From: Phycisphaeraceae bacterium
GTDB taxonomy: Bacteria > Planctomycetota > Phycisphaerae > Phycisphaerales > UBA1924
Direction: 5' to 3'
DNA: 64,000 nt
NCBI GenBank assembly: GCA_019636795.1
Contig: JAHBWW010000006.1
Location: forward strand, 227,253 to 291,252
The notes under the pieces are model-generated. The model had not been told where the DNA came from and made no database searches. It worked only from the letters and a program-made list of their open reading frames with translations. The position numbers were made by a program, and so were the translations under genes. Position 1 is the first letter of the stretch, and each line of letters opens with the position of its first letter. Below, one piece after another: positions 1-64,000 of this stretch.

Positions 1-2
1 CC

Positions 3-488
3 ATGCGTCTTGAGAATATGAGCCCGGAGGAACTGCGTGCGGCGATGATGCAGGACATGCCGCCGAGTCCGGATTACATGTCGTTTGATGCGGATGGGGA
101 CGGGGTGCTCGATGAGGCGGAGACTGCGGCGTTCCATGCGGCGACTCAGAGCATGAGCGATGAGATGATGGAATGGGCTGCCAGACAGGGTGCGATGATG
201 CTTCGGATGCAGTTTGAGCATGCGTCGCGTCAGAGTGATTTGAATGGGGATGGGCTGATGTCGCCGGATGAATGGGAGCGGCGGCTTGAGATGCTGACGC
301 TTGAGCGTGACAGGCGGTTGTTTCTGCAGAGTTACGACCTGGATCGTGACGGTCGGGTGACGTCGGACGAGCTGGGGAAGTATCTGGACTGGCACAACGC
401 GGGGAGTTTGCGGAGTGATGCAAACTATGACGGCGTGATTGATGCGCGCGACCTGGAGTTGATGCTGAGGTTGTATCGGGAGCAGTGA
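3..488 (+). CDS. EF-hand calcium-binding protein (5' end probably outside window)
   Basis: The protein carries four EF-hand-type loops: DADGDGVLDEAE near residue 28, DLNGDGLMSPDE near 78, DLDRDGRVTSDE near 111 and DANYDGVIDARD near 138. Each has the Asp/Asn spacing that binds Ca2+ and a Glu or Asp at the last ligand position. The 161 readable residues show no signal peptide, but only two bases precede the first ATG, so the true start and any export signal may lie upstream. Met-rich helices separate the loops. Calcium binding is inferred from the loops; the physiological role is unknown. The next gene runs in the opposite direction. Confidence 0.75.
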   Translation: MRLENMSPEELRAAMMQDMPPSPDYMSFDADGDGVLDEAETAAFHAATQSMSDEMMEWAARQGAMMLRMQFEHASRQSDLNGDGLMSPDEWERRLEMLTLERDRRLFLQSYDLDRDGRVTSDELGKYLDWHNAGSLRSDANYDGVIDARDLELMLRLYREQ

Positions 489-540
489 AGGACCTGATGC
501 GGGTTGAGTGATTGCGCGACTGTGCAGTGAGCGTGATTGG

Positions 541-1464
541 TCAGGTTGGGCGCTGGACGAGTTGCTGGCCCTGGTGCGTTGTGAGTTCGCGGAAGAGGGT
601 GGTGAGTCGCGTGGTGATGGGCCGATGGGCAGCGGTGCCGATTGGGCGGCCATCAATGCGAGCGACCCATGCGAGTTCGCCCATTGTGCCGGTGGTGAAA
701 CATTCGTCGGCGCGGTAGACCTCGGTCATGGAGATATCGCGTTCTACGGCCGGGATGTCGTGAGTGCGGCAGAGGTCGAGGATGGTGGCGCGTGTGATGC
801 CTTCGGGGCATGCGACGAGGCGTGAGGTCTCGACGATGCCATTGGTGACGATGAAGACGTGGGTGGCGTTGGTTTCGGCGAGGAAGCCGTGCTTATCGAG
901 CATGATGGCGTCGTCGGCGTGTGCGTTGTTGGCTTCGATTTTTGCGAGGATGGACTGGATGAGGTTGCAGTGGTGGATTTTCGGATCGAGGGAGTCGGGC
1001 GAGAAGCGGCGGATGCTGGAGGTGATCAGGGAGAGGCCGGTGGAACCGACGGCGGAGTTGTAGACGGGGGCTTTGTGTTCGGCGAGGATGATGAGTGTGG
1101 GGCCGGACTGGTTGAGGCGTGGGTCCATGCCGCTGGTGATTTTGACGCCTCGGGTGAGTGTGAGGCGGATGTGGACGTTATCGAACATGCGGTTGGCTTC
1201 GAGGGTGCGTTGCAGTTCGCGGGTGATGTGATCGTGTGAGGGGATGTCGGTGAAGGCGAGTGCGAGGGCGCTGGAGCGGAGGCGGTCGAGGTGTTCGCGG
1301 AGTTTGAAGATGCGGCCCTGATAGACGCGGAGGCCTTCCCATACGGCGTCGCCGCCCTGTACGGCAGAGTCGAATGGGCTGATGCCGGCGTGATCGCGGT
1401 GGACGAGCTCGCTGTTGATGTTGACGATGAGATCGCGGTTGAGTTCATTGAAGGTCTGGAGCAT
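541..1464 (-). CDS. Class IV PLP-dependent aminotransferase (branched-chain/D-amino-acid type)
   Basis: The 307-residue product opens with a typical class IV aminotransferase pattern: DHAGISPFDSAVQGGDAVWE, then a central KIHHCNLIQ segment holding the likely PLP lysine, and ETNATHVFIV plus a TGTMGE motif near the C-terminus that binds cofactor phosphate in this fold. Such enzymes transfer amino groups between branched-chain or D-amino acids and 2-oxo acids in the cytosol. The start is the ATG at 1464, where the conserved N-terminus begins; the frame stays open further upstream but only as low-complexity sequence. It overlaps the end of the sulfotransferase-like gene by 20 bp, so it is the last gene of a tightly coupled trio. 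Substrate specificity cannot be read from sequence alone. Confidence 0.85.
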   Translation of the reverse strand: MLQTFNELNRDLIVNINSELVHRDHAGISPFDSAVQGGDAVWEGLRVYQGRIFKLREHLDRLRSSALALAFTDIPSHDHITRELQRTLEANRMFDNVHIRLTLTRGVKITSGMDPRLNQSGPTLIILAEHKAPVYNSAVGSTGLSLITSSIRRFSPDSLDPKIHHCNLIQSILAKIEANNAHADDAIMLDKHGFLAETNATHVFIVTNGIVETSRLVACPEGITRATILDLCRTHDIPAVERDISMTEVYRADECFTTGTMGELAWVARIDGRPIGTAAHRPITTRLTTLFRELTTHQGQQLVQRPT

Positions 1465-2209
1465 CGGGGTGTTCCGTGGGCAGTGTGAGTTTGTGCTGTG
1501 CGAGTTGGTGGTAGAGCGCGAGGCAGTCGTCGAGGACGGCTGCGAGGTGCGAGGGGACGCGCTCATTTTTAGGGAGATACGGTGCGAAACTGGTTGATGC
1601 GTAGACGCTGTCGTACCAGTGTGGTCCCCAGACGCCATCGGTGTCGCGTGGTCCGGGCTGCCATGAGAGCATGGCGTTTGTGAAGGGGATGTCGAGTGCG
1701 TGACACAAGCGAGAGAGCATTGAGTGAGGATCGAGCAGGATGTCGCGTGAGTCGATGACGATGGGCATTTTTCCGGTGCGCCGGTAGAGCGAGGCGAAGA
1801 GTTCGAGTTGTTGCGGGAGGCCTAGGTCGGTGGGGCGTGGGTCGGGGATGACTTTGATGAAACTGGTGATCATGTCCTCGGGCTGGCGGATGAGGAAGAC
1901 GTTGTGGAGTGAGTGGATCCATTTGCGCCCGACCTCGGGGGTGAGGTGATGGGCCATGTGTTTCTGGTACCAGATTGTTTTGTTGCGTGGGATTGGGCCG
2001 ACGAGGGCGCGAGTGACGATCTGCCAGTCGGATTCGTGTTCGCGGATGATCTGGTCGCGTGCGGGATGATCGAGATTGGTTGATTTGAGATAGTGTGCGT
2101 AGAGAGGCTCATCGGAGACGAAGGTGTCGGGGCGGGATTCGAAGGAGCGCATGAGGGCTGTGGAGATGTTGCGAGGCCCGGACCACATGGCGATGTGGCG
2201 GTCGCTCAC
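1445..2209 (-). CDS. Sulfotransferase-like P-loop protein
   Basis: The 254-residue protein begins with AMWSGPRNISTALMRSF, a sulfotransferase-type P-loop that would hold the 5'-phosphosulfate of PAPS. A downstream VFLIRQPEDMITSF segment fits the 3'-phosphate-binding region of the same family. The start is a GTG at 2209 that overlaps the TGA of the upstream dipeptidase as GTGA, so the two are probably translationally coupled. The frame is open for about 340 further codons upstream, but that part is an Arg/Pro-rich shadow of the dipeptidase. The acceptor is unknown. From memory, plants have proteins fusing this kind of domain to a class IV aminotransferase, which supports a joint role with the next gene. 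Confidence 0.75.
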   Translation of the reverse strand: MSDRHIAMWSGPRNISTALMRSFESRPDTFVSDEPLYAHYLKSTNLDHPARDQIIREHESDWQIVTRALVGPIPRNKTIWYQKHMAHHLTPEVGRKWIHSLHNVFLIRQPEDMITSFIKVIPDPRPTDLGLPQQLELFASLYRRTGKMPIVIDSRDILLDPHSMLSRLCHALDIPFTNAMLSWQPGPRDTDGVWGPHWYDSVYASTSFAPYLPKNERVPSHLAAVLDDCLALYHQLAQHKLTLPTEHPDAPDLQ

Positions 2210-3231
2210 GAGGCACTCCAGAAGCGGGCCCAGTTGCTGAAGGCGAAGCCTTCGATGTCGGCGTCGGACCAGTTTCGGCGGTGGAGTTCTTCGGCGAGAA
2301 GTGTGAGGTCTGCGGGGCGGTTGATACCTGCGGGGAGATCGTGGGCGGTGATGCCGCCATCCATGTCGGAGCCGAGACCGACGCCGCGGCGGTGGCCCAT
2401 GATTTCGCAGATGCGTTCGACATGTGCGATGGTGTCGGCGATGGTGGGGCGGTCGTTGGGGTTGTTGCGGTCGATGCCGGTGCGGATGAAGTTGCGGACG
2501 AGGTTGATGCCGATCATGCCGTTGCGGTTGCCGACTTCGCGAATTGTGGAATCGGCGAGGTGTCGTTCGTTGTCGGGTTCGAGGAGTGCGCGGCAGTTGG
2601 AGTGTGAGGCGATTGGAGTTGCGGGCGAGAGTTCGAGGAGGTCGTCGGTTGCGTGCTGGGAGAGGTGGGTGAGGTCGTGGACGATGCCGAGCTGGTCGAT
2701 GCGAGCGACGAGTTCGCGGCCTTGTGGGGTGAGCCCGCGTCCTGGGGTGCCGTTGCCACCTGCGTAGCGTGAGCCGCGCCACCATGCGAGTCCGATTGCG
2801 ATGACGCCGTGTTCGTACCAGTTGACGAGGGTTTCGGGAGATTCGATTGGGTCGGCGCATTCCATGAGGATGCCGAGTTGGAGGGTGGGGGATGTGGATG
2901 CCCATTGGGTGTGACCGCGTGGGGGCATGATGTTGATAAGCCCGGCGTCGCGCCATGCGTGGTAGAGTTTGATCTGTCGGAGGCCTGCGATGCTTGCTGC
3001 GTTGGTGTTGTCGTGGGGATATGTGTAGGGGGCGGCGTCGGTGGTGGCGGAGTCGACAGCTTCGGTGAAGACGGTGCCGAGGCATGCGTGGATGCGACCC
3101 TGGCGGAGAGCGGGGAGAGTGACAGCGGCGGGCTGGAGAGGGCCGCGGCAGTCGTGCAGGGGCGCGTGCATGTCGCGGCCGAGTTCGGCGAGGTACGCCA
3201 GATCGAGGTGAGCATCGAACCATGAGAGCAT
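2206..3231 (-). CDS. Membrane dipeptidase (renal dipeptidase-like, family M19)
   Basis: The 341-residue protein has the M19 amidohydrolase layout: an N-terminal FDAHLD zinc motif, a central VHDLTHLS segment, ASHSNCRALL that supplies further metal ligands, and GLGSDMDGG near the C-terminus. Family members hydrolyse dipeptides, often with D-residues or beta-lactam-like bonds, using two zinc ions. There is no signal peptide, so it is probably cytosolic. It is the first gene of a leftward trio with the sulfotransferase-like and aminotransferase genes and overlaps the next by 4 bp. Together the trio suggests processing of a peptide or amino-acid conjugate, but no substrate is implied by the sequence. 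Confidence 0.85.
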   Translation of the reverse strand: MLSWFDAHLDLAYLAELGRDMHAPLHDCRGPLQPAAVTLPALRQGRIHACLGTVFTEAVDSATTDAAPYTYPHDNTNAASIAGLRQIKLYHAWRDAGLINIMPPRGHTQWASTSPTLQLGILMECADPIESPETLVNWYEHGVIAIGLAWWRGSRYAGGNGTPGRGLTPQGRELVARIDQLGIVHDLTHLSQHATDDLLELSPATPIASHSNCRALLEPDNERHLADSTIREVGNRNGMIGINLVRNFIRTGIDRNNPNDRPTIADTIAHVERICEIMGHRRGVGLGSDMDGGITAHDLPAGINRPADLTLLAEELHRRNWSDADIEGFAFSNWARFWSAS

Positions 3232-3371
3232 CGAGCGATGGTAGGCGAGGCCAGTATGGGTGCCGATCTAGTGCAAATTTGCAGCGAGAGTTCCTATAGA
3301 GTACACTGAGGGCGCCGAGTGGATCGACCTTGTGTTGTGCAGTTGATTGCTGTGCGTGAAGGAGTGTTGCG

Positions 3372-4052
3372 ATGCTGGCAGTATCGAGATCGAAGTGGAT
3401 GACGCCTCACCGTCGTGGGGGCTTGCTGCAGGGATGCCTGGTTGCGGTGATCATTGTGGTGTTGCTGATGATCGTGGGGGGGGTGCTGGTTGCGATCAAT
3501 TTCAAGAAGTGGTCTTCGAGCCTGGTGGTAGCGGCGTTCAATACGGTTGTTGATGTCTCGGAGATCCCTGCGAACGAGAAGGTCGAGATCAAGGAGATCA
3601 TCGCGCAAGTGCGGACCGAGTATCTTGCGGGCAATGTCACGATGGACGAGGTCGGGCAGTTGTTGAGCGATTTTGAGACCAACCCGGCGATTGCGATGGG
3701 AATGGTGATGCAGTTCGAGGCTGTGTATGTGAAGGGTTCGAGCCTGACGGATGAGCAGAAGGAGGATGCTCGGGTCACACTCAACCGGATATCGCAGGGG
3801 TTGGTGACGGGTGTGCTGACGTGGCGGGATGTTGAGCCGATCGTTGATTCGGTGTCGGATGTCAATTCCTCGGGAAATCGGACGTTTCGGCAGGCGTCGT
3901 CGGTGCGGGAGTCGGAGGTGCTGGGGGCGATCGAAAGTGCCCGGAAGGTTGCGGATGACGCGGGGATCGGGTCGGGTTTCGTGGAGTACGACATTTCGGA
4001 TGAGTTCAAGCGATCGATCGAGAAGACTCTGGGGCGAACGATTGGCGGATGA
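3372..4052 (+). CDS. Membrane-anchored protein of unknown function
   Basis: This 226-residue product has a basic N-terminus followed by one strong membrane helix at about residues 19-42 (LLQGCLVAVIIVVLLMIVGG). The rest is a soluble, mostly helical, acidic domain, probably outside the membrane. No catalytic motif was recognised. A polar, Ser-rich linker near residues 160-185 separates two helical segments. It stands alone between the leftward dipeptidase trio and the rightward EAL gene. A 10-bp palindrome (GCAAATTTGC, 3273-3282) lies about 90 bp upstream and could be an operator, but nothing supports that beyond symmetry. Confidence 0.65.
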   Translation: MLAVSRSKWMTPHRRGGLLQGCLVAVIIVVLLMIVGGVLVAINFKKWSSSLVVAAFNTVVDVSEIPANEKVEIKEIIAQVRTEYLAGNVTMDEVGQLLSDFETNPAIAMGMVMQFEAVYVKGSSLTDEQKEDARVTLNRISQGLVTGVLTWRDVEPIVDSVSDVNSSGNRTFRQASSVRESEVLGAIESARKVADDAGIGSGFVEYDISDEFKRSIEKTLGRTIGG

Positions 4053-4287
4053 GGGGATGCGCTTGGGTTCGGAGTTTGCGTGCGCGAGCGGTAGATGAAA
4101 CCATCTAGTGTGGGATAGAGACTTACCCCGACGAAAAATCCTTGGAGCTGTATCGAACGAGGAGCAGCGACAACTTGAGCCGGATGTTCCGGGCGTTTTC
4201 ATTCTTCTGTTGGCAGTCGCTCCATCGTGAAACTTCTGCCGCCGATAGAACTTTCGAGCATGTGAACAGCGTGCCTCGGAGGATCGC

Positions 4288-5361
4288 ATGGCAATGGGAA
4301 GTTCACAAAACTCATCGCGTCGAGAGGTACAGCCGCGGGGTGCGGAGAAGCATGAAGGTCTGAGTATTGCGTTGTTCACGCAGATACCGGACCTGATGCG
4401 TCGCTTCGAGGAGCATTTTCGTCCTTCGAAGAAGCCTCCGGGGGCGTATATCGTTGATGGTCCGGATTGTCTGCATCTTGTGCGAGACGTGCTTGAGCCG
4501 CTGAGCCCTGAGGGGCGACAGGCGGTGCGTGGGGTGTTGGTGGGCGAGGACGGGCGTTTTGAGCCTTGGAGCGCGGTGCCGGTAGAAACGTTGCTTCTGA
4601 GGCTCGAGACGCCGTGGCTGACGGAGATGCTGGCGAAGGAAAGTGTGCGGTTTGAGTATCAGCCGATTGTGAATGCGCGAACGGGGTTGGTGTTTGCGTT
4701 CAAGGCGTTGATGCGATCGTCGCATGAGTCGGCGCGTCAAGTGGGCCCGCTGGAGATCATTGCGGCGGCGAAGGCGCATGGGCGCACGCTTGATCTTGAT
4801 GCGATGTGTCGTCGGCAGGCGGTGATTCAGGGTTTGCATCACCTTGAGCCTCACGAGCACTTTGTGTTGAACTTCCTTCCGATGGCGGTGTGCGACTCGG
4901 CGTTCTGTGTCAAGGGCACAGTAAAGGTTGCGGAATCAATTGGGTTTGATCCTTCGCGATTGATCTTTGAGATGTCGGTGGCGCACGAGTTGCCGGATCT
5001 TGATTTTTTACGGACCATGATTCAGACGTATCGGAGGCTGGGGGTGAAGATCGGGATGAGTGATGTTTCGACGGCGAATGCACCGCTTGGACTGATCGAT
5101 CGAATCGAGCCGGACTTCATCAAGGTGGACCAGCGTCTGGTGAAGAAGGCTGCAACGAGCAGAAAGTTTGCGATCATTCACGGGATCTTCAGGCTGGCGC
5201 AGGAGCGTGGGATCAAGGTGATTGCGGAACGGCTGGAGACGGAGATGGAGTATCAGCTGGTGCGGCTGCTGGATGTGGATTATCTTCAGGGCTTCCTGAT
5301 CGGGAGGCCTGAAGCGATACCGAACAGGTCGGTGCGCTTGCCTTGGCGTGCAGCCGGGTAA
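4288..5361 (+). CDS. Degenerate EAL-domain protein
   Basis: The 357-residue protein has an N-terminal region of about 115 residues of unknown type, then an EAL fold from about residue 120 to the end (FEYQPIVNARTG ... DYLQGFLIGRP). Key catalytic positions are altered. The Glu of the EAL motif is Lys (FKALMR, about residue 139), and the DDFG loop reads SDVS (about 258-261). The later PDFIKVD lysine and the AERLET glutamate are kept. Active EAL enzymes hydrolyse cyclic di-GMP; this one is more likely a binder, adaptor or non-enzymatic regulator. GGAGG at 4278-4282, five bases before the ATG, supports the start. Its position upstream of a flagellar region would fit motility control, but that is inference. 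Confidence 0.8.
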   Translation: MAMGSSQNSSRREVQPRGAEKHEGLSIALFTQIPDLMRRFEEHFRPSKKPPGAYIVDGPDCLHLVRDVLEPLSPEGRQAVRGVLVGEDGRFEPWSAVPVETLLLRLETPWLTEMLAKESVRFEYQPIVNARTGLVFAFKALMRSSHESARQVGPLEIIAAAKAHGRTLDLDAMCRRQAVIQGLHHLEPHEHFVLNFLPMAVCDSAFCVKGTVKVAESIGFDPSRLIFEMSVAHELPDLDFLRTMIQTYRRLGVKIGMSDVSTANAPLGLIDRIEPDFIKVDQRLVKKAATSRKFAIIHGIFRLAQERGIKVIAERLETEMEYQLVRLLDVDYLQGFLIGRPEAIPNRSVRLPWRAAG

Positions 5362-5494
5362 GGCGCGGGCTTGGCATACTCGACATATGGTGTCGATGAC
5401 GTTTGCACTTCCTCCCTGATCACGTTCAGTTGGCGGCTGTCGGAGACAGTGCGCGCTGGGCGTGGTCTCTTTTTGTCGGAGGATGCGGACGGAC

Positions 5495-5863
5495 TCAGAA
5501 GAGAAACGAGTCGAAAGGCAAGGCCCACCAGAGCAGGAGCAAGAAGATGTAAATGGCAGCAATCATGAGCCATCCGAGAAGCACGCCCAAGGCGATTGTG
5601 CGCACAGGTTGGCGTATGAGCGATGATGCGGCCAGGATAGCGAGAGGATTGGATGTCGGTGTTGGTGCGTCGGGGATTGTGATGACCCAGGCGTCTTCGG
5701 GGATTTCGTCATTGTGAACAGGGTCGATTTTTCGGCAGTTGAGGCCGTGTTTTGCGGCGATGTTCATGGCCTGTGCGGAGCTGTTGACGCCGATGACGTA
5801 GAGATCGCGTTCTGATCCGATGTTGTCGCCATGTTGCACTTCACCTTGAACTCGCCATGGCAT
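5495..5863 (-). CDS. Small membrane protein of unknown function
   Basis: The 122-residue product has a soluble N-terminal domain of about 70 residues (YVIGVNSSAQAMNIAAKHGL is its most regular part) and a hydrophobic C-terminus at about residues 88-115. The tail is rich in Leu, Ile and Trp and fits one or two membrane helices. No known motif was recognised. It starts 13 bp after the stop of the CoA-transferase beta-subunit gene on the same strand and is probably the last gene of that operon. Any functional link to ketoacid metabolism rests only on position. Confidence 0.6.
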   Translation of the reverse strand: MPWRVQGEVQHGDNIGSERDLYVIGVNSSAQAMNIAAKHGLNCRKIDPVHNDEIPEDAWVITIPDAPTPTSNPLAILAASSLIRQPVRTIALGVLLGWLMIAAIYIFLLLLWWALPFDSFLF

Positions 5864-5876
5864 GAGTGATCCTCAA

Positions 5877-6539
5877 TTAGCGGTCGATGATGAGGGGCTT
5901 GATGTCGGTGAGAAGTTCCGCTTCGGTTTTCTCGACGACTTGGGCGGTGGTGACGCCTGGGGCGAGTTCGGTGAGGCGGAATCGGCGTTGACTGGGGTCC
6001 ATAACGAGAACGCAGAGTTCGGTGATGATCATGTCGATGCAGCGGCGGCCGGTGAGGGGGAGGGAGCACTCGCGGACGATTTTTGGTTCGCCCTTTTTGG
6101 AGTTGTGCTCCATAGTGACGATGACTTTGCGGACGCCTGCGACGAGATCCATTGCGCCGCCCATGCCTTTGACCATCTTTCCGGGGATCATCCAGTTTGC
6201 GATGTCGCCTTCCTGGCTGACCTGCATGGCGCCGAGAATGCACATGTCGATGTGCCCGCCTCGGATCATGGCGAAGGAATCGGCGCTGGAGAAGTATGAT
6301 GCGCCGCGGCGTGCGGTGACGGTTTGCTTGCCGGCGTTGATGAGATCGGGGTCGACCTCGGCTTCGGTGGGGAATGGCCCGATGCCGAGCAGGCCGTTCT
6401 CGGATTGAAGCCAGACGTCGATGCCATCGGGGATGTAGTTGGCGACGAGGGTTGGCATGCCGATGCCGAGGTTGACGATGTAACCATTGCGGAGTTCGGC
6501 AGCGGCGCGTGCAGCGATCTGTTCGCGTGTGAGTGGCAT
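5877..6539 (-). CDS. scoB: 3-oxoacid CoA-transferase, beta subunit
   Basis: The product of about 220 residues matches subunit B of succinyl-CoA:3-ketoacid CoA-transferase. It has [14 protein letters not shown] near the N-terminus and [12 protein letters not shown], which holds the Glu that forms the CoA thioester. The enzyme moves CoA between succinyl-CoA (or another acyl-CoA) and acetoacetate-type acids. The ATG at 6539 ([11 protein letters not shown]) matches the family N-terminus; an ATG 12 codons upstream is possible but adds unrelated sequence. Its partner alpha subunit lies upstream on the same strand, separated by two small membrane-protein genes, an unusual arrangement because the two are normally adjacent. 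Confidence 0.9.
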
Positions 6540-6579
6540 GTGACAGGATAGGCGAGGATTGTTGCAGGGGGTCAATGGT

Positions 6580-6840
6580 TCAGGGCGTGCGTCGGCGGGC
6601 GAGTTTGGCCTTGAGAAGCAGGATGAGACCGACGACGAATGGGACGAAGCCGACGGCTCCGAAGAGTGCTGCGCGGAGCATTCGGTCAGGTACTGCGGAT
6701 TCGTCGTCGAGGGAGGTTGCGTTCATGACGTCGTTGGTGAGGTCGTTGTAGAGGGTGATGAGTTCGCCGAATGCGGTTTGTAGTCCCCAACCCATGATGG
6801 CGACGCCGACGAGCAGGAGGCAGTAGGCGATGAGTCGCAT
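6580..6840 (-). CDS. Small two-helix membrane protein
   Basis: This 86-residue protein has a hydrophobic N-terminal helix (about residues 3-25), a polar stretch with acidic residues near 35-50, and a second helix (about 57-77) followed by a basic RRR tail. No family was recognised. AGGAA about eight bases before the ATG supports the start. It lies between the two CoA-transferase subunit genes on the same strand and is probably co-transcribed with them. Its relation to that enzyme is unknown. Confidence 0.6.
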
Positions 6841-6881
6841 GGGTGGTTCCTGTGGATGAGAGTTCCGTATTTGCTGCGAGG

Positions 6882-7163
6882 TTAGCGTCGGACGCGTAGT
6901 CCGATGATGATGAGGACGATTCCGGCGATGGCTGCGAACAACAGGCGGCGATCGTTCATGATGCTGGTTGCTGCGCGTGAGGAGAAGTCGCGGATCGCTC
7001 GCCAGCCGAAGGCGCGCTCGATGAGTCCTGCCCGGTTGAATGAGTCGATAAGCGGGAGGGCGATTGCGGCAAGGAGGAGGATGAGTCCGATGGTGATGGC
7101 TGCGCGGCGGATGTTGTCGCGGCTGGAGCGTTGACGTCGGCGCCGGTAGAGCCTTCGTTTCAT
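6882..7163 (-). CDS. Small basic membrane protein
   Basis: The 93-residue product starts with a very basic segment (several Arg and Lys in the first 18 residues), then two predicted membrane helices at about 22-40 and 72-90. The basic end would stay in the cytoplasm by the positive-inside rule. No conserved motif was recognised. It begins 3 bp after the stop of scoA and precedes the other small membrane gene, so it is part of the sco operon by layout. Confidence 0.6.
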   Translation of the reverse strand: MKRRLYRRRRQRSSRDNIRRAAITIGLILLLAAIALPLIDSFNRAGLIERAFGWRAIRDFSSRAATSIMNDRRLLFAAIAGIVLIIIGLRVRR

Positions 7164-7166
7164 GAT

Positions 7167-7940
7167 TCAGTTGGGGCGAACGGTGCGTTGTTCGATGCGT
7201 TTGACGCTTTGTGTGACGACGAAGCGATCGACGTAGTTTCCTGGGGTGTGGATTGAGTCGGGGTCGAGCGAGCCGAGCGGGACGAGTTCATCGACTTCGG
7301 CGATGACGAATGCGGCTGCGGTTGCCATCATTGGGTTGAAGTTGCGTGCGGTCTTGCGGTAGACGAGGTTGCCGAAGGAGTCGGCTTTCCATGCCTTGAC
7401 GAGTGCGAGGTCGGCGTAGAGGCCGGTTTCCATGACGTATTGGCGAGCCTGGCCTGTGGTTTCGGGGGATTTGCTGCGGTTGAATGTTGCGGTGTCGTCG
7501 CTGGGGCGGAGGAAGTGACGAGTTTCTTTTCCTTCGGCGACGAGGGTTCCGACGCCTGTAGCAGTGAAGAAGGCGGGAATGCCTGCGCCGCCTGCGCGGA
7601 TGCGTTCGGCGAGGGTTCCCTGGGGGTTGAACTCGACTTCGAGTTGTCCGGAGAGGTACTGTGCTTCGAAGGTGTCGTTTTCGCCGACGTAGCTGGAGAT
7701 CATCTTGCGGATCTGCTGAGTCTGAAGGAGGAGACCGAGTCCCCAGTCATCGACGCCTGCATTGTTGCTGATGCAGGTGAGGCCGGTGAGCCCTGAGTCT
7801 CGCAAAGCGAGGATGAGGTGCTCGGGGATGCCGCAGAGTCCGAAGCCACCGACCATGACACTGATGCCATCGCGGAGAATGCCTTGTTCGCGGAGGCCGG
7901 CAAATGCTGCGAGTGCTGATTCGTAGTGCTTGGTGTGCAT
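7167..7940 (-). CDS. scoA: 3-oxoacid CoA-transferase, alpha subunit
   Basis: The 257-residue protein carries MVGGFGLCGIPEHLI near residue 29, the glycine-rich CoA-binding signature of subunit A, and the family segments ISNNAGVDDWGLG, GGAGIPAFFTATGVGT and FNPMMATAA. With subunit B it forms the heteromeric succinyl-CoA:3-ketoacid transferase used in ketone-body or polyhydroxybutyrate-derived acetoacetate use. It starts 41 bp after the end of nrdR on the same strand and leads a run of five leftward genes. Length is normal for a separate alpha subunit. Confidence 0.9.
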   Translation of the reverse strand: MHTKHYESALAAFAGLREQGILRDGISVMVGGFGLCGIPEHLILALRDSGLTGLTCISNNAGVDDWGLGLLLQTQQIRKMISSYVGENDTFEAQYLSGQLEVEFNPQGTLAERIRAGGAGIPAFFTATGVGTLVAEGKETRHFLRPSDDTATFNRSKSPETTGQARQYVMETGLYADLALVKAWKADSFGNLVYRKTARNFNPMMATAAAFVIAEVDELVPLGSLDPDSIHTPGNYVDRFVVTQSVKRIEQRTVRPN

Positions 7941-7981
7941 GAGGTGGTCCTGATCGGTGTGCCGACGATTGTAGAGTGGGG

Positions 7982-8509
7982 TCAGCGTTCTGCGGCAGGT
8001 TCTTCGGCGCGTGAGCGTCGTGGGAAGAGGTCTTCCTGATTTGGGAGATCTGGCGGGCGAGCGTGGAGGGTTTCGAGTTCGCGTCGGATTTCGTCGAGGG
8101 TGCTGAGTTGGAGGTGTTCGGTGGCGAAGCGGATGTAGCTGACGACATCGATGGCGCGGAGTTTTGCCATGACGCGTTCGCCGATGATGGTGCTGGAGAC
8201 TTCGCGATCGAACTCTGCGTGAAGTTCCTCTTCGGTCTCTTCGGCGATGCGCTGCTTGATGTCTTCGGGGACTGGGCGCTTGCCACAGGCGGCTTTGATT
8301 CCTGAGAGGACGTTTTCGAGGCTGAAGGCGACGCGGCTGCCGTCCTTTTTGATGACGGTGAGGCGACTGGCGGCCTCGACGCGCTCGTAGGTGGTGTAGC
8401 GTCGGTCACACTTGAGGCACTGCCTGCGTCTGCGGATGGTCTGGCCTGCTTCGGTAGCGCGGGAGTCGATGACCTTGTCCTCGTGGCTGTTGCAGTAGGG
8501 GCAGATCAT
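7982..8509 (-). CDS. nrdR: Transcriptional repressor NrdR
   Basis: The 175-residue protein has a zinc ribbon with Cys 3, 6, 31 and 34 (MICPYCNSHE ... RRQCLKCDRRYTTYE) and an ATP-cone domain at about residues 49-139 beginning VIKKDGSRVAF. NrdR senses ATP/dATP and represses ribonucleotide reductase genes through NrdR boxes. A tail of about 25 residues beyond the ATP cone is Pro/Arg-rich and not conserved. No ribonucleotide reductase gene is in the window. It is the most upstream gene of a leftward run with the sco genes. Confidence 0.93.
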   Translation of the reverse strand: MICPYCNSHEDKVIDSRATEAGQTIRRRRQCLKCDRRYTTYERVEAASRLTVIKKDGSRVAFSLENVLSGIKAACGKRPVPEDIKQRIAEETEEELHAEFDREVSSTIIGERVMAKLRAIDVVSYIRFATEHLQLSTLDEIRRELETLHARPPDLPNQEDLFPRRSRAEEPAAER

Positions 8510-8649
8510 TGGGTTTGCTTTCGTGAGGGAGCACGCTTGGGATAGTGGGGTAGTGCAGACATTGCCACAACATCATGGCAGATCGTGGTGAATCTGTCAA
8601 AGGCGAGCAATGATAGAGGTAAATGCCTGAGTAATGGAACAGGCGCAAG

Positions 8650-8680
8650 AAAAAAGCCCAGGGAGGGGAGTCCCTGGGCT
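8650..8680 (-). terminator. Rho-independent terminator after flagellin 1
   Basis: A perfect 10-bp stem (AGCCCAGGGA at 8655-8664 with TCCCTGGGCT at 8671-8680) closes a six-base loop. On the minus strand it is followed by a run of six T (A run at 8650-8655 on the plus strand). It lies 26 bp beyond the flagellin stop codon, in the right orientation to end flagellin transcription. It also separates that transcript from nrdR. Confidence 0.9.
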
Positions 8681-8705
8681 TTGGGGTTCGGACGAGTTGT
8701 TCGGG

Positions 8706-10250
8706 TTAGCCGAGCAACTGGAGCACCGACTGCGGCTGGCTGTTTGCCAGCGAGAGGGTGTTGGTTGCGGCCTGGACGAGGATCTGGTTCCTGGTCAAGG
8801 ACGCAGTTTCCTTGGCAAAGTCGGTGTCACGGATGACGGACTCTGCGGCGGCGGTGTTCTCGAGTGCGACGCCGAGGCTTCGGATCGTTGCACCGACAAC
8901 GTTGGTCTGGAATGCACCGAGGCGTCCCCGGAGCGACGAGACCTGCTTGATGGACTTGTCGACGATCTCCTGAGCGGTGGAGAGGCTGGCGGTGCGGGTG
9001 ACGTCGAATGTCTTGCCGCTGCCAAGTTCGTTGAGGAAGCCGCTGGAGGAGTCGCCGAGCTTGCGGGACGCGATATTGGCGACGCCGAGAGAGACCTTTC
9101 CGGAGATATCGACATCCGGGGCGAGCATGAAGTCTGCACCGCCCCCCTGAATGGTGAGTGCGGAGATTGCGCCCAGAGTCTGGCTGCCGCTGGCATCGAG
9201 AGTCATTTCGATGTCGAGGTAGTCAGTGTTGATGCTGATGGAGCGTCCCTTGCCGGTCGCGGCGACGCCGTTGATGGTTCCGTTGATGTCGAGCCCGGCG
9301 TCCTTGAACCCGTTTGCTGCCGAGGTTGACTCGAAGGTGACCAAGGTGTTGGTGTCGACGGTGTTGGTGTCGTTTGCTTCAAAGGTGTAGATGCCGATGC
9401 TGTCGTCGGTGCCGATGGAGCCGTTGTCGGTCACACGGAGTGAGACGAACTGATCGGAGCCGTAGTTACGAGAGCGGAGGGTAATACCGGTTGCGGCAGA
9501 CCCGGTAACGGTGGATGTGTCAGCAACGACACCCGTGACGTCGGAGAAGGTATTGATAGCAGCGACCATCTGAGCGAGAGTCTGTCCGGACGAGAAGGTG
9601 AGTTCGCGTGAACCGAGCGCGCCAGCGATTTCGATGGTGAAGGAGCTGGTGACGTTTGCGGTGCCTCCGAGGTCGAGGGTTCCGCCGCCGAGTGACAGGT
9701 AGAGTGAGCCCTGCTGAGCGGACTGGGTGACGATGACGGAGACATCGAGCGAGCCGCTCTCGAACTTTGCGCCGTTGACGCGGTAGTCGGAGACGTTGCT
9801 GGAAACGGAGGTGGTGTCGTAGTCGAAGGACCCGTTGAGGAGTTTGGTCCCCTGGAAGCTGGTTGCGCCTGCGACGCGGTCGATGGTCTGAAGAATGGAG
9901 TCGATCTGAAGCTGATTGGCGGCGAGTTCCTCGGATGAGACGCCGGCCTTGTTTGCCGAAGCGGTGAGGAGGCCCTGAAGTTCGGTCAGGAGCGATGAGA
10001 CTTCCTGAAGGCCGCCTTCAGCGATGTTGACGACGGTATCAGCGCGTTCGGCGTTGCCGATTGCGGCGCCGATGGCGCGGGTTTGTGATCGCAGCGTTTC
10101 GGATGCGATCAGACCTGCGGGGTCGTCCTTGCCACGATTGATGCGAAGACCGGTTGAGAGACGTTGGAGCGCGGTGCTGAGGCCGTTGTTGTTTTGGCCG
10201 AGAACGCGCTGTGCGACCATGGACTGAATATTTGTGTTGATTCGACTCAT
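8706..10250 (-). CDS. Flagellin (copy 1)
   Basis: This 514-residue protein has both conserved flagellin ends. The N-terminal D0/D1 helices include LSTGLRINRGKDDPAGLIAS, and the C-terminal D1/D0 helices include SSLRGRLGAFQTNVV and an end in LANSQPQSVLQLLG. The middle (about 170-400) is a variable, Ser/Thr/Gly-rich surface domain. It is exported through the flagellar type III apparatus to form the filament, so it has no signal peptide. GGAGG lies about ten bases before the ATG, inside a CsrA-like site. A second flagellin of similar size lies upstream on the same strand, and a strong terminator follows the stop. Confidence 0.95.
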   Translation of the reverse strand: MSRINTNIQSMVAQRVLGQNNNGLSTALQRLSTGLRINRGKDDPAGLIASETLRSQTRAIGAAIGNAERADTVVNIAEGGLQEVSSLLTELQGLLTASANKAGVSSEELAANQLQIDSILQTIDRVAGATSFQGTKLLNGSFDYDTTSVSSNVSDYRVNGAKFESGSLDVSVIVTQSAQQGSLYLSLGGGTLDLGGTANVTSSFTIEIAGALGSRELTFSSGQTLAQMVAAINTFSDVTGVVADTSTVTGSAATGITLRSRNYGSDQFVSLRVTDNGSIGTDDSIGIYTFEANDTNTVDTNTLVTFESTSAANGFKDAGLDINGTINGVAATGKGRSISINTDYLDIEMTLDASGSQTLGAISALTIQGGGADFMLAPDVDISGKVSLGVANIASRKLGDSSSGFLNELGSGKTFDVTRTASLSTAQEIVDKSIKQVSSLRGRLGAFQTNVVGATIRSLGVALENTAAAESVIRDTDFAKETASLTRNQILVQAATNTLSLANSQPQSVLQLLG

Positions 10251-10260
10251 GACAAGACTT

Positions 10261-10383
10261 CCTCCGTGAACACTCCCCGGACTCGTGGATTTTGCTGAGC
10301 CACGGTCCTATGCCTGGTCTCTGGCGGTTTTTTCCGTGAGACCTCCGAACGCCCATTCCCTGTCTGGCTGAACCGAATCCGTT
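10261..10383 (-). promoter_or_regulatory. Flagellin 1 leader with candidate CsrA sites
   Basis: Read on the minus strand, the leader holds three ANGGA motifs. AACGGATT (10376-10383) lies in the loop of a perfect 8-bp hairpin (GAACCGAA/TTCGGTTC, 10370-10389). CACGGAAA (10331-10338) lies within a GGTCTC/GAGACC inverted repeat. CACGGAGG (10261-10268) overlaps the ribosome binding site. Known CsrA sites carry GGA in hairpin loops, with one site over the Shine-Dalgarno. csrA and fliW lie about 2.3 kb upstream in the same block. Binding is inferred, not shown. Confidence 0.6.
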
Positions 10384-10429
10384 CGGTTCAGACTCGCAAG
10401 GCTGACCCTACCTCAGGGTCGAAGTTGAC

Positions 10430-10455
10430 ATCGGCGAACAGAAGAGGCGGGTTGA
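10430..10455 (-). promoter_or_regulatory. Possible sigma-28-type promoter of flagellin 1 (weak)
   Basis: On the minus strand GCCGAT (10430-10435) resembles the start of the flagellar sigma-28 -10 element, and TCAA (10452-10455) lies 16 bases upstream where TAAA at 15 would be ideal. It would give a leader of roughly 170 nt containing the hairpins described above. The match is partial, and no sigma-54 element was found in this leader. Confidence 0.25.
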
Positions 10456-10462
10456 GTAGACA

Positions 10463-10494
10463 AGCGACCCCGGAAGAGAATTTCCGGGGTCGCT
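10463..10494 (-). terminator. Hairpin terminator after flagellin 2
   Basis: A perfect 13-bp stem (AGCGACCCCGGAA at 10463-10475 with its complement at 10482-10494) closes a six-base loop. It lies about 80 bp past the flagellin 2 stop. On the minus strand only TTG follows rather than a T run, so termination may be partial or the hairpin may mainly protect the 3' end. Read-through into flagellin 1 is possible. Confidence 0.6.
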
Positions 10495-10572
10495 GGAGGT
10501 CCGATCAGGGGGTTATCAGTGAAGTTGAGGGTGATCCGCGTAAATGAATGGGATCACTGTTGAATTATCGGA

Positions 10573-12147
10573 TCATCCGAGGAGCTGGAGCACCTGCTGT
10601 GCCTGCTGATTTGCGAGGCCGAGGACGGTGGTGCCAGATGCCTGGAGGATCTGTGCACGGGTGAGCTGACTGGTTTCGAATGCGAAGTCTGCGTCCTTGA
10701 TGCGAGAGTTGGAGGCGGTGAGATTCTCGAATGCGGCCTGGAGTGAGCGGCCGTTGGTTTCGAGGACGTTTCGCTCGAATGCACCGAGGCGACCTCGGAG
10801 GGTTGAGACTTCATCGATGGAGTTATCGAGGATGTCGCTTGCGGTGGTGAAGTCACCTCGGCGGATGGATTCCTCGATACTGTTTGACTGACCCTTCATG
10901 AGACTCGAGAGGAAGAACATGGCACCGTTGGAGAGTGTTCCGCCGAGTTTTTCTGCAGCGACGGACTGGACACCGACGTTGACCTGCTGAAGGGCGTTGA
11001 TATCGGGCCCAAGTTGGTAGAGGGATCCGCCGCCGGTGATGTTGAAGATTGATGGGGCAGCGGTGGGGTCGATTGCGAGATCGGCGTGGAGGAGGAGCTC
11101 GAGCCCGAGGGAGGAGCTGTTGATAGAGACATTGAGTCCGCGACCGGTTGCGAGGGTGCCGTTGATGAGTGCCTGGACGTCACGTCCGGTGTCTCGAGTT
11201 GCGACGACAAGGTCTCCGGAGGCGATGCGTGCTGCCCAGTCCATATCGGTTGAGATATCGGGCCATGGGTTGTTGTTTGCGATCTTATAGAGGACGAAGG
11301 GATCTTCGGCTGCGGGAGGCCCGCCGACGCGCGTGACGGAGACGAACTCGTTGGAACCGAATTCTGCGGAGCGGAAGACCATACCCGATCCGATGCCGCC
11401 GGGGAGGAGTTCTGCCGAGACGCCGGTGAGTTCCTTGCGTGCGTTGATAGCGGTGACGATGGAAGCGAAGGATGTTCCGCTGGAGAATGTGAGTTCCTGT
11501 ACGCCGCGCGATCCTTCGATGCGGATGGTGGTCGTGGACTGGACGTGTCCATCGCCGTATTGAGAGCCGACGCCCATGAGTCCGTTGAGGAAGAGTCCGC
11601 CGGTCTGTGCAGAGGCGACGACATCGACTTCGACTTCGATCGCCTGGTTGTTGATGAAGGAAGCGCTGTAGATCTGAGCCTTGCTGATGGCGCTGGATGA
11701 GACGCCGCTGGTGACGTAGTCGAGGGATCCGTTGAGGAGTTTGAGGCCGCCGAAACTGGCGGTGTTGGAGATCCGCGTGATGGACTGGATCGCGGAGTCG
11801 ATCTGAAGTTGGTTTGCTGCGCGTTCTTCGGCGGAGTTTGCGCCTGTGTTGGCGGACTCGACGATGAGCGCTTTGATGGTGTTGAGGAGATCGGAGACCT
11901 CGGTGAGGGCAGATTCGGTGGTCGCGATGACAGAAGATGCGCGTTCGCCGTTGCGGATCCCCTGCTCGATGCCGGAGAGATCGGTCTTGATTCGCTCGGA
12001 GATGATCATTCCGGCGGGATCATCCTTGCCGCGGTTGACTCGAATGCCTGTTGAGAGGCGTTGGAGTCTGAGATCAAGTTCGACGCCGCTTCTGCGGAGG
12101 TTGTTTTGTGCGATGATGCTTGATACGTTAGTGTTGATCCTAGCCAT
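10573..12147 (-). CDS. Flagellin (copy 2)
   Basis: The 524-residue protein has the flagellin D0/D1 ends: LSTGIRVNRGKDDPAGMIIS near the N-terminus, and VSTLRGRLGAFERNVL with a terminal LANQQAQQVLQLLG at the C-terminus. The central domain (about 170-430) differs from copy 1, with inserted Trp/Pro-containing stretches, so the two filament subunits have different exposed surfaces. Its start ATG follows GGAGG inside a small hairpin, and a strong sigma-54-type promoter lies 123 bp upstream. csrA ends 157 bp upstream on the same strand. Confidence 0.95.
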   Translation of the reverse strand: MARINTNVSSIIAQNNLRRSGVELDLRLQRLSTGIRVNRGKDDPAGMIISERIKTDLSGIEQGIRNGERASSVIATTESALTEVSDLLNTIKALIVESANTGANSAEERAANQLQIDSAIQSITRISNTASFGGLKLLNGSLDYVTSGVSSSAISKAQIYSASFINNQAIEVEVDVVASAQTGGLFLNGLMGVGSQYGDGHVQSTTTIRIEGSRGVQELTFSSGTSFASIVTAINARKELTGVSAELLPGGIGSGMVFRSAEFGSNEFVSVTRVGGPPAAEDPFVLYKIANNNPWPDISTDMDWAARIASGDLVVATRDTGRDVQALINGTLATGRGLNVSINSSSLGLELLLHADLAIDPTAAPSIFNITGGGSLYQLGPDINALQQVNVGVQSVAAEKLGGTLSNGAMFFLSSLMKGQSNSIEESIRRGDFTTASDILDNSIDEVSTLRGRLGAFERNVLETNGRSLQAAFENLTASNSRIKDADFAFETSQLTRAQILQASGTTVLGLANQQAQQVLQLLG

Positions 12148-12149
12148 GA

Positions 12150-12165
12150 CAATCCTCCATGATTG
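12150..12165 (-). promoter_or_regulatory. Hairpin over flagellin 2 ribosome binding site, candidate CsrA site
   Basis: On the minus strand CAATC and GATTG form a 5-bp stem around the loop ATGGAG, so the Shine-Dalgarno GGAGG sits in the loop as CATGGAGG (12154-12161). This fits the CANGGANG core bound by CsrA and is the same core as over the flagellin 1 ribosome binding site (CACGGAGG). The hairpin begins two bases upstream of the start codon. Confidence 0.6.
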
Positions 12166-12269
12166 AGGCTAAGTTGCGAATGACGCGAACGAATGTGCCT
12201 TCACTGAGAAGACGTGCGTCTTGGAAACGTTGCCCGATGACCCCGATGGTGTCGAGCAGTGAACGATTA

Positions 12270-12285
12270 CGCAAGTTGCGTGCCA
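12270..12285 (-). promoter_or_regulatory. Sigma-54 promoter of flagellin 2
   Basis: On the minus strand the sequence reads TGGCACGCAACTTGCG, an essentially perfect -24/-12 element (TGGCACG, four bases, TTGC), with GG and GC exactly ten bases apart. It lies 123 bp upstream of the flagellin 2 ATG and just after the csrA stop. RpoN and an activator would be required; neither gene was recognised in the window. Confidence 0.85.
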
Positions 12286-12304
12286 GAGTGAGGTGCATGA
12301 ATGG

Positions 12305-12598
12305 TCACGCGGTGTTTTTGACTTGATTCGGTGCTGTGATGCCGTCGGCGGGGATTCCCTTTCGGGTTGGCCCTGGGCCGATGAGGTTTGCGATCTGAGA
12401 GAGTTCGTCAGTGCGAATGGAAGCGGCCTGAGCGTTTTCCCTGGTGATTGCGTCGTACACCTCTTTGCGGTGTACGGCGATTCTGGCGGGTGCGGAGATC
12501 CCGAGGCGAACTTTGTCGCCCCGGATGTCGACGATGGTGATTTCGACCTCGTCTCCGATGATGATCGCCTCGTCGCGCTGTCTTGAAAGGACCAGCAT
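12305..12598 (-). CDS. csrA: Carbon storage regulator CsrA
   Basis: The 97-residue product begins MLVLSRQRDEAIIIGDEVEI, the canonical CsrA start, and continues with KVRLGISAPARIAVHRKEVY. The first 60 residues form the RNA-binding dimer; about 35 extra C-terminal residues extend past the usual length. The start is the ATG at 12598, with AAGGAG seven bases upstream; the 43 upstream codons in frame are not conserved sequence. CsrA binds GGA-containing leaders to block translation. FliW upstream and two flagellin leaders with GGA sites downstream point to control of flagellin synthesis. Confidence 0.93.
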   Translation of the reverse strand: MLVLSRQRDEAIIIGDEVEITIVDIRGDKVRLGISAPARIAVHRKEVYDAITRENAQAASIRTDELSQIANLIGPGPTRKGIPADGITAPNQVKNTA

Positions 12599-12763
12599 TT
12601 CTCGGCTCCTTGGTCGCGGGATCGCGGCGCATTTTCTGCGCTGTGAGCGATCGCGGGATTTGAGTGGGTGAATGGTCTCACGGGATTGCCGTGTGCGCGG
12701 GCGGAACGAAGCGCGTTTTTTGCGCATGCCCGAGCGGAAAGGTAAAACGGACGAACGGAGAAA

Positions 12764-13213
12764 TCACGACGCGGAGGCGAGTCTTGCGCCAGTGTTGACG
12801 CGGATGAGCGGCTCGCGGGTGGTCCATCGCTTGTCGGCGAGGACGATCTGCTGCCCGCTGCGAGAGACGGTGTCGATGATGAGAGGCCCCTGGAGGTTGC
12901 CGGTGAGTTGGTCACCGACTTTGTTGACGATGACGAAGACCTGAGCCTCTTCGAGGTTTTTGATCCCGATGGCCTGGGCCTGATCCTCGCGGATGGGGAC
13001 GGCGTAGTCACGGATAAAGAAGGAAGGATCTGTGACGACGAACGCGAGGTCTGGCTGGTCGATTGACTGGAGCCAGAAGAAACAGGCGTCATCTCCGGGT
13101 TCGAGGAGGCAGTATCGTGCGTGTTCCGAGAACCCGAGGAGACCTTTTGCGAAGGTGATGATGCGGTCCTCCGCGACTTCAATCACCCCAAACCGTGTGG
13201 TCGGCACTTCCAT
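12764..13213 (-). CDS. fliW: Flagellar assembly factor FliW
   Basis: The 149-residue protein matches FliW: TTRFGVIEVAEDRIITFAKG at the N-terminus, GLLGFSEHARYCLLEP, a central FFWLQSIDQPDLAFVV and the VFVIVN and NLQGPLIID segments. FliW binds both flagellin and CsrA. When flagellin is exported, freed FliW sequesters CsrA and relieves repression of flagellin translation. The start ATG at 13213 is chosen because conserved sequence begins there. It lies between flgL and csrA on the same strand. Confidence 0.93.
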   Translation of the reverse strand: MEVPTTRFGVIEVAEDRIITFAKGLLGFSEHARYCLLEPGDDACFFWLQSIDQPDLAFVVTDPSFFIRDYAVPIREDQAQAIGIKNLEEAQVFVIVNKVGDQLTGNLQGPLIIDTVSRSGQQIVLADKRWTTREPLIRVNTGARLASAS

Positions 13214-13365
13214 TGTGCTCTCCAATTCTGCGGCCCCTGCTTGCCTTTCGGCCCCGACGCTCCACGTCGGATGACCTCCTGTCACCGCGCACGGGCCTTG
13301 ATGTGCGCGGACGGCTGACTTGAATGGGCTTGCCTGGCGGTTGGCCAAGGAAGTCCGAAGTGTGG

Positions 13366-15411
13366 TTAACCGAGGAAATCGAGAAGCGAGAGGCGAGAGA
13401 GTTGAGCGGTGACCTGGAGGCCGGCCTGAAGTTGAGTCTGAAGCTGTGAGTAGCGTGTTGCGGCCTGTGCGAAGTCGAGGTCGCGGAGTTGGCTTCGCAT
13501 CTGCTGATCGAGCACTTGACGGTCCTCCTCACGCGCGGTTTCGTCTGAGACTCTGCGTGCGTATCCGGCGACGAAGGCACGGGTTTCTACAAGTCTGCCG
13601 AGCGATTCGTCGAGTTTGTCTGTCGCAATCTGGATGCCAGACAGGTCGTTGGTTTCGAGGGCATGGCGCAGATCGATGAGATGTGTGAAGACGTTGTCTG
13701 GGCGTACGGTGGCGCGGTCCTGACTGAGGAGAGAGCCGGTGGTGGGGTCGTAGTTTGAGTTGAGGAGGCCGAGTTGGTCTGCGGCGGTTGAGTTGTTGCG
13801 TGCGGTGACGGTGATAGCGCTACCCGCGAGGCCGGGGGCTTGCGTGAAGAGGATGCCGTTGGTGGTGGGGTTGAGTGAGGCCTGGAACTGAGTCGTCGGG
13901 CGTCCGGCGAGAGTGAGGGCAGCGTCGGCCTGCGTGTTGACAGCGTTGAGGAATGACTCGACGGTGAGGATGTCGTCGGGTCGGAGGTCGATGGGGATTT
14001 CGAAACCGTCGCCGAGAGTGATGGTGAAGTCGACGTTGCGTGCCTGGTCGTAGAGGCCTGAGATTGGGTCGATCTGCCCGTGGACGATTTGAACGCCGCG
14101 CCCGTCGTTGAAGTGTGAGAGTTGGGTTGATGGAAGGAGTGAGCGGATGCCGAGTGCTTGTGCGGTGTTGCCGCTAACTTCGGCGATGGACAGAGCGTGA
14201 GCGCGTCCTCCGGAGATTTCGGAGACGACGTTGATGGCGGTGCCATCGTCGTTGATTTCGACACGAACGCCGAGGTTTGTGCCTTCGATGAGGGTTCGGA
14301 TGTCTTCGAGTGTGTTTGCGTTGGAAAGGTCGACGATGGCGGTGCCTGCGTTATTGTTGATGCGGATGGAACCGAGCGGGGTTGCGAGTGCCTGAAGTGC
14401 GCTGACGGGGGTGTTCCATGCGAGACGAGGGCTGAGGCTTGTGGAGTGTGATCGACCGGGTTCGAATGGCGTGTTTGGTGCGGTGGCGAGGCCAAGGTCT
14501 TGCCCGGTGACGCCGCCGAGGGGGTCGGAGAATGTGAGTTCGCCTGCCTGGATGTCGATGGCGATGCTGGTGCCGTCGAGGTAGATGCCGTCGGGCCCGA
14601 GGATGGTGATGTTGTTTGCCGATTCGTACTGGCGAATGGATGCGGTGATGCGGTCGATGACGTTTCCGACGGTGTCTGCGTCGGCGATATCGATCTGGAT
14701 TGGTTCGAGGTTTTCGAAGGTTGCGAGGAAGGTGCCGAGTTGGACGCCGAGGCCTCGTGCGCCGCGAAGATCGACGATGCGCGTGTCGCGGTCGAGCGCA
14801 GGGTCGAGTTCGACATCGCCCGCGACGCGTGCGGAGGTTGAGCCGATGATGTTGTTGGCGCCGAGGGTGATGGGGATTGAGCGGAGCGGGCCGAGGTCGG
14901 TGTGGAGTCCGCCGCGTTGGCCGGTGAATCGAAATGCGGCACCGAAGGCTTCGACTGGTGCATTGCCGGGGCGCGAGCCTCCGAAGACATGCCCGACGAT
15001 AGATTGGCGGTTGGAGACGCGGTGGAGAGAGTCGATGAGTGATTGAATGACGATTGCCTGATTGGCGCGTTCGGTTGGTGAGGAACCGGTGTTGATCTGT
15101 TCGAGGCCGAGGGACTTGGCTTCGTTGAGAAGGTCTGTGGCTTCACCGAGCGCGAGGTCGAGCGTGTCGAGGGAGTCGGTGGCGTAGGAGAGGTTGGAGA
15201 TGCGGCGTGTGGAAAGTTCGATACGCGAGTCGAGGAGGGCGATGGAGGTTGCCTTGACGGGGTCGTCGCCGGGGCGTGAGATTGCCAGGCCTGAGGAGAG
15301 TTGGTCGCTCAGGCGATAGAGTGCGAGGTTGGTCGAGTTGAGGCGCGCGAGGGATGACTGGGAGGTCATGAGAGTCGGTGCGCGGTTGAATCCAACGGGA
15401 AAACTGGTCAT
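13366..15411 (-). CDS. flgL: Flagellar hook-associated protein 3 (FlgL)
   Basis: The 681-residue protein has flagellin-like ends: LYRLSDQLSSGLAISRPGDD near residue 32 and a C-terminal DLDFAQAATRYSQLQTQLQA helix. It is about twice the length of enterobacterial FlgL. The extra middle region contains at least two repeats of the flagellin hook-IN type (around 215-250 and 345-390). FlgL sits at the hook-filament junction. It starts 12 bp after the flgK stop, so the pair is an operon. The larger middle domain implies a bulkier junction, as expected for filaments with large flagellins. Confidence 0.9.
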   Translation of the reverse strand: MTSFPVGFNRAPTLMTSQSSLARLNSTNLALYRLSDQLSSGLAISRPGDDPVKATSIALLDSRIELSTRRISNLSYATDSLDTLDLALGEATDLLNEAKSLGLEQINTGSSPTERANQAIVIQSLIDSLHRVSNRQSIVGHVFGGSRPGNAPVEAFGAAFRFTGQRGGLHTDLGPLRSIPITLGANNIIGSTSARVAGDVELDPALDRDTRIVDLRGARGLGVQLGTFLATFENLEPIQIDIADADTVGNVIDRITASIRQYESANNITILGPDGIYLDGTSIAIDIQAGELTFSDPLGGVTGQDLGLATAPNTPFEPGRSHSTSLSPRLAWNTPVSALQALATPLGSIRINNNAGTAIVDLSNANTLEDIRTLIEGTNLGVRVEINDDGTAINVVSEISGGRAHALSIAEVSGNTAQALGIRSLLPSTQLSHFNDGRGVQIVHGQIDPISGLYDQARNVDFTITLGDGFEIPIDLRPDDILTVESFLNAVNTQADAALTLAGRPTTQFQASLNPTTNGILFTQAPGLAGSAITVTARNNSTAADQLGLLNSNYDPTTGSLLSQDRATVRPDNVFTHLIDLRHALETNDLSGIQIATDKLDESLGRLVETRAFVAGYARRVSDETAREEDRQVLDQQMRSQLRDLDFAQAATRYSQLQTQLQAGLQVTAQLSRLSLLDFLG

Positions 15412-15423
15412 GGTGTGCCTCGA

Positions 15424-17157
15424 TCAGACGAGTGACATGAGTGTGCGGAGCATTTCATCGGCGAGCGAGATGACTCGCGCGGCGGCTTCGTACTGCTGCT
15501 GTGAGTTGATGAGATTGATGGACTCTTCGTCGGCGCTGACGCCCGAGACGCTGGCGCGTTGAGCCTCGAGGCTCTGGCGGACGACGGATTTTGCGTAGGC
15601 GAGGGTTTCGGTGGACGAGGACTCGACAGCGACGTTCTGGACGGACTGTGCCCAATGCCCCTGGAGTGAGAAGCCGTTGAGAGCGCCGAGTTTGGTGTTC
15701 TGGAGATCGACGATGGCGAGGGCGGTGCCGTTCTGAACGAAGACGTTGTTCTCGATGCTGCCGAGAGTGAGGCGAGATGGGTTGGCAACGAGATCGGGAT
15801 TGACGGAGATGGAGCGTGCATCGGAACCGGTGAAGTAAGCGTTGACGCCGAGGGAGGCAAGAACGCCTGAAGAATCGTCAGCGAAGCGGAATTCGAGACC
15901 TGGTGCGGCGGCGATCCTGAGTTTGCCGTCAGGCCCGAAGGAGGCGGAGAGGCCGTTGATGTTGTTGAGCGATGTTGCGATGCTCGCGGGGGTTGCGTCA
16001 TCTTCGGTGCCGGGCATTCCCGAGGCATTGAGGCCGTCGAGATCGACATTGATGCGGACGCGTTGGGTTGCGCCGGTGGTGGAGTTTTTGACTTCGACGA
16101 AGAAACCGCCGTTCTTGGGTGCGAAGGGGTTGCCGGCGAAGGTGGTGTTGCTTGGGCTGTTGAATGGTGTTGCGAGGTCGGAAGGCAGGACCTGGAACGC
16201 GGCGGTGATTGAACGAAGGCCGGGGTCGGAGGCGCCTGTGCTGTGGAGTTTGTTGACTTCGAAAATGAGCTGCGAGGAGAGGGTGTCGAGTCGAGCAATG
16301 GTGGTATCGATGACGGAGTTTCGTGTTTCGAGGAGGCCGCCGATGGAGCCGGAGGTGATGGCGATGGGTGATTGATCGTCGCGCACTCGAACGCGGACGG
16401 AGAGTTGGTCGCCATCGGGGACGCGTTCGATTTCGAGGCCTCTGGAGAGCCCGCCGAGGACAACCGGCGTGGATCCGACGAAGACGTCGTAGTTGCCCTG
16501 CGCGTCTTCAACGACAGAGACATTCATCATGGATGAGAGTTGATTGACGAGTTCGTCGCGGCGGTCGCGGAGCGGGTTTGCGGACGCGTTGGAAGGGCCA
16601 GACGCTGCGATGGCGGCGTTGACACTTGCGATCTCGGAAATGATGGCGTCGGCTTGTGCGATGTTGGCGTCGATGTTGGATTCGATCTGCTCGCGCAGGG
16701 CAGAAAGGTCGGAGCGCATCGAGCGGATGAAGGACGCGACGCGGTCGCCTTGTTCGATGACGACTGCGCTGGAGTTGATGAGGTTTGCAGCGTCGGACCA
16801 GGCGGAAAAGAAGTCATTGAGTTGAGTCGAGAGGTCGAAGCCGGTGAGTTCGCTGAGGACGGATTCGAGTTGCGAGGCCACGTTGAGGCGTTGTGCGGCG
16901 GCTTGCTCCTCGGCGATGCCGTTACGGAGGCGGGCCTGGAGGGCGTTATCGACCTGTCGCTGAATGGCGCGAATCTGCACGCCGCGCCCGGGCATGAAAC
17001 GGTCGGATGCCTGGCCACGAACACCTTCGAGGAGTGCGGTCTGTCGGGTGTAGTGAGGGTTGGCGATGTTCGCGAGATTCTGCGACGCCACCTGAAGGTT
17101 GAGTTGGCTGGTGGTCAGCGCGGAGCGTGCGATCTGGATGGCGCCGGTGAGGCTCAT
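15424..17157 (-). CDS. flgK: Flagellar hook-associated protein 1 (FlgK)
   Basis: The 577-residue protein has the rod/hook N-terminal motif (LTTSQLNLQVASQNLANIAN, about 14-33) and the FlgK C-terminus (VSADEESINLINSQQQYEAA). The helical segment at about 80-210 fits the FlgK D1 region. FlgK is the first junction protein between hook and filament. It starts 6 bp after the flgN-like chaperone gene, whose product normally guards FlgK and FlgL before export, and is followed by flgL. Confidence 0.93.
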   Translation of the reverse strand: MSLTGAIQIARSALTTSQLNLQVASQNLANIANPHYTRQTALLEGVRGQASDRFMPGRGVQIRAIQRQVDNALQARLRNGIAEEQAAAQRLNVASQLESVLSELTGFDLSTQLNDFFSAWSDAANLINSSAVVIEQGDRVASFIRSMRSDLSALREQIESNIDANIAQADAIISEIASVNAAIAASGPSNASANPLRDRRDELVNQLSSMMNVSVVEDAQGNYDVFVGSTPVVLGGLSRGLEIERVPDGDQLSVRVRVRDDQSPIAITSGSIGGLLETRNSVIDTTIARLDTLSSQLIFEVNKLHSTGASDPGLRSITAAFQVLPSDLATPFNSPSNTTFAGNPFAPKNGGFFVEVKNSTTGATQRVRINVDLDGLNASGMPGTEDDATPASIATSLNNINGLSASFGPDGKLRIAAAPGLEFRFADDSSGVLASLGVNAYFTGSDARSISVNPDLVANPSRLTLGSIENNVFVQNGTALAIVDLQNTKLGALNGFSLQGHWAQSVQNVAVESSSTETLAYAKSVVRQSLEAQRASVSGVSADEESINLINSQQQYEAAARVISLADEMLRTLMSLV

Positions 17158-17163
17158 GGTGTG

Positions 17164-17646
17164 TTACCTTGTGAGATCGATGCCCGAGACAACTGTGGAG
17201 CATGCATCAACGCGACCGAGGCGGCCATAGGTTCCGGCGTGGTTGAGGCGTGCGGCGACTTGCTGGAGCATGCCTTCCATGTGCGCGAGGAGGGACTGGC
17301 TTGCGATGGCCACAATGTTTTGCTCATCGCGGACGCTCTGAATGATTTCGCGTAGACGTGCGGCGAGTTCGAGCACGCGGCGGCGCGGGGCATCGGGGAG
17401 CGTGGCAGCGAGATCGAGAACGGAGATGGTCTGGCCGAAGGTATTGCGGCGGAGCGTGTCGAGATCGCGGATGCGCTCGATGGAGTCGGCTTGTGCGCGG
17501 ATGGCCTCGGCAATTGCTGCGCGATCGGCGCGGGCGAGTGCTGCGCGATGAGCGCGAGCGGCCTGGAGAAGGGTCTCGTGCTCGGCGATGAGATCGGCGA
17601 GGATGCGAGCGATGGTTGCGGCTGTTTCGGAATGAGTTTCAGGCAT
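17164..17646 (-). CDS. flgN: FlgN-like export chaperone
   Basis: The product of about 160 residues is almost entirely helical, Ala/Arg-rich and lacks signal or membrane segments, matching the FlgN family of chaperones for FlgK and FlgL. A heptad-like stretch (LADLIAEHETLLQAARAHRA) lies near the N-terminus. The identification rests on length, helical character and position immediately before flgK. The ATG at 17646 (MPETHSE) is preferred; an in-frame ATG 11 codons upstream is possible. Confidence 0.7.
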   Translation of the reverse strand: MPETHSETAATIARILADLIAEHETLLQAARAHRAALARADRAAIAEAIRAQADSIERIRDLDTLRRNTFGQTISVLDLAATLPDAPRRRVLELAARLREIIQSVRDEQNIVAIASQSLLAHMEGMLQQVAARLNHAGTYGRLGRVDACSTVVSGIDLTR

Positions 17647-17720
17647 GGTGTGCGTTCTCGTTTGCGAACAGAGACGCACATGGCGTGCCAGAGAATTGGT
17701 CGTGCGAATCGCTGCGATGA

Positions 17721-18110
17721 TCAGGCTGCGGAGCGGGCGATGATGTCGCGTGCGATGCGATCGACGAGAGGAAGATTCCAGTTGGAGACGATGCGCTGGG
17801 CGGTCTGAGCGTCGAGAAGGGAGCCGAATTGCCGCTCGGCGGGGGTCTGGCCGAAGGGGGGCTCGGTGGAACGGGCCTCGCGCGCTTCCTTGAGGATTGG
17901 CTCGACGAAGGTGATGGAGACCAGTTGGGCTGCGGCGTTTTGCGCGTCTGCCAAAGTCGTCTGTTGTGGTGCTGTCAGGCTTTGCGACTGAGGGGCGCTG
18001 CGGTTGGCGGTGTTGAGAATGTTGGCAAAGGTGCGCTGGTTGTCGAGCGTGGGGGCTGAATGGGAAGAAGTCAGAGAGTTTGGGAGAGAGTTGGTGGGGG
18101 AGATGAGCAT
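17721..18110 (-). CDS. FlgJ-like rod-binding protein
   Basis: This protein of about 129 residues has a Ser/Asn/Thr-rich N-terminal half and a C-terminal half resembling the rod-binding domain of FlgJ (AAQLVSITFVEPILKEAREA followed by QFGSLLDAQTAQRIV). It lacks the muramidase domain found in enterobacterial FlgJ. It lies between flgI and flgN, where flgJ usually sits. The ATG at 18110 has AGGA nine bases upstream and is preferred over the ATG 19 codons before it. Confidence 0.7.
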   Translation of the reverse strand: MLISPTNSLPNSLTSSHSAPTLDNQRTFANILNTANRSAPQSQSLTAPQQTTLADAQNAAAQLVSITFVEPILKEAREARSTEPPFGQTPAERQFGSLLDAQTAQRIVSNWNLPLVDRIARDIIARSAA

Positions 18111-18179
18111 CGAGTGGATTCCTGCTTGTAGGTTGAACGGCGATTGAATCGAGGCGAAGGCCCGCAAGGGATCAGAGAC

Positions 18180-19268
18180 TTACTCGATGACGAGGCGAGC
18201 GTGGAGTTTTCCGGCGCGGTGGAGCATCTGGAGGATTTCGATCTGATCGCGCGATGGGACGTCGAGTTGTTCGAAGGCGCGGAGAAGATCCTGGAGTCGT
18301 GCCTGGCGTGTTTGCGAAGTTTCGGTGGTTATCGGAGCCCACTGGCGCCGCTCGATCAGAGGAGCGTCGGGCGTCGGGACGGGTGGCGGGGTTGTGGTGG
18401 TGATGGTGAGGCCGCCATGGGTGATGATGGCGGGGCTGATTTCGACATCGCCGGTGACGACGATGCCGCCCGAGCGTGAGTTGACGACGACCATCGCGGG
18501 GAGCCCGAGCATTGTGGTGTTGATTTCTGCGCTGAGGACATCGCCGACAAATGCGGCAGGATTTGCGCGTTCGTTTTCGGGGATATTGATGCGGATGGCG
18601 CGTTCGTTGAGCACGACTGCTACGGGTTCGGAGAGTTTCTTGGAGGTGAGGAGGTATTGCTGATTGATCTGGCTCGCGACCTGGGAAGCGGCGGTCCAGC
18701 CTGAGAAGTGTTTGTGGATGATGAGGTCGAAGGCGTGGGTGACGGCTGGAGTGGTGCGGATTGGGCGGACGATGCGTGCGCCGCCACGGACGCGTGCGAC
18801 CGTGGGGGTTGCGGAGTCCTCGATGATGATGGTGCCTTGTGCGAAGGCGTAGACCTCGCCGCCGGGGACAGCTGCGGTGAGTGGTGCGACCCAGAGTTCT
18901 CCGCCTCGGAGGCTGGATGCGGAGTTGATGACGGAGAGTTGGATGTCGAAGGTGTCGTCGACTTCTGCCCCGGTATCGGGGATGACGCAGGTGACCATGA
19001 CGAGGGCCATGGATTTGGAGTTTCGGAGTTCTTCGAAGTTTGGGATCTGATTGCCGAGGTTTGCGAGAGTTTGGGCGAGAGGGCGTGCGAGGACGAGATC
19101 TTTGCCGGAGTCACCGGTGCCGGAGAGGCCGCCGACGAGGGCGATGCCGTGGAGGATTGATTCGCCTTGACCTTTGATGCGTGCGATTTCTCGGACGGTT
19201 GCGGGGTGAGCGCATGCTGTGCATACAAAGAGGAAGAGAATGGCGAAGAGAGCGCGGTTGTTGCGCAT
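18180..19268 (-). CDS. flgI: Flagellar P-ring protein FlgI
   Basis: The 362-residue product opens with a signal peptide (ALFAILFLFVCTACAHPATV) and then the FlgI hallmark IARIKGQGESILHGIALVGG. The rest keeps VVVNSRSGGIVVTGDVEISP and ends in a helical QIEILQMLHRAGKLHARLVI segment. FlgI forms the periplasmic P-ring around the rod, which implies a Gram-negative envelope with peptidoglycan. The true start is the ATG at 19268; upstream frame extension is a low-complexity shadow of the divergent kinase gene. It is the first gene of the leftward flagellar run and has a sigma-54-like promoter 35 bp upstream. Confidence 0.95.
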   Translation of the reverse strand: MRNNRALFAILFLFVCTACAHPATVREIARIKGQGESILHGIALVGGLSGTGDSGKDLVLARPLAQTLANLGNQIPNFEELRNSKSMALVMVTCVIPDTGAEVDDTFDIQLSVINSASSLRGGELWVAPLTAAVPGGEVYAFAQGTIIIEDSATPTVARVRGGARIVRPIRTTPAVTHAFDLIIHKHFSGWTAASQVASQINQQYLLTSKKLSEPVAVVLNERAIRINIPENERANPAAFVGDVLSAEINTTMLGLPAMVVVNSRSGGIVVTGDVEISPAIITHGGLTITTTTPPPVPTPDAPLIERRQWAPITTETSQTRQARLQDLLRAFEQLDVPSRDQIEILQMLHRAGKLHARLVIE

Positions 19269-19302
19269 TGGTGGTGCTCCGGGTTGGTCTGGTAGGGGGA
19301 AA

Positions 19303-19318
19303 CGCGAATGGTGTGCCA
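19303..19318 (-). promoter_or_regulatory. Sigma-54-type promoter of flgI operon
   Basis: On the minus strand the sequence reads TGGCACACCATTCGCG: TGGCAC at -24 and TCGC at -12, with GG and GC ten bases apart. It differs from consensus at two positions. It lies 35 bp upstream of the flgI ATG and would give a leader of about 24 nt. A second sigma-54 element controls flagellin 2, which supports the call. Confidence 0.7.
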
Positions 19319-19392
19319 TGCGGGTGGATGCTGCCACAGTCGGGACGGGGATAGTCCGATGAGGGATGTGAGTCGGTCTATCGGAGGACGGA

Positions 19393-20865
19393 ATGGCAGG
19401 GGAACCGGCAGAGATGAGTACAAGCCGGGGATCGCGGCGGGAGTCGGTGTCGGCGGCCAGGCTGCTGACGGTTATCGGCGTTTTGTCGGTGATTGCAGCG
19501 GGTGCGGCGGGTGTGCTGTGGGTCTGGCGTGAGAGCGGCGAGATTGCGATCGAGTTGATCGGCGTGTGCGTGGGCGGGGCGATTGCGGTCGGCGTGTGTG
19601 GCGCGCGGGTCATGCAGCGTGGACGTGCGACTGATGCGGTGAGTTCGTCGCTGCGGGCGTATGCGGGCGGGGTTCGTGAAGTTGCATGCTTGTCAGTGGC
19701 AGATTCGCTGGGGCCGATCGGTGCGGCGTACAACGCATTGCTTGCCGAGCGCGATCGCATAGAGGCAATCGAAGCGGCAGAGGCACTCGCGCGGGTCGAG
19801 GGCGAAGAGAGGAGTTCGGCTGAAGGGCTGCAAGGCGCGCTTGATGCGATGTGGAGCGGGGTGATGGTGTTCGGGCGCGATGGCTTGCTGGAGATGATGA
19901 ACGGCGCGGCGGGGGTGTTGCTTGGGATCAATCGGAGCGAAAGTGTTGGGCAGGGCGTGCGCGTGGTGATGCGCGATGAGAGCATGGCTTCGGCGACTGA
20001 GCGTGTTTGCTCGGGCGGGAGCAGGCGCAAAGAAGTCTTTGAATTGCGTCGAGGGAGCGAAGAGTCGGGAACGTGGCTGCGTGTGAGTGTAAAAGGGAGC
20101 CAGGCATCTGATGGTGGCGCGGTGGTGATCGTGGAGGATGTGACTCAGCAGCGCGCAGCGGAAGAAGCGAGAAAGAATCTGGTGGCGCACACGGTGCATG
20201 AGCTGAGAACGCCTCTGACGAATATCAGGTTGTATGTGGAGGAAGCGGTCGAAGCAGGAGAAGACGATGCGAAGCGGCGTGAACAATGTCTGAATGTCAT
20301 TAATCAGGAGTCGCGGCGGCTGGAGCGTGTGGTGGCAGACATGCTGTCGATGACCGAGATCGAGTCGGGGTCATTGCAGTTGAGGCCTGGAGATGTGAGG
20401 CTCGATGCGATCTTCGAGGATCTGCGTGCGGATTACGAGGCAGCGGCGACGGAAAAGGGGATCAGCTTGAGCTTCGTGCTGCCACCGAAGTTGCCGGTGA
20501 TGTTCGGCGATCGGGAGAAGTTGTCGGTGCTGCTGCACAATTTGTTGGGGAATGCGACGAAGTACACGCCGCGTGGTGGCGTTGTGATGTTGGAGGTAGT
20601 GGAGGAGGCTGGTTGGTTGATCGTGAAGGTTGCGGATACGGGGATCGGGATTGACCCGTCGGAGATCGAGCGGATCTTCGAGCGTTTCTATCGGTCGACA
20701 GACGTGCGGCTTGGGGAGATCGAGGGAACGGGTCTTGGTCTGACGCTGGCACGCGAAGTGGCGAGGCTGCACGGTGGAGATATTACGGTGGAGTCCGAAC
20801 TCGAAAAGGGGAGCACCTTCACGGTGAGACTGCCAGTGGGACAGCGTACCGCGGCAGCGGCATAG
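19393..20865 (+). CDS. Membrane sensor histidine kinase
   Basis: The 490-residue protein has two membrane helices near residues 22-45 and 53-72, a PAS-like domain at about 145-255, and a complete kinase core. The H-box is HELRTPLTNIRL (phospho-His near 275), the N-box is LLGNATKYTPRGG, and ADTGIGIDPSE, IFERFYR and GTGLGLTLARE follow. The short periplasmic loop suggests it senses membrane or cytoplasmic signals. GGAGG five bases before the ATG supports the start. It is divergent from flgI and is followed 13 bp later by a STAS gene; no cognate response regulator is adjacent. Confidence 0.9.
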   Translation: MAGEPAEMSTSRGSRRESVSAARLLTVIGVLSVIAAGAAGVLWVWRESGEIAIELIGVCVGGAIAVGVCGARVMQRGRATDAVSSSLRAYAGGVREVACLSVADSLGPIGAAYNALLAERDRIEAIEAAEALARVEGEERSSAEGLQGALDAMWSGVMVFGRDGLLEMMNGAAGVLLGINRSESVGQGVRVVMRDESMASATERVCSGGSRRKEVFELRRGSEESGTWLRVSVKGSQASDGGAVVIVEDVTQQRAAEEARKNLVAHTVHELRTPLTNIRLYVEEAVEAGEDDAKRREQCLNVINQESRRLERVVADMLSMTEIESGSLQLRPGDVRLDAIFEDLRADYEAAATEKGISLSFVLPPKLPVMFGDREKLSVLLHNLLGNATKYTPRGGVVMLEVVEEAGWLIVKVADTGIGIDPSEIERIFERFYRSTDVRLGEIEGTGLGLTLAREVARLHGGDITVESELEKGSTFTVRLPVGQRTAAAA

Positions 20866-20878
20866 CGAGGGCTTTGCG

Positions 20879-21214
20879 ATGAAGATCGAACAAAGGCGAC
20901 ATGGAGCGGTGCTGGTGCTGAGACCTGAGGGACCATTGGCGGGGGAAGATGTGCTCGCGTTCACGTCGAGTCTGCGCGCCGGGATGGAGGCAAGCCTTGG
21001 GAGACTTGTGATCGATGCCTCGGCGATTCCGTATGTGGATAGCGCGGGGTTGTTGGCGCTTGTCGAGGCTGGTGAGGAAGTCGGCAGTGGCGGGCGGAGC
21101 CTGAAGTTGTGCGGAGCCTGCGACACAATGCGAGAGACCTTCGAGTTGACGGAAGTTTCGGATCTCTTCGAGTTCTATGACGACGCGTCGATGGCGGTGC
21201 GGAGTTTTCTCTGA
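20879..21214 (+). CDS. STAS-domain anti-sigma factor antagonist-like protein
   Basis: The 111-residue product is a single STAS domain. IDASAIPYVDSAGLLALVEA holds Ser55 at the position phosphorylated in SpoIIAA-type antagonists. Such proteins relay signals by binding an anti-sigma factor or kinase in a phosphorylation-dependent way. It directly follows the histidine kinase gene and precedes the pilus/secretion ATPase, so it may link the two, but no anti-sigma kinase is visible in the window. Confidence 0.85.
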   Translation: MKIEQRRHGAVLVLRPEGPLAGEDVLAFTSSLRAGMEASLGRLVIDASAIPYVDSAGLLALVEAGEEVGSGGRSLKLCGACDTMRETFELTEVSDLFEFYDDASMAVRSFL

Positions 21215-21290
21215 TGCTGATTTGGACGTGTGTAAGCCGATCTCGCCAGTGCGGGAGGCTTGTGTGACGTGATGAAGTGAGGGTTTGAGT

Positions 21291-23036
21291 GTGAGTGGTC
21301 GGCCGAAGCGCATTGGCGAGATTCTGATCAGCGAGGGCGCGGTCACTGAGGAGCAGCTTGACCGGGCGCTGGCCGAGCAGCGTTCAACCGGGCGGCGTGT
21401 CGGGGAGTTGCTGGTTGAGCAGGGGTTGGTTTCGCCGACGGTATTGCTCAATGCGCTGGCGCAGAGCCATGGGGTGCGCGGGTGCCGGCTGCGGCACGGT
21501 TTGCTTGACCCGGGATTGCTTGAACTGATCGGAGCAGAGGAAGCAGAGCGGCTGCGGTGCATCCCGATGTTTCGGCTGCGGGATGTGCTGACGGTTGCGA
21601 TGGTCGATCCGCAGAGTCTGCCCGCGATTGATCGCCTGCGGAAGTTGACGGGACTCACGATCAGGCCGGTACTGGCACTCGAACAGGATGTGCTGGATTA
21701 CATACGCAAGTATGCGCACGGGGACATCGACGTTGACGAGTTTCTGACGTCACTCTCGGAGACAGATGTTGAGGTTGTCGAGCGTGAGCGGGTTGATGAG
21801 CACTCGGCGACGGACCTCGATCGACTGGTCGAGGGCAGCCCGATTGTCAATCTTGTGAACATTGCGCTCCTGACAGCGGTGCGTGACAAGGCGAGTGACA
21901 TTCACATTGAGCCGAACAAGCGCGGAACGCTGGTTCGGTATCGAGTGGATGGGTTGCTGCGCGATCTGATGAAACCTCCGATCGGAATGCATCAGGCGAT
22001 TGTGTCGCGTGTGAAGGTGATCGGGAAAATGGACATTGCGGAGAAGAGGCTGCCGCAGGAAGGGCGCGTGCGGATTGTCGCTGAAGCGCGCGAGATCGAT
22101 CTGCGTGTGTCGAGCATGCCGACGCTGCTGGGCGAGAAGTTGGTGATTCGCATTCTGGACAAGGAGAATTTACACGTTCGGCTGGAAGATCTGGGGTTTC
22201 GGATTGATGCGCTGGATGCGTTCAGGCGTGTGCTTCGGCAGCCTCACGGGTTGATTCTGGTGACAGGCCCGACGGGTAGCGGCAAGACGACGACGCTGTA
22301 TTCGGCGCTGGATCTGCTGCGCAGCCCGGAGCGCAACATCGTGACGGTCGAAGATCCTGTGGAGTATCAGCTTGATCTGGTGAACCAGATTCAGGTGCAG
22401 GATGCGATTGGGATGACGTTTGCGCGCGCGCTGCGGAGCATTCTGCGGCAGGACCCGGATGTCATCATGGTCGGAGAAATTCGAGACGAAGAGACGGCGC
22501 GTGTTGCGGTGCAGGCGGCGTTGACGGGGCACCTGGTGCTGGCGACGCTGCACACGAATGATGCGCCGGGTGCGGTGGCGAGGCTGGTAGATATGGGTGT
22601 TGAGCCGTATCTGCTCTCGGCGGCGTTGCTGGGTGCGGTGGCACAGCGTCTTGCGCGTTCGATCTGTGGGTCGTGCGTGACGAAGTACTATCCGCCGCCG
22701 CTGCTGATTGAGGATCTCGGGAGGCCGGAACTGGAGGGGCGTGCGTTCAAGAAGGGGAGCGGGTGTACGCAGTGCCATGACACGGGGTTCAAGGGGCGCT
22801 TCGGGGTGTATGAGGTGATGGAAGTGACGCCGGCGATTCGGCGGATGATCTATCGGGCCGCGCCGACGCACGAGATACGAGAGAAGTTGCGAGAGTTTGG
22901 CGCGCTGTCGTTGCGTGATGAGGGAATCGCGGCTGCGGTGGAGGGCAAGACGAGCCTCGAAGAAATTGTGCGCGTGACGCACTCGGATGAGGAGGTTGAA
23001 ACCGGACCAGTGCCTCAGAAGCGAGGTGCGGCATGA
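21291..23036 (+). CDS. GspE/PilB-type secretion ATPase
   Basis: The product of about 581 residues begins with an MshEN-type domain (KRIGEILISEGAVTEEQLDR), then has the GspE ATPase core. The Walker A GPTGSGKTTTLYS lies near residue 326, followed by DPDVIMVGEIRDEETA (Asp/Walker B) and a His box (LATLHTNDAPGAV). A zinc knuckle is formed by CGSC and CTQC pairs near 460-493. It powers pseudopilus or pilus assembly. The GTG at 21291 has GAGGG seven bases upstream and is preferred to a TTG two codons earlier. It overlaps the next gene by 4 bp. Confidence 0.92.
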   Translation: MSGRPKRIGEILISEGAVTEEQLDRALAEQRSTGRRVGELLVEQGLVSPTVLLNALAQSHGVRGCRLRHGLLDPGLLELIGAEEAERLRCIPMFRLRDVLTVAMVDPQSLPAIDRLRKLTGLTIRPVLALEQDVLDYIRKYAHGDIDVDEFLTSLSETDVEVVERERVDEHSATDLDRLVEGSPIVNLVNIALLTAVRDKASDIHIEPNKRGTLVRYRVDGLLRDLMKPPIGMHQAIVSRVKVIGKMDIAEKRLPQEGRVRIVAEAREIDLRVSSMPTLLGEKLVIRILDKENLHVRLEDLGFRIDALDAFRRVLRQPHGLILVTGPTGSGKTTTLYSALDLLRSPERNIVTVEDPVEYQLDLVNQIQVQDAIGMTFARALRSILRQDPDVIMVGEIRDEETARVAVQAALTGHLVLATLHTNDAPGAVARLVDMGVEPYLLSAALLGAVAQRLARSICGSCVTKYYPPPLLIEDLGRPELEGRAFKKGSGCTQCHDTGFKGRFGVYEVMEVTPAIRRMIYRAAPTHEIREKLREFGALSLRDEGIAAAVEGKTSLEEIVRVTHSDEEVETGPVPQKRGAA

Positions 23037-24253
23037 AGTTTGTGTTCGAGGCGTTTGATCGAGCGGGAAAGGTTGTGCGTGGGTCAGTTGAGGCCGGCAG
23101 CGAAACGGAGGCCACGGAGAAACTTCGCTCACAGGGAATGTTTGTGTCGTCGGTGCAGGAGTTTTCGGCAGGGCGTGCGCGTGGGAAGATGCGGCTGCCA
23201 TCGGTCAAGAGGCTGCGCGCTCTGGCGATGGTGACGAGGCAGATGTCGCTTCTGATCGCGACGGGTACGACGGTTGTGGACGCGCTTGCTGCGGTTGAGC
23301 GGCAGGTCAAGGACCAGAAGGTACGGCAGACAATCGGCGCGGTGCGTTCGAGGGTGGAAGAGGGCGCGAGTTTATCTGAGGCAATGGGCGCGCATCCAGA
23401 ATTGTTCGACACGGTGTCGTGCAGCCTGGTACACGCTGGCGAGACGGGCGGCGGGATGGAGGGGATGCTTGAGCGTCTCGCGGGGCTGGCGCGACAGCAG
23501 GAGAAACTGGTGTCGTCGGTGATCGGGTCGATGGTGTATCCGCTGCTGCTGATTGTGGTGTCGGTATCGGTGATTGTCTTGATGATGACGTTTGTGCTGC
23601 CACGATTTACCGAGATGTTTGAGGCGCTCGATGCGCCGCTGCCCGCGACGACGCAGCTGCTGATGACGGTCAGCGATTTCATGCGAACATATTGGATGGG
23701 AATTATTCCGGCAATTGGAATCGGGGGTTTTGTGGCGTGGCGAGCGATTGGCACGGATAAGGGTCGTGAGCGAGCCGAGAAGGTGCTGCTGCGCACGCCG
23801 GGAATCGGAAAGATTGCGATCAGTCTGGTGGTGGCACGGATGGTCAGGTTGCTTGGGGTGCTTATTGAGGCGCGGGTGCCGTTGCTCGAGGCACTGGAGT
23901 TGACGCGGGCGTCGGTGCAGAGCCGGCATTTTTGCGCGCTGCTCGAGGGTGCAGCTGAGAAGGTGTCGCAGGGTGAAACGCTGAGCAGTGCGTTCGAAGG
24001 TGATGCGCTGGTACCGGTGTCGGTGTCGGAATCGATCGGGAATGGTGAGAAATCTGGTCGGCTTGCGAGCGTGATGACGAGTCTTGCCGAGTTCATGGAT
24101 GAGGACAACGAGGTGGTGGTGCGTTCGTTGTCGAGCATTGTCGAGCCGGTGATTCTGGTGGTGCTGGGCGTGGTGGTGGGATTTGTGGCGATCAGCATGT
24201 TCCTGCCATTGTTTGATCTGACGTCGATGACACAGCAGGGCGGTGGGAAATAA
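23033..24253 (+). CDS. GspF/PilC-type inner-membrane platform protein
   Basis: The 406-residue protein has the two repeated T2SSF cytoplasmic domains (first around 70-190 with RQMSLLIATGTTVVDALAAV, second around 272-395 with VARMVRLLGVLIEARVPLLE). Three membrane helices follow the usual order, near 170-190, 220-240 and 370-395. It anchors the ATPase and drives addition of pilin subunits. It overlaps the upstream ATPase gene (ATGA) and the downstream PilM-like gene (TAATG), indicating one transcript. Confidence 0.92.
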   Translation: MKFVFEAFDRAGKVVRGSVEAGSETEATEKLRSQGMFVSSVQEFSAGRARGKMRLPSVKRLRALAMVTRQMSLLIATGTTVVDALAAVERQVKDQKVRQTIGAVRSRVEEGASLSEAMGAHPELFDTVSCSLVHAGETGGGMEGMLERLAGLARQQEKLVSSVIGSMVYPLLLIVVSVSVIVLMMTFVLPRFTEMFEALDAPLPATTQLLMTVSDFMRTYWMGIIPAIGIGGFVAWRAIGTDKGRERAEKVLLRTPGIGKIAISLVVARMVRLLGVLIEARVPLLEALELTRASVQSRHFCALLEGAAEKVSQGETLSSAFEGDALVPVSVSESIGNGEKSGRLASVMTSLAEFMDEDNEVVVRSLSSIVEPVILVVLGVVVGFVAISMFLPLFDLTSMTQQGGGK

Positions 24254-25275
24254 TGTCGCGTGGGCATCAGATCGGGCTGGACATTGGTCGCGGGCGCGTG
24301 AAGGTTGCCCAGCGTGATGGGCAGGGGCGGATCGTTCGCCTTGCATCGATGCGTCGTCGCGATGGGCAGGGCGTGATCGGGGATGACGCTGAGTTGATTG
24401 CCGATGCGCTCGAACGCAAGGGTTTCGACCGGCATCCGGTGGTCGTTGGAGCGTGCATGACCGAAGCACGGATCGACGAGATTGAGTTGCCCGTGCTGGC
24501 GTCGAGTGCTCCGGTTGAAAGGCTTGTGCGTGGCGAAGTGGCGAGGCTTGCGCGCTGGAAGAATGATGAGTATGTTGCGTCGTGGTGGGCGATACCGCCT
24601 GCGATGCGGACGCCACCGACGAGCGCGATGCTGGTTGTGTCGTGTCCGAACAGTGTGAGCGAAGCGTGGGCCGAGCCTCTGGCGCGCGCGGGTCTGGATG
24701 TTGTGGCGGTGGACGTTCGTCAGGGGGCGATCGTGCGTGCGTGCAGCATGAAGGCCCAGGCTGCGGGGTTGATGCTGGTTGCGGATATCGGGTGGGGTTC
24801 GACCGAACTCTCAGCCTGGATGTGTGGCGAATTGGTGTTTGTGCGATCGCTCGAAGGACGCGGGCTTGAATCTGCGTCGGCGTTGCTGGCCAACGTCGAG
24901 TGTGATCGAGTGATGGCATTTGAACGGTTGGTGCTTGAGAGTGAGAAGCCGGTCAACGCGTGTACTGCGCGATGGGTGAGGCGTGTCGAGGGATCAGTAG
25001 GGAATCTCGGGCTGGAAATCTCACGCGAGATCGAAAAGACGCTGGTGTACCTGACGCGCCGGTTTGGCGGGTCGGATGTGGCGCGGACCTGGGTTGCGGG
25101 CGGTGGTGCTGGTGTTGGGCGGATGATGAGGGTGATTGAGGATCGGCTCGGCGCGATCGGGATCTGCAAGCCTTTGGAGTTGATGGAAGTCGTTGGTCAA
25201 GCGGCGACACACGGCGCGGACCCGATGTTCGTGACGGCGTGCGGGCTTGCGCAGTGGGGTGGGGGGAACACATGA
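24253..25275 (+). CDS. PilM-like actin-fold assembly protein
   Basis: The 340-residue product starts IGLDIGRGRVKVAQRDG, an actin/ASKHA-type phosphate-1 motif, and later has LMLVADIGWGSTELSAWM and VAGGGAGVGRM, equivalent to the phosphate-2 and adenosine motifs. This matches PilM, or the cytoplasmic part of GspL, which binds the PilN tail. There is no membrane helix, so it is more PilM-like than full GspL. It overlaps both neighbours (TAATG before, ATGA after). Confidence 0.82.
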   Translation: MSRGHQIGLDIGRGRVKVAQRDGQGRIVRLASMRRRDGQGVIGDDAELIADALERKGFDRHPVVVGACMTEARIDEIELPVLASSAPVERLVRGEVARLARWKNDEYVASWWAIPPAMRTPPTSAMLVVSCPNSVSEAWAEPLARAGLDVVAVDVRQGAIVRACSMKAQAAGLMLVADIGWGSTELSAWMCGELVFVRSLEGRGLESASALLANVECDRVMAFERLVLESEKPVNACTARWVRRVEGSVGNLGLEISREIEKTLVYLTRRFGGSDVARTWVAGGGAGVGRMMRVIEDRLGAIGICKPLELMEVVGQAATHGADPMFVTACGLAQWGGGNT

Positions 25276-25850
25276 CGGCGATCAATCTGCTTGCGCCGCG
25301 GCGTGTGATGGAGCGAGAAACGCGACTGCGACGGAACCGATGGACCATGGCCATGAGCGCGGCGGTCGCAGTGGCTGGCGGAGCAATTGCATGGGCGCAG
25401 GGAACACGGGTGCAATCGCATGAACTGCGCGTTGAGGCGTCGCGGTTGGAAGAAGAGATCGGGAGGCTTGCGGTCGTGGCCGAAGCACAGGAGATGTCGC
25501 TCTCGGAGCGTGAGGTGCAAGTGCAGGTGCTGCGGCGCGTGGCGAGGCAGCCGGACTGGTCGGGAGTGCTCGATCTGCTCGGGAGTTGGTGCGGTACCGC
25601 GACGCGGCTTGAAACCGTGACGATGCGCATGGAGTCGGGTCGGTCGCGGTTCGTGATCGTGGTCGTCGGTGTGAGTGAGAGTCAGGAGAAAGTTTCGGCG
25701 TTTGTCGATGAGACCGCACGGAGCGGGCTGTTCGAGTCGATTGTGCTCGGCGGGACGCGGCGTGTGGAAGGGATTGGGATGCTCGGCACGCGATTCGAGT
25801 TAACGTTTGAACTTGCGGGACATCGAGCACAATCGGAGGCGCTGCGATGA
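25272..25850 (+). CDS. PilN-like inner-membrane assembly protein
   Basis: The 192-residue product begins MTAINLLAPRR, the short NLL-type peptide by which PilN docks on PilM. A membrane helix at about residues 24-43 and a coiled segment follow, then a C-terminal alpha/beta domain. The ATG at 25272 overlaps the PilM-like stop as ATGA. With PilM- and PilO-like partners it would form the alignment complex spanning the inner membrane. Confidence 0.8.
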   Translation: MTAINLLAPRRVMERETRLRRNRWTMAMSAAVAVAGGAIAWAQGTRVQSHELRVEASRLEEEIGRLAVVAEAQEMSLSEREVQVQVLRRVARQPDWSGVLDLLGSWCGTATRLETVTMRMESGRSRFVIVVVGVSESQEKVSAFVDETARSGLFESIVLGGTRRVEGIGMLGTRFELTFELAGHRAQSEALR

Positions 25851-26386
25851 TGGGGCGTGAATCGCGGTGGATGACCGATGTCGGGGGAGTGGTGGCGTGT
25901 GCAGTGCTGGTGGCGGCAGTGTATGGGCTTGGGGTTCGGCCTTGGTTGAGCGCGCGGGCCGAGCACGCGATGTATCAGGATCAGGTGGCGTCGCTCTCAA
26001 GCGAAGTTGAGGAATACGAGCGTGTGACGATGCAGCTTGCGCTGGCACTGGCGACGGTTGACAGGCACATCGAGGCCGAGACGGTGACGTTGCGAAGTGC
26101 CTCGCAGTTGACTGATAAGTTGACGGAGCTGGGGCTGCTCGCCGAGGACCACGGGTTGGTGATCGACTCCATGAATCCGGGAAAGGCTGAGGAAGGTGGT
26201 TCGCCGGCGCGAGTGTCGATCAGCCTGCGCGGAGTCGGAAGATATCTGGACGTTGCGCGTTTTCTCAATGAGGCAAGGGATGCGGATCGTGCGGTTGCGG
26301 TGCGTGCGATGCAGTTGAGCCGAGGGGGAGAAGATGGGGCGGGTCGGTTCGAGCTGGAGCTTGTGTGGTTTGTGTCGGGCCGATAG
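25847..26386 (+). CDS. PilO-like inner-membrane assembly protein
   Basis: The 179-residue protein has one N-terminal membrane helix (about 11-28), a coiled-coil stretch (VASLSSEVEEYERVTMQLAL, about 46-65) and a compact periplasmic domain. That order is typical of PilO/GspM. It overlaps the PilN-like gene by 4 bp (ATGA). Identity rests on architecture and gene order rather than diagnostic motifs. Confidence 0.75.
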   Translation: MMGRESRWMTDVGGVVACAVLVAAVYGLGVRPWLSARAEHAMYQDQVASLSSEVEEYERVTMQLALALATVDRHIEAETVTLRSASQLTDKLTELGLLAEDHGLVIDSMNPGKAEEGGSPARVSISLRGVGRYLDVARFLNEARDADRAVAVRAMQLSRGGEDGAGRFELELVWFVSGR

Positions 26387-26444
26387 CGGTTGGTAACGGT
26401 CAATCCCCAGAAGTGGGTTGCGTGTGCGGTCGAAGAATTGACCG

Positions 26445-27023
26445 GTGAAACGCATGGGGATGACGAGACGACAAAAGGGTTTTGTTGGTGTTGCGGTGCT
26501 CGGCGTGGCAGCGGTGGGTGTTGATCGCCTGGTGCTGCTGCCTGGTCCTGCGAGTGCGTCGGCCGCCTCGGTTATGGAGACGGTACGCGAGCATCTCGAT
26601 CTGTCGAAGCTCGAGGCAAGAGCGACACAACTGGTCAAGGCGACAATCGAGGCGGAAGTGCTTGATGCGATGAAACAGGGCGATCCGTCGTTTGATGCGT
26701 TTAACCCTGAGGCGATGAAGCAACTTCAGGCGGCACTGGCGGGAGAGCGAGTGGCGGCCCCGGTGGCGGTGGAGGCCAAGGCGGGGGGGCCGCGCGACGA
26801 ACCGCGCACGCAGCGTGTGCCGGCCTTGACAGCGGTGGTGACTCGCGGCAGTGGGGGCATAGCGGTGCTCGATGGCAAGACGCTGTCGGTCGGCGAAACG
26901 CGTGATGGCATGACGCTTGTGGGGGTGACTGCGCGGTCGGCGACGGTGCGCATCGGGGGACGTGAGTACACGTTATCGCTCCCTGTAGCAGGAAATTTGA
27001 AAAAGTCGAGCGAGACAGAGTGA
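26445..27023 (+). CDS. PilP/GspB-like periplasmic protein (tentative)
   Basis: The 192-residue protein has a membrane helix near residues 12-34, a variable Ala-rich linker, and a C-terminal beta domain of about 50 residues with VLDGKTLSVGETRDGMTLVG. That pattern resembles the small domain of PilP or GspB/GspC-type proteins that contact the secretin. Its place right after the PilO-like gene is where pilP normally lies. Start is the GTG at 26445 or an ATG three codons later. Confidence 0.55.
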   Translation: MKRMGMTRRQKGFVGVAVLGVAAVGVDRLVLLPGPASASAASVMETVREHLDLSKLEARATQLVKATIEAEVLDAMKQGDPSFDAFNPEAMKQLQAALAGERVAAPVAVEAKAGGPRDEPRTQRVPALTAVVTRGSGGIAVLDGKTLSVGETRDGMTLVGVTARSATVRIGGREYTLSLPVAGNLKKSSETE

Positions 27024-27112
27024 AGTTGGAGAGGTGAGTCGACGATGGATTGAGTGGCGGGCCATTTGAATGGTCTGTGATCTAAGGGGATTCGATTCCA
27101 GGGAGGAATGCG

Positions 27113-27589
27113 ATGGAGACTGCGATGAAGAGAACGGTACGTGGATTCAGTCTGATCGAACTGGTGGTGGTGGTGGTGATTCTGGGCATTATCGGCGCGA
27201 TTGCGATTCCGCGCATGAGTCGTGGCGCGTCGGGCGCGGCCGACTCTGCTCTTGTGGCCGATCTTGCAGTGCTTCGCAATGCGATCGCACTGTACGAAAC
27301 GGAGCACCAGGGCGTGTTTCCGACGGTTGCGGCCTTCGAGAATCAGTTGACGACCTTCACGAATCTTGCGGGAACTGCCAACGCGACCAAGACCGAAGAG
27401 TTCCTGTATGGGCCTTACCTGCGCGGGATTCCGAAGATCAAGGTCGGGTCGAACAAGGGTTCGAACGCGGTGGTCGGCACGGCGGGCGGTACAGCGGCAT
27501 GGCTGTACAACCAGACGACCGGCGAGATCTCGGCGAACCTGGCCAGTAGTGAGAAGGACGCTGCGGGCACTCCGTATGCGGATTATTGA
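27113..27589 (+). CDS. Major pseudopilin (GspG-like)
   Basis: The 158-residue protein has a prepilin leader and helix (RGFSLIELVVVVVILGIIGA). Cleavage would follow Gly 11 and leave Phe at +1 and Glu at +5. The C-terminal part, with ALYETEHQGVFPTVAAFENQ, matches the GspG body. It is the first of five pseudopilin-like genes and probably the most abundant subunit. GGAGGAA just before the ATG is a strong ribosome binding site. The 90-bp gap before it could allow separate transcription. Confidence 0.9.
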   Translation: METAMKRTVRGFSLIELVVVVVILGIIGAIAIPRMSRGASGAADSALVADLAVLRNAIALYETEHQGVFPTVAAFENQLTTFTNLAGTANATKTEEFLYGPYLRGIPKIKVGSNKGSNAVVGTAGGTAAWLYNQTTGEISANLASSEKDAAGTPYADY

Positions 27590-27599
27590 ATCACAAGGT

Positions 27600-28064
27600 A
27601 TGACATCCTTTCTGACTGCGATCCGGAGACATTCGGGTCGTGGTTTTTCACTTCTCGAACTTGTTGTGGTGCTTGCGATTGTGGCCGTGCTGGGTGCGAT
27701 TGCCTTGCCGCGGTTCAGTTCGGCGCACGAGAACAGCGCCGCCGATCAAGCGGCCAAGCGTGTTGCGCGGATGATCGATCACGGCCGGACACTGTCACGC
27801 GGGTCGTCCAAGCAGGTCTTGTTCCAGACCGATGCCCAGAACAATCGAGTGCAACTGGTGCTCAATGGAATTACGGTTGAAGCGGTCACACTGTCAGCCA
27901 AGCCTTATCGTGTGAAGGTCGTCAGTGCGAACTTTGGTGGCTCGTCACAGGTCGTGATCGATCACTACGGAGTGGTGCAGACTGCAGGAACGATTGTTTT
28001 GCAATCAGGGACCGCCAAGAGGACCATCAATATCAATACATCGAATGGCATTGTGGTGAACTAG
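27600..28064 (+). CDS. Minor pseudopilin (GspH-like)
   Basis: The 154-residue protein carries RGFSLLELVVVLAIVAVLGA, a prepilin peptidase site plus membrane helix with Glu at +5. The globular part (residues about 50-154) is mostly beta, as in GspH/FimT. The start was placed at the ATG at 27600, eleven bases after the GspG-like stop; an ATG at 27576 overlapping that gene is also possible. It follows the GspG-like gene in the standard order. Confidence 0.85.
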   Translation: MTSFLTAIRRHSGRGFSLLELVVVLAIVAVLGAIALPRFSSAHENSAADQAAKRVARMIDHGRTLSRGSSKQVLFQTDAQNNRVQLVLNGITVEAVTLSAKPYRVKVVSANFGGSSQVVIDHYGVVQTAGTIVLQSGTAKRTININTSNGIVVN

Positions 28065-28100
28065 CGGGCACGTGGAGCGTGTGCCTGATGAGGAAGACGT

Positions 28101-29180
28101 GTGATGAAGAGTTGGCGAGGCATGACGCTGATCGAAATGGTCGCTTCGCTGGCAATTACGGCAATTATTCTGTCTGCGCTTTCGTCGGCGGTGATGGTTG
28201 CGGCCGGGGCGCTGCCGAAGGAATCATCTGAACGTGCATCGCGAGCGACGCAGCAGATGGATCGAATGCTGCTGGATATCACTGAGGCAATGCGTGTGAG
28301 TGTCTCGGGTACGACAGCGATTCGTCTGCTCGTGCCAGATCGAACCGGGAACGGACAGCCTGAGGAGATTGTGTATGGCTGGGTCGGACTCTCGGGCGGG
28401 CAGATCATTCGCTCGCAGAACGGAACAGTGAGCGAATTTCTCGGTGGAGTCGATTCGCTCGCGGTGGAATTGACGACAGGACAATCTGGGCATGTAGCCC
28501 TGACGGGGACGACTCATCCGGTGGTCAAGGGGGCGCGGGTCGAGGTGAAGTTGAACGGGCACGAGCCGGTGTCGCGGGAAGTGCCGATTCATGCCGAGCC
28601 TCCGGTGCTGAGTGGATGGGTGCGGGCGGATTTTGACTCCCTACCTCAGAACGTTGACTGGGACCGCGAAAGTGGGACCGACTGGCAAGTGACAAGCGGG
28701 AGTATTGGGAACGGCAATATCAGTGGCGGGGTGTGGGCGTGCTCGGGTACGCTGAGCCTGCGGAGCCGCTGGAAGTTTACTGAGCCGACGATCGTCTCGA
28801 CACGCGTGCTGATTACGCGAGACGACAGAAGCGCGAGTTTGAAACTGGTGGGGGACTGCTCGGCTCTGGGTCATGTTGAGTTGGAACTGATCGTTCGGCG
28901 TATGAGTTCGAGCCAGACCCGAGTGCAAATCAACCAGATCGGGTTGCTTTCCACATCGACACTGATTTCGCAGACGGTTGGCGGGGGCGTGCATGAAGTC
29001 AGTATGGTGCTGTTGCCAGGTGCAAAACGTGTGAGGCTCATCATCGATGGCGTGCTGGTGGGGCAGCCGAGTTATTCGACAAAGCTTGGGCTTCTGGCGA
29101 ATGGGTCGCTCGCTGTGAGCGGGACGGATTTTCGCGTGGAATACGACTGGGTCGAGGTTCGGGTTGGAGGTGTGGAGTGA
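28101..29180 (+). CDS. Minor pseudopilin (GspJ-like) with extra C-terminal beta domain
   Basis: The 359-residue protein starts with a short leader and RGMTLIEMVASLAITAIILS, a pilin helix with Met at +1 and Glu at +5. Residues about 30-165 fit a minor pseudopilin body. A further region of about 190 residues (from about SGWVRADFDSLPQNVDWDRE) looks like a beta-sandwich of the concanavalin/LamG type, making it much longer than ordinary GspJ. Its last bases overlap the next gene as GTGA. A ligand for the extra domain cannot be inferred. Confidence 0.75.
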   Translation: MMKSWRGMTLIEMVASLAITAIILSALSSAVMVAAGALPKESSERASRATQQMDRMLLDITEAMRVSVSGTTAIRLLVPDRTGNGQPEEIVYGWVGLSGGQIIRSQNGTVSEFLGGVDSLAVELTTGQSGHVALTGTTHPVVKGARVEVKLNGHEPVSREVPIHAEPPVLSGWVRADFDSLPQNVDWDRESGTDWQVTSGSIGNGNISGGVWACSGTLSLRSRWKFTEPTIVSTRVLITRDDRSASLKLVGDCSALGHVELELIVRRMSSSQTRVQINQIGLLSTSTLISQTVGGGVHEVSMVLLPGAKRVRLIIDGVLVGQPSYSTKLGLLANGSLAVSGTDFRVEYDWVEVRVGGVE

Positions 29181-29671
29181 AGCTCTGGGCACGTGCCATG
29201 TCGCTGGCCGAGACGACTATTGCCCTGGCGGTGGTGTCGGTGCTGCTGGGCGCGTCGCTCAACACAGTGGGCGCGACGGTGACGGTGCGGCAGATGGCTG
29301 AGGATCAGGAGCGTGCTGTGCTGCTGGCGCAGGATCTGATGGCGGAGATCATGCAGGTGGAGTATGGCAATTCCGGGACGAATTTTAGCCCCTTTTCACC
29401 CAACGGCAGCACGAGCCGTGCTGCGTACACCACGATCGACCATTACCACGGCTGGACAAGCACGCCTCCGATCACGCGTGATGGCAAGACAATCGAGTGG
29501 GGGTGGGGGCTGACACGACGCGTGAGCGTGGCCAGAGGGTCGAGCGTGCTCTCGGGCCTGGTGCCTTCGTCCAAGGTGATTCGTGTCGAGGTGATGCGCG
29601 GGAAGAAACTGGTGTTCGCGCTCGATGCGATTCGGGTGGAGGCCGAGGCTTCGACAAGGAGCATGCCGTGA
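29177..29671 (+). CDS. Minor pseudopilin (GspI-like)
   Basis: The 164-residue protein has a short leader and a pilin-type helix (MSLAETTIALAVVSVLLGAS) with Glu at +5 if cut before Met. The globular part is beta-rich with aromatic residues around 90-110. The GTG start overlaps the upstream stop. In type II systems GspI nucleates the pseudopilus tip with GspJ and GspK, and the order here is J, I, K. Confidence 0.7.
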   Translation: MKLWARAMSLAETTIALAVVSVLLGASLNTVGATVTVRQMAEDQERAVLLAQDLMAEIMQVEYGNSGTNFSPFSPNGSTSRAAYTTIDHYHGWTSTPPITRDGKTIEWGWGLTRRVSVARGSSVLSGLVPSSKVIRVEVMRGKKLVFALDAIRVEAEASTRSMP

Positions 29672-30162
29672 CGATGCGTGCTTGCCCAAAAGAAGCCTGT
29701 CGAGTGCGATCACGGCGCGGGAGTGTGTACCTGCTCGTGCTGGGCGTGTCGATGATGGTCGTGACGATTGGGGTCGGGTCGGCGCTTGCGGCCCGTGCGC
29801 AACTGGAGCGTCAGAGCATCGCGGCGGACGTGGCGCGGGCTGACACTGGCGCTGTCAGCGCTCTCGAACGCGTCATCGGGCTCATCGTGGAGGGGAAGGT
29901 AGATCCGCGCTCGATGGGTGCGGGCGTGTGGGTGCCCGAGACGAATCTGCGTGGAGTCATGATCTCGGTGTCGTATCGCGATCCGGATGATGGAAACCTG
30001 ACCGATGATGCGTGGGATCGGGTCAAGATCACGAGTCGAGCCAGACTCAATAGCGTGACGCAGTATCGGTCGATCATGATCGAGCCTTTGCCCAACGCCA
30101 GCGGTGGCGTGCGCGGGTGGAAACGCATTCCCGGTTCATACCGTGTGGAAGCGGCCCCGTGA
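29668..30162 (+). CDS. GspK/PilX-like minor pseudopilin
   Basis: The product of about 164 residues has a basic leader (CRVRSRRGSVYLLVLGVSMM) and a hydrophobic helix starting after RRG, but Glu +5 is absent, which is typical of GspK and PilX. The frame is open from 29497, but the GTG at 29668 overlaps the GspI-like stop and fits the operon style. An ATG lies two codons later. It is shorter than most GspK proteins and is the last gene of the run. Confidence 0.65.
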   Translation: MTMRACPKEACRVRSRRGSVYLLVLGVSMMVVTIGVGSALAARAQLERQSIAADVARADTGAVSALERVIGLIVEGKVDPRSMGAGVWVPETNLRGVMISVSYRDPDDGNLTDDAWDRVKITSRARLNSVTQYRSIMIEPLPNASGGVRGWKRIPGSYRVEAAP

Positions 30163-30180
30163 TGGGTTGATGGAGGCTGT

Positions 30181-31815
30181 TCAGGCGGCACGATCGCGTG
30201 TGCGAGGCTCGCTGGTGGGTTGAGTCTGGGTGTCGGCCTGGTCGCGTGCGAGCATGGCGTCGTAGGCCGAGAAATCGAGAGTCAGGAATGCATCGGTGAG
30301 TTCGGGGTCGAAGTGTGTTCCGCGACAATTGCGGATCTCGGCGAGGACTTCTTCACGGCCTCGCGCCGCGTCGTAGGTGCGGTTAGAACTCATGGCATCG
30401 AATGCGTCAGCAAGTGCCAGGATGCGAGCCATGCGCGGGATTGCATTCCCCTTGAGGCCCGATGGATAGCCCTTACCATCCCAGCGTTCGTGGTGGTGAA
30501 GAATGCCCGGAAGTGTGTCGCGAAGCATCGGAATCTCGCGCAGCATGTCGTGCCCGAGGACCGGATGCTGACGGATGCGGGCGAACTCTTCTGTCGTTGG
30601 CTTTCCTGCCGCGGTAAGCACGGACTCTGGGACACCGATCTTGCCGATGTCGTGTACAAGCCCCGCGATGTGGATCGTTCGGCAATGATCCGGCAAGAGA
30701 TTGACGGCGGCTGCGAGTTGGCGAGCGATGAAGGCAACACGCTCGGAGTGGCCACGGGTGTAGTGGTCCTTGGCATCGAGGGCAGCGGTCAGCGCGCGCA
30801 GTGTGCCAAGGAAGCTCTTCTGCTGATGCATGTGCAGGCGGACGGTTTCGAGATATGCGGTGAGAGAGGCTGCTGTCGTTTCGACCAGAAGCGTGTCGTA
30901 CGAATTGACCGCCCAATCCTTGCCGTTGCGGGCACCGAGGATCAGCAGCCCAATCGTGCGAGGCTCGATGCGAAGTGGCTGAATGATGAGTTCGGGGCCT
31001 AGAGCCTCGGACGCGATCGTTGATGCCTCGACGATGGTTGTCTTCGTATCGCTGCCCTTCGCGGCAAGTATGGTGCCGCCGGCCGAGCGAATCTGGGCGT
31101 TATCAAAGCGTGCGGTATCGAAAGCGGTACAGAAGTGAGGAACGTTGGCGTCGTCGAAATGCTGGTCGGCGTGGCGGACAAATGCGACCCATCCAAACTC
31201 TGACGTTTCGTGCAGTTCCGTGACGAGATCGCGAATGAAGTCCTCTGGCTCGTTGATGCGGGTCATCATGCGACTGATGCGCAAACTCATGCACGAGGTC
31301 TCGTAGGCCTGCGTGAGTTGAACGGTGAACTGGTCGATGGTCTTGGTGTACTCGATGGCTGCCATGGCCGAGGCGTGGGCGCGGGTGAGCGCGTCGGCGC
31401 GAGCCTCGGCGTGTGCGCGGTCAATCACGATGCCCTTGTGCAGCGAGGCCCGAAGCGCTTCGCTATCGATCGCGTTCGGCGAGCACAACGCGGCGAGGGC
31501 AGGAATCGCCTCGCGTGTTGGAGCCATCGAGACAACCCAGCCAAAGGAGTGGCGCCGGTCGCGCTCGCGGAAGAAGATAAACGTTGCTCCAGGCGCGAGC
31601 TCACGCAGGACATATGGACTGAAGTCCGCTTCGAAAGTCGCGGCCGCAGCGGCCAAAGCATCGAGCAATACGGGATCGGTTGCAAATGCAGCAAGCGTCG
31701 GGTCGTCGGGTGCCCAGGCGATGCGGTGGACATGGTCGATGCGCCAGCATGGGATGCGGTAAACATTGGACCACTCGCATATGGTCTCGAAGGCCTGGTT
31801 GAGCCGAGCTTCCAT
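30181..31815 (-). CDS. HD-GYP domain protein
   Basis: The 544-residue protein has an N-terminal region of unknown type, a GAF-like middle domain (about 180-335) and an intact HD-GYP domain at the C-terminus. IAGLVHDIGKIGVP holds the HD pair, HHHERWDGKGYPSGL the GYP motif, and RILALADAFDAM follows. Active members hydrolyse cyclic di-GMP. It starts at an ATG whose A is shared with the TAA of the preceding response regulator gene (TAATG), so the two are tightly coupled. It probably forms the output of that regulator and may act on motility, given the flagellar genes nearby. Confidence 0.9.
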   Translation of the reverse strand: MEARLNQAFETICEWSNVYRIPCWRIDHVHRIAWAPDDPTLAAFATDPVLLDALAAAAATFEADFSPYVLRELAPGATFIFFRERDRRHSFGWVVSMAPTREAIPALAALCSPNAIDSEALRASLHKGIVIDRAHAEARADALTRAHASAMAAIEYTKTIDQFTVQLTQAYETSCMSLRISRMMTRINEPEDFIRDLVTELHETSEFGWVAFVRHADQHFDDANVPHFCTAFDTARFDNAQIRSAGGTILAAKGSDTKTTIVEASTIASEALGPELIIQPLRIEPRTIGLLILGARNGKDWAVNSYDTLLVETTAASLTAYLETVRLHMHQQKSFLGTLRALTAALDAKDHYTRGHSERVAFIARQLAAAVNLLPDHCRTIHIAGLVHDIGKIGVPESVLTAAGKPTTEEFARIRQHPVLGHDMLREIPMLRDTLPGILHHHERWDGKGYPSGLKGNAIPRMARILALADAFDAMSSNRTYDAARGREEVLAEIRNCRGTHFDPELTDAFLTLDFSAYDAMLARDQADTQTQPTSEPRTRDRAA

Positions 31816-32201
31816 TACGCGGCCTCCTTGTTGACTTCGAGCAGTGTCTCGACAGCGCGAACGATCTCGCGGGCGCTGAAGGGCTTGCTGATGATTTGGC
31901 AAATGTTCGTACGCGGGATGATTTCCGCATTGACGTAATGCCCACGCCCCGTGAGCAGGATAATGGGTGTTGACGCGGTTTCGGGCAGGCGCCGAAGGGC
32001 GACTGCGAGTTCCAGGCCACTGATGTGCGGCATCTGGAGGTCGGTCACGATGGCGTGTGGCTGTTCGGTTCGAGCGAGCTGAAGGGCCTCCTCGCCATCG
32101 GAGGCGACAATGACATCGTGCCCCCGATCGACGAGTTTTCGCTTCATGATGCTGGTGATGAAGGGTTCGTCGTCGACAAGCAGGATCAGATGTGCAGACA
32201 T
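31815..32201 (-). CDS. Single-domain response regulator
   Basis: The 128-residue product is a lone receiver domain: ILLVDDEPFITSIMKRKLVD supplies the acidic pair, HAIVTDLQMPHISGLEL the phospho-acceptor Asp, and IILLTGRG plus ISKPFSAREIV the conserved Thr and Lys. It has no output domain and overlaps the HD-GYP gene (TAATG), so it most likely controls that protein. No histidine kinase gene is adjacent. The start ATG at 32201 matches the domain N-terminus; upstream frame extension is not conserved. Confidence 0.92.
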   Translation of the reverse strand: MSAHLILLVDDEPFITSIMKRKLVDRGHDVIVASDGEEALQLARTEQPHAIVTDLQMPHISGLELAVALRRLPETASTPIILLTGRGHYVNAEIIPRTNICQIISKPFSAREIVRAVETLLEVNKEAA

Positions 32202-32366
32202 GGTGTACCCCTCGGGTCGGAAAGCGCCCGGTGAGATATCGTCTGAACGAGGGATGTTTTTGGAGAACAGGGGGCCGTTTTGAACAAAACGGCGCACCGG
32301 AGGTCACCGATCTTCGATACACTCGTTGTCGAGAGACTCCCTTTGACTTGTTTTCGGACTCTTGCC

Positions 32367-32966
32367 ATGGATTACACGCGGACATCGACTGCCATGCTTG
32401 CGGGGTTGTGCGACTCGGGGAACGATCGGGTCTGGTCGGAGTTTGCGCGACGGTATGGTCCGATACTTGTGGGCTTCGCGAGGCGACTCGGTCTCGAAGA
32501 GAGCGACGCCGCGGATGTGTCGCAGGAGACACTGATCCGATTCGTGCAGGAGTATCGAGCGGGCAAGTACGACCGAACGCGCGGGAGGCTTCGATCGTGG
32601 CTGCTTTCGATCGCGCGAACGCGCGTCGCGGCAGTCTATCGCGCGCGGGCGGCGCGCCATGAGCATCAAGGTGTCACAGCAGCGGTCGATCTGAGCGATG
32701 AACACACACTCACGCAAATCTGGTCGGACGAAAGGCGGCAGGTGATCCTGCGAACCGCGTTCGAACAGTTGCGTACAACAACGAAAACGAACGAAAAGAC
32801 GATTCGCGCGTTCGAGTTGCTGGTGCAGGGCGGCTGTCCGCCGCAGGTCGTGGCTGAGGATCTGGGGATGAGCATCGAGGACGTGTATCGCGCCAAGAGC
32901 CGGGTCGCGCAAAGTCTGCGCGAGATCGTGTCGCGGCTCGAAGCCGAGTATGACGGTGAAGAGTGA
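32367..32966 (+). CDS. ECF-type RNA polymerase sigma factor
   Basis: The product of about 199 residues has sigma region 2 (FARRLGLEESDAADVSQETL and RSWLLSIARTRVAAVYRARA) and region 4 (AFELLVQGGCPPQVVAEDLG ... VYRAKSRVAQSLREI). It would direct RNA polymerase to a specific regulon. It overlaps the kinase-TPR gene at its stop. This pairing is recurrent in planctomycetes, where the kinase may phosphorylate the sigma factor in place of a classical anti-sigma factor. The ATG at 32367 is preferred over one 29 codons upstream. Confidence 0.88.
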   Translation: MDYTRTSTAMLAGLCDSGNDRVWSEFARRYGPILVGFARRLGLEESDAADVSQETLIRFVQEYRAGKYDRTRGRLRSWLLSIARTRVAAVYRARAARHEHQGVTAAVDLSDEHTLTQIWSDERRQVILRTAFEQLRTTTKTNEKTIRAFELLVQGGCPPQVVAEDLGMSIEDVYRAKSRVAQSLREIVSRLEAEYDGEE

Positions 32967-35377
32967 TGGGTGGCGCTGAGCCTCAATCGGTTTCGCAGCA
33001 CGACCTTGAGCAACTGGCAATGGGTCTGTCGGATGATCCCGCGCTCCTGGCTCGCGTGGAGTCATCGCCCGATCTCAAGGCCAGACTTGCACAGATCAGA
33101 GATGACAACGCGCTGCTCTCCGAACTGGCAATGACCCAGGGCGGACAGGCAGTGCGCGAGTTTGACGAGATTCCCGGATATGAACTGCTCGGCGAGATTC
33201 ATCGTGGTGGGCAAGGCGTGGTCTATCGCGCCAGGCAGCGTTCGGCCGATCGCGTCGTGGCGGTCAAGACGCTGCTTCAAGGCTCGTTTGCGACCGAAGG
33301 GCAGCGACATCGCTTTGAGCGCGAGGTGAAACTTGCAGCCCGGCTTCAGCACCCGGGGATCGTGACGCTTCATGAAAGCGGGCGCACCGCTACAGGGCTC
33401 AACTTCATCGTCATGGAGTTTGTCGAAGGCGAAACCGTCGATCGATGGTCAAAGCGCATGCGCGAAGCAGGACGAACGCGTGACATTGTGACGCTGTTTG
33501 CAACCATGTGCGACGCGATACGTTATGCGCACCAGCGTGGTGTCATCCATCGAGATCTCAAGCCCGGAAATGTGCTTGTTGACGCCAAAGGCCAACCGCA
33601 CGTATTGGACTTTGGAATCGCCAAGGCACTCAACGATGACGACGACGAACTGGTCGGCATGACCCGCACCGGCGAGTTCGTCGGAACTCTTGCGTACGCG
33701 GCTCCGGAGCAGGTCTCGGGCGACCCGGATCTTGTCGATATTCGCATTGACGTGTATGCGATCGGCGTAATGCTCTATGAGGCCCTGACAGGTGAGAGGC
33801 CGATCAAGACCGTTGGGTCATTGTCGTCGATTGTGGCGAGGATCTCGACAGAGTTGCCGCTTGCGGCGTCGAAGGTCTCGGATGAGATTGACGCCGACTT
33901 GAACACGATCGTGATGACCGCACTGGCCAAGTTGCCGCGCGAACGATATCAGTCGGCCGACGATCTTCGTGATGATCTTGTGCGATGGCTTGGGCATAGA
34001 GCCATCGCGGCGCGAAGCCATGACTTCTGGTATGTGGCACGAAAGGGCCTCTGGAGGCATCGCGTCCCGGCCACTATTGCAGGCGTGTTTCTGTTTATGA
34101 TCGTGGGATTTCTCGCGGTGACGAGCGTGCTGGCGTTTCGGCTCGAACGCGAAAATCGCGGCCTCGAGCAGACCGTCTCGGCGATCGGTCAAGCCCTGGC
34201 ACGCGTCGATCAGGAAACCTCCAACGTGCAGGTGTCCGACCTCGAAGAGTTTCTTGCGGGCACCAACGAAGCGCTCGGTCGCTGGCTCAAGGACCGGCCC
34301 GACATCGCGGCCTCACTGCGCAACAGCCTGGGTCTGGCGTACCTGGACATGGAGAAATTCGCCGATGCTGAAACACAGTTGCGTCAAGCGGTGGAGTTGC
34401 GCAAGTCGCTGCGCCCGCCAGCCGAAGCGGCCATCGCCGAGTCCGAGCACAACCTCGGGCGCGTGTTGTGGCGGATGGAACGGTTCGATGAGGCGGCTGA
34501 GGTATACAAGAGCGCACTGAAACTCCGCATGGAACTGTATGGGCCAGAAAACGAAGACGTTGTGCGCACCACACATCACCTGGCGCAAGTGTTGCAGGAC
34601 CTCGGGAGGCCTCAGCAAGCGGTCGAAATGTGGGAGCGAACGGTCGAGGCTCGTCGAAAGTTGCTCGGGCCGCAAAGCCCGGATGTGGCAAACTCGATGT
34701 TGGGATTGGCAACGTGTCTTCAGTTGATGGGCAGGCTGCACGAGGCACAGGGGAAACTGGAGGCAGCCCTGAGAATTGTCGAAACGTCGTACGGTGCCGA
34801 CAGCCTGCCGGTGGGTCGCGTGAAGTTTCGACTTGGGTCGGTGCTGATCGATCTCGACCGTCTCTCAGAGGCTGAAACGATGCTCAATGACACCAGACGC
34901 ATCAACGCACTCAAGAACTCCGGCACGCTCGACATGGCGCGAACGCTCCACGAACTCGGGCGTCTCGAACTGATGCGAGGCACAAATCTGACATTGGCTG
35001 AGACATACACGCGCGATGCGCGGTCGATGCGCGAACGATGGGGAAATCCGCGGAGGTCTCTGGCAGAGTCGGATCTTCAGCTGGGTCGAATCGCGGCCGC
35101 GCAAGGCGATCTTGAAGCCGCTGAGAGAAAGATTCGAAGCGGTATTGCACTGCTCGATCAGGCCAGCGTTGCCGAAGTTCACTGCGAGCGCGGGTTCGCC
35201 CTGACGTGGCTGGCCGAGGTTCTGTGGCGGCGTGAGAAGTACGCCGATGCCGAAGACTGCGCAAGAAACGCCAATGCCATCCTCGCCGAATTTCGTGATG
35301 CAAACGACGAGCAGTTTGTGAGCAACGAGCAAATCCTGGCAAAAGCTTTGGCGATGCGGCGGGCGAACGGTCGCTAG
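32966..35377 (+). CDS. Membrane Ser/Thr protein kinase with TPR sensor domain
   Basis: The protein of about 803 residues has an N-terminal segment of 70 residues, then a Hanks-type kinase domain: GEIHRGGQGVVYRA, VAVKTL, HRDLKPGNVLV, DFGIAK and AAPEQ, all catalytic residues kept. A membrane helix follows at about 370-395, then a long run of tetratricopeptide repeats (about 430-760, such as EAAEVYKSALKLRMELYGPE) that would face the periplasm or serve as a scaffold. It overlaps the ECF sigma gene, suggesting the sigma factor is its substrate or partner. A GTG at 32963 is an alternative start. Confidence 0.92.
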   Translation: MGGAEPQSVSQHDLEQLAMGLSDDPALLARVESSPDLKARLAQIRDDNALLSELAMTQGGQAVREFDEIPGYELLGEIHRGGQGVVYRARQRSADRVVAVKTLLQGSFATEGQRHRFEREVKLAARLQHPGIVTLHESGRTATGLNFIVMEFVEGETVDRWSKRMREAGRTRDIVTLFATMCDAIRYAHQRGVIHRDLKPGNVLVDAKGQPHVLDFGIAKALNDDDDELVGMTRTGEFVGTLAYAAPEQVSGDPDLVDIRIDVYAIGVMLYEALTGERPIKTVGSLSSIVARISTELPLAASKVSDEIDADLNTIVMTALAKLPRERYQSADDLRDDLVRWLGHRAIAARSHDFWYVARKGLWRHRVPATIAGVFLFMIVGFLAVTSVLAFRLERENRGLEQTVSAIGQALARVDQETSNVQVSDLEEFLAGTNEALGRWLKDRPDIAASLRNSLGLAYLDMEKFADAETQLRQAVELRKSLRPPAEAAIAESEHNLGRVLWRMERFDEAAEVYKSALKLRMELYGPENEDVVRTTHHLAQVLQDLGRPQQAVEMWERTVEARRKLLGPQSPDVANSMLGLATCLQLMGRLHEAQGKLEAALRIVETSYGADSLPVGRVKFRLGSVLIDLDRLSEAETMLNDTRRINALKNSGTLDMARTLHELGRLELMRGTNLTLAETYTRDARSMRERWGNPRRSLAESDLQLGRIAAAQGDLEAAERKIRSGIALLDQASVAEVHCERGFALTWLAEVLWRREKYADAEDCARNANAILAEFRDANDEQFVSNEQILAKALAMRRANGR

Positions 35378-35398
35378 ATGATCGTCCGAGCAATACGC

Positions 35399-36223
35399 TC
35401 ACGAACAACCATCGCTGAACGACTGAAGGAATGCCAGCACGTCGAAGAAGTCAAAGAGGCCATCAGGGACAAGGTCAGCACGCGGATCGTTGTTGCTGAA
35501 AGCCTGAAGAAAGAGTTGCACATCGAAAAAATCGAGTTTCCCGTCGTTGTTGAAATCGGCTGGACACGGGATCGGCAGGAACTCGACGCCATGCAGCACG
35601 ATCGAGTAAGGCCCGATCTCGCCAGGTCCAGACCAGTCTTCAATGAAGTCGTTTCCACCTGGGCCGTCGGGGCCTGAGACTTCACCGCTCATCGTGAACT
35701 CGAAGATTGGATCGAGGTCGGGCCCAGCAAGCGGGAATGATGATCGCCCGGAAATCGCGAGCAAGTACAGCCCCGGCGCGACAAGCATCGACCCCGAGCC
35801 ATCGGTCGATTGTCCGGTGATGGTGGCAGCCGGGTCAGCGGGATTTGGTCCCTGACTCGCAACAATGCCAAAGCCATCGATGTTGAATAAGTAAAGTGCG
35901 GACGGGAATTCGCAAAAGCCGCCGAGCAGCACATCGGTCGAAGCAAGGAATGCGTTGGGGTCGACGATGTTGATCAGGTACATGTCCTGAAAGTCGCCCC
36001 CGAGTCCGCGATCGGGCAGCGGCGGCAGACCCTGAAGTTCACCATTGATCTTGGTGACGACGCCATTGCCGGTGACGGGCTGCGCGGTGCCGGGCAGGTT
36101 GCCGGCGTCATTGATCTCCGGCCATTCCGGTCCTGCTTGAGCGGCATTCGCACACAACATAATCGCGAGCAAGAACATTCGTACACAAGCAGGATGACGC
36201 AGGTTGATGGGCATGATGCACAT
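35399..36223 (-). CDS. Exported protein with C-terminal dockerin-like repeat
   Basis: The 274-residue protein has an N-terminal signal sequence (MFLLAIMLCANAAQA, cleavage likely after AQA) and a body that begins GPEWPEINDAGNLPGTAQ. It ends with two Asp-rich repeats (ADFNNDGKLDFFDVQLFLQA and LVPDGLFDFFDVLAFLQSFS), the dockerin/EF-hand-like tail frequent in Phycisphaerae. It is a paralog of the next gene upstream, whose tail is different. Function of the body is unknown. The start is uncertain among ATG codons at 36223, 36214 and 36178. Confidence 0.75.
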   Translation of the reverse strand: MCIMPINLRHPACVRMFLLAIMLCANAAQAGPEWPEINDAGNLPGTAQPVTGNGVVTKINGELQGLPPLPDRGLGGDFQDMYLINIVDPNAFLASTDVLLGGFCEFPSALYLFNIDGFGIVASQGPNPADPAATITGQSTDGSGSMLVAPGLYLLAISGRSSFPLAGPDLDPIFEFTMSGEVSGPDGPGGNDFIEDWSGPGEIGPYSIVLHGVEFLPIPCPADFNNDGKLDFFDVQLFLQAFSNNDPRADLVPDGLFDFFDVLAFLQSFSDGCS

Positions 36224-36241
36224 CGTAGAGTGTGGGTTCGG

Positions 36242-36910
36242 TCAATATCTGCGGCGTTTGCAGGTGCATGCTCCAAGTAGAAGCAGCGCAAGTGACGCCG
36301 GAGCAGGAATGAACACCGCCCCTTGCAACGCGATTTGATAAAAGCCAATTTGCCCGGGACCGGCCCAGTCGGTAATCGGGAACGCGCCGCCAGGGCCATC
36401 CGGGCCCGAGATCTCGTTTGGAATCAGAAACGAAAAGATCTGCTCCGGACCCGCGACCGGGACATTCAGCCCACCAGTAATGGCAAGGTAATACTCGCCC
36501 GGCGCGACGAGCTCGGCATTCGAGCCGTCGTTGGAGAGTGATGTGATCGTGGCCGAGAGTCCGATACCGAGGTTGGCAAGCAACCCTCGCCCGTCGAGCG
36601 TGAAGAGAAAGAGGTTGGAATCAAACGTGCTCGATCCACCCAGGAAGAGATCGGTTGACGCGAAAAAGGCTGCAGGGTTGTTGATGCGGATGCGGTACAT
36701 GTCCTGAAAGTCACCCATCAGCCCGCGATCGGGGAGCGGGGGCACACCCTCAAGCTGGCCACTGATCTTGGAGAGCGGCCCGACGCCGATCACGGATTGA
36801 GCCGTTCCGGGGAGTGAGCCCGCATCGCCAACTTCGGGCCATTCTGGCCCAGAACAGGCGATGTGTGAACACGAAGCAATTGCAACGACAGCAGTAACTC
36901 GGTGGAACAT
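36242..36910 (-). CDS. Exported protein with PEP-CTERM-like tail (paralog)
   Basis: The 222-residue product shares its body with the following gene (GPEWPEVGDAGSLPGTAQ and PPLPDRGLMGDFQDMYRI), but its C-terminus is a PEP-CTERM-like sorting signal: a PAPAS motif, a hydrophobic helix (LALLLLGACTC) and a basic KRRRY end. Such tails are normally cut by an exosortase; none was seen in the window. A signal peptide starts at the ATG at 36910. The 18-bp gap to the paralog suggests co-transcription. Confidence 0.75.
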   Translation of the reverse strand: MFHRVTAVVAIASCSHIACSGPEWPEVGDAGSLPGTAQSVIGVGPLSKISGQLEGVPPLPDRGLMGDFQDMYRIRINNPAAFFASTDLFLGGSSTFDSNLFLFTLDGRGLLANLGIGLSATITSLSNDGSNAELVAPGEYYLAITGGLNVPVAGPEQIFSFLIPNEISGPDGPGGAFPITDWAGPGQIGFYQIALQGAVFIPAPASLALLLLGACTCKRRRY

Positions 36911-37102
36911 GGATCGTCTCTCTCTCCGTCCAGTGCGACAGACGCTTTGGTCTGTACATAGGGTAGCAAAAAGGTTGGGAAACTCCAAGGTCAATCTTGA
37001 TTTTAGGTGTTCGGACACAGTTCTAGGAACAAAGCCAAGGAAACTTGGGCAAGTGCGGGACTGTGGTTGCGCCGGACGACTAACGCGTTCGGGCACTGTG
37101 CG

Positions 37103-38137
37103 TTAAAACTCCGCCACTTTGCCTGTGGTCAGGCTAGTCAGTTCGGCATGAAGCAGGCGCGTCACGAGCAGCGCATCATCGAGCGAGACCCGCGGAGTCG
37201 TGGCACGCCCGAGGGCGAGTTCGATCGCATGCTGCACTTCGGCCTCGTACGCCGTCAGTCTCGGGAGCGGGGGGGCATGCGAGCCGTCGGCCGAGTGCAT
37301 CAGCAGCGTCGGCTCGCGGGCAAAGTCAAAGTCCGCAACCGCCCGCTCAAACTCGATCATGAAACGAATCCGAAACGGGAAACTCGGCGCATTGACCCAG
37401 CCACCTTCCGCAATGATGTGGCCCGGGATTCCGGGGTAGTGATACGCGGTGGTGATGTGAGAAGGCGTGCCGAATGATCTGAGGGACTCTGGCGGGCCAA
37501 GCAGCCCGAGGATGAAGTCGGCGTCGTGGACATGAAGATCGAAGAGCACGCCGCCACTGCGCGATGGGTCTAGATAGAAATCGTGTGCCCACGACGGCGG
37601 AGAGCCGAGACGCTCGAAACGAGCGCTGATGACGCTTCCATAACGACCGTCGCGAACAGCATCAAGCATGAGAGTCCATCCAGGCCAGAAACGTTTGCAC
37701 ATCGCCGGGAGGCACAGCGTCTTCGATTCGCGCGCGACACCGATCAGCCGTTCAATCGCTTCGACCGAAATGGCGACGGGCTTTTCAACGATGACATGCT
37801 TGCCCGCTCGCAGGGCTGCAATCGCCAGATCGACGTGTGTGTCCGTGTGCGTCGCGATGCTGACAAGGCCGACACGCTCATCAGCAAGCAGATCGCGCGG
37901 ATTTGTATACGTCGCGACGCTGCTCGGGTCGAAAAGCAGTACTGAATCTGTCGTGTTGATGTTGCCGGCCGTGGTGGAGAGGCCGGTGAGCCGCTCCGGG
38001 TTCTGGTCGCTCACAGCAACCAGCGCAACGGGCAATCCGTCGCGTGCAGCACGGTGATAGGCAGCAACATGGGTCTGGCCCATGAATCCAAGGCCGATGA
38101 CGGCGACGCCGAGCGGAATGGAGTCTGTTTCGTGCAT
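37103..38137 (-). CDS. Gfo/Idh/MocA-family oxidoreductase
   Basis: The 344-residue protein has an N-terminal NAD(P)-binding fold (VAVIGLGFMGQTHVAAYHRA), the EKPVAIS motif near residue 120 and a C-terminal catalytic domain with FDLHVHDADFILGLLG. The family oxidises sugars, inositols and related polyols. It is the last gene of a three-gene leftward operon with a sugar isomerase-like protein and a NagB-PIG-L fusion, so it probably acts in amino-sugar or related catabolism. The substrate is not known. Confidence 0.88.
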   Translation of the reverse strand: MHETDSIPLGVAVIGLGFMGQTHVAAYHRAARDGLPVALVAVSDQNPERLTGLSTTAGNINTTDSVLLFDPSSVATYTNPRDLLADERVGLVSIATHTDTHVDLAIAALRAGKHVIVEKPVAISVEAIERLIGVARESKTLCLPAMCKRFWPGWTLMLDAVRDGRYGSVISARFERLGSPPSWAHDFYLDPSRSGGVLFDLHVHDADFILGLLGPPESLRSFGTPSHITTAYHYPGIPGHIIAEGGWVNAPSFPFRIRFMIEFERAVADFDFAREPTLLMHSADGSHAPPLPRLTAYEAEVQHAIELALGRATTPRVSLDDALLVTRLLHAELTSLTTGKVAEF

Positions 38138-38143
38138 GGATAA

Positions 38144-38974
38144 CTATTGGCGTGATGAAGGCATGTGTTGTGCGATGAGTGCGAGGGCGTGCCTGATATC
38201 GGCAGCGCGCGTTGTCCCGCCCTCACGTTCGACGATCAGGTTGATTGTTTGCGGACATGACTCGATCACCGCAAGGAATGTCGGCCAATCGACCGCGCCA
38301 TCTCCGGCCCGCATTTCCGTGCCCCACGTTCCGGGCGTTTGGGTCGGCAATGCGTCCTTGATGTGGGCTTGCACGACATGCGGCGCAAGAGAGCGCAACG
38401 CAGCAAGCGGCTCGCCCGTGCCATAGAGAATCATGTTCGCCGGGTCGAAGTTGATCCCAACTCCCGGGCGATTCAGATCGCGAAGCACACCTTCCTGCGT
38501 CAGAGCAGTTTCCTGCCCGGTTTCAAAGGCAATGCGAATGTTGCGACCAGCAAAGGTGTCGGTGACTTTCTGGAGCCGATCGACGAGTGTGCGGCGTTCC
38601 GGGCCATCCCCTTCCGGCAGAAATCCGGCGTGAAGCGTGACAAGATTGATTTCAAGTGTGGCAGCAATGTCAGCAAGCGCAGCAGCATTGGCAAGGTTCG
38701 CGTGCCAATGACGGTCCGGGCGGACTCCTCCCGACTCACGGATGGATTCGAGACTGGTGTAGTCCTCACCGATCGGAGCCCACATGCCCGAGAGAATGCG
38801 CACTCCCGCGCGGCTGAGCGCCTCGCGTGTTGCTTCAAGAGTCCACTCTCCAGTACGAATCGGATCGAGCGCGAGCTGCACACCCGTCGCGCCAAGGTCA
38901 CGAAGCCCGCTGGCAAGTTCAGCAGGCGACGCAGGCTGAAGCGACCACGAGCACACGCCGATACGACCGATCAT
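38144..38974 (-). CDS. Sugar phosphate isomerase/epimerase-like TIM barrel
   Basis: The 276-residue protein fits the xylose isomerase-like TIM barrel superfamily: IGVCSWSLQ at the start, NLVTLHAGFLPEG, IAFETGQET, GINFDPANMI and HIKDALP. These supply the His, Glu and Asp metal ligands used in isomerases and endonuclease IV folds. The start ATG at 38974 has AGGAGG upstream and overlaps the preceding gene's TGA by 4 bp. The Gfo/Idh gene follows 6 bp after its stop. The exact substrate is unknown. Confidence 0.82.
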   Translation of the reverse strand: MIGRIGVCSWSLQPASPAELASGLRDLGATGVQLALDPIRTGEWTLEATREALSRAGVRILSGMWAPIGEDYTSLESIRESGGVRPDRHWHANLANAAALADIAATLEINLVTLHAGFLPEGDGPERRTLVDRLQKVTDTFAGRNIRIAFETGQETALTQEGVLRDLNRPGVGINFDPANMILYGTGEPLAALRSLAPHVVQAHIKDALPTQTPGTWGTEMRAGDGAVDWPTFLAVIESCPQTINLIVEREGGTTRAADIRHALALIAQHMPSSRQ

Positions 38975-40968
38975 GAGCGAGCCTCCTGTCTGAGCGAGCC
39001 ATCGGCCTCGCTGGGTTGCCACTGTACAAAACCCTCGATGGCCTGATACTCAGGCAGCCCGAGTTTGTCGTAGAGCATGGCCGTATTCCGATTGCGATCC
39101 TCAGCACGCTTCCAGAACTCGCGAGCATCCGATCCACCCGGGAATGGCGCACGATCCTTCTGCGACTGATGCTTGAAAATCGCCAGTCGCTTGCGTTCGA
39201 CTTCGCTCGGGCTCAAGGGCACCGCCATGTCGATCTCGTGAGGCTCCCATTCCTGCCACGCGCCGCGATACAGCCAGACTTCGCAGCCCTTCATCCAAGA
39301 CTCACGTGCGAGCTGATGCAGCGCCGACGTCACCGCGGCCAGACAAACCCGATGTGTGCCATGCGGGTCAGAGAGATCACCGGCAACATACACCAGATGC
39401 GGCTTGATGCGCTGCAGAATCTCGATGGTGATATCCACATCGCGCGACGAGATAGGGTTCTTGCGCACGCGACCGGTTTCGTAAAACGGCAGATCGAGAA
39501 AGTGGATATTGGCCTCTGGCACACCGCTGAAACGTGCTCCGGCCCGCGCCTCGGCACGCCGAATCAGCCCCTTGACAGTCTGCAGCTGCGGGCTGTCAAT
39601 GTCACCCGGCTTCTTGTCGCGAATGAAACGCTTGATATCGCTGGCAAGATTGCGCGCCTTGTCCTCTCCGAAGTTGAGTTGATCGCACAGTTCGCTCACG
39701 AAGTCGATGTGCTTCTCGGCTTCTTCATCAAACACCGCGATATTGCCCGAAGTCTGGTACGCCACGTGAACCTCGTGGCCCTGGTCGCACAGACGGATAA
39801 ACGTGCCACCCATCGAGATCACATCGTCATCGGGGTGCGGGCTGAAAATCAGCGCGCGCTTCGGATGAATATCAGGCCCGTTGGCATCGTCCACACCCTT
39901 GCCTGCGATGAAGCGCGGGCGGCCGGGCTTGCCGCCTGGCCAGCCTGTGATCGTGCGCTGTATCGTCTTGAAGACTTGGATGTTGATGTCATACGCCGAG
40001 CCTCGCTCACTCAGAAGTTCCGCAAGCCCATGCTCGTTGTAGTCCTGCTCGGTGAGTTTGGTGATGGGCTTGCCCAACTCAAGCGCGAGCCATATGACCG
40101 CCCGCTTCGTGGTCGGCGCGTCCCACGTCAGGCCCACATCAGCGATCGGTCCGAGCAGCCAAGGCGACTTGAAACGAGTGAGTTCCGCAGCTGCTGCCGG
40201 GTCGAGCATGAAGCGCGCGTCAGGGTGTTCCTGAAGATACGTGGCAGGAATCGTGTGCGTGATCGGCCCTTCGACGGCGCTGCGAACTACCGGGGCCTTG
40301 TGTTCACCGAATGCCATCAAAAGCAACCGACGAGCGCCGAGAATCGTGCCGATACCCATGGTTATGGCCTTGGTCGGCACGTTGCGCTCGCCGAAAAAAT
40401 CGCTCGCCGCGTCGCCTCGCGTGATTCGATCAAGCGTAATCAGGCGTGTGCGGCTCTCACGCGAAGAACCCGGCTCATTGAACCCCACATGCCCCGTGCG
40501 CCCGATGCCGAGCAACTGAAGGTCGATTCCCCCGGCTGCTTCGATCGCACGCTCATACTCGCGGCAGAAATCACCAATCGCCGCCCGATCGAGCGAACCA
40601 TCCGGAATGTGAATGTTGCCTCGATCAATGTCAACATGGTCGAACAGATATTCATGCATGAATCGGCGATAACTCTGAAGTTCGCTCGGGTGCATCGGCC
40701 AATATTCGTCAAGATTGAAGGTCACGACGTTGCGAAACGAAAGTCCCTCGTCCTTGTGCAACCGAACCAGTTCGTTATACACCGCCTGTGGCGTTGACCC
40801 GGTCGCCAGACCTAGCACAGCACGTCGGTTTGCAGCGGCGCGGGCAGTGATGAGGTCCGCGATTTCTCGAGCAACCGCCACGCTGGCCTGCATGCTCGAG
40901 GCGTGAACCGTGACGGGAATGCGTTCTGTCACTGAATGTCCGGCGTGAAGATGTGATGCAGCGGGCAT
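38971..40968 (-). CDS. NagB-like glucosamine-6-phosphate deaminase fused to PIG-L deacetylase
   Basis: The 665-residue product has a NagB domain (about 20-285) and a PIG-L/LmbE domain from about residue 395. NagB motifs are GLATGSTP, FNLDEYWPM (Asp 87) and LGIGRTGHVGFNEPGS. In that last motif Thr 158 replaces the Asp that is D141 in E. coli NagB; His 160 and Glu 165 are kept. PIG-L motifs are FSPHPDDDVISMGG and SDPHGTHR, the zinc site of N-acetylglucosaminyl deacetylases. The pairing suggests deacetylation and deamination of amino sugars by one protein. The start is the ATG at 40968; upstream frame extension is not conserved. Confidence 0.85.
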   Translation of the reverse strand: MPAASHLHAGHSVTERIPVTVHASSMQASVAVAREIADLITARAAANRRAVLGLATGSTPQAVYNELVRLHKDEGLSFRNVVTFNLDEYWPMHPSELQSYRRFMHEYLFDHVDIDRGNIHIPDGSLDRAAIGDFCREYERAIEAAGGIDLQLLGIGRTGHVGFNEPGSSRESRTRLITLDRITRGDAASDFFGERNVPTKAITMGIGTILGARRLLLMAFGEHKAPVVRSAVEGPITHTIPATYLQEHPDARFMLDPAAAAELTRFKSPWLLGPIADVGLTWDAPTTKRAVIWLALELGKPITKLTEQDYNEHGLAELLSERGSAYDINIQVFKTIQRTITGWPGGKPGRPRFIAGKGVDDANGPDIHPKRALIFSPHPDDDVISMGGTFIRLCDQGHEVHVAYQTSGNIAVFDEEAEKHIDFVSELCDQLNFGEDKARNLASDIKRFIRDKKPGDIDSPQLQTVKGLIRRAEARAGARFSGVPEANIHFLDLPFYETGRVRKNPISSRDVDITIEILQRIKPHLVYVAGDLSDPHGTHRVCLAAVTSALHQLARESWMKGCEVWLYRGAWQEWEPHEIDMAVPLSPSEVERKRLAIFKHQSQKDRAPFPGGSDAREFWKRAEDRNRNTAMLYDKLGLPEYQAIEGFVQWQPSEADGSLRQEARS

Positions 40969-41114
40969 GAATTGATCCCAGGGGTTGTCGCATTGTTGGC
41001 GCGGTTTATGGCTCAAAGTGCCAACCACTCCAACACTCATCAACCGTCGCCGCCGTCGCGCTACACTTGAGCCGGTCAAGCTCTGGCCGCACCAACGTGC
41101 TGGCGAGGGAACAC

Positions 41115-42629
41115 ATGTTTGAACGATTGAGCGACGGGTTCGGAAAAGTCTTTCGCAAACTCTCCGGGCAGGGCACAATCACGGAAGCCAACGTCCGTGA
41201 AGCTATGGGCGACGTACGCACCGCCCTGCTCGAAGCCGACGTACACCACGAGATCGTCGACCGCTTCTGCGAGCGTGTTGTCGAGGACGCCGCGGGTCGC
41301 GAGGTCACCAAAAGCCTCAAGCCCGGTCAGGAAATGATCGGCATCGTCCACGAACGCCTCGTCGAACTCCTCGGCGGAGAACCGGGCGACGAAGGCCCCC
41401 TCGCCGCAACTCCGGGCGGCGGCATCATGAGTGTCAGCCCAGGCCCCACAGTCATCATGATGTGCGGCCTTCAAGGCTCCGGAAAAACCACAACCTGCGG
41501 TAAACTGGCAGCATATCTCAAAAAGCGAGGGCGCAGCGTCATGCTCGCCGCTGCCGATCTTCAGAGGCCCGCAGCTGTCGAGCAGCTCGCAACCGTCGCC
41601 GCGCAGGCCGGCGAAATGGCGGGCGGCGCACAGGTGCACTTCTATGGCGAACCAGAAAAGTGCTCCGAATATGGCAAAGCGGTCGGTGTCGCCGTCGGCG
41701 TCTGCCAGAACGCGCTCAAAGCAGCACGGGCAAAGGGCGTGGATGTGCTCATCCTCGACACCGCCGGCCGATTGCACATCAACGAGGAACTCATGGGCGA
41801 ACTGCACGCGGTGCAGCGCGCGCTCAATCCCCATCACATCTTTCTCGTCGTCGACGCCATGACCGGACAGGACGCTGTCAACAGCGCCCGCACCTTCCAC
41901 CAGAAACTCGAAGTCGATGGCATCATCCTCACCAAGTTCGATTCCGACACACGCGGCGGAGCCGCCTTGTCAGTACGTGAAGTCACCGGAGCGCCAGTCC
42001 GCTTCGTCGGAATTGGCGAAAAACTCGACGCTCTCGAAGAGTTTCATCCGCAGCGCATGGCTGGACGCATCCTCGGCATGGGCGACGTCGTCAGCCTCGT
42101 CGAAAAGGCTCAGCAGGAAGTCTCCGAAGAAGAAGCCGAAGCCCTTCAGGCCAAGATGGCCAAGGGCGAAATGACGATGGATGACTTTCTCAAGCAGCTC
42201 AAGACCCTCCGCCGCATGGGGCCGATGAAGCAGTTGCTCGGCATGCTCCCGGGCGTCGGTTCGATGCTCAAGGATGCAAACCTAGACGAGGGCATCCTCG
42301 ATCGCACCGAAGCCATGATTCAATCGATGACCCCCGAGGAACGCAAGACCCCTCGCGTCATGAAGCCTTCGCATCGTCGCCGCGTCGCCAAAGGCAGTGG
42401 CACCGATATCAATGACGTCTCGCAACTCGTCAAGCAGTTCGACGCGATCTCCAAACTCACCAAGCAAATGGCGGGCATGACGGCTAGATCGCGCGTCGAC
42501 GCTGTCAAGGAACTAAAGCGTTCAGGCAGCATGGACGGACTCATGCCAGGCCTCGCAGGCATGAATATGAAAGGCTCGACACGCGCCGAGCCAGCCAAGG
42601 TCAAGCAAAGAAAGAAAAAGAGCCGCTGA
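41115..42629 (+). CDS. ffh: Signal recognition particle protein Ffh
   Basis: The 504-residue protein has the N domain, the GTPase G domain (GLQGSGKTTTCGKLA; DTAGRLHINEELM; TKFDSDTRGG) and a C-terminal Met-rich M domain that binds SRP RNA and signal peptides. It ends in a Lys-rich tail. Ffh targets nascent membrane and exported proteins to the translocon. The ATG at 41115 begins the conserved MFERLSDGFGKV start. The SRP RNA gene was not identified in the window. It is divergent from the NagB-PIG-L gene. Confidence 0.97.
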   Translation: MFERLSDGFGKVFRKLSGQGTITEANVREAMGDVRTALLEADVHHEIVDRFCERVVEDAAGREVTKSLKPGQEMIGIVHERLVELLGGEPGDEGPLAATPGGGIMSVSPGPTVIMMCGLQGSGKTTTCGKLAAYLKKRGRSVMLAAADLQRPAAVEQLATVAAQAGEMAGGAQVHFYGEPEKCSEYGKAVGVAVGVCQNALKAARAKGVDVLILDTAGRLHINEELMGELHAVQRALNPHHIFLVVDAMTGQDAVNSARTFHQKLEVDGIILTKFDSDTRGGAALSVREVTGAPVRFVGIGEKLDALEEFHPQRMAGRILGMGDVVSLVEKAQQEVSEEEAEALQAKMAKGEMTMDDFLKQLKTLRRMGPMKQLLGMLPGVGSMLKDANLDEGILDRTEAMIQSMTPEERKTPRVMKPSHRRRVAKGSGTDINDVSQLVKQFDAISKLTKQMAGMTARSRVDAVKELKRSGSMDGLMPGLAGMNMKGSTRAEPAKVKQRKKKSR

Positions 42630-42666
42630 CATCAACGCTCGCATCAGCCGCGGCTCAACTGAGCAC

Positions 42667-43983
42667 CTATCGACCTGACGCCTGCTCGCTCCCGCTGCCG
42701 AGCAGCGCTTCGAGCCGTTCGAGGCGATGACGCAAGCCCTCGATCTCCGCGTCCTTCTCAGCCCGTAGGGCAGCAATCTGCGCGTCTTTCTCCGTGCGCA
42801 GTTCGCGCAACGCTTCGACCGCAAGGGCTTCAAACCCCGAGATATCAAGCGATTTTCTCCCGCGCGCTTCGCCGACCCACTCAGGAATCACCTGCTCAAC
42901 TTCCTGCGCGATAAATCCGGTGCGCTTTCCCGCAATCGCGCCCATTTCGCTCGGATCGTTGTAATAGAACGTTACCCCCCGCAGCTTGAGCAGCGTGTCC
43001 AGCGAGTTGTCCAGAGGCGTGATATCGCGCTTGGCGCGCGCGTCCGAAAGCGTCGTCCACGCACCACCGCCCGGCTTGTAAGCCGCACCAAAGCTCGAGA
43101 AGTAGAACCGATCGTTGTTCGCCGTGCCGTTCGAATTGCGCGTCGAGATGACAAACCAATCGGCGAAGTTGTTATCCGCAGGGTCATTGCCCAGAACGAG
43201 TGTGAAAAGCGTGGAATTCGTGCCGTTCGGCTCGCGAATGAAGAAGATCGGGTCCGTTGATTCATTCGGCTCCCCGAAGTACAGCCGGTCGTTGCTGCGA
43301 ATCATCAGGTTCCCGCGCACATCCAGCGCCTCCAGCGGCGCATCAGTCCCGATCCCGACTCGACCCTCAAAGTAGTTGCGCCCACCGGTGAAATACGCCG
43401 AGTGCGCCGTCGCGCTGCTGACGTGCCCCGACACGGCAATGCCCGATGTGGCCACGCCATGGATTCCCGTTCCACCCGCCGCTTCACCATAGACGCCCGT
43501 CCCCGCCGCGCTGCTCGTCTTGCCGAATACACCTACCGCATTACCAGCAGTGGCCGCGTTCCAGCCATGAACGCCGTAACCGTTGCGACTGTTTGAACGC
43601 CCGAAAACGCCGTAGTTCGTGCCGGTTGTTGCTTGAGCAAAACCATACACGCCGCGCCCCGCTGTGCTGTTGGCTTGCCCGAACATGCCATACGTTGTGC
43701 CGTTTCCCGCATTGGCAAACCCGAAAAGCGCGCGACCAGCCGTGCTGCTGCTCTGACCGAAGACGGCGTACGTCGTGCCGGTCGCAGCCGTGTTATTGGC
43801 AAAGATCGCTCGCAGCGCAGTCGTGCGCACATCCAGAGGATACGCAGGATTGGTTGTTCCGATGCCGACGTTACCAGCGTTGTAGTAAATACGCGTTCCT
43901 GCGACCGTCCACTGGGCATGCGCCGATGTTGCCAGAGCGCCGATGGCCGTTGCAATCAGTGCGCTTACGAATTTCTTGCTCAT
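42667..43983 (-). CDS. Exported repeat protein with S74-type intramolecular chaperone domain
   Basis: The 438-residue protein has a signal peptide (LIATAIGALATSAHA), then repeats around YGVFGRSNSRNGYGVHG and related Gly-rich units (about 70-200), then GIGTDAPLEALDVRGN. The C-terminus carries the peptidase S74/endosialidase chaperone domain (SDARAKRDITPLDNSLDTLL, about 330-350), followed by an Asp/Glu-rich coiled coil. In phage tail fibres this domain trimerises the fibre and cuts itself off at a Ser. Here the signal peptide implies a cell-surface fibre-like protein rather than a virion part. Confidence 0.8.
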   Translation of the reverse strand: MSKKFVSALIATAIGALATSAHAQWTVAGTRIYYNAGNVGIGTTNPAYPLDVRTTALRAIFANNTAATGTTYAVFGQSSSTAGRALFGFANAGNGTTYGMFGQANSTAGRGVYGFAQATTGTNYGVFGRSNSRNGYGVHGWNAATAGNAVGVFGKTSSAAGTGVYGEAAGGTGIHGVATSGIAVSGHVSSATAHSAYFTGGRNYFEGRVGIGTDAPLEALDVRGNLMIRSNDRLYFGEPNESTDPIFFIREPNGTNSTLFTLVLGNDPADNNFADWFVISTRNSNGTANNDRFYFSSFGAAYKPGGGAWTTLSDARAKRDITPLDNSLDTLLKLRGVTFYYNDPSEMGAIAGKRTGFIAQEVEQVIPEWVGEARGRKSLDISGFEALAVEALRELRTEKDAQIAALRAEKDAEIEGLRHRLERLEALLGSGSEQASGR

Positions 43984-44064
43984 CGTCTTTCCTTTCCGAG
44001 TTCTAACCCGACTGCAAGGGTATTCATACGACAGCTACGCGGCTTGCGGTTCTGCTCCGCATCA

Positions 44065-44778
44065 TCAAATCGCAATCGATAACGCTTCAAAAGTCTCACG
44101 TTCGAGTGGATCGGGAAGTTCGCCAAGGGCAATTGCCTGTGCTACGTCATAAGAACCCGATCGCACACGCCGCAACGCGCGGAGCATCCCCCCGGTTTGG
44201 AGGGACACGCCGATATCGCGCGCCAGACTGCGAATGTACGTCCCCTTGCCACATGTGATCGACAGGTCAAGCATCGGCCACTCATAGCCAAGAATGTCGA
44301 TCGCATCGATTCGTACCGGGCGTGCCTCGACCGGCACAGGCTTGCCCTCGCGCGCCAGTTCATACGCCCGGCGTCCTCCGACACGCATGGCAGAGTGCGC
44401 CGGCGGCAACTGTGCGACTGTCCCAACCCACTCGGACAGAGCATTGCGCACGCGCTCTATCGTCGGTGCCTCCTCGATCACAACAGCCACAGGTTCCGAC
44501 TCCAGATCCTGCGTCGGGCTCGAGACCGAGAGATCAATGCTCGTGTGATAGACCTTCGTGCCGTCCATCACACTCTGACACAAACGCGTCGCACGCCCGA
44601 CCATCACGACCAGAAGCCCCGTCGCCAGAGGATCGAGCGTTCCCCCATGCCCGACCTTGATGCGTTTGGGCGCCCCACCAGCCCGCAGTTTGCCGCGCAC
44701 CTTCGCGCACACACTCATCGAAGTGTGGTACAGCGGCTTGTCGATCAGCAGCACACCGGCGATCGGGTCTTCGTTCAT
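44065..44778 (-). CDS. truB: tRNA pseudouridine(55) synthase TruB
   Basis: The 237-residue protein has the TruB signature KVGHGGTLDPLATGLL with the catalytic Asp (about residue 49), KVYHTSIDLSVSSPTQD and YIRSLARDIGVSL. It converts U55 to pseudouridine in the T loop of tRNAs. The C-terminal PUA extension found in some homologs is absent, as in the short class. The ATG at 44778 overlaps the upstream glycosyltransferase stop by 4 bp. Confidence 0.95.
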   Translation of the reverse strand: MNEDPIAGVLLIDKPLYHTSMSVCAKVRGKLRAGGAPKRIKVGHGGTLDPLATGLLVVMVGRATRLCQSVMDGTKVYHTSIDLSVSSPTQDLESEPVAVVIEEAPTIERVRNALSEWVGTVAQLPPAHSAMRVGGRRAYELAREGKPVPVEARPVRIDAIDILGYEWPMLDLSITCGKGTYIRSLARDIGVSLQTGGMLRALRRVRSGSYDVAQAIALGELPDPLERETFEALSIAI

Positions 44779-46547
44779 CGCCGGCGCTCCACCACATCAA
44801 GCAGCACGAACCTCCCACGCGCGTAGTTCAAGCCCCCGACTGTGCCCAGGCGATTCAGTTCGAGCTCTGCGGTGCTGTGTTCACGCGGCATGATGAGCAC
44901 CCCGCTCGGGTTGTCCCGCAGCCACGCCTTCGCGTCGATCGTCCGCTCAATGCGTCCTCGCGTCAGATACGCAAGACTGTCCTCGAAATACTCATAACAC
45001 CCAATCGGACGATCCGCCGGCAGCAGCGCCGCAAGCTGCTCATTCACCCACAACACCCGGGCACGCGGCAGAATCACACCCATCGACAACCCGAATGCAA
45101 GAAGCATCGCCGCCACCCCAAGCACCTGTGCCTTGAGCAGCAACCCATCAAACGCCAGCGACCGAGCACGCCACAGCAACACACCCGCCCCGCCCCCCGC
45201 AACCGCCCCGGTCAGAACACCAACCCAACCACTTCCCATCAGCGACGCGCCAATCGGGAAGACCACACACACAATCACACCCAATCCGAACCACACATTC
45301 AGCCCAACCGTCGCCTTTTCTGCAGTGAACTGATCGATCGCCCCACGCGCAGCATCCACCACCGCACGCACGCTGATGATCGCAATCGCTGGATACAGCG
45401 GCAGCGTGTAGTGCGGCAACTTCGTCGCCACGCACTCGAACACCAACCACGATGGCACAATCCACGCGATAAAAAACAACTCCGCATCACGACCAAGCAC
45501 ACGCTCACGCCACCGCGATGGCAGATGCCGCAACCGCCCTTTCAGCCCAACGTCCTCGCTCGGCGGCAACCTCACCGCCAGCCTCCACGTGCGCCCCAAC
45601 GCAAGCAGTGTCAACAAACACCCCGGCCAAAGCAGAAACATCAAAACAAAGAGGTGATACCCCGGCGGCCCCCAATGTCCCTCGCGCGACGCGGTACTTC
45701 GACCCACAGTCTCGAACAGTGCAATGTCCACCACCTGCCTCAGCCCCACACGCATCGCCAGCGGCACAACCCATAGCAGAAGCACCAACCCGACTATCCC
45801 CATCCCAAGCAACGGCCTCGCACGCAACAACCACCGCCAGTCACGTCCAACGACAGACATCGCAATCGCAGTCAGTCCCACGATCATCGGTGTCACCGGG
45901 CCCTTGCTCAGCACTCCCAATGCAATCGACCCGAACAACCACACGCAACGCCAGAGACTGCCCACTGGCCTGGCGCGAATCTCCCACAGCGCCCAGAGCG
46001 CACTCGTCGTCGCCAGCAGCAACAAGTGATCCGCACGCGCCTGCTTTGCTTCCCAGATCATCAACGGGCTCACCGCCAGCACACCCGCAGCCACAAAACC
46101 CACCGTCTCGTCAAACGTCCGTGCCCCCAAACGCCACGTCATCAGCACCGCCAGCACCGCTGCAATCGTCGAAGGAAGGCGATACATCCACAGCGCGTCC
46201 GCCTCCGGGCGCCCCCCTGTCCACAACGCTGCCGACGCACTCTGCACCCAGTACACCAGCGGGGGCTTGCTCAGGCGAAGCGACCCCTGCACCTTGGGCA
46301 CGACCAACCCCCCATCATGCAACTCCGGGTCGAGTTCATCCGGATGCAGCGCAATCGCCTCGAACATCTGCCGACTCGCCTGTGCAAATCGAGCCTCATC
46401 GCGGTCAACCACCGCAATGGACGCCAGCCCAGGCGCGTACGCTATCACACAAAGCACAACAAGAATCACACAGCCTCGCCACCCGCCTGATGAGCGGCGA
46501 AACAGTTCAACCAGCGGGTTGGAAGCGTCACGATCCACGAGGAGCAA
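44775..46547 (-). CDS. ArnT/PMT-type membrane glycosyltransferase
   Basis: The 590-residue product is a polytopic membrane protein with about 10-12 helices and the N-terminal motif VVDRDEARFAQASRQMFE, equivalent to the Asp-Glu of the GT-C family that includes ArnT and PMT enzymes. It would transfer a sugar from a polyprenyl-phosphate donor to lipid or protein on the periplasmic face. Its TTG start at 46547 (alternative GTG at 46538) lies only nine bases from the divergent PAP2 gene start. The truB gene overlaps its end by 4 bp. Confidence 0.8.
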   Translation of the reverse strand: MLLVDRDASNPLVELFRRSSGGWRGCVILVVLCVIAYAPGLASIAVVDRDEARFAQASRQMFEAIALHPDELDPELHDGGLVVPKVQGSLRLSKPPLVYWVQSASAALWTGGRPEADALWMYRLPSTIAAVLAVLMTWRLGARTFDETVGFVAAGVLAVSPLMIWEAKQARADHLLLLATTSALWALWEIRARPVGSLWRCVWLFGSIALGVLSKGPVTPMIVGLTAIAMSVVGRDWRWLLRARPLLGMGIVGLVLLLWVVPLAMRVGLRQVVDIALFETVGRSTASREGHWGPPGYHLFVLMFLLWPGCLLTLLALGRTWRLAVRLPPSEDVGLKGRLRHLPSRWRERVLGRDAELFFIAWIVPSWLVFECVATKLPHYTLPLYPAIAIISVRAVVDAARGAIDQFTAEKATVGLNVWFGLGVIVCVVFPIGASLMGSGWVGVLTGAVAGGGAGVLLWRARSLAFDGLLLKAQVLGVAAMLLAFGLSMGVILPRARVLWVNEQLAALLPADRPIGCYEYFEDSLAYLTRGRIERTIDAKAWLRDNPSGVLIMPREHSTAELELNRLGTVGGLNYARGRFVLLDVVERRR

Positions 46548-46555
46548 TCACGAAC

Positions 46556-47311
46556 ATGCACGAAACGGACGCCAACGATAGTCGGTTCGCATGGCAGTGG
46601 AGTGTTATTCTCCTTGTCGCCGCCGCCATCGCATTTCCATTCGACGCTACGGTCGCTCGTTGGGCAGGAACTCTCGAAAGCCAACTCGGGGGCGACCTCC
46701 TCCGCGAACTCAAAGCACTCCAGCAATTCGGCCAAGGCGCATGGATCCTCATCATCGCCATCGCATTCGTCTCGCTCCAGCCCTGGCGCGCACGCCGCCT
46801 GCTCGACTTCGCAGCCGCCGTTGGAATGACCAGCCTGATCTCACTCATGCTCAAAATGCTCATCGGTCGCCCACGTCCGACATTCGACGACCCGCTCGTC
46901 ATCCTCGGCCCCTTCAGGCGATACCACGTTTCCGACGTCGCAGGACTTCGACACGCATGGGAACTCTGGGCACCAATCTCCAGCGATCTCTGGTCGATGC
47001 CGTCGAGCCACACTTCGTCGGTCGTTGCAGTTGCCGCATTCGTCATACGCATGTGCCCAAGACTCACCGGCCTCATGATCGGACTCGCAGCCATTGTCGC
47101 CATCGCCCGGGTCATCCTCGGGGCACACTACCTGTCTGATGTCCTGTTCGGAGCATCAGTCGGCTGGATGGTCGCAGGCTCAATCCTCCACGTCGATGGC
47201 GGAGTTCGCGCTATCGACTGGATCTGGAAACGCTGCGTCAACCGCAACGCAACCCCTGCTCTCCCTCGCCTCCTCGCAGCCGAACGCGCCCACAACGTCG
47301 CCTCACCATGA
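46556..47311 (+). CDS. PAP2-family membrane phosphatase
   Basis: The 251-residue protein has about six membrane helices and the three PAP2 motifs: KMLIGRPRP, SMPSSHTSS (PSGH-type) and ARVILGAHYLSDVLFG (SR-type with His and Asp). These enzymes dephosphorylate lipid phosphates such as undecaprenyl pyrophosphate or phosphatidate. The start ATG at 46556 has GAGGAG about 12 bases upstream. It is divergent from the GT-C glycosyltransferase, whose polyprenyl carrier could be recycled by such a phosphatase, though this is inference. Confidence 0.9.
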   Translation: MHETDANDSRFAWQWSVILLVAAAIAFPFDATVARWAGTLESQLGGDLLRELKALQQFGQGAWILIIAIAFVSLQPWRARRLLDFAAAVGMTSLISLMLKMLIGRPRPTFDDPLVILGPFRRYHVSDVAGLRHAWELWAPISSDLWSMPSSHTSSVVAVAAFVIRMCPRLTGLMIGLAAIVAIARVILGAHYLSDVLFGASVGWMVAGSILHVDGGVRAIDWIWKRCVNRNATPALPRLLAAERAHNVASP

Positions 47312-47411
47312 AAGAGCCCTGACCGCCAGAGAGGGGTTGCTCCACCACGCCCAACCAATCGCAAACTGCGCCCTGCACCCTCTGGCACGCCTAAACTCGT
47401 GCCCAGTGCCC

Positions 47412-47498
47412 GGAGAGGTGTCCGAGTGGCTGAAGGAGCAGCACTGGAAATGCTGTATACGGGTAACCGTATCGGGGGTTCGAATCCCCCCCTCTCCG
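47412..47498 (+). tRNA. tRNA-Ser (anticodon GGA)
   Basis: The cloverleaf has an acceptor stem GGAGAGG (47412-47418) paired with CCTCTCC (47491-47497), a long variable arm typical of serine tRNA, and a T loop GGTTCGAATCC. The anticodon stem CAGCA/TGCTG surrounds the loop CTGGAAA with anticodon GGA at 47446-47448, reading UCC/UCU codons. CCA is not encoded; discriminator base is G at 47498. Confidence 0.97.
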
Positions 47499-47519
47499 CT
47501 TGACTCGTTGGCGTTCGTC

Positions 47520-48143
47520 TCAGAATCGAATATTCCCATCGCCCCGACCATAGTGCCTCAAATAGTGCACTACCGTCCGCGCGATCACATCGCATTCGAG
47601 ATTCACCCGATCCCCTTCCTTCAGCAACCCCAGTGTCGTCGCACGCAGCGTCACCGGGATCAACGCAACTTCAATCGCCTCAGCCTCCGGGTCCACCCCC
47701 GCCAGCGTCAGGCTCACCCCTTCCACCGTCACCGAACCCTTCGGCACCATGAACGGCATCAAATCCCCCGGCACCTCCAGCCGCACCCGATACTCCCCGC
47801 TGTCCACAACCCCGATCACCGACGCCACCCCATCCACATGCCCTTGCACGATGTGCCCGCCCATCAGCGAGCTCGCCGTCACTGAACTCTCAAGGTTCAC
47901 CTCAGCCCCAGGTCCCAGCAACCCAAGCGTCGTCACGCGGAGTGTCTCAGGCACCACATCAAAATGAAACACATGGCCCGGGCCAAGTTCTGCCAATGTC
48001 AGGCATACCCCGTTCACCGCGATCGAATCGCCCGCAGCGGGGACAATGCTCCACCCGTCACCATCCACCACCAGCCGTGTGGATGAACGCCCCGGACGCG
48101 CCTCACGAATGCGCCCTTTATGCTGGATCAGCCCTGTGAACAT
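47520..48143 (-). CDS. ribE: Riboflavin synthase alpha subunit
   Basis: The 207-residue protein starts MFTGLIQHKGRI, the canonical riboflavin synthase N-terminus, and has two repeated lumazine-binding barrels (first with IAVNGVCLTLAE, second with VTVEGVSLTLAGV). It converts two 6,7-dimethyl-8-ribityllumazine molecules to riboflavin and a pyrimidine. The conserved SSLMGGHIVQGHVDG is present. The ATG at 48143 is chosen because conservation begins there. No other riboflavin gene and no FMN riboswitch were seen nearby. Confidence 0.95.
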   Translation of the reverse strand: MFTGLIQHKGRIREARPGRSSTRLVVDGDGWSIVPAAGDSIAVNGVCLTLAELGPGHVFHFDVVPETLRVTTLGLLGPGAEVNLESSVTASSLMGGHIVQGHVDGVASVIGVVDSGEYRVRLEVPGDLMPFMVPKGSVTVEGVSLTLAGVDPEAEAIEVALIPVTLRATTLGLLKEGDRVNLECDVIARTVVHYLRHYGRGDGNIRF

Positions 48144-48279
48144 GCACGAACTGTAGGAAGCGGGTCCCTCGGCTTGACCTGATGCCCGCTCGCCCGGATA
48201 CTCCACTCTCTCGGCGCGGCGCAACGCCCCGCCAGAACCCGCACGCAGGACCACGAACCCCTTCGGAGAAGCCCTGAAC

Positions 48280-49473
48280 ATGATTCACAATCTTCCGCTC
48301 CGCACACGACTTGTTCACCGTTCCGCGAGCGGTTGCCTCCTTGCAAGCATCGCATTGCTAGGCCTCGCAGCATGCTCCACCGCTCAGGACCGCCGCGAAC
48401 CACAAACAAATACCTCGACCACGCCCGCGCAGACCGGGTACGAGATTCGCACCGAAACTCAGACCGGCGGCTTCACCATCCGACACGCCGAATGGACCGA
48501 ACTCGGCTACCGCTGGGACTGGACCGGCTTCCCCGCTGTCCAGCAACGCGAAGCCGTGCGCTTCGTCGATGTCTATGACGACATTCTCATTGTTCAAGGC
48601 TCCTCCAGCGCCATGACCATCATGGAGTCAGTCACCGGACGCAATCGCTGGGTCGATCGGCCCGCAACCGCCCTCACTCGCTTCGTCGGCAGCGTCCGCG
48701 ATGGCAACATCCTCTACAACTGCGCAGACGCCGAGGTCTACATCATCGACCTCTCCAACGGCAACTGGCTCGGACGCCAATCCTTCGAAGAAGTCGTCAA
48801 CACCAGGCCGCTCTTCGATCGCGGCACGCTCATCTTCGGAACCTCCAAAGGCAACATCTTCGCACATCGCACCGATTTCGGCGTCCGCTCATGGAAGTAC
48901 AGCGTCGGCGCTCCCATCGAAGCAGATCTCGCAATGGTTCAGGGATTCATCGCCGCGATCGGACAAAACGGTCAGGTCCTCTTCGTCGATCCACACACCG
49001 CAGGCGGATTCGGTCGGCCCGGCACCGGCGGACGCATGGCGACCAACCCCATCACCGACGGCTCTCTGCTCTTCGCCGCCTGCACCGATCAGTCCCTCTA
49101 CGCCTTCACTCCAGGATTCGACAAACACGCTTGGCGCTATCGCACCAATGAAGCCCTCATGATTCAGCCCACCTACCACAACGGCGTCGTCTATCTCACC
49201 GTGCCCGGCACCGGCCTTGTCGCGCTCGACGCAGCAACCGGCAGCGAACGCTGGATCGGCTCCGACGCCGGAGGCGAAGTCATCGCCATGCGCGCAGGCT
49301 CGCTCATCGTCTGGGATGGCAGATCCGTCAAGTCCGTCGATCCAACCAACGGCGACGTCATATCAACCTGCCCCGCCCCCGGTATTTCACTCGTCAAGGC
49401 CAATCGATTCGACGAAGGCAGCCTCTTCGCACTCACCCGAAACAACGCCATCATCCGCTTTTCCCCTCGCTGA
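48280..49473 (+). CDS. PQQ-like beta-propeller lipoprotein
   Basis: The 397-residue protein has a basic N-terminus, a hydrophobic helix and a lipobox (LLGLAACS, Cys near residue 32). The rest is built of beta-propeller-type repeats such as GNILYNCADAEVYIIDLSNG and VVYLTVPGTGLVALDAATGS. This resembles PQQ-like/BamB repeats but without quinoprotein ligands. It probably sits on the outer or inner membrane facing the periplasm. It precedes purH by 14 bp. Confidence 0.75.
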   Translation: MIHNLPLRTRLVHRSASGCLLASIALLGLAACSTAQDRREPQTNTSTTPAQTGYEIRTETQTGGFTIRHAEWTELGYRWDWTGFPAVQQREAVRFVDVYDDILIVQGSSSAMTIMESVTGRNRWVDRPATALTRFVGSVRDGNILYNCADAEVYIIDLSNGNWLGRQSFEEVVNTRPLFDRGTLIFGTSKGNIFAHRTDFGVRSWKYSVGAPIEADLAMVQGFIAAIGQNGQVLFVDPHTAGGFGRPGTGGRMATNPITDGSLLFAACTDQSLYAFTPGFDKHAWRYRTNEALMIQPTYHNGVVYLTVPGTGLVALDAATGSERWIGSDAGGEVIAMRAGSLIVWDGRSVKSVDPTNGDVISTCPAPGISLVKANRFDEGSLFALTRNNAIIRFSPR

Positions 49474-49487
49474 TCCCGGTCTGAATC

Positions 49488-51080
49488 ATGCCTGATCGCG
49501 TCCGGATCTGCCGCGCCCTCCTCTCTGTCAGCGACAAGACGGATCTTGTCCCCTTCGCCTCCGCACTCGCATCGATGGGCGTCGAACTCATCTCCACCGG
49601 CGGCACCGCCCGCACGCTGGCCGACGCCGGGCTCACTGTCACACCCATCGAAGCCGTCACCGGCCTGCCCGAAATGCTCGACGGCCGCGTCAAAACCCTC
49701 CACCCGGCCGTCCACGGCGCACTCCTCGCACGCCGCGACCTCCCCGCGCACATGCACGCACTCGAGTCCCATGGCTTCAAACCAATCGACCTCGTCTGCG
49801 TCAACCTCTACCCCTTCGAACAAACCACCAGCCACGCAGACACCACCTTCGACGAAGCGATCGAAAACATCGACATCGGTGGCCCCAGCATGATCCGCAG
49901 TGCCGCCAAGAACTCCTCCTCCGTCGCCGTCGTCACGGCACCTCCCCAGTACGACCGCGTCATCTCCGAGTTGCGAGCAAACGATGGGTGCATCACACAT
50001 CGAATGCGCGCCGAACTCGCAGCCGCCGCCTTCGCCCGCACCAGCGCCTACGACGCCGCCATCAGCGCCTACCTCAGCCGCGCCGCCCCCGCACCATTCC
50101 CCGCAACCCTTCGCCTCACCTGCTCCAAGGTCGATGACCTGCGCTACGGCGAAAACCCGCACCAGTCCGCCGCCCTCTACCGCGATTCAACCTCCACCGG
50201 ACCCACCATCGTCAACGCTCGCCAACTCGGCGGCAAGCAACTCTCGTACAACAACATGCTCGACGCCGCCGCCGCGCTCGAACTGGTCAAAGACTTCGCT
50301 CGTCTCGATCCCGCTCGCCCGGGCGCATGCGTCGTCAAGCACACCAACCCCTGCGGAGCGTCGATCGCCGATTCCAACGTCGCCGCAATCGAACAGGCCA
50401 TCAAGGGCGACCCCATCGCCGCCTATGGCGGAATCCTCGCGATCAACCGCCCCCTCCTCGCCGACGACGCCCACGCAATCACCACCGGCGGCGCATTCTT
50501 CGAAGTTGTCGTTGCCCCCGAGTGCTCTCCAGACGCCGCATCCATCCTCCTCAATCGCTGGGCCAACGTCCGCGTTCTCGCCGTAGGACAAACCGCGCCA
50601 TCGCAGCATCGCAAACTCGAATACCGCTCCATCCCCGGCGGCCTGCTCGTGCAGGATCGCGACATCCTCCCCATCTCCACCGGCGCCTGGGTTCACCGCG
50701 CCGGCCCTCCACCAGGCGATGCCGATCTCCAGCTCGGTGCCTTTCTCGTCTCCTGCGTGCGGGCTCTTTCCAGCAACGCTGTCGTCCTCGGCGGCTACGA
50801 CGCCCAAGGCGTCCGCATCTTCGGGTCCGGGTCCGGTCAAATGGACCGCGTCAACGCATGCCGCATCGCCATTGCCAAGGCCGACATGCTCGCCTCCGGA
50901 TCAATCGCCGTCAGCGAAGCCTTCTTCCCCTTCCCCGACGGCCCAGCCCTCCTCATCGAGGCCGGTATTCGGACCATCATCCACCCCGGCGGGTCAAAAC
51001 GCGACGAAGAAACCTTCGCCCTCTGCCAGGCCAAGGGCGTCACCTGCATCACCACCGGCCAGCGGCACTTCCGCCACTGA
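49488..51080 (+). CDS. purH: Bifunctional AICAR formyltransferase/IMP cyclohydrolase
   Basis: The 530-residue protein has an N-terminal MGS-like IMP cyclohydrolase domain (RALLSVSDKTDLVPFASALA; ISTGGTARTLADAG) and a C-terminal AICAR transformylase domain (DLRYGENPHQSAALYR; VVKHTNPCGASI; SEAFFPFPDG). It performs the last two steps of purine synthesis. Length and motifs are complete. The ATG at 49488 follows the lipoprotein gene stop by 14 bp. Confidence 0.97.
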   Translation: MPDRVRICRALLSVSDKTDLVPFASALASMGVELISTGGTARTLADAGLTVTPIEAVTGLPEMLDGRVKTLHPAVHGALLARRDLPAHMHALESHGFKPIDLVCVNLYPFEQTTSHADTTFDEAIENIDIGGPSMIRSAAKNSSSVAVVTAPPQYDRVISELRANDGCITHRMRAELAAAAFARTSAYDAAISAYLSRAAPAPFPATLRLTCSKVDDLRYGENPHQSAALYRDSTSTGPTIVNARQLGGKQLSYNNMLDAAAALELVKDFARLDPARPGACVVKHTNPCGASIADSNVAAIEQAIKGDPIAAYGGILAINRPLLADDAHAITTGGAFFEVVVAPECSPDAASILLNRWANVRVLAVGQTAPSQHRKLEYRSIPGGLLVQDRDILPISTGAWVHRAGPPPGDADLQLGAFLVSCVRALSSNAVVLGGYDAQGVRIFGSGSGQMDRVNACRIAIAKADMLASGSIAVSEAFFPFPDGPALLIEAGIRTIIHPGGSKRDEETFALCQAKGVTCITTGQRHFRH

Positions 51081-51220
51081 CCCCCGCCCGCGCAAGCCCC
51101 CTAACCCCCCTCCAAAGCCCCTTTCTTGGGCTAATAGTGTGGATTCTTTGAGATCTTGGCGCAAACTGTTGAAAAGTTCGGGAAAACTCCGTACAACATG
51201 TCATCCGTTTGGAGTGTCCA

Positions 51221-51922
51221 GTGCCAAAGACGCGCAGGATCCAGAACTCGGGCAAGGATGCCCCCCCGTTCGACGCCGAGGTCGTCGCCCTCGATTCCCT
51301 CGGCGATCATGGCCTCGACGCCAAAGTCCTCGTTCTCAACAAGGTCTACGTCGCTCTCCGCGTCATTTCCGCACGCCGAGCCTTCGCTCTCCTCTCCCGC
51401 GACGCAGCCGAAATCATCCACATCGAACAAGGCCACTACGTCAACTACGACTTCTCCTCGTGGATCGAAATCTCCGAATTGCAGCGACAGTTCGAACCCG
51501 ACGCCCACGACTGGGTCCGCACTGTTCGCATGCACATCGCCGTCCCTCGAGTCATTCGGCTCTTCGGCTACGACCGCGTCCCCGCCGAAGCCGTAAAACT
51601 CAACCGCCGAAACCTCTTCGCACGCGACCGCAACCACTGCCAATACTGTGGCCACTTCTTCCCGACCAACGAACTCTCGATCGACCACGTCACACCTCGC
51701 GCCCAAGGCGGGCCCGACACATGGGACAATCTCGTCTGCGCATGCCTCCGCTGCAACTCACGCAAAGGCGGCCGCACCCCCGAGCAGGCCAACATGAAAC
51801 TCGTCCGCAAACCCGTACGCCCCCGACGCAACCCCATGATCTCCCTGCGCCTCGGTGCCGACAAATACGCCTCATGGAAAGCCTTCCTCGATGAGGCATA
51901 CTGGTCCGTCGAGCTCAAGTAG
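51221..51922 (+). CDS. HNH endonuclease family protein
   Basis: The 233-residue protein has an HNH nuclease core: CQYCGHFFP, LSIDHVTPRAQGGPDTWDNL and CLRCNSRKGGRTP, with Cys pairs binding zinc and the DH/N pair for catalysis. The N-terminal 100 residues (VVALDSLGDHGLDAKVLVLN) are a separate domain of unknown type. GGAG six bases before the GTG at 51221 supports that start over a TTG four codons upstream. Such stand-alone HNH proteins are common in planctomycetes; target and role are unknown. Confidence 0.85.
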   Translation: MPKTRRIQNSGKDAPPFDAEVVALDSLGDHGLDAKVLVLNKVYVALRVISARRAFALLSRDAAEIIHIEQGHYVNYDFSSWIEISELQRQFEPDAHDWVRTVRMHIAVPRVIRLFGYDRVPAEAVKLNRRNLFARDRNHCQYCGHFFPTNELSIDHVTPRAQGGPDTWDNLVCACLRCNSRKGGRTPEQANMKLVRKPVRPRRNPMISLRLGADKYASWKAFLDEAYWSVELK

Positions 51923-52026
51923 CACACGGTTGCAGTCTCACCATCCGGAAACCGCCGCCCGGCCAACCTACGGTATGCTTTGACGCGGCTCTCACGGACC
52001 GGGAGCCCCACGACGGAGACTTTTCC

Positions 52027-52287
52027 TTGCCTCACATCATCACCGAACCATGCCTCGGAACCAAGGACACCAGTTGCGTAGACGTCTGCCCGGTCGATTG
52101 CATTCATCCGACCAAAGACGAGCCCGACTTCGAAACCGCAGACCAGTTGTTCATCGATCCAGACACCTGCATCGACTGTGGCCTCTGCGTCGACGAATGC
52201 CCCGTGCAGGCGATCTATCAGGACGAAGACCTCCCCGACGAATACGCAAAGTACGTCCAGATCAATCTCGACTACTACAAAAAATAA
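52027..52287 (+). CDS. 7Fe-type ferredoxin
   Basis: The 86-residue protein has eight cysteines. Cys 9, 17, 21 and 25 have the spacing of a [3Fe-4S]/[4Fe-4S] FdxA-type ferredoxin, and Cys 48, 51, 54 and 58 give the CxxCxxCxxxC motif (CIDCGLCVDECP). It would carry electrons at low potential. It starts with TTG at 52027, with GGAG eight bases upstream. Its electron partners are not identifiable here. A repeat block follows its stop. Confidence 0.92.
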   Translation: MPHIITEPCLGTKDTSCVDVCPVDCIHPTKDEPDFETADQLFIDPDTCIDCGLCVDECPVQAIYQDEDLPDEYAKYVQINLDYYKK

Positions 52288-52311
52288 CACAACACACTCT
52301 GCGGACGCAAT

Positions 52312-52657
52312 ACCTTCGAGTACCTGGTCATAGGACGCCGGACCTTCGAGCACCTGGTTTTATGACGCCGGATCTTCGGGCGCACAAAAACCTTAGACCT
52401 TCAGCAAACGTCCATGCCCGAAGATCCGGGTTCCCCTCACTGCGCACGCCAAACCTTCGAGCACCTGGTTTTATGACGCCGGATCTTCGGGCGCACAAAA
52501 ACCTCAGGCCTTCAGCAAACATCCATGCCCGAAGATCCGGGTTCCATCACTGCGCACGCCAAACCTTCGAGCACCTGGTTTTATGACGCCGGATCTTCGG
52601 GCGCACAAAAACCTCAGACCTTCAGCAAACGTCCAAGCCCGAAGATCCGGGTTCCCT
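52312..52657. repeat. Tandem repeat of ~110 bp with palindromic core
   Basis: Three near-identical units begin at 52342, 52453 and 52563 (periods 111 and 110 bp), preceded by a partial 30-bp unit at 52312. Each holds a 14-bp inverted repeat; in the first unit CCGGATCTTCGGGC (52368-52381) faces GCCCGAAGATCCGG (52416-52429) across a 34-base loop. The last unit ends at the stop codon of the leftward gene at 52657. The block lies between convergent genes, so it may act as a bidirectional terminator. The same arms recur at 57734-57795. Confidence 0.85.
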
Positions 52658-53139
52658 CACGCCGCGTCACCGAACTCCGCCTCCAGAGCATCGATCGCGT
52701 CCATCTGCTCGGCTCGCTTGGCCCGCTCTGCCCACCGGTCCGGTCGCACGTTCGAAGGCGAATTCGCCGCCTCGCGCCAATCCTCAGCCCGCGTCAGGTT
52801 CAACTCGCTCGCCATCGTCTTGCGATACCCCAACAGACGGATCACCTCCAGCACGTCCGTCCACGCCGGGAACGGCTTGCCATTGGCCCTCTTGAACTCA
52901 TCAATGGCCATCAAAAACAAAAACTGCTCGGGCGTCATCTCGCCCTCTTCAGCCGCTCGCGTGAAATCGCTCCGCCGCCGCCCAGGACCACGCCGCCGCT
53001 CAAGCCCGCTCGACGCACCACCCCCCGGCATCCGACGGCGATCTAGCCCCAACCGTCTGTCCACGACGCCGCCACCCGGCATCGGGGTTTCGTCGGGCGA
53101 CTGAGGAACCTGCGGCGAACCAGACTTCGAATCGGACAT
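52657..53139 (-). CDS. Conserved-looking protein of unknown function
   Basis: The 160-residue protein has a Gly/Arg-rich N-terminus with repeated basic motifs (VVDRRLGLDRRRMPGGG and GLERRRGPGRRRSDF) and a helical acidic C-terminal half starting around MTPEQFLFLMAIDEFKRANG. No enzymatic motif was recognised. The basic N-terminus could bind nucleic acid. Start is the ATG at 53139; the extra 22 codons upstream are less likely. Its stop lies at the edge of the tandem repeat. Confidence 0.6.
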   Translation of the reverse strand: MSDSKSGSPQVPQSPDETPMPGGGVVDRRLGLDRRRMPGGGASSGLERRRGPGRRRSDFTRAAEEGEMTPEQFLFLMAIDEFKRANGKPFPAWTDVLEVIRLLGYRKTMASELNLTRAEDWREAANSPSNVRPDRWAERAKRAEQMDAIDALEAEFGDAA

Positions 53140-53201
53140 GAGCGCACACTCCGCTTGAGGTGGGTGGTTATCCGCCCCAAGGCCGGAACATTCACCCACG
53201 C

Positions 53202-53465
53202 TCAAAGGTCATCGTCGTCATCCGACCCGCCGTCCAGTTCCTCGTCGAGTTCTTCTTCCTCGAAGTCATCCTCGAACTCGTCACCCTCAATTTCGTCATC
53301 TTCCTCGTCATCGTCATAGAAGTCATCTTCGTCATCGTCGAACGGGTCGTCTTCGTCCTCTCGACCCATCACGACCGTGAGCGAAGATGCCCCAGACTCC
53401 ATCTCCCACCATTTCGAAGACATGTCCATCGTTTTGCTTGCATCCATCAAGAGTGGGTTCGCCAT
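53202..53465 (-). CDS. Small protein with extreme acidic C-terminal tail
   Basis: The 87-residue product has a short N-terminal part (MANPLLMDASKTMDMSSKWW) and then a tail of about 50 residues dominated by Asp and Glu. No motif is known. AGGAGG lies upstream of the ATG at 53465, a strong ribosome binding site, and the gene stops 62 bp before the next leftward gene. The acidic tail could bind basic proteins or ions, but this is speculation. Confidence 0.55.
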   Translation of the reverse strand: MANPLLMDASKTMDMSSKWWEMESGASSLTVVMGREDEDDPFDDDEDDFYDDDEEDDEIEGDEFEDDFEEEELDEELDGGSDDDDDL

Positions 53466-53673
53466 GATCAGCGCCTCCTGTTGCCAATAATCCCCGGCTC
53501 GCTGCCGGATTTCTCTTCGTGAACGGGGACCAGTGTAGTCCAATCAACCCCGTCAGGTCCGTAGACTACCCGCGTCCGCCCCGCTGTCAAATCCACTTTG
53601 CCCAGATCTGTCCACTTTCTGCATCGCCAAGGCGTAGACTGCCCCTCCATCATCCCTCCCAGAGAAGACCAGC

Positions 53674-54267
53674 ATGACTCCCGGACCAACGCAAAAAATC
53701 GACATTCCCGCAGGAATTCTTGCGTTCATCTTCCCCGGAGCAGGCCACATCCTGCGACGAGAATTCCGCCGCGGGGTACTCGCATCAGTCGGTGTCCTCG
53801 GACTCTTCTTCTATGGCCTGTTTATGGGGGGGATCGACGTCATCGACCGCAAAGAAGACAAATGGTGGTTCTATGGCCAGGCAGTCGTCGGCCCGATCGC
53901 CTTCGGCACCAACGCCCTCCACCAGTCCGCATTCAAGGCCTACGAAGTCCCTGAATACCTCCTCCTCCCGGGCAGCGCCATCGAGGAACACCGCTTCGTC
54001 CAGTTTCCACACCGCTCCCTCAACCCCGGCGAGGCACGCCGCGTGACTTCCATCACCATCCGGTCGTCCACAGGCCAGAACCTCCCACGCGAAATCCCCG
54101 TCATCGTCCCCGCCGAAGACGGTGACGAAAGACCCAACATCAAATCCCTCGGCACCTTAAACGAACTCGGAATGCTCTCGGCCACCATCGCCGGCATGCT
54201 CAACTTCATCATCATCCTCGACGCGCTCTTCCCAGGACGCCTCAAGCCGGAGGGCGCAAAACAATGA
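53674..54267 (+). CDS. Membrane protein of unknown function
   Basis: The 197-residue protein has an N-terminal Pro/Gly helix pattern (GILAFIFPGAGHILRREFRR) near residues 14-33, about two further membrane helices (36-52 and 170-187) and a soluble middle domain. The opening pattern recalls TM2-type small membrane proteins, but the family was not identified. It overlaps the next gene by 4 bp (ATGA). Confidence 0.65.
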   Translation: MTPGPTQKIDIPAGILAFIFPGAGHILRREFRRGVLASVGVLGLFFYGLFMGGIDVIDRKEDKWWFYGQAVVGPIAFGTNALHQSAFKAYEVPEYLLLPGSAIEEHRFVQFPHRSLNPGEARRVTSITIRSSTGQNLPREIPVIVPAEDGDERPNIKSLGTLNELGMLSATIAGMLNFIIILDALFPGRLKPEGAKQ

Positions 54268-54521
54268 CCTCCCTCATCCTCGCATACCGCCCCTTCATCG
54301 ACCCGATCAATTTCGATCGTTACTGGTACCTCCTCCTTTTCCCTATGGTCTTCTTCCTCGCCGTCGGATACAAATCCGTCCGCACCGTCGATATGAAACT
54401 CTACTGGCGGCAGGTTTTCATGTTCTCCACACAACTCATCGTCGGTCTCGTTCTCCTCGGCACCGGCTTCTACCTCGCTATTCGCGTCCTTCTCCCCATC
54501 ATCGCCCCGCTCGATCGCTGA
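54264..54521 (+). CDS. Small two-helix membrane protein
   Basis: The 85-residue product has two membrane helices (about 21-38 and 52-78) joined by a short basic loop (KSVRTVDMKLYWRQ). No family was recognised. Its ATG overlaps the stop of the upstream membrane protein gene (ATGA), so the two are co-translated and probably associate. Confidence 0.65.
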   Translation: MTSLILAYRPFIDPINFDRYWYLLLFPMVFFLAVGYKSVRTVDMKLYWRQVFMFSTQLIVGLVLLGTGFYLAIRVLLPIIAPLDR

Positions 54522-54554
54522 CAACCCCCCTCGCACAGCCGCGCCGCCAACCCC

Positions 54555-55424
54555 TCAAACCAGAGGCCTCGTCACACTCACCGCCCGGTACAGCCCCAGC
54601 ACATCCTCACGTCCATACACCTTCGGCGAATACCGGTTGTTGATCGGCTGAAGTCGAATCACCTCAGCCCCAGCATCATCCCGCTCAAAATACACCCGCT
54701 TGAATGTCGATTCGTGGTCCGGCGCAACACGCGCAAAACAGTCGCACCCGTCCTTGATGTCGCGCGCAGGGCTGAACACCACAATGTCGCCCTCCCGATA
54801 CTCAGGCTCCATCGAATCGCCCACCACACGCGCAGCAAACGCATCCGGGTCTGTCAGCCCCGGGCATCGCACATATTCATCCGCCACGCGCGCCGGATAC
54901 CCCAGATCCGTAAAGTCCGCCGGATAACCCGCAGCCACACGATTGATCAGCGGCACCTCCATCGGCAGCGAACTCTGCACCACCGATGACGCCTGCTCAC
55001 CAGTCAGCTTCTCAACCAGGCGAGCCAACTTGCCCGTGCGATACGCCGCATCAAGCGATCCACGCAACCGTCCAGTGTCGTCAATCCCGTCCGACGCAAT
55101 CAGATCGGCCAGATGCCTCCCCGCACGTCCCTGGTTCGCAAGATCAATCAACTCACGCCGCACCGCCTCCGGCGTCTGGTGCCATCTCGCCACATTCGCC
55201 AGTTCGCCCTCGTGCAGACCTAGCGCACGCTCCAGACTCAGCAGCGTCGCCTCCGAAGGGGGCCCCTTGTGCCCCGTCTCAATCTCCGACAAATACGACT
55301 TGGCAATGCCAACCCGCTCCGCCAGCGCGCTCAGGGTCATTCCTCGGTCAAGTCGCACCTCCCGAAGTCGCTTCCCAAGTTGTGGGGGGGTCCTGTCGTG
55401 CATTGGCTGTGGTTCGCGGCTCAT
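54555..55424 (-). CDS. XRE-family repressor with S24 (LexA-like) peptidase domain
   Basis: The product of about 289 residues has an N-terminal helix-turn-helix (MTLSALAERVGIAKSYLSEI) and a C-terminal S24 peptidase fold. RVVGDSMEPEYREGDIVVFS supplies the catalytic Ser, STFKRVY the Lys, and AAGYPAD a likely self-cleavage site (Ala-Gly). This is the layout of phage CI/LexA-type repressors that cut themselves upon DNA damage. It is divergent from the HTH gene of the terminase cassette, as a prophage switch would be. The ATG at 55424 is used; a GTG at 55454 is possible. Confidence 0.85.
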   Translation of the reverse strand: MSREPQPMHDRTPPQLGKRLREVRLDRGMTLSALAERVGIAKSYLSEIETGHKGPPSEATLLSLERALGLHEGELANVARWHQTPEAVRRELIDLANQGRAGRHLADLIASDGIDDTGRLRGSLDAAYRTGKLARLVEKLTGEQASSVVQSSLPMEVPLINRVAAGYPADFTDLGYPARVADEYVRCPGLTDPDAFAARVVGDSMEPEYREGDIVVFSPARDIKDGCDCFARVAPDHESTFKRVYFERDDAGAEVIRLQPINNRYSPKVYGREDVLGLYRAVSVTRPLV

Positions 55425-55454
55425 GAGTTGTCCCCATTCTCGCCTTTTCGTCAC

Positions 55455-55661
55455 CTCGGGCGGTCCGATCAGATACCATACAGTATACTAGCGTACACGC
55501 TTGTGCGCAGATTCGCGACCCCATTTGTGAAAGTCCTTGAACGGCGTTCGCCGAATGGTAAAACCTCTTGGGAGTGTTCGCAAAACAGCGTAGAAACAGA
55601 AATGAGTGAGACTTGCCAACATTCCAACAAAGTTGAGTTTCCCCCCGCAGGAGGTCAAGCA
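55455..55661. promoter_or_regulatory. Divergent control region with palindromic sites
   Basis: The gap of about 200 bp between the repressor and the HTH gene holds an 8-bp palindrome AGTATACT (55482-55489) within ATACCATACAGTATACTAGC, which also contains -10-like sequences. These are plausible operators for the S24 repressor and promoters for both directions. The plus-strand gene has a strong AGGAGGT ribosome binding site at its 3' edge. No experimental support exists in the sequence. Confidence 0.45.
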
Positions 55662-56153
55662 ATGGGTCGTATCACCTCACGAGCATACCGAACATCCACG
55701 GGCGACTGGAGACACACCCAGGACGCCCAGGCCTGCGACCTCCGTAAACGCATGCGCAGGCAGGCAGCCGAGCACATCGTCGCACGCGCCGCCTTTCTCC
55801 CCCCACCCGATCGCCTCCTCGTCCAACTCTACCTCGAACATGGCCGAACCCTCAAAGACCTAGCCGAAGCCTCAGGCCAGCCCCCGCGCGTCATGAGTCG
55901 CAGAATGCGAAAACTCATCACCCGCGTGGCCTCCGAACGCTTCGACTTCGTCCTCCGACACATGGAATCCTGGCCCACAGGCCGACGCAAAGTCGCCATC
56001 GCCATGGTTCTCCACGGCCTGTCAATCCGCGATGCCGCCCAAACCCTCGCCGTGAGCCTCTACACCGTCCGACGACACCACGAAGCCGTCTGCGCCCTCT
56101 TCGACACCGAGCAGCGGTCCCGCCAGTCACGCACGCTCCAGGGAGCACACTGA
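55662..56153 (+). CDS. HTH protein with two sigma-like helix-turn-helix segments
   Basis: The 163-residue protein is basic and helical. It contains two helix-turn-helix-like segments: LYLEHGRTLKDLAEASGQPP near residue 62, and VLHGLSIRDAAQTLAVSLYT near 116, followed by VRRHHEAVCALF. They resemble region 4 of sigma factors or small phage regulators. AGGAGGT seven bases before the ATG at 55662 decides the start. It is the first gene of the rightward cassette and overlaps the next (TGATG). Confidence 0.65.
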   Translation: MGRITSRAYRTSTGDWRHTQDAQACDLRKRMRRQAAEHIVARAAFLPPPDRLLVQLYLEHGRTLKDLAEASGQPPRVMSRRMRKLITRVASERFDFVLRHMESWPTGRRKVAIAMVLHGLSIRDAAQTLAVSLYTVRRHHEAVCALFDTEQRSRQSRTLQGAH

Positions 56154-57565
56154 TGCCACACCGAATCAACACCACCAGTCCGCCCACCGAGCGGCAGATT
56201 CGCGCCTGCCTCCCCTTCGATCTCAGGCTCCACACCGCCGCCACGCCCGATGTGCCATGCAGCGCACGCGCCATCGAGCAATCCGTTCAACCTGGGCGCA
56301 TCACACTCCTCACCGGGCCCAGTGGGTCAGGCAAGTCCACCGCTCTGCGCAACCTCGAGCAACACCTGCGCACGACCGGCCACCGCGTCGAAATCGCTCA
56401 CTTTTCCAAAAACACGTCAACCCGACTCATCGACATCTTCTCGCCTCGCATGCCCGTCGCCGACGCCCTGCGCCTCCTGACTCACTTCGGCCTCGGCGAG
56501 CCGGCACTCGTCGCACGCACCATCAGCGAACTCTCGCAAGGGCAGCGTCACCGCGCCGAACTCGCCTTTGCCTTTCATCGCGCACTGACCTGCGGCGCAG
56601 GCTGGCTTCTCATCGACGAGTTTGCCTCAGTCCTCGACCGCCTTACCGCCCGAGGCCTGGCAATTACACTCGCCCGGGCCGTTCGCAAGACCGCCATGCA
56701 TGTCGTTTGCGCTACCGCCCATGACGACGTCGCAGCCGCCCTCGACGCCAATCCTGTCATCCGCTTCGACCTTGATGGCTCCATGTCCATCGCTCCCCCG
56801 CGACTCAAAATGCCCCGGTCGCCTCGCCTTCTCATCGAGCCCGGCACTCTGGGAGATCTGGATCAGCTCCTCAAGTTCCACTACCGCGCAGGCAGGCCCG
56901 CGACCTGCGTGGGTGTGCTGCGTGCTGTAGATCAGACCAGTGGCGTGCTCGCTGGTGTTCTGGCTGTGTCGATGCCCACGCTCAATGGCGGCTGGCGCAA
57001 CCTCGCCTGGCCTGGTCGATACGCCGGTCCTGACCGTCGGGCAATCACCCAACGCATCAACGAAGAGCTGCGCTGCATTTCGCGCGTCATCATCGAGCCT
57101 CGTTTTCGAGGCCTGGGTCTGGCCCGCACGCTGGTCGAGCACTATCTCGCCAGCCCCCGCTCGCCCGCGACCGAAGCCATCACCGCAATGGGCGAAATCT
57201 GTCCGTTCTTTGAGCGGGCAGGAATGGTCGCGTATCGCCTCGCGTTGTCCACCGCCGACTCCCGACTGGCCGACGCACTCGAACACCGAGGCTTCGAGCC
57301 TTGGATGCTCGCCGATGAGCACCGCGTCGCCCGCATCACACAGGACCAACTCATCGCCCGCGAACTCGCGCGATGGGCCACAGCACGCAAGATTGTTGAC
57401 GACTGTCCACTCAATCGGGCTTCACTCGCAGCGTCGCGCTTGTGCGCCCGGTCGGTCGCTTATGCCCATGTATTCCCCCCGATTTTTGCCTCACAACTCG
57501 AGGCTCCAAGGGGGAAAAATGACACACAAAACAAGTGTTCCGCCGCCGCAACCCGCTCCCGATGA
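56153..57565 (+). CDS. ABC-type ATPase fused to GNAT acetyltransferase (COG2401-like)
   Basis: The 470-residue product has an ABC ATPase domain (about 40-215: Walker A GPSGSGKST at 55-63, signature LSQGQ at 127-131, Walker B WLLIDEF at 151-157, switch His 190) and a GNAT-like domain (about 225-400) with the acetyl-CoA loop IEPRFRGLGLART. No membrane segment is present, so it is not a transporter. From memory, COG2401 describes this ATPase-acetyltransferase fusion, found in archaea and phages with unknown function. It lies between the HTH gene and a tiny basic protein in the terminase cassette. Confidence 0.78.
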   Translation: MPHRINTTSPPTERQIRACLPFDLRLHTAATPDVPCSARAIEQSVQPGRITLLTGPSGSGKSTALRNLEQHLRTTGHRVEIAHFSKNTSTRLIDIFSPRMPVADALRLLTHFGLGEPALVARTISELSQGQRHRAELAFAFHRALTCGAGWLLIDEFASVLDRLTARGLAITLARAVRKTAMHVVCATAHDDVAAALDANPVIRFDLDGSMSIAPPRLKMPRSPRLLIEPGTLGDLDQLLKFHYRAGRPATCVGVLRAVDQTSGVLAGVLAVSMPTLNGGWRNLAWPGRYAGPDRRAITQRINEELRCISRVIIEPRFRGLGLARTLVEHYLASPRSPATEAITAMGEICPFFERAGMVAYRLALSTADSRLADALEHRGFEPWMLADEHRVARITQDQLIARELARWATARKIVDDCPLNRASLAASRLCARSVAYAHVFPPIFASQLEAPRGKNDTQNKCSAAATRSR

Positions 57566-57689
57566 TCTTCCGCACGCACTGACGTTCTACCTGACCGCGC
57601 GAGAGCGGCAGCAGGTTCTGCGCACCCTGCGCCGCTTTGGACGCAAACGGGCACAAGCACTCCTGCGCGCGCTGCGCGTGGAAAAGTGA
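57519..57689 (+). CDS. Tiny basic helical protein
   Basis: The 56-residue product is Pro-rich at its N-terminus and then a basic helix (ARERQQVLRTLRRFGRKRAQ). AAGGGGGA just before the ATG at 57519 gives a strong ribosome binding site. It overlaps the end of the ATPase-GNAT gene by 47 bp and precedes the terminase, where a terminase small subunit might be expected, but it is far too short for a typical one. Role unknown. Confidence 0.55.
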   Translation: MTHKTSVPPPQPAPDDLPHALTFYLTARERQQVLRTLRRFGRKRAQALLRALRVEK

Positions 57690-57733
57690 CGCTGCATCTC
57701 GGACACCTCATTCCGGACACTGCATCCTGGACG

Positions 57734-57795
57734 CCGGATCTTCGGGCGCACCCGTGCTTCCAAACTTCCATGTGCGTCAACGCCCGAAGGTCCGG
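57734..57795. repeat. Dispersed copy of the palindromic repeat
   Basis: CCGGATCTTCGGGC (57734-57747) faces GCCCGAAGGTCCGG (57782-57795) across a 34-base loop. The arms match the tandem repeat at 52.3-52.7 kb; the single changed base keeps pairing as G-U in RNA. The loop sequence differs between the copies, so conservation is of structure. It lies between the tiny protein gene and the terminase gene, upstream of the terminase ATG. Confidence 0.8.
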
Positions 57796-57865
57796 GTCAA
57801 CCCCGCCCAATTCTCACATTTTCACCGACTTCCCCTCTCAGTATTCGAGGAAAGAGAACAACATC

Positions 57866-59338
57866 ATGGACGATTTCGACTGTGACCTGCCCGGTGCACC
57901 CAAGACCCCGGATGAACTGCACGCCTGGGTTGTGAGGCATCTTGACGTGAGTATTTCCCGCGAGCCCCTGCTCACCGGGCACGCTGCTCCGTTTGACTAT
58001 CTCATTCACACGTTCTTTGAAAGCGACCCGACGCGTGCGCGCGATTGTGTGGTCTGGGCCAATCGTGGTGGGGGCAAGACGTTTCTGGCTGCTGTCGCCA
58101 CGACGCTCGATCTCATCTACAAACCCGGAATCGAGATCCGGATTCTGGGCGGCTCGCTCGAGCAGTCCAAACGCATGCACGCGCATTTGCGCGCGATCTT
58201 CGCACGCCCTGAGTTTGCAACCATGCTCGATGGGCGCATCACCGAACGGCGCATCAGGCTTCGCAATGGCTCGGTCGTCGAACTGCTCGCCCAGTCGCAG
58301 ACATCCGTCCGCGGGACGCGCGTTCAGAAATTGCGATGCGACGAGGTCGAACTGTTCGACCCCGAAGTGTGGGAAGCCGCCCAACTGACCACTCGCAGTA
58401 AGGACTGTGGCGGGGTGCTGGTCAGTGGCAGCATCGAATGTCTTTCGACGCTGCATGTGCCGTACGGGTTGATGTACCGACTTGTAGCCGAAGCGCGCGA
58501 GGGGCAGCGCAAACTCTTCAAGTGGGGGGTGGTGGATGTGCTCGGCGTGTGCGACGATCAGCATGTGTGCCAGAGCGAAGATGGGCAGGTGTGCCCGCTG
58601 TTCGATGCGTGCCGGGGGCGGGCCAAGGAGCGTGACGCGCGCGGCAGTCCGCCGGGGCATATCAGTGTGCATGACGCGGTGCGCCAGCGCGCGCGCGTCA
58701 GCGAGGCGACCTGGTCGAGCGAGATGCTGTGCCTGAGGCCCAGGCGGAGCGATTGTGTGCTTCCTGAGTTTCAGCCTCTGGTGCATGTGGTGCAAGAGGT
58801 GCCGCAGGTGGGTCAGGGCGCGGTGTGGATCGGCGGTATGGACTTCGGCTTTCGTGCGCCGACGGTGGTGCTGTGGGCGTTTGTCGATGCGGAGGGTGTG
58901 GTGTATGTCGTCGATGAGCGCAGCGAAGTGGAGCAGACGGTGTCGCAGCACGCTGAGGCGATCAAGGCGAGCCAGTGGCCTGCGATGGCATGGATCGGGG
59001 TCGATCCGGCGGGGCGCAATCGGTCGGGACAGACGGGGAGCACGGATATTGCGGTGCTGCGCAGCGCCGGGCTTGTGGTCAAGGCCACCAAACTCGATCA
59101 GCAGCGCGGGCTCGAGTTGCTGCGCGCCAGGCTCAAGCCCGCGCTGGGCGAGCCGCGGCTGTTTGTGCATGAGCGGTGCAAGGTGCTCATCGAGTCGATG
59201 GAGAAGTATCGATATCCGGCTGAGAATCTTGAAAGCAAGCAGCCGGTCAAGGATGGATCGGACCACGCAGTCGATGCGCTGCGGTACATGATCCAGAATC
59301 TCGATCATTCGTACCGGGCATCGGTGAAACAATATTGA
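57866..59338 (+). CDS. Terminase large subunit-like protein
   Basis: The 490-residue protein has a terminase ATPase domain (Walker A ANRGGGKT, 65-72; Walker B LRCDEVELF with D159/E160) and an RNase H-like nuclease domain (GGMDFG with D326, GVDPAGRN with D380, GSDHAVDALRY with D466/D470). Between them lies an insertion with four cysteines at about 229, 235, 243 and 249, possibly a zinc or Fe-S site. Such enzymes package phage DNA by cutting and pumping it into a prohead. No portal, capsid or tail gene is nearby. The ATG at 57866 has GAGGAAAG upstream. Confidence 0.83.
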   Translation: MDDFDCDLPGAPKTPDELHAWVVRHLDVSISREPLLTGHAAPFDYLIHTFFESDPTRARDCVVWANRGGGKTFLAAVATTLDLIYKPGIEIRILGGSLEQSKRMHAHLRAIFARPEFATMLDGRITERRIRLRNGSVVELLAQSQTSVRGTRVQKLRCDEVELFDPEVWEAAQLTTRSKDCGGVLVSGSIECLSTLHVPYGLMYRLVAEAREGQRKLFKWGVVDVLGVCDDQHVCQSEDGQVCPLFDACRGRAKERDARGSPPGHISVHDAVRQRARVSEATWSSEMLCLRPRRSDCVLPEFQPLVHVVQEVPQVGQGAVWIGGMDFGFRAPTVVLWAFVDAEGVVYVVDERSEVEQTVSQHAEAIKASQWPAMAWIGVDPAGRNRSGQTGSTDIAVLRSAGLVVKATKLDQQRGLELLRARLKPALGEPRLFVHERCKVLIESMEKYRYPAENLESKQPVKDGSDHAVDALRYMIQNLDHSYRASVKQY

Positions 59339-59419
59339 GCAGCGAAGCGGGGGCGCGATGGTGCAAAGTTTACATCAGAGTGGTCAGTCGGATTGGCCGG
59401 ATATCACATGCCTCGGATT

Positions 59420-60040
59420 TCACCGCCTGCAGCATGCAAAGGCAAACGAGCCGAAAGCCAGCACCATCGCGGAGGCTGGGGTGGGGATGACGCGGATGGT
59501 GGCGGGGGTGATGATGCGGGTGGAGCCGGGGTCGTCGTCGCGAATACCTTGAGAGTTCGGAACATCCAGGTACCAGCCGGTCATCCACGGCAGGCTAGCC
59601 CATAAGGTCGGCTCAATCGACAAAGTGCCAGATTGGGCTGCACCCACAAGGACATTTGCGGAAAAGAGACGGATCGGATTCTCCCAATTGAGTTCGTTCC
59701 ATGGCGTATGCCACCATTGATATCCGCCGATGTTAAACACGCTTCCATCTGCTGGTGTGCCAACATCGTACTCCGGAACTCCAAAGTCGAACGGCTCCGA
59801 AAACTCGACCTGTATTCCAGATGAAGTAAGGTGCAGCTGGAACCCAGCAAACGCAACATTACCTTGATGGAGAACCGATCCATGGAGCGATGTCCAGACC
59901 GAGATCGTGAAGGTGTCGCCGACCATGACTTCGGCCGGAGCCTCGATCCATGTGTGGAACACAGTATCTGCTGTGGCAGTCGAGGCTACAAAAGGTATCG
60001 TCAGGGCAGCAACGATGACGGTGGTTCGGATTCGATGCAT
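59420..60040 (-). CDS. Exported PEP-CTERM-like protein
   Basis: The 206-residue protein has a signal peptide (ALTIPFVASTATADTVFHTW) and a beta-rich body with aromatic residues (GGYQWWHTPWNELNW). It ends in IPTPASAMVLAFGSFAFACC followed by RR, a PEP-CTERM-like sorting tail processed by exosortase in other bacteria. Body function is unknown. It is convergent with the terminase gene and divergent from the subtilase. Confidence 0.75.
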   Translation of the reverse strand: MHRIRTTVIVAALTIPFVASTATADTVFHTWIEAPAEVMVGDTFTISVWTSLHGSVLHQGNVAFAGFQLHLTSSGIQVEFSEPFDFGVPEYDVGTPADGSVFNIGGYQWWHTPWNELNWENPIRLFSANVLVGAAQSGTLSIEPTLWASLPWMTGWYLDVPNSQGIRDDDPGSTRIITPATIRVIPTPASAMVLAFGSFAFACCRR

Positions 60041-60155
60041 GGATGTTTTTCCAATTTCACGAAAGTATCAGATTTCTGCTTGCACACCGCCAGACTCTTC
60101 GTTATGGTGCATTCAACTCGCGGATCTGTCAAGCAAGTTGGAGGATCAAACTGTG

Positions 60156-61639
60156 ATGCGCCGCAAAATTCTCGCAGTCATGTTGCTTGTGTTTGGGTCC
60201 ATATCGGTGCTCGTGGGGGGGGCGTTCGGTCAGGGAGGTGGGTTCCAGCAGATTCAACCGGTGCTGGTCTCTGAGCCTCTGTTCGCGCCTTCGCAGCAGT
60301 TTCCGCACGGGCAGCACTGGATCGTGACAACCAAGACGCATTACGCCTGGGCTCTGGTGGGCTACAACCCGCTGAACCCGCCGACGGTGGATCTTACTGA
60401 TCCAAGTCGCGTGATTGCGTTCATCGACACCGGCATTGACCTGCACCATGTTGAATTCGGAGGGCCTCCGGGATCGAGTGTATCAAAGATTCACGACGAA
60501 AGTACCTCATTTTTTGAAGATGGATCGTCAGGAAGTCCCATCACATGTGATTGCGACACCTCATTATTTGACGTAAGTGTACCAGAGGACACAGGCCCAA
60601 ACCTACTTCTGGCACCGCACGGCTCGTTGGTAGCTGGAATTGGAGCGGCATATGTCAATCAAACGGGGATGGCTGGCTCATGTTGGGATTGCAGCGTACT
60701 TGTCATTTGCGTTTTCGCAGGCATCTACGATGAAAGTTGTCAATTAACATCGCATAGATATCTATGTTCTCAAACTCCAGATACTATTGCCGACGCTATC
60801 AAGTATGCCGCGGGCTGGGACTTTGTCACGCAGGCCTGGCTGCCTGAACCTCGGGCTCGCATCATCTCCATGTCCAACGAGGTGCCCGCTTCCGTGTTCA
60901 GCGGCCTGTCGTGTACTGGGAATCCAATCGCTGCGGCCATTATGGATGCCTATGACCGAGGCTGCATCATCGTCGCCATCGCTGGAAACTATAACGGAAC
61001 GTGCTGGGAGGCTTCTGACGACGAGGAACGCTGCGAACCGATGTCGTCGTTTTCCGGACATGCTATAGAGTCAGGTATCGCCATGCATCCGAAGACGATG
61101 GCGGTCGGCGGCGCGTGCCTGAGTGGCGAGTACTGGCATTGCTGCTCGCGAATCAATCCCTTGTATGATGTTGCCTGTTGCCCTCAAGTTCCGGGTGACA
61201 TCAACTGCACATATCCTTTGCCAGATGGTGCAGACCCGTTGACATATCGCCTCCCGATCCTGTCTGTGGTAGCCCCGATGGCACATCATTTGCTGCTCCG
61301 CAGGTCGCGGGAATTATTGCATTGATGCTGCGCGTGAACCCAGAACTTACTTTCGAGCAGGTCAAGCACATTCTCGAAGTTACCGCGACCGACATCGAAG
61401 ATCCCGGCTACGACGCCAAAACCGGCCACGGCCTGGTCAATGCGCGAGCGGCGGTCGAATATGTTATCAAGATGGCGCTTCCTGCAAACTTCAACGGCGA
61501 CGAGAACATCGACACGCTCGACGCCATCGACTTTCTCATCGCCTACGGCCAGGGCGATGTGACGGCTGACCTTGATCTCGATGGAGAGCATACTGAGGCT
61601 GATCTTGGGATCTTCATGAATAGCTATCTCGAGGAGTGA
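60156..61639 (+). pseudogene. Subtilase (S8) serine protease with frameshift, dockerin-like tail
   Basis: The 5' frame (60156-61325) has a signal peptide, the catalytic Asp (VIAFIDTGIDLHHVE, Asp 91) and His (APHGSLVAGIG). The Ser motif GTSFAAPQVAG is found only in another frame, at 61280-61312, and continues into a C-terminal dockerin-like segment (ANFNGDENIDTLDAIDF). A single base appears to be missing at the C run 61273-61276. Restoring one base would give one continuous exported protease. It is either a real inactivating mutation or a sequencing error. A GTG three bases earlier is an alternative start. Confidence 0.85.
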
Positions 61640-61720
61640 GCGACAAATACGCCGAGGTCTACAAAGCGCGAACGGATGCAATGCAGTGGGCTTGAGGCCA
61701 ATGGTTTTTGACGGGATGAC

Positions 61721-63448
61721 TCAGGCGGGCGCTGGTTCTGCGGGGTCGGCGCGCATGAAGAGTGCTTCGCCTTTGGTGATGGTTTGGCCGATTTTGAGGC
61801 TGTGGGGGCCGTTCCATTGGGCGAGTTGGTCGAGCGGGGCGACGAAGGGGGAGTTGCAGTCTTCGGGGCTGGTGAGGTGGTTGCAGTTCCAGCGTCGCCA
61901 GAGGTCGGCCATTTTTTCGGGCATGGCGGGATAGAGGAGGAGGGAGGCGATGCGGAGTGCTTCGCCGCAAGAGTAGAGGATGGTGGCCAGGGCTTTGTCG
62001 GCGTGTTCGATGGTGTCGAGTTGCTTGGCGAGGGTGAAGGGTGTGCTGTAGGAGATGAAGTCATCGACGGCGCGCACGAGGGCGGTGCCTTGTGCGAGCG
62101 CGGTCTGGAGGTCGATGGTGTCGAGGGCGTTGGCAGCGGCGGTGACGGCGGCGGTGGTGAGGGCGGGGAAGTCGAAGGTGCGGATGGGGCCTTGGGCGGG
62201 TTTGCCGGTGTTGGCGCGAGCCTGGAGAGCGAGTTGGAGGGCTTTGCCGCCTTCGAAGCCGAAGCGCCCGTCGCAGTCGCGGGTGATGGTGCTCTCGAAG
62301 TATTTTTCGATCATGTTTGAGACGCGGCTGGTGGCGTTGCCGATGCCGTTGGCGAGGTCGGCGTTGAAGACGTCGATGAAGCGTGAGTAGGCGAAGTCGG
62401 CGTCGGTGGCGCCGATGGGGCCCTGGGTGGCGAGGAACCAGCGGAGTGCGTCGAGGTGATAGCGTTCGGCGTAGGCGCGGAGCTGGTCGATCTCGATGAA
62501 GTTGCCGAGGCTTTTGGACATTTTCTTGCCTTCGGCGATGAAGTAGGCGTGTGCGTAGATGGTGGCGGGAGGTTGCTCGCCGAGGGCGCGGAGCATGGCG
62601 GGCCAGATGACGGCGTGGAACCAGAGGATGTCCTTGGCCATGAGGTGGGTGATGGGGAGGGGAGTTTGCGCCCGCGCTTGCGCTTGGGCGTCTTTGGGCC
62701 AGTATTTGCGGCGGGTGGGGGTGTCGACGGTGGAGAGGTAGTTGCAGAGGGCTTCGATCCAGACGTAGACGCGGTGCTCGGGGTCGTTGGGCATGACGAC
62801 GCCCCAGTCGGGGTCGCCGGGCTTGATGCGGCGTGAGACGGGGATGCGCTGGAGGCCTTGACGGATTCGGCTGAGGGTTTCGTTTTTGCGTGCTTCGGGG
62901 AGGACGCGGATGCGGTCGGACTCGATCTCGGCGCGGAGCCATGCTTCGTAGCGATCGAGGCGGAAGAAGTAGTTTTGCTCGGTTCGCTTTTCGAGTGGGC
63001 GGCCGGTGACAGGGCTTTTGTAGTCGTGTTCCTTGGCGGTGGTTTCGGTGAGGTACTCTTCCTGGGAGGCGTCCCACCAGCCTTCGTAGTCGCCGAGTTC
63101 GATGTCGCCGGAGTCGACGAGGCGCTGGATGTAGGAGCTGGCGCGGGTTTTGTGGCGGTCTTCGGTGGTGCGGACGAAGTCGTCGTTGGAGAAGTTCATG
63201 AAGGCGAAGGCGTCGCGGAAGCGATCGGCGTTGAGGTCGGCCCATTGGAGGGGGGTCATGGAGTGTGCGGCGGCTGAGGTGACGACCTTTTCGGCGTGTT
63301 CGTCGGTGCCTGTGAGGAAGAAGACATCGCGGCCTTGGAGGCGGGCCAGGCGTGCGGTGACGTCGGCGATGAGGGTGGTGTAGCAGTGGCCGATATGTGG
63401 GCGGTCGTTGACGTAGTAGATGGGTGTTGTGACGTAGAAGGGGGTCAT
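61721..63448 (-). CDS. metG: Methionyl-tRNA synthetase
   Basis: The 575-residue protein has the class I signatures PHIGH (near residue 17) and KKMSKS (near 307), plus YWPKDAQAQARAQ-type insertion and an anticodon-binding helical domain near the C-terminus. The knuckle region lacks the CxxC zinc pairs of the E. coli type. It charges tRNA-Met. The C-terminal dimerisation domain is absent. Its start ATG is at 63448; the gene is complete and typical. Confidence 0.95.
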   Translation of the reverse strand: MTPFYVTTPIYYVNDRPHIGHCYTTLIADVTARLARLQGRDVFFLTGTDEHAEKVVTSAAAHSMTPLQWADLNADRFRDAFAFMNFSNDDFVRTTEDRHKTRASSYIQRLVDSGDIELGDYEGWWDASQEEYLTETTAKEHDYKSPVTGRPLEKRTEQNYFFRLDRYEAWLRAEIESDRIRVLPEARKNETLSRIRQGLQRIPVSRRIKPGDPDWGVVMPNDPEHRVYVWIEALCNYLSTVDTPTRRKYWPKDAQAQARAQTPLPITHLMAKDILWFHAVIWPAMLRALGEQPPATIYAHAYFIAEGKKMSKSLGNFIEIDQLRAYAERYHLDALRWFLATQGPIGATDADFAYSRFIDVFNADLANGIGNATSRVSNMIEKYFESTITRDCDGRFGFEGGKALQLALQARANTGKPAQGPIRTFDFPALTTAAVTAAANALDTIDLQTALAQGTALVRAVDDFISYSTPFTLAKQLDTIEHADKALATILYSCGEALRIASLLLYPAMPEKMADLWRRWNCNHLTSPEDCNSPFVAPLDQLAQWNGPHSLKIGQTITKGEALFMRADPAEPAPA

Positions 63449-63578
63449 GGGAGGGAGTTTAGGCGGGGGGAAATCGACGTTCGTGTGATAGTCGGTTCGA
63501 TAAACAGCGTGTGATGAGGTGTGGATAAGTTCGCGAGCTCGTTTGGCGGATTCATTTGGGTTTCATCAGGGAAAACCC

Positions 63579-63606
63579 TTGAATAGCACGGTTTTTGTGG
63601 TAAAAT
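63579..63606 (+). promoter_or_regulatory. Sigma-70-type promoter for the final gene
   Basis: TTGAAT (63579-63584) and TAAAAT (63601-63606) lie 16 bases apart, a good -35/-10 pair on the plus strand. They would start a leader of about 110 nt before the ATG at 63726. That leader contains a near-perfect hairpin at 63683-63708 (GCGG and CTCAT arms with one bulged C) just before the ribosome binding site. The 277-bp gap after metG holds nothing else recognised. Confidence 0.6.
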
Positions 63607-63725
63607 GAAGGTATAGTGCTCGGGAGGGCGCTGGCGGTACGAGAGATTGAGAAAACTCTTATGGCTTCGAGTTGTGTATAGGGCGGCCTCATGCGCACAA
63701 TGAGCCGCGAGCAAGAGGTAAGCGT

Positions 63726-64000
63726 ATGAGTTGCGACATTGAGCAGTTTCCGGATTTTCCGGAGCATTTCAGGCAAGAGTTTTTGGCGTATCTGAGGCGC
63801 CGCGAGGGCTACCTGAAGGCTGGGCTCAAAGGGCAGTATGCGGTGTTCAGGGGCAACGAAGAACTCGGAGTCGGCAAGACTCTGGAAGATGCCGTTGAGA
63901 TTGGGGTCAAGGGCGCGCTTGGGGAACAGTATTTCATGCAGCAGATCGCTGCGGAAGAAGTAATCGAAGTGCTTTCGCATCTGGCTTATGTTGACAGCGA
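63726..64000 (+). CDS. Small protein of unknown function (3' end outside window)
   Basis: The readable 91 residues begin MSCDIEQFPDFPEHF and contain a compact fold: LKGQYAVFRGNEELGVGKTL, then a helical stretch ending at the window edge. A Gly-x-Tyr-x-Val-Phe pattern followed by a long helix resembles small DUF5678-type proteins, but I could not confirm it. AGAGGT upstream of the ATG supports the start. The frame is open to the end of the window. Confidence 0.6.
   Translation, partial: MSCDIEQFPDFPEHFRQEFLAYLRRREGYLKAGLKGQYAVFRGNEELGVGKTLEDAVEIGVKGALGEQYFMQQIAAEEVIEVLSHLAYVDS

Follow-up and report, generated by a model that had tools for sequence, protein, structure and literature searches.

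What is a phage-type terminase doing in a compact operon on the chromosome of a planctomycete? In the window analysed here (the whole stretch of 64,000 nucleotides), a repressor gene is divergent from four rightward genes that end in a terminase large subunit (TerL). An earlier note on this DNA took them for an isolated, capsid-less cassette, either a prophage remnant or a domesticated DNA-processing or gene-transfer module. We consider it likely that they are a regulated operon for DNA packaging, derived from a tailed phage that the class Phycisphaerae domesticated long ago and that most likely serves as a gene transfer agent.

Five genes around a divergent promoter region

Reading frames and profile matches both bear out the five genes, their places and their order as first described. 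The repressor (54555-55454, minus strand) is an S24/LexA-CI-type protein joining an HTH (HTH_31) to an autopeptidase (Peptidase_S24), and matches PF00717 (E=4.4e-16, above the curated cut-off), PF13560 and phrog_4 (3.4e-32). Its Ala-Gly site, the Ser of GDSM and the Lys of TFKR are each at least 90% conserved among 33 orthologues; with this cleavage site, a Ser-Lys dyad and an HTH it is predicted to be a self-cleaving repressor of the LexA/CI type, and a DNA-damage switch acting through it is plausible. The divergent promoter/operator region (55455-55601) contains, at about 55576, a degenerate copy (GTTCGCAAAACAGCGTAG) of a palindrome that relatives carry as GTTCrC-N6-GyGAAC. This palindrome was read by eye from the intergenic regions of 25 loci including the window, with the sites used coming from 14 of them; the pattern is present in 87 of 101 genomes and is commoner than its reversed control. 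The PWM score within the interval is 11.2, and another site in the window scores higher (13.3).

The first rightward gene (55602-56153, plus strand) encodes a tandem HTH protein, a candidate activator with two sigma70-region-4-like HTHs, which matches PF08281/PF04545 at or just under the cut-off and TIGR02937 at 2.6e-7, below its cut-off. It overlaps by one base the gene for an ABC ATPase-GNAT fusion (56153-57565, plus strand; phrog_11143/293/886), whose ABC half matches PF00005 above cut-off (6.7e-10) and keeps the Walker A/B and LS.G motifs. Pfam gives only weak matches to the GNAT half (0.018-0.03, below cut-off), which is backed by phrog_886/phrog_11143 and by conservation in 39 sequences, including a core of the form N..R.IsRV..P..RG.G.A; in many relatives the two halves are separate genes. 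A structure model of the fusion (pLDDT 65) returned ABC-ATPase structures as the 50 Foldseek matches listed, and a single-sequence scan of viral contigs with the fusion found nothing. Similarity of the GNAT to Mu Mom was looked for and not found (no HMMER match; hhalign probability 0.1%).

Overlapping the end of the fusion gene by 47 bases is the gene for a basic protein of 56 amino acids (57519-57689, plus strand), which has no family match in Pfam, PHROGs or NCBIfam. It scores 26.3 bits against a ParB-family profile, at profile positions 141-194 only, and 1000 shuffles reached at most 6.3; judged by this match, it is what is left of the C-terminus of a ParB-like protein. An RHH-like b-a-a pattern is possible, and the structure model (pLDDT 65) has two helices and no strand. 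In deeper families the corresponding stretch forms the end of a ParB-like protein, and a TerS-like gene comes next. TerS-like genes occur in 8 of the 39 loci scanned (L090 and L097-L103); the window and nearly all own-family loci scanned have neither a ParB domain nor, with one exception, a TerS-like gene. The ParB count made over the TerL loci disregards tail-only matches. The gap at 57716-57800, where some relatives have the TerS-like gene, contains a single copy of a repeat that is dispersed in the window, with its core recurring at 52364, 52475 and 52585.

The last gene is TerL (57866-59338, plus strand), an ATPase with an RNase H-like nuclease that matches PF17289 (2.5e-8, above cut-off) and phrog_2 (1.8e-17). 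Its open frame extends further upstream, and conservation begins near the ATG at 57866. Walker A, Walker B and the three nuclease acidic motifs each reach 90% conservation or more across 39 sequences.

Head genes on the same contig

The description of the cassette as lacking portal, capsid, tail and integrase genes stands, by eye, for the window but fails for the genome: about 82 kb from the cassette, on the same contig (G000:C6:201-206 kb), portal, scaffold-like and capsid genes form one cluster. The portal is SPP1-type (PF05133, 3.2e-23), the capsid protein SU10-type (PF17236, 3.6e-84), and the scaffold-like protein matches PF06810 below cut-off (4e-4). PF05133 portals are found in 48 of 61 genomes; among 16 head loci selected for holding a portal, L227-L241 among them, scaffold is found in 16 and capsid in 15. 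The HK97-type families PF05065 (capsid) and PF04860 (portal) have no match in the own genome and occur in 6 and 9 of the 61, respectively; the phrog_145 portal profile matched no genome at all and is therefore uninformative.

No tail genes were recognised near the own head cluster or in the window, and no integration or replication genes by eye in the window gene list or in 40 kb around the head cluster. In some f5, f6 and f9 relatives tail-like genes do come after the head cluster, and the ancestor was therefore probably tailed; family searches of these genes gave nothing but a weak lectin match. Holin-like genes were seen by eye in relatives only and, like the tail-like genes, have no PHROG match. 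In nine of 107 genomes the capsid gene is split. The element inside the capsid gene of these nine relatives looks more cfPICI-like than the cassette does; at its junctions, direct repeats longer than 10 bp were not found in five loci, nor any of at least 9 bp in a sixth.

The repressor operator, with sites read by eye, precedes the portal gene in one of 27 loci, which is about chance, and no shared motif stood out upstream of the portal: of 22 loci, gapped 5-mers reached 5, while random windows gave 4 at most.

Conservation and selection across the class

At 38 other TerL loci (L063-L080 and L084-L103, selected for holding TerL), ABC is present in 37, GNAT in 38, the HTH protein in 36 and the repressor in 32; some of the missing genes are explained by contig ends. 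The five-gene set surrounds TerL in five families of the order, the own family included (ABC-GNAT matches with E >1e-8 are left out of this gene listing across the order), and the class families f7, f8 and f9 keep much of it, the repressor being seen in f7 only. DUF6677 adjoins the cassette in 17 of the 38 loci. By the earlier note, the system idea would fail if the five genes were never found together elsewhere and relatives had a complete prophage at this locus; the outcome is the opposite.

TerL occurs in 115 of 150 related genomes, the ABC-GNAT in 111 (the five weakest of these rows are probably generic ABC proteins) and the capsid gene in 107, and within most of the order the distribution of the cassette is not patchy. 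GNAT is missing from 15 of the 16 TerL-negative genomes tested; the exceptions to the pairing are a genome with TerL and no GNAT match (G036) and one with GNAT and no TerL (G054). TerL and capsid are both present in 102 genomes, TerL only in 13, capsid only in 5 and neither in 30 (Fisher 2e-16, relatedness uncorrected). Beyond the order, the capsid gene is present in 10/10 class and 13/13 f30 genomes, all selected for a TerL match, and in 0/6 other genomes of the phylum. TerL and capsid share a contig in 42 of the 102 genomes, many assemblies being fragmented. They lie 25-67 kb apart in ten of the eleven genomes that have both and consist of at most five contigs, and 649 kb apart in one; one-contig genomes with both include G120, G127, G446 and G464; among genomes of 6-10 contigs they are on different contigs in 4/7.

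TerL and capsid are under purifying selection, as is MetRS: for the pair G033/G084, dN/dS is 0.21 for TerL, 0.14 for capsid, 0.16 for portal and 0.21 for MetRS, and values across the close pairs taken span 0.09-0.31. Across 16 genomes, distances of the major capsid protein (MCP) go with those of TerL, but the correlation is weak inside the order (n=9, rho 0.31, p 0.07). Identity to the own capsid is 55-77% in the order, 53-58% in the class and 47-52% in f30; for virus it is 35% over near full length, and no close virus turned up in the collections searched. In a tree of 48 hand-picked TerL rows, f30 TerL falls on another branch and the TerLs of the phages compared below are only distantly related.

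The domesticated-module alternative of the earlier note is supported: the genes recur together across the class, their catalytic residues are kept and they remain under selection. The own genome has phage-derived head and packaging genes, and across the class these appear to be vertically inherited under purifying selection, both as in a gene transfer agent.

Alternative explanations

The genes could instead form a restriction-like system independent of capsids, with DNA modification by the ABC-GNAT and attack by the TerL motor-nuclease on DNA that lacks it. According to Iyer et al. (2021, PMC7824862), such a GNAT/ABC pair is predicted to add an acyl group to a base in DNA. In f30 the ABC-GNAT and TerL genes are adjacent or overlapping in 12/13 loci, with apparent housekeeping genes around the pair in the four loci listed. 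Against this, the capsid gene accompanies TerL in the order and is present in all 13 f30 genomes tested, and the distribution of the cassette is wide and apparently vertical, unlike that of most defence systems. The core proteins also failed to reveal a known anti-phage defence system: among PADLOC models, TerL, HTH and ParB have no match at 1e-3, repressor matches are limited to the HTH part, and the ABC-GNAT gives partial ATPase matches only. We regard such a system as unlikely.

Improbable, too, is a domesticated capsid system with a role other than transfer, such as DNA storage in tailless particles, release of DNA coupled to lysis, or action as a killer particle. It would account for head and packaging genes being kept where no tail gene is recognised nearby or in the window, but not for the tail-like genes behind the head cluster of relatives, or for an ancestor that was probably tailed.

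The other proposal of the earlier note, a decaying remnant of a phage once integrated at this locus, is strongly disfavoured and appears very unlikely. In its favour, phages have relatives of TerL, ABC-GNAT, the ParB relic and the repressor, single parts are missing from some genomes, and the ParB domain and TerS-like gene are absent from own-family loci but for the one TerS-like case. Set against these are the class-wide presence, the recurring DUF6677 neighbour, intact catalytic motifs, dN/dS like that of MetRS in place of patchiness and decay, and loci in which no integrase was recognised by eye. Least credible of all is a PICI-like mobile satellite packaging itself in helper capsids: an S24 repressor divergent from a packaging operon does resemble satellite control regions, but no integrase was recognised by eye beside the cassette, DUF6677 adjoins it in 17 of 38 loci, most of the order shows no patchiness in its presence, and the same genome has capsid genes of its own.

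A gene transfer agent as the preferred reading

For a gene transfer agent, we propose the following course. As the architecture suggests, the LexA/CI-like repressor would hold the operon off until its self-cleavage, probably after DNA damage, allowed expression; the HTH protein may then turn on the distant head operon, while the ABC-GNAT and the ParB-derived small protein would prepare or mark DNA. Procapsids would be assembled from the products of the portal-scaffold-capsid cluster; TerL would fill them with host DNA and cut it, and the particles would exit the cell, probably moving bacterial DNA between cells. Several of the findings above weigh against this reading: the own genome has no identified tail gene, and tail-like genes are confined to some f5, f6 and f9 relatives; operator and shared motif are wanting ahead of the portal; TerL is without capsid in 13 genomes and capsid without TerL in 5, the two often lie on separate contigs and diverge in weak concert within the order, and f30 TerL is on another branch; some capsid genes are split; ParB domain and TerS-like gene are mostly missing in the own family; and G036 and G054 break the TerL-GNAT pairing.

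A more far-reaching version is tentative and, on balance, doubtful: an independently evolved gene transfer agent, ancestral in Phycisphaerae and common to another planctomycete family, in which the ABC-GNAT, taking the part of a small terminase, would chemically mark the host DNA to be packaged. This agent would itself be parasitised by a capsid-carrying element that inserts at a fixed site in the capsid gene. Judged by titles and abstract openings, the literature searched has no recognisable report that Phycisphaerae possess a gene transfer agent or a capsid system that has been domesticated. If the reading is right, a whole bacterial class has a DNA-packaging particle whose capsid, portal and packaging parts are unlike those of RcGTA, gene exchange in the largely uncultured Phycisphaerae becomes testable, and there is a cellular setting for learning what ABC-GNAT enzymes do to DNA.

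Comparison with known systems

Capsid-forming phage satellites (cfPICIs) are small regulated units with packaging genes of their own; the cassette in the window differs in having no sign of mobility. The predicted DNA-acylation system described in Iyer et al. likewise couples an ABC ATPase with a GNAT, whereas the ABC-GNAT of the window is tied to a terminase and capsid system on bacterial chromosomes. In Pseudomonas phage nickie, Klebsiella phage ST13-OXA48phi12.3 and Leptospira phage LE3, ParB-like, ABC and GNAT genes precede TerL and portal, separated from them by further genes; the ParBs of nickie and of a deep relative (L098) both have phrog_723 as best match. In those phages the portal is close behind TerL, whereas the module in the window is chromosomal, sits by a divergent repressor and is detached from its head genes.

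RcGTA has an HK97-type capsid (PF05065) and portal (PF04860), the two families without a match in the own genome. Gene transfer agents are domesticated phages that carry host DNA (PMC8987985), and those like RcGTA belong to the Alphaproteobacteria (Esterman et al. 2021, PMC7947584). The likeness to these agents lies in phage-derived head and packaging genes, TerL, portal and capsid, that the host has kept. The Phycisphaerae system differs in its SU10-type MCP and SPP1-type portal, in keeping packaging and head genes in separate clusters, and in having an ABC-GNAT, a ParB relic and an S24 repressor on its side.

Packaging operon and its gene neighbourhood

The five cassette genes claimed by the earlier note are all real and correctly placed: a repressor (HTH plus S24 peptidase; 54555-55454, minus strand) is divergent from a compact plus-strand operon encoding a tandem-HTH protein (55602-56153), an ABC-ATPase/GNAT fusion (56153-57565), a 56-aa basic protein (57519-57689) and the terminase large subunit, TerL (57866-59338), with gene ends that overlap by 1 and 47 bases. 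In TerL the Walker and nuclease motifs, and in the repressor the cleavage/Ser/Lys set, are ≥90% conserved; the Pfam match of the GNAT half is weak, and this half is backed by PHROGs and by conservation across 39 sequences. Four TerL cysteines with zinc-site-like spacing (C229, C235, C243 and C249; residues 229-249, window about 58550-58615), located between the ATPase and nuclease parts, are invariant in 11 aligned TerLs. A second S24 protein, possibly the true LexA, is encoded on another contig of the genome (G000:C1:108684-109031). By eye, window intervals 8706-17679 and 21285-30162 hold flagellin/flagellar genes and a type II/IV-pilus-like assembly operon.

As queries against 150 related whole genomes, TerL and ABC-GNAT matched 115 and 111, respectively; the lowest-scoring five ABC-GNAT rows (E 1e-6 to 5e-9) are probably generic ABC proteins. 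A search for a conserved gene neighbourhood, which the earlier note had called for, found the cassette genes recurring around TerL: among 38 loci, all selected for holding TerL (20 fetched 20-kb loci, spanning families f1, f2, f4, f5 and f6 of the order, and 18 named GTDB loci), all 38 had GNAT, 37 ABC, 36 HTH and 32 the repressor, with contig ends accounting for some of the absences. GNAT is placed first in two f6 loci. The named loci are from MAGs entered under Phycisphaerales, Phycisphaeraceae, Phycisphaerae or Planctomycetota, with one entered under Planctomycetaceae, and from these record names we take the class to be Phycisphaerae. The DUF6677 gene neighbouring the cassette in the window is also near it in 17 of the 38 loci, which argues for one inherited place.

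Among other families of the class, locus L173 (f7) holds the fullest set (repressor, HTH, ABC, GNAT, ParB, TerS-like and TerL), L179 (f9) holds all of these except the repressor, and three f8 loci have HTH, ABC and GNAT together with TerL. TerL stands apart from the other cassette genes in the remaining fetched f9 loci; in L176-L178, from three f9 genomes, a solitary TerL lies close to an apparent dnaA, and no phage gene was recognised near it, both by eye. In f30, a further planctomycete family, a fused ABC-GNAT adjoins or overlaps a divergent TerL in 12 of 13 loci (L188-L199; the exception is L187). In the four loci listed, this pair sits among housekeeping-looking genes (RecR- and RpoN-like by eye in L196), and the capsid gene is located elsewhere.

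Phage origin of the cassette

Pseudomonas phage nickie and Klebsiella phage ST13-OXA48phi12.3 share the order ParB, ABC, GNAT, DNA-binding protein, TerL, portal, with a few other genes interspersed; Leptospira phage LE3 has a similar module, and phrog_723 is the best match for both the nickie ParB and that of a relative's locus, L098. These gene orders and the shared ParB match mark the cassette, as judged from sequence, as a descendant of a phage packaging module. In deeper families the tiny-protein gene is a full ParB-like protein whose last ~50 residues match the 56-aa protein; a profile of six ParBs matches the latter solely via positions 141-194, scoring 26.3 bits versus at most 6.3 in 1000 shuffles. 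A ~150-aa TerS-like gene, so labelled by its position, precedes TerL in 8 of 39 loci scanned, and two of its proteins gave no PHROG match. A dispersed repeat, with a 22-nt core in a unit of about 110 nt, occurs at window 52318-52648 and 57730 as three tandem copies and one core, one copy occupying the gap where some relatives carry the TerS-like gene.

Portal and capsid genes in the same genome

The earlier note had regarded the cassette as isolated, without portal or capsid; however, the genome holds both, in a head cluster ~82 kb away on the same contig. The PF04860 portal and PF05065 capsid profiles had no match in this genome, and PF05133 (SPP1-type portal) matched 48 of 61 genomes, 45 above the curated cut-off, including our own (G000:C6:201226-202629). 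Next to this portal lie genes for a scaffold-like protein (PF06810 4e-4, under the curated cut-off), the capsid protein (PF17236 3.6e-84; phrog_1328 2.7e-73), an adaptor-like protein and two small proteins that lack clear matches. Across 16 head loci selected by portal, the scaffold was found in 16, the capsid in 15 and the adaptor in 13. Of 150 relatives, 107 match the capsid profile, as do, among 32 further genomes, 10/10 class members and 13/13 f30 genomes, all selected for a TerL match; the G500 prophage matches weakly (6e-15), and no match was obtained in genomes G218 and G161 or in 6 others of the phylum.

No tail genes were found for our genome in the window and the head-cluster surroundings. 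Some f5, f6 and f9 relatives carry tail-like genes behind the head cluster; the proteins scanned gave no PHROGs match, and one had a weak lectin match. Large tail-like proteins 3' of the f5 and f9 head clusters (L231 16640-19534, L239 523-2619, L268 906-8361), one matching Laminin_G_3 weakly, are possible receptor-binding parts.

Nine of the 107 capsid-positive genomes (G115, G036, G085, G017, G002 and G086, loci L259-L264, plus G004, G057 and G068) have a capsid gene that is split near codons 55-82. In the first six, both pieces lie on one contig, 10.5-11.6 kb apart, and every insert (6/6) has a large-serine-recombinase motif; that of L259, the one scanned, encodes its own capsid-protease fusion (PF25209), a primase/helicase, a sigma-like protein and a DNA methyltransferase. 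The insert is a capsid-bearing element lodged within the capsid gene.

Joint retention and descent

Over 150 genomes, uncorrected for relatedness, 102 had both TerL and capsid, 13 TerL only, 5 capsid only and 30 neither (the f2 genomes listed lack both, except G115). GNAT was present in all 10 TerL-bearing class members and absent from 15 of 16 TerL-negative genomes tested; two exceptions, G036 (TerL without GNAT) and G054 (GNAT without TerL), count against one system. Three f9 genomes retain both GNAT and TerL, 31-33 kb apart. A single contig carries both TerL and capsid in 42 of the 102 genomes (median distance 33 kb). Of the 11 genomes with at most five contigs, 10 have the two genes 25-67 kb apart and one has them separated by 649 kb; of the 7 genomes with 6-10 contigs, 4 place them on separate contigs, and G097 has 10 kb between them. 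Such contig sharing and spacing fit a single ancestral cluster that was later broken up.

For the genome pair G033/G084, dN/dS was 0.21 for TerL, 0.14 for capsid, 0.16 for portal and 0.21 for MetRS, with ABC-GNAT looser (0.31). Identity to our capsid drops with kinship (order 55-77%, class 53-58%, f30 47-52%), and is 35% over near full length to the best virus versus 24% to prophage G500; the best-matching segments from viral contigs are up to 39% identical to the capsid, over part of its length, and 34-38% identical to TerL. Across 16 genomes, capsid distances correlate with TerL distances (rho 0.55, 0/5000 permutations), and weakly so within the order alone (n=9, rho 0.31, p 0.07). In the TerL tree the order forms one group (99/99), and the class is joined with long, unsure rows; f30 TerL is placed in another position, so f30 may have exchanged its TerL.

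Proposed mechanism and comparison with known systems

Repressor cleavage would release the operon, and its HTH protein may switch on the head cluster; DNA preparation would fall to ABC-GNAT and the ParB-derived protein, and TerL would load host DNA into capsids. Iyer et al. (2021; PMC7824862) describe acylation of a base in DNA as the predicted activity of a GNAT paired with an ABC ATPase. Only 1 of 27 loci has the repressor palindrome ahead of the portal, which is evidence against direct joint control of operon and head cluster.

Our literature search returned no recognisable report of such a system in Phycisphaerae; in the relevant portion of PMC7947584, planctomycete TerL is mentioned for a Zavarzinella prophage only. 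By the features tested with a clear result, the system works like a gene transfer agent that would package and transfer host DNA, one whose capsid and portal are unlike those of RcGTA.
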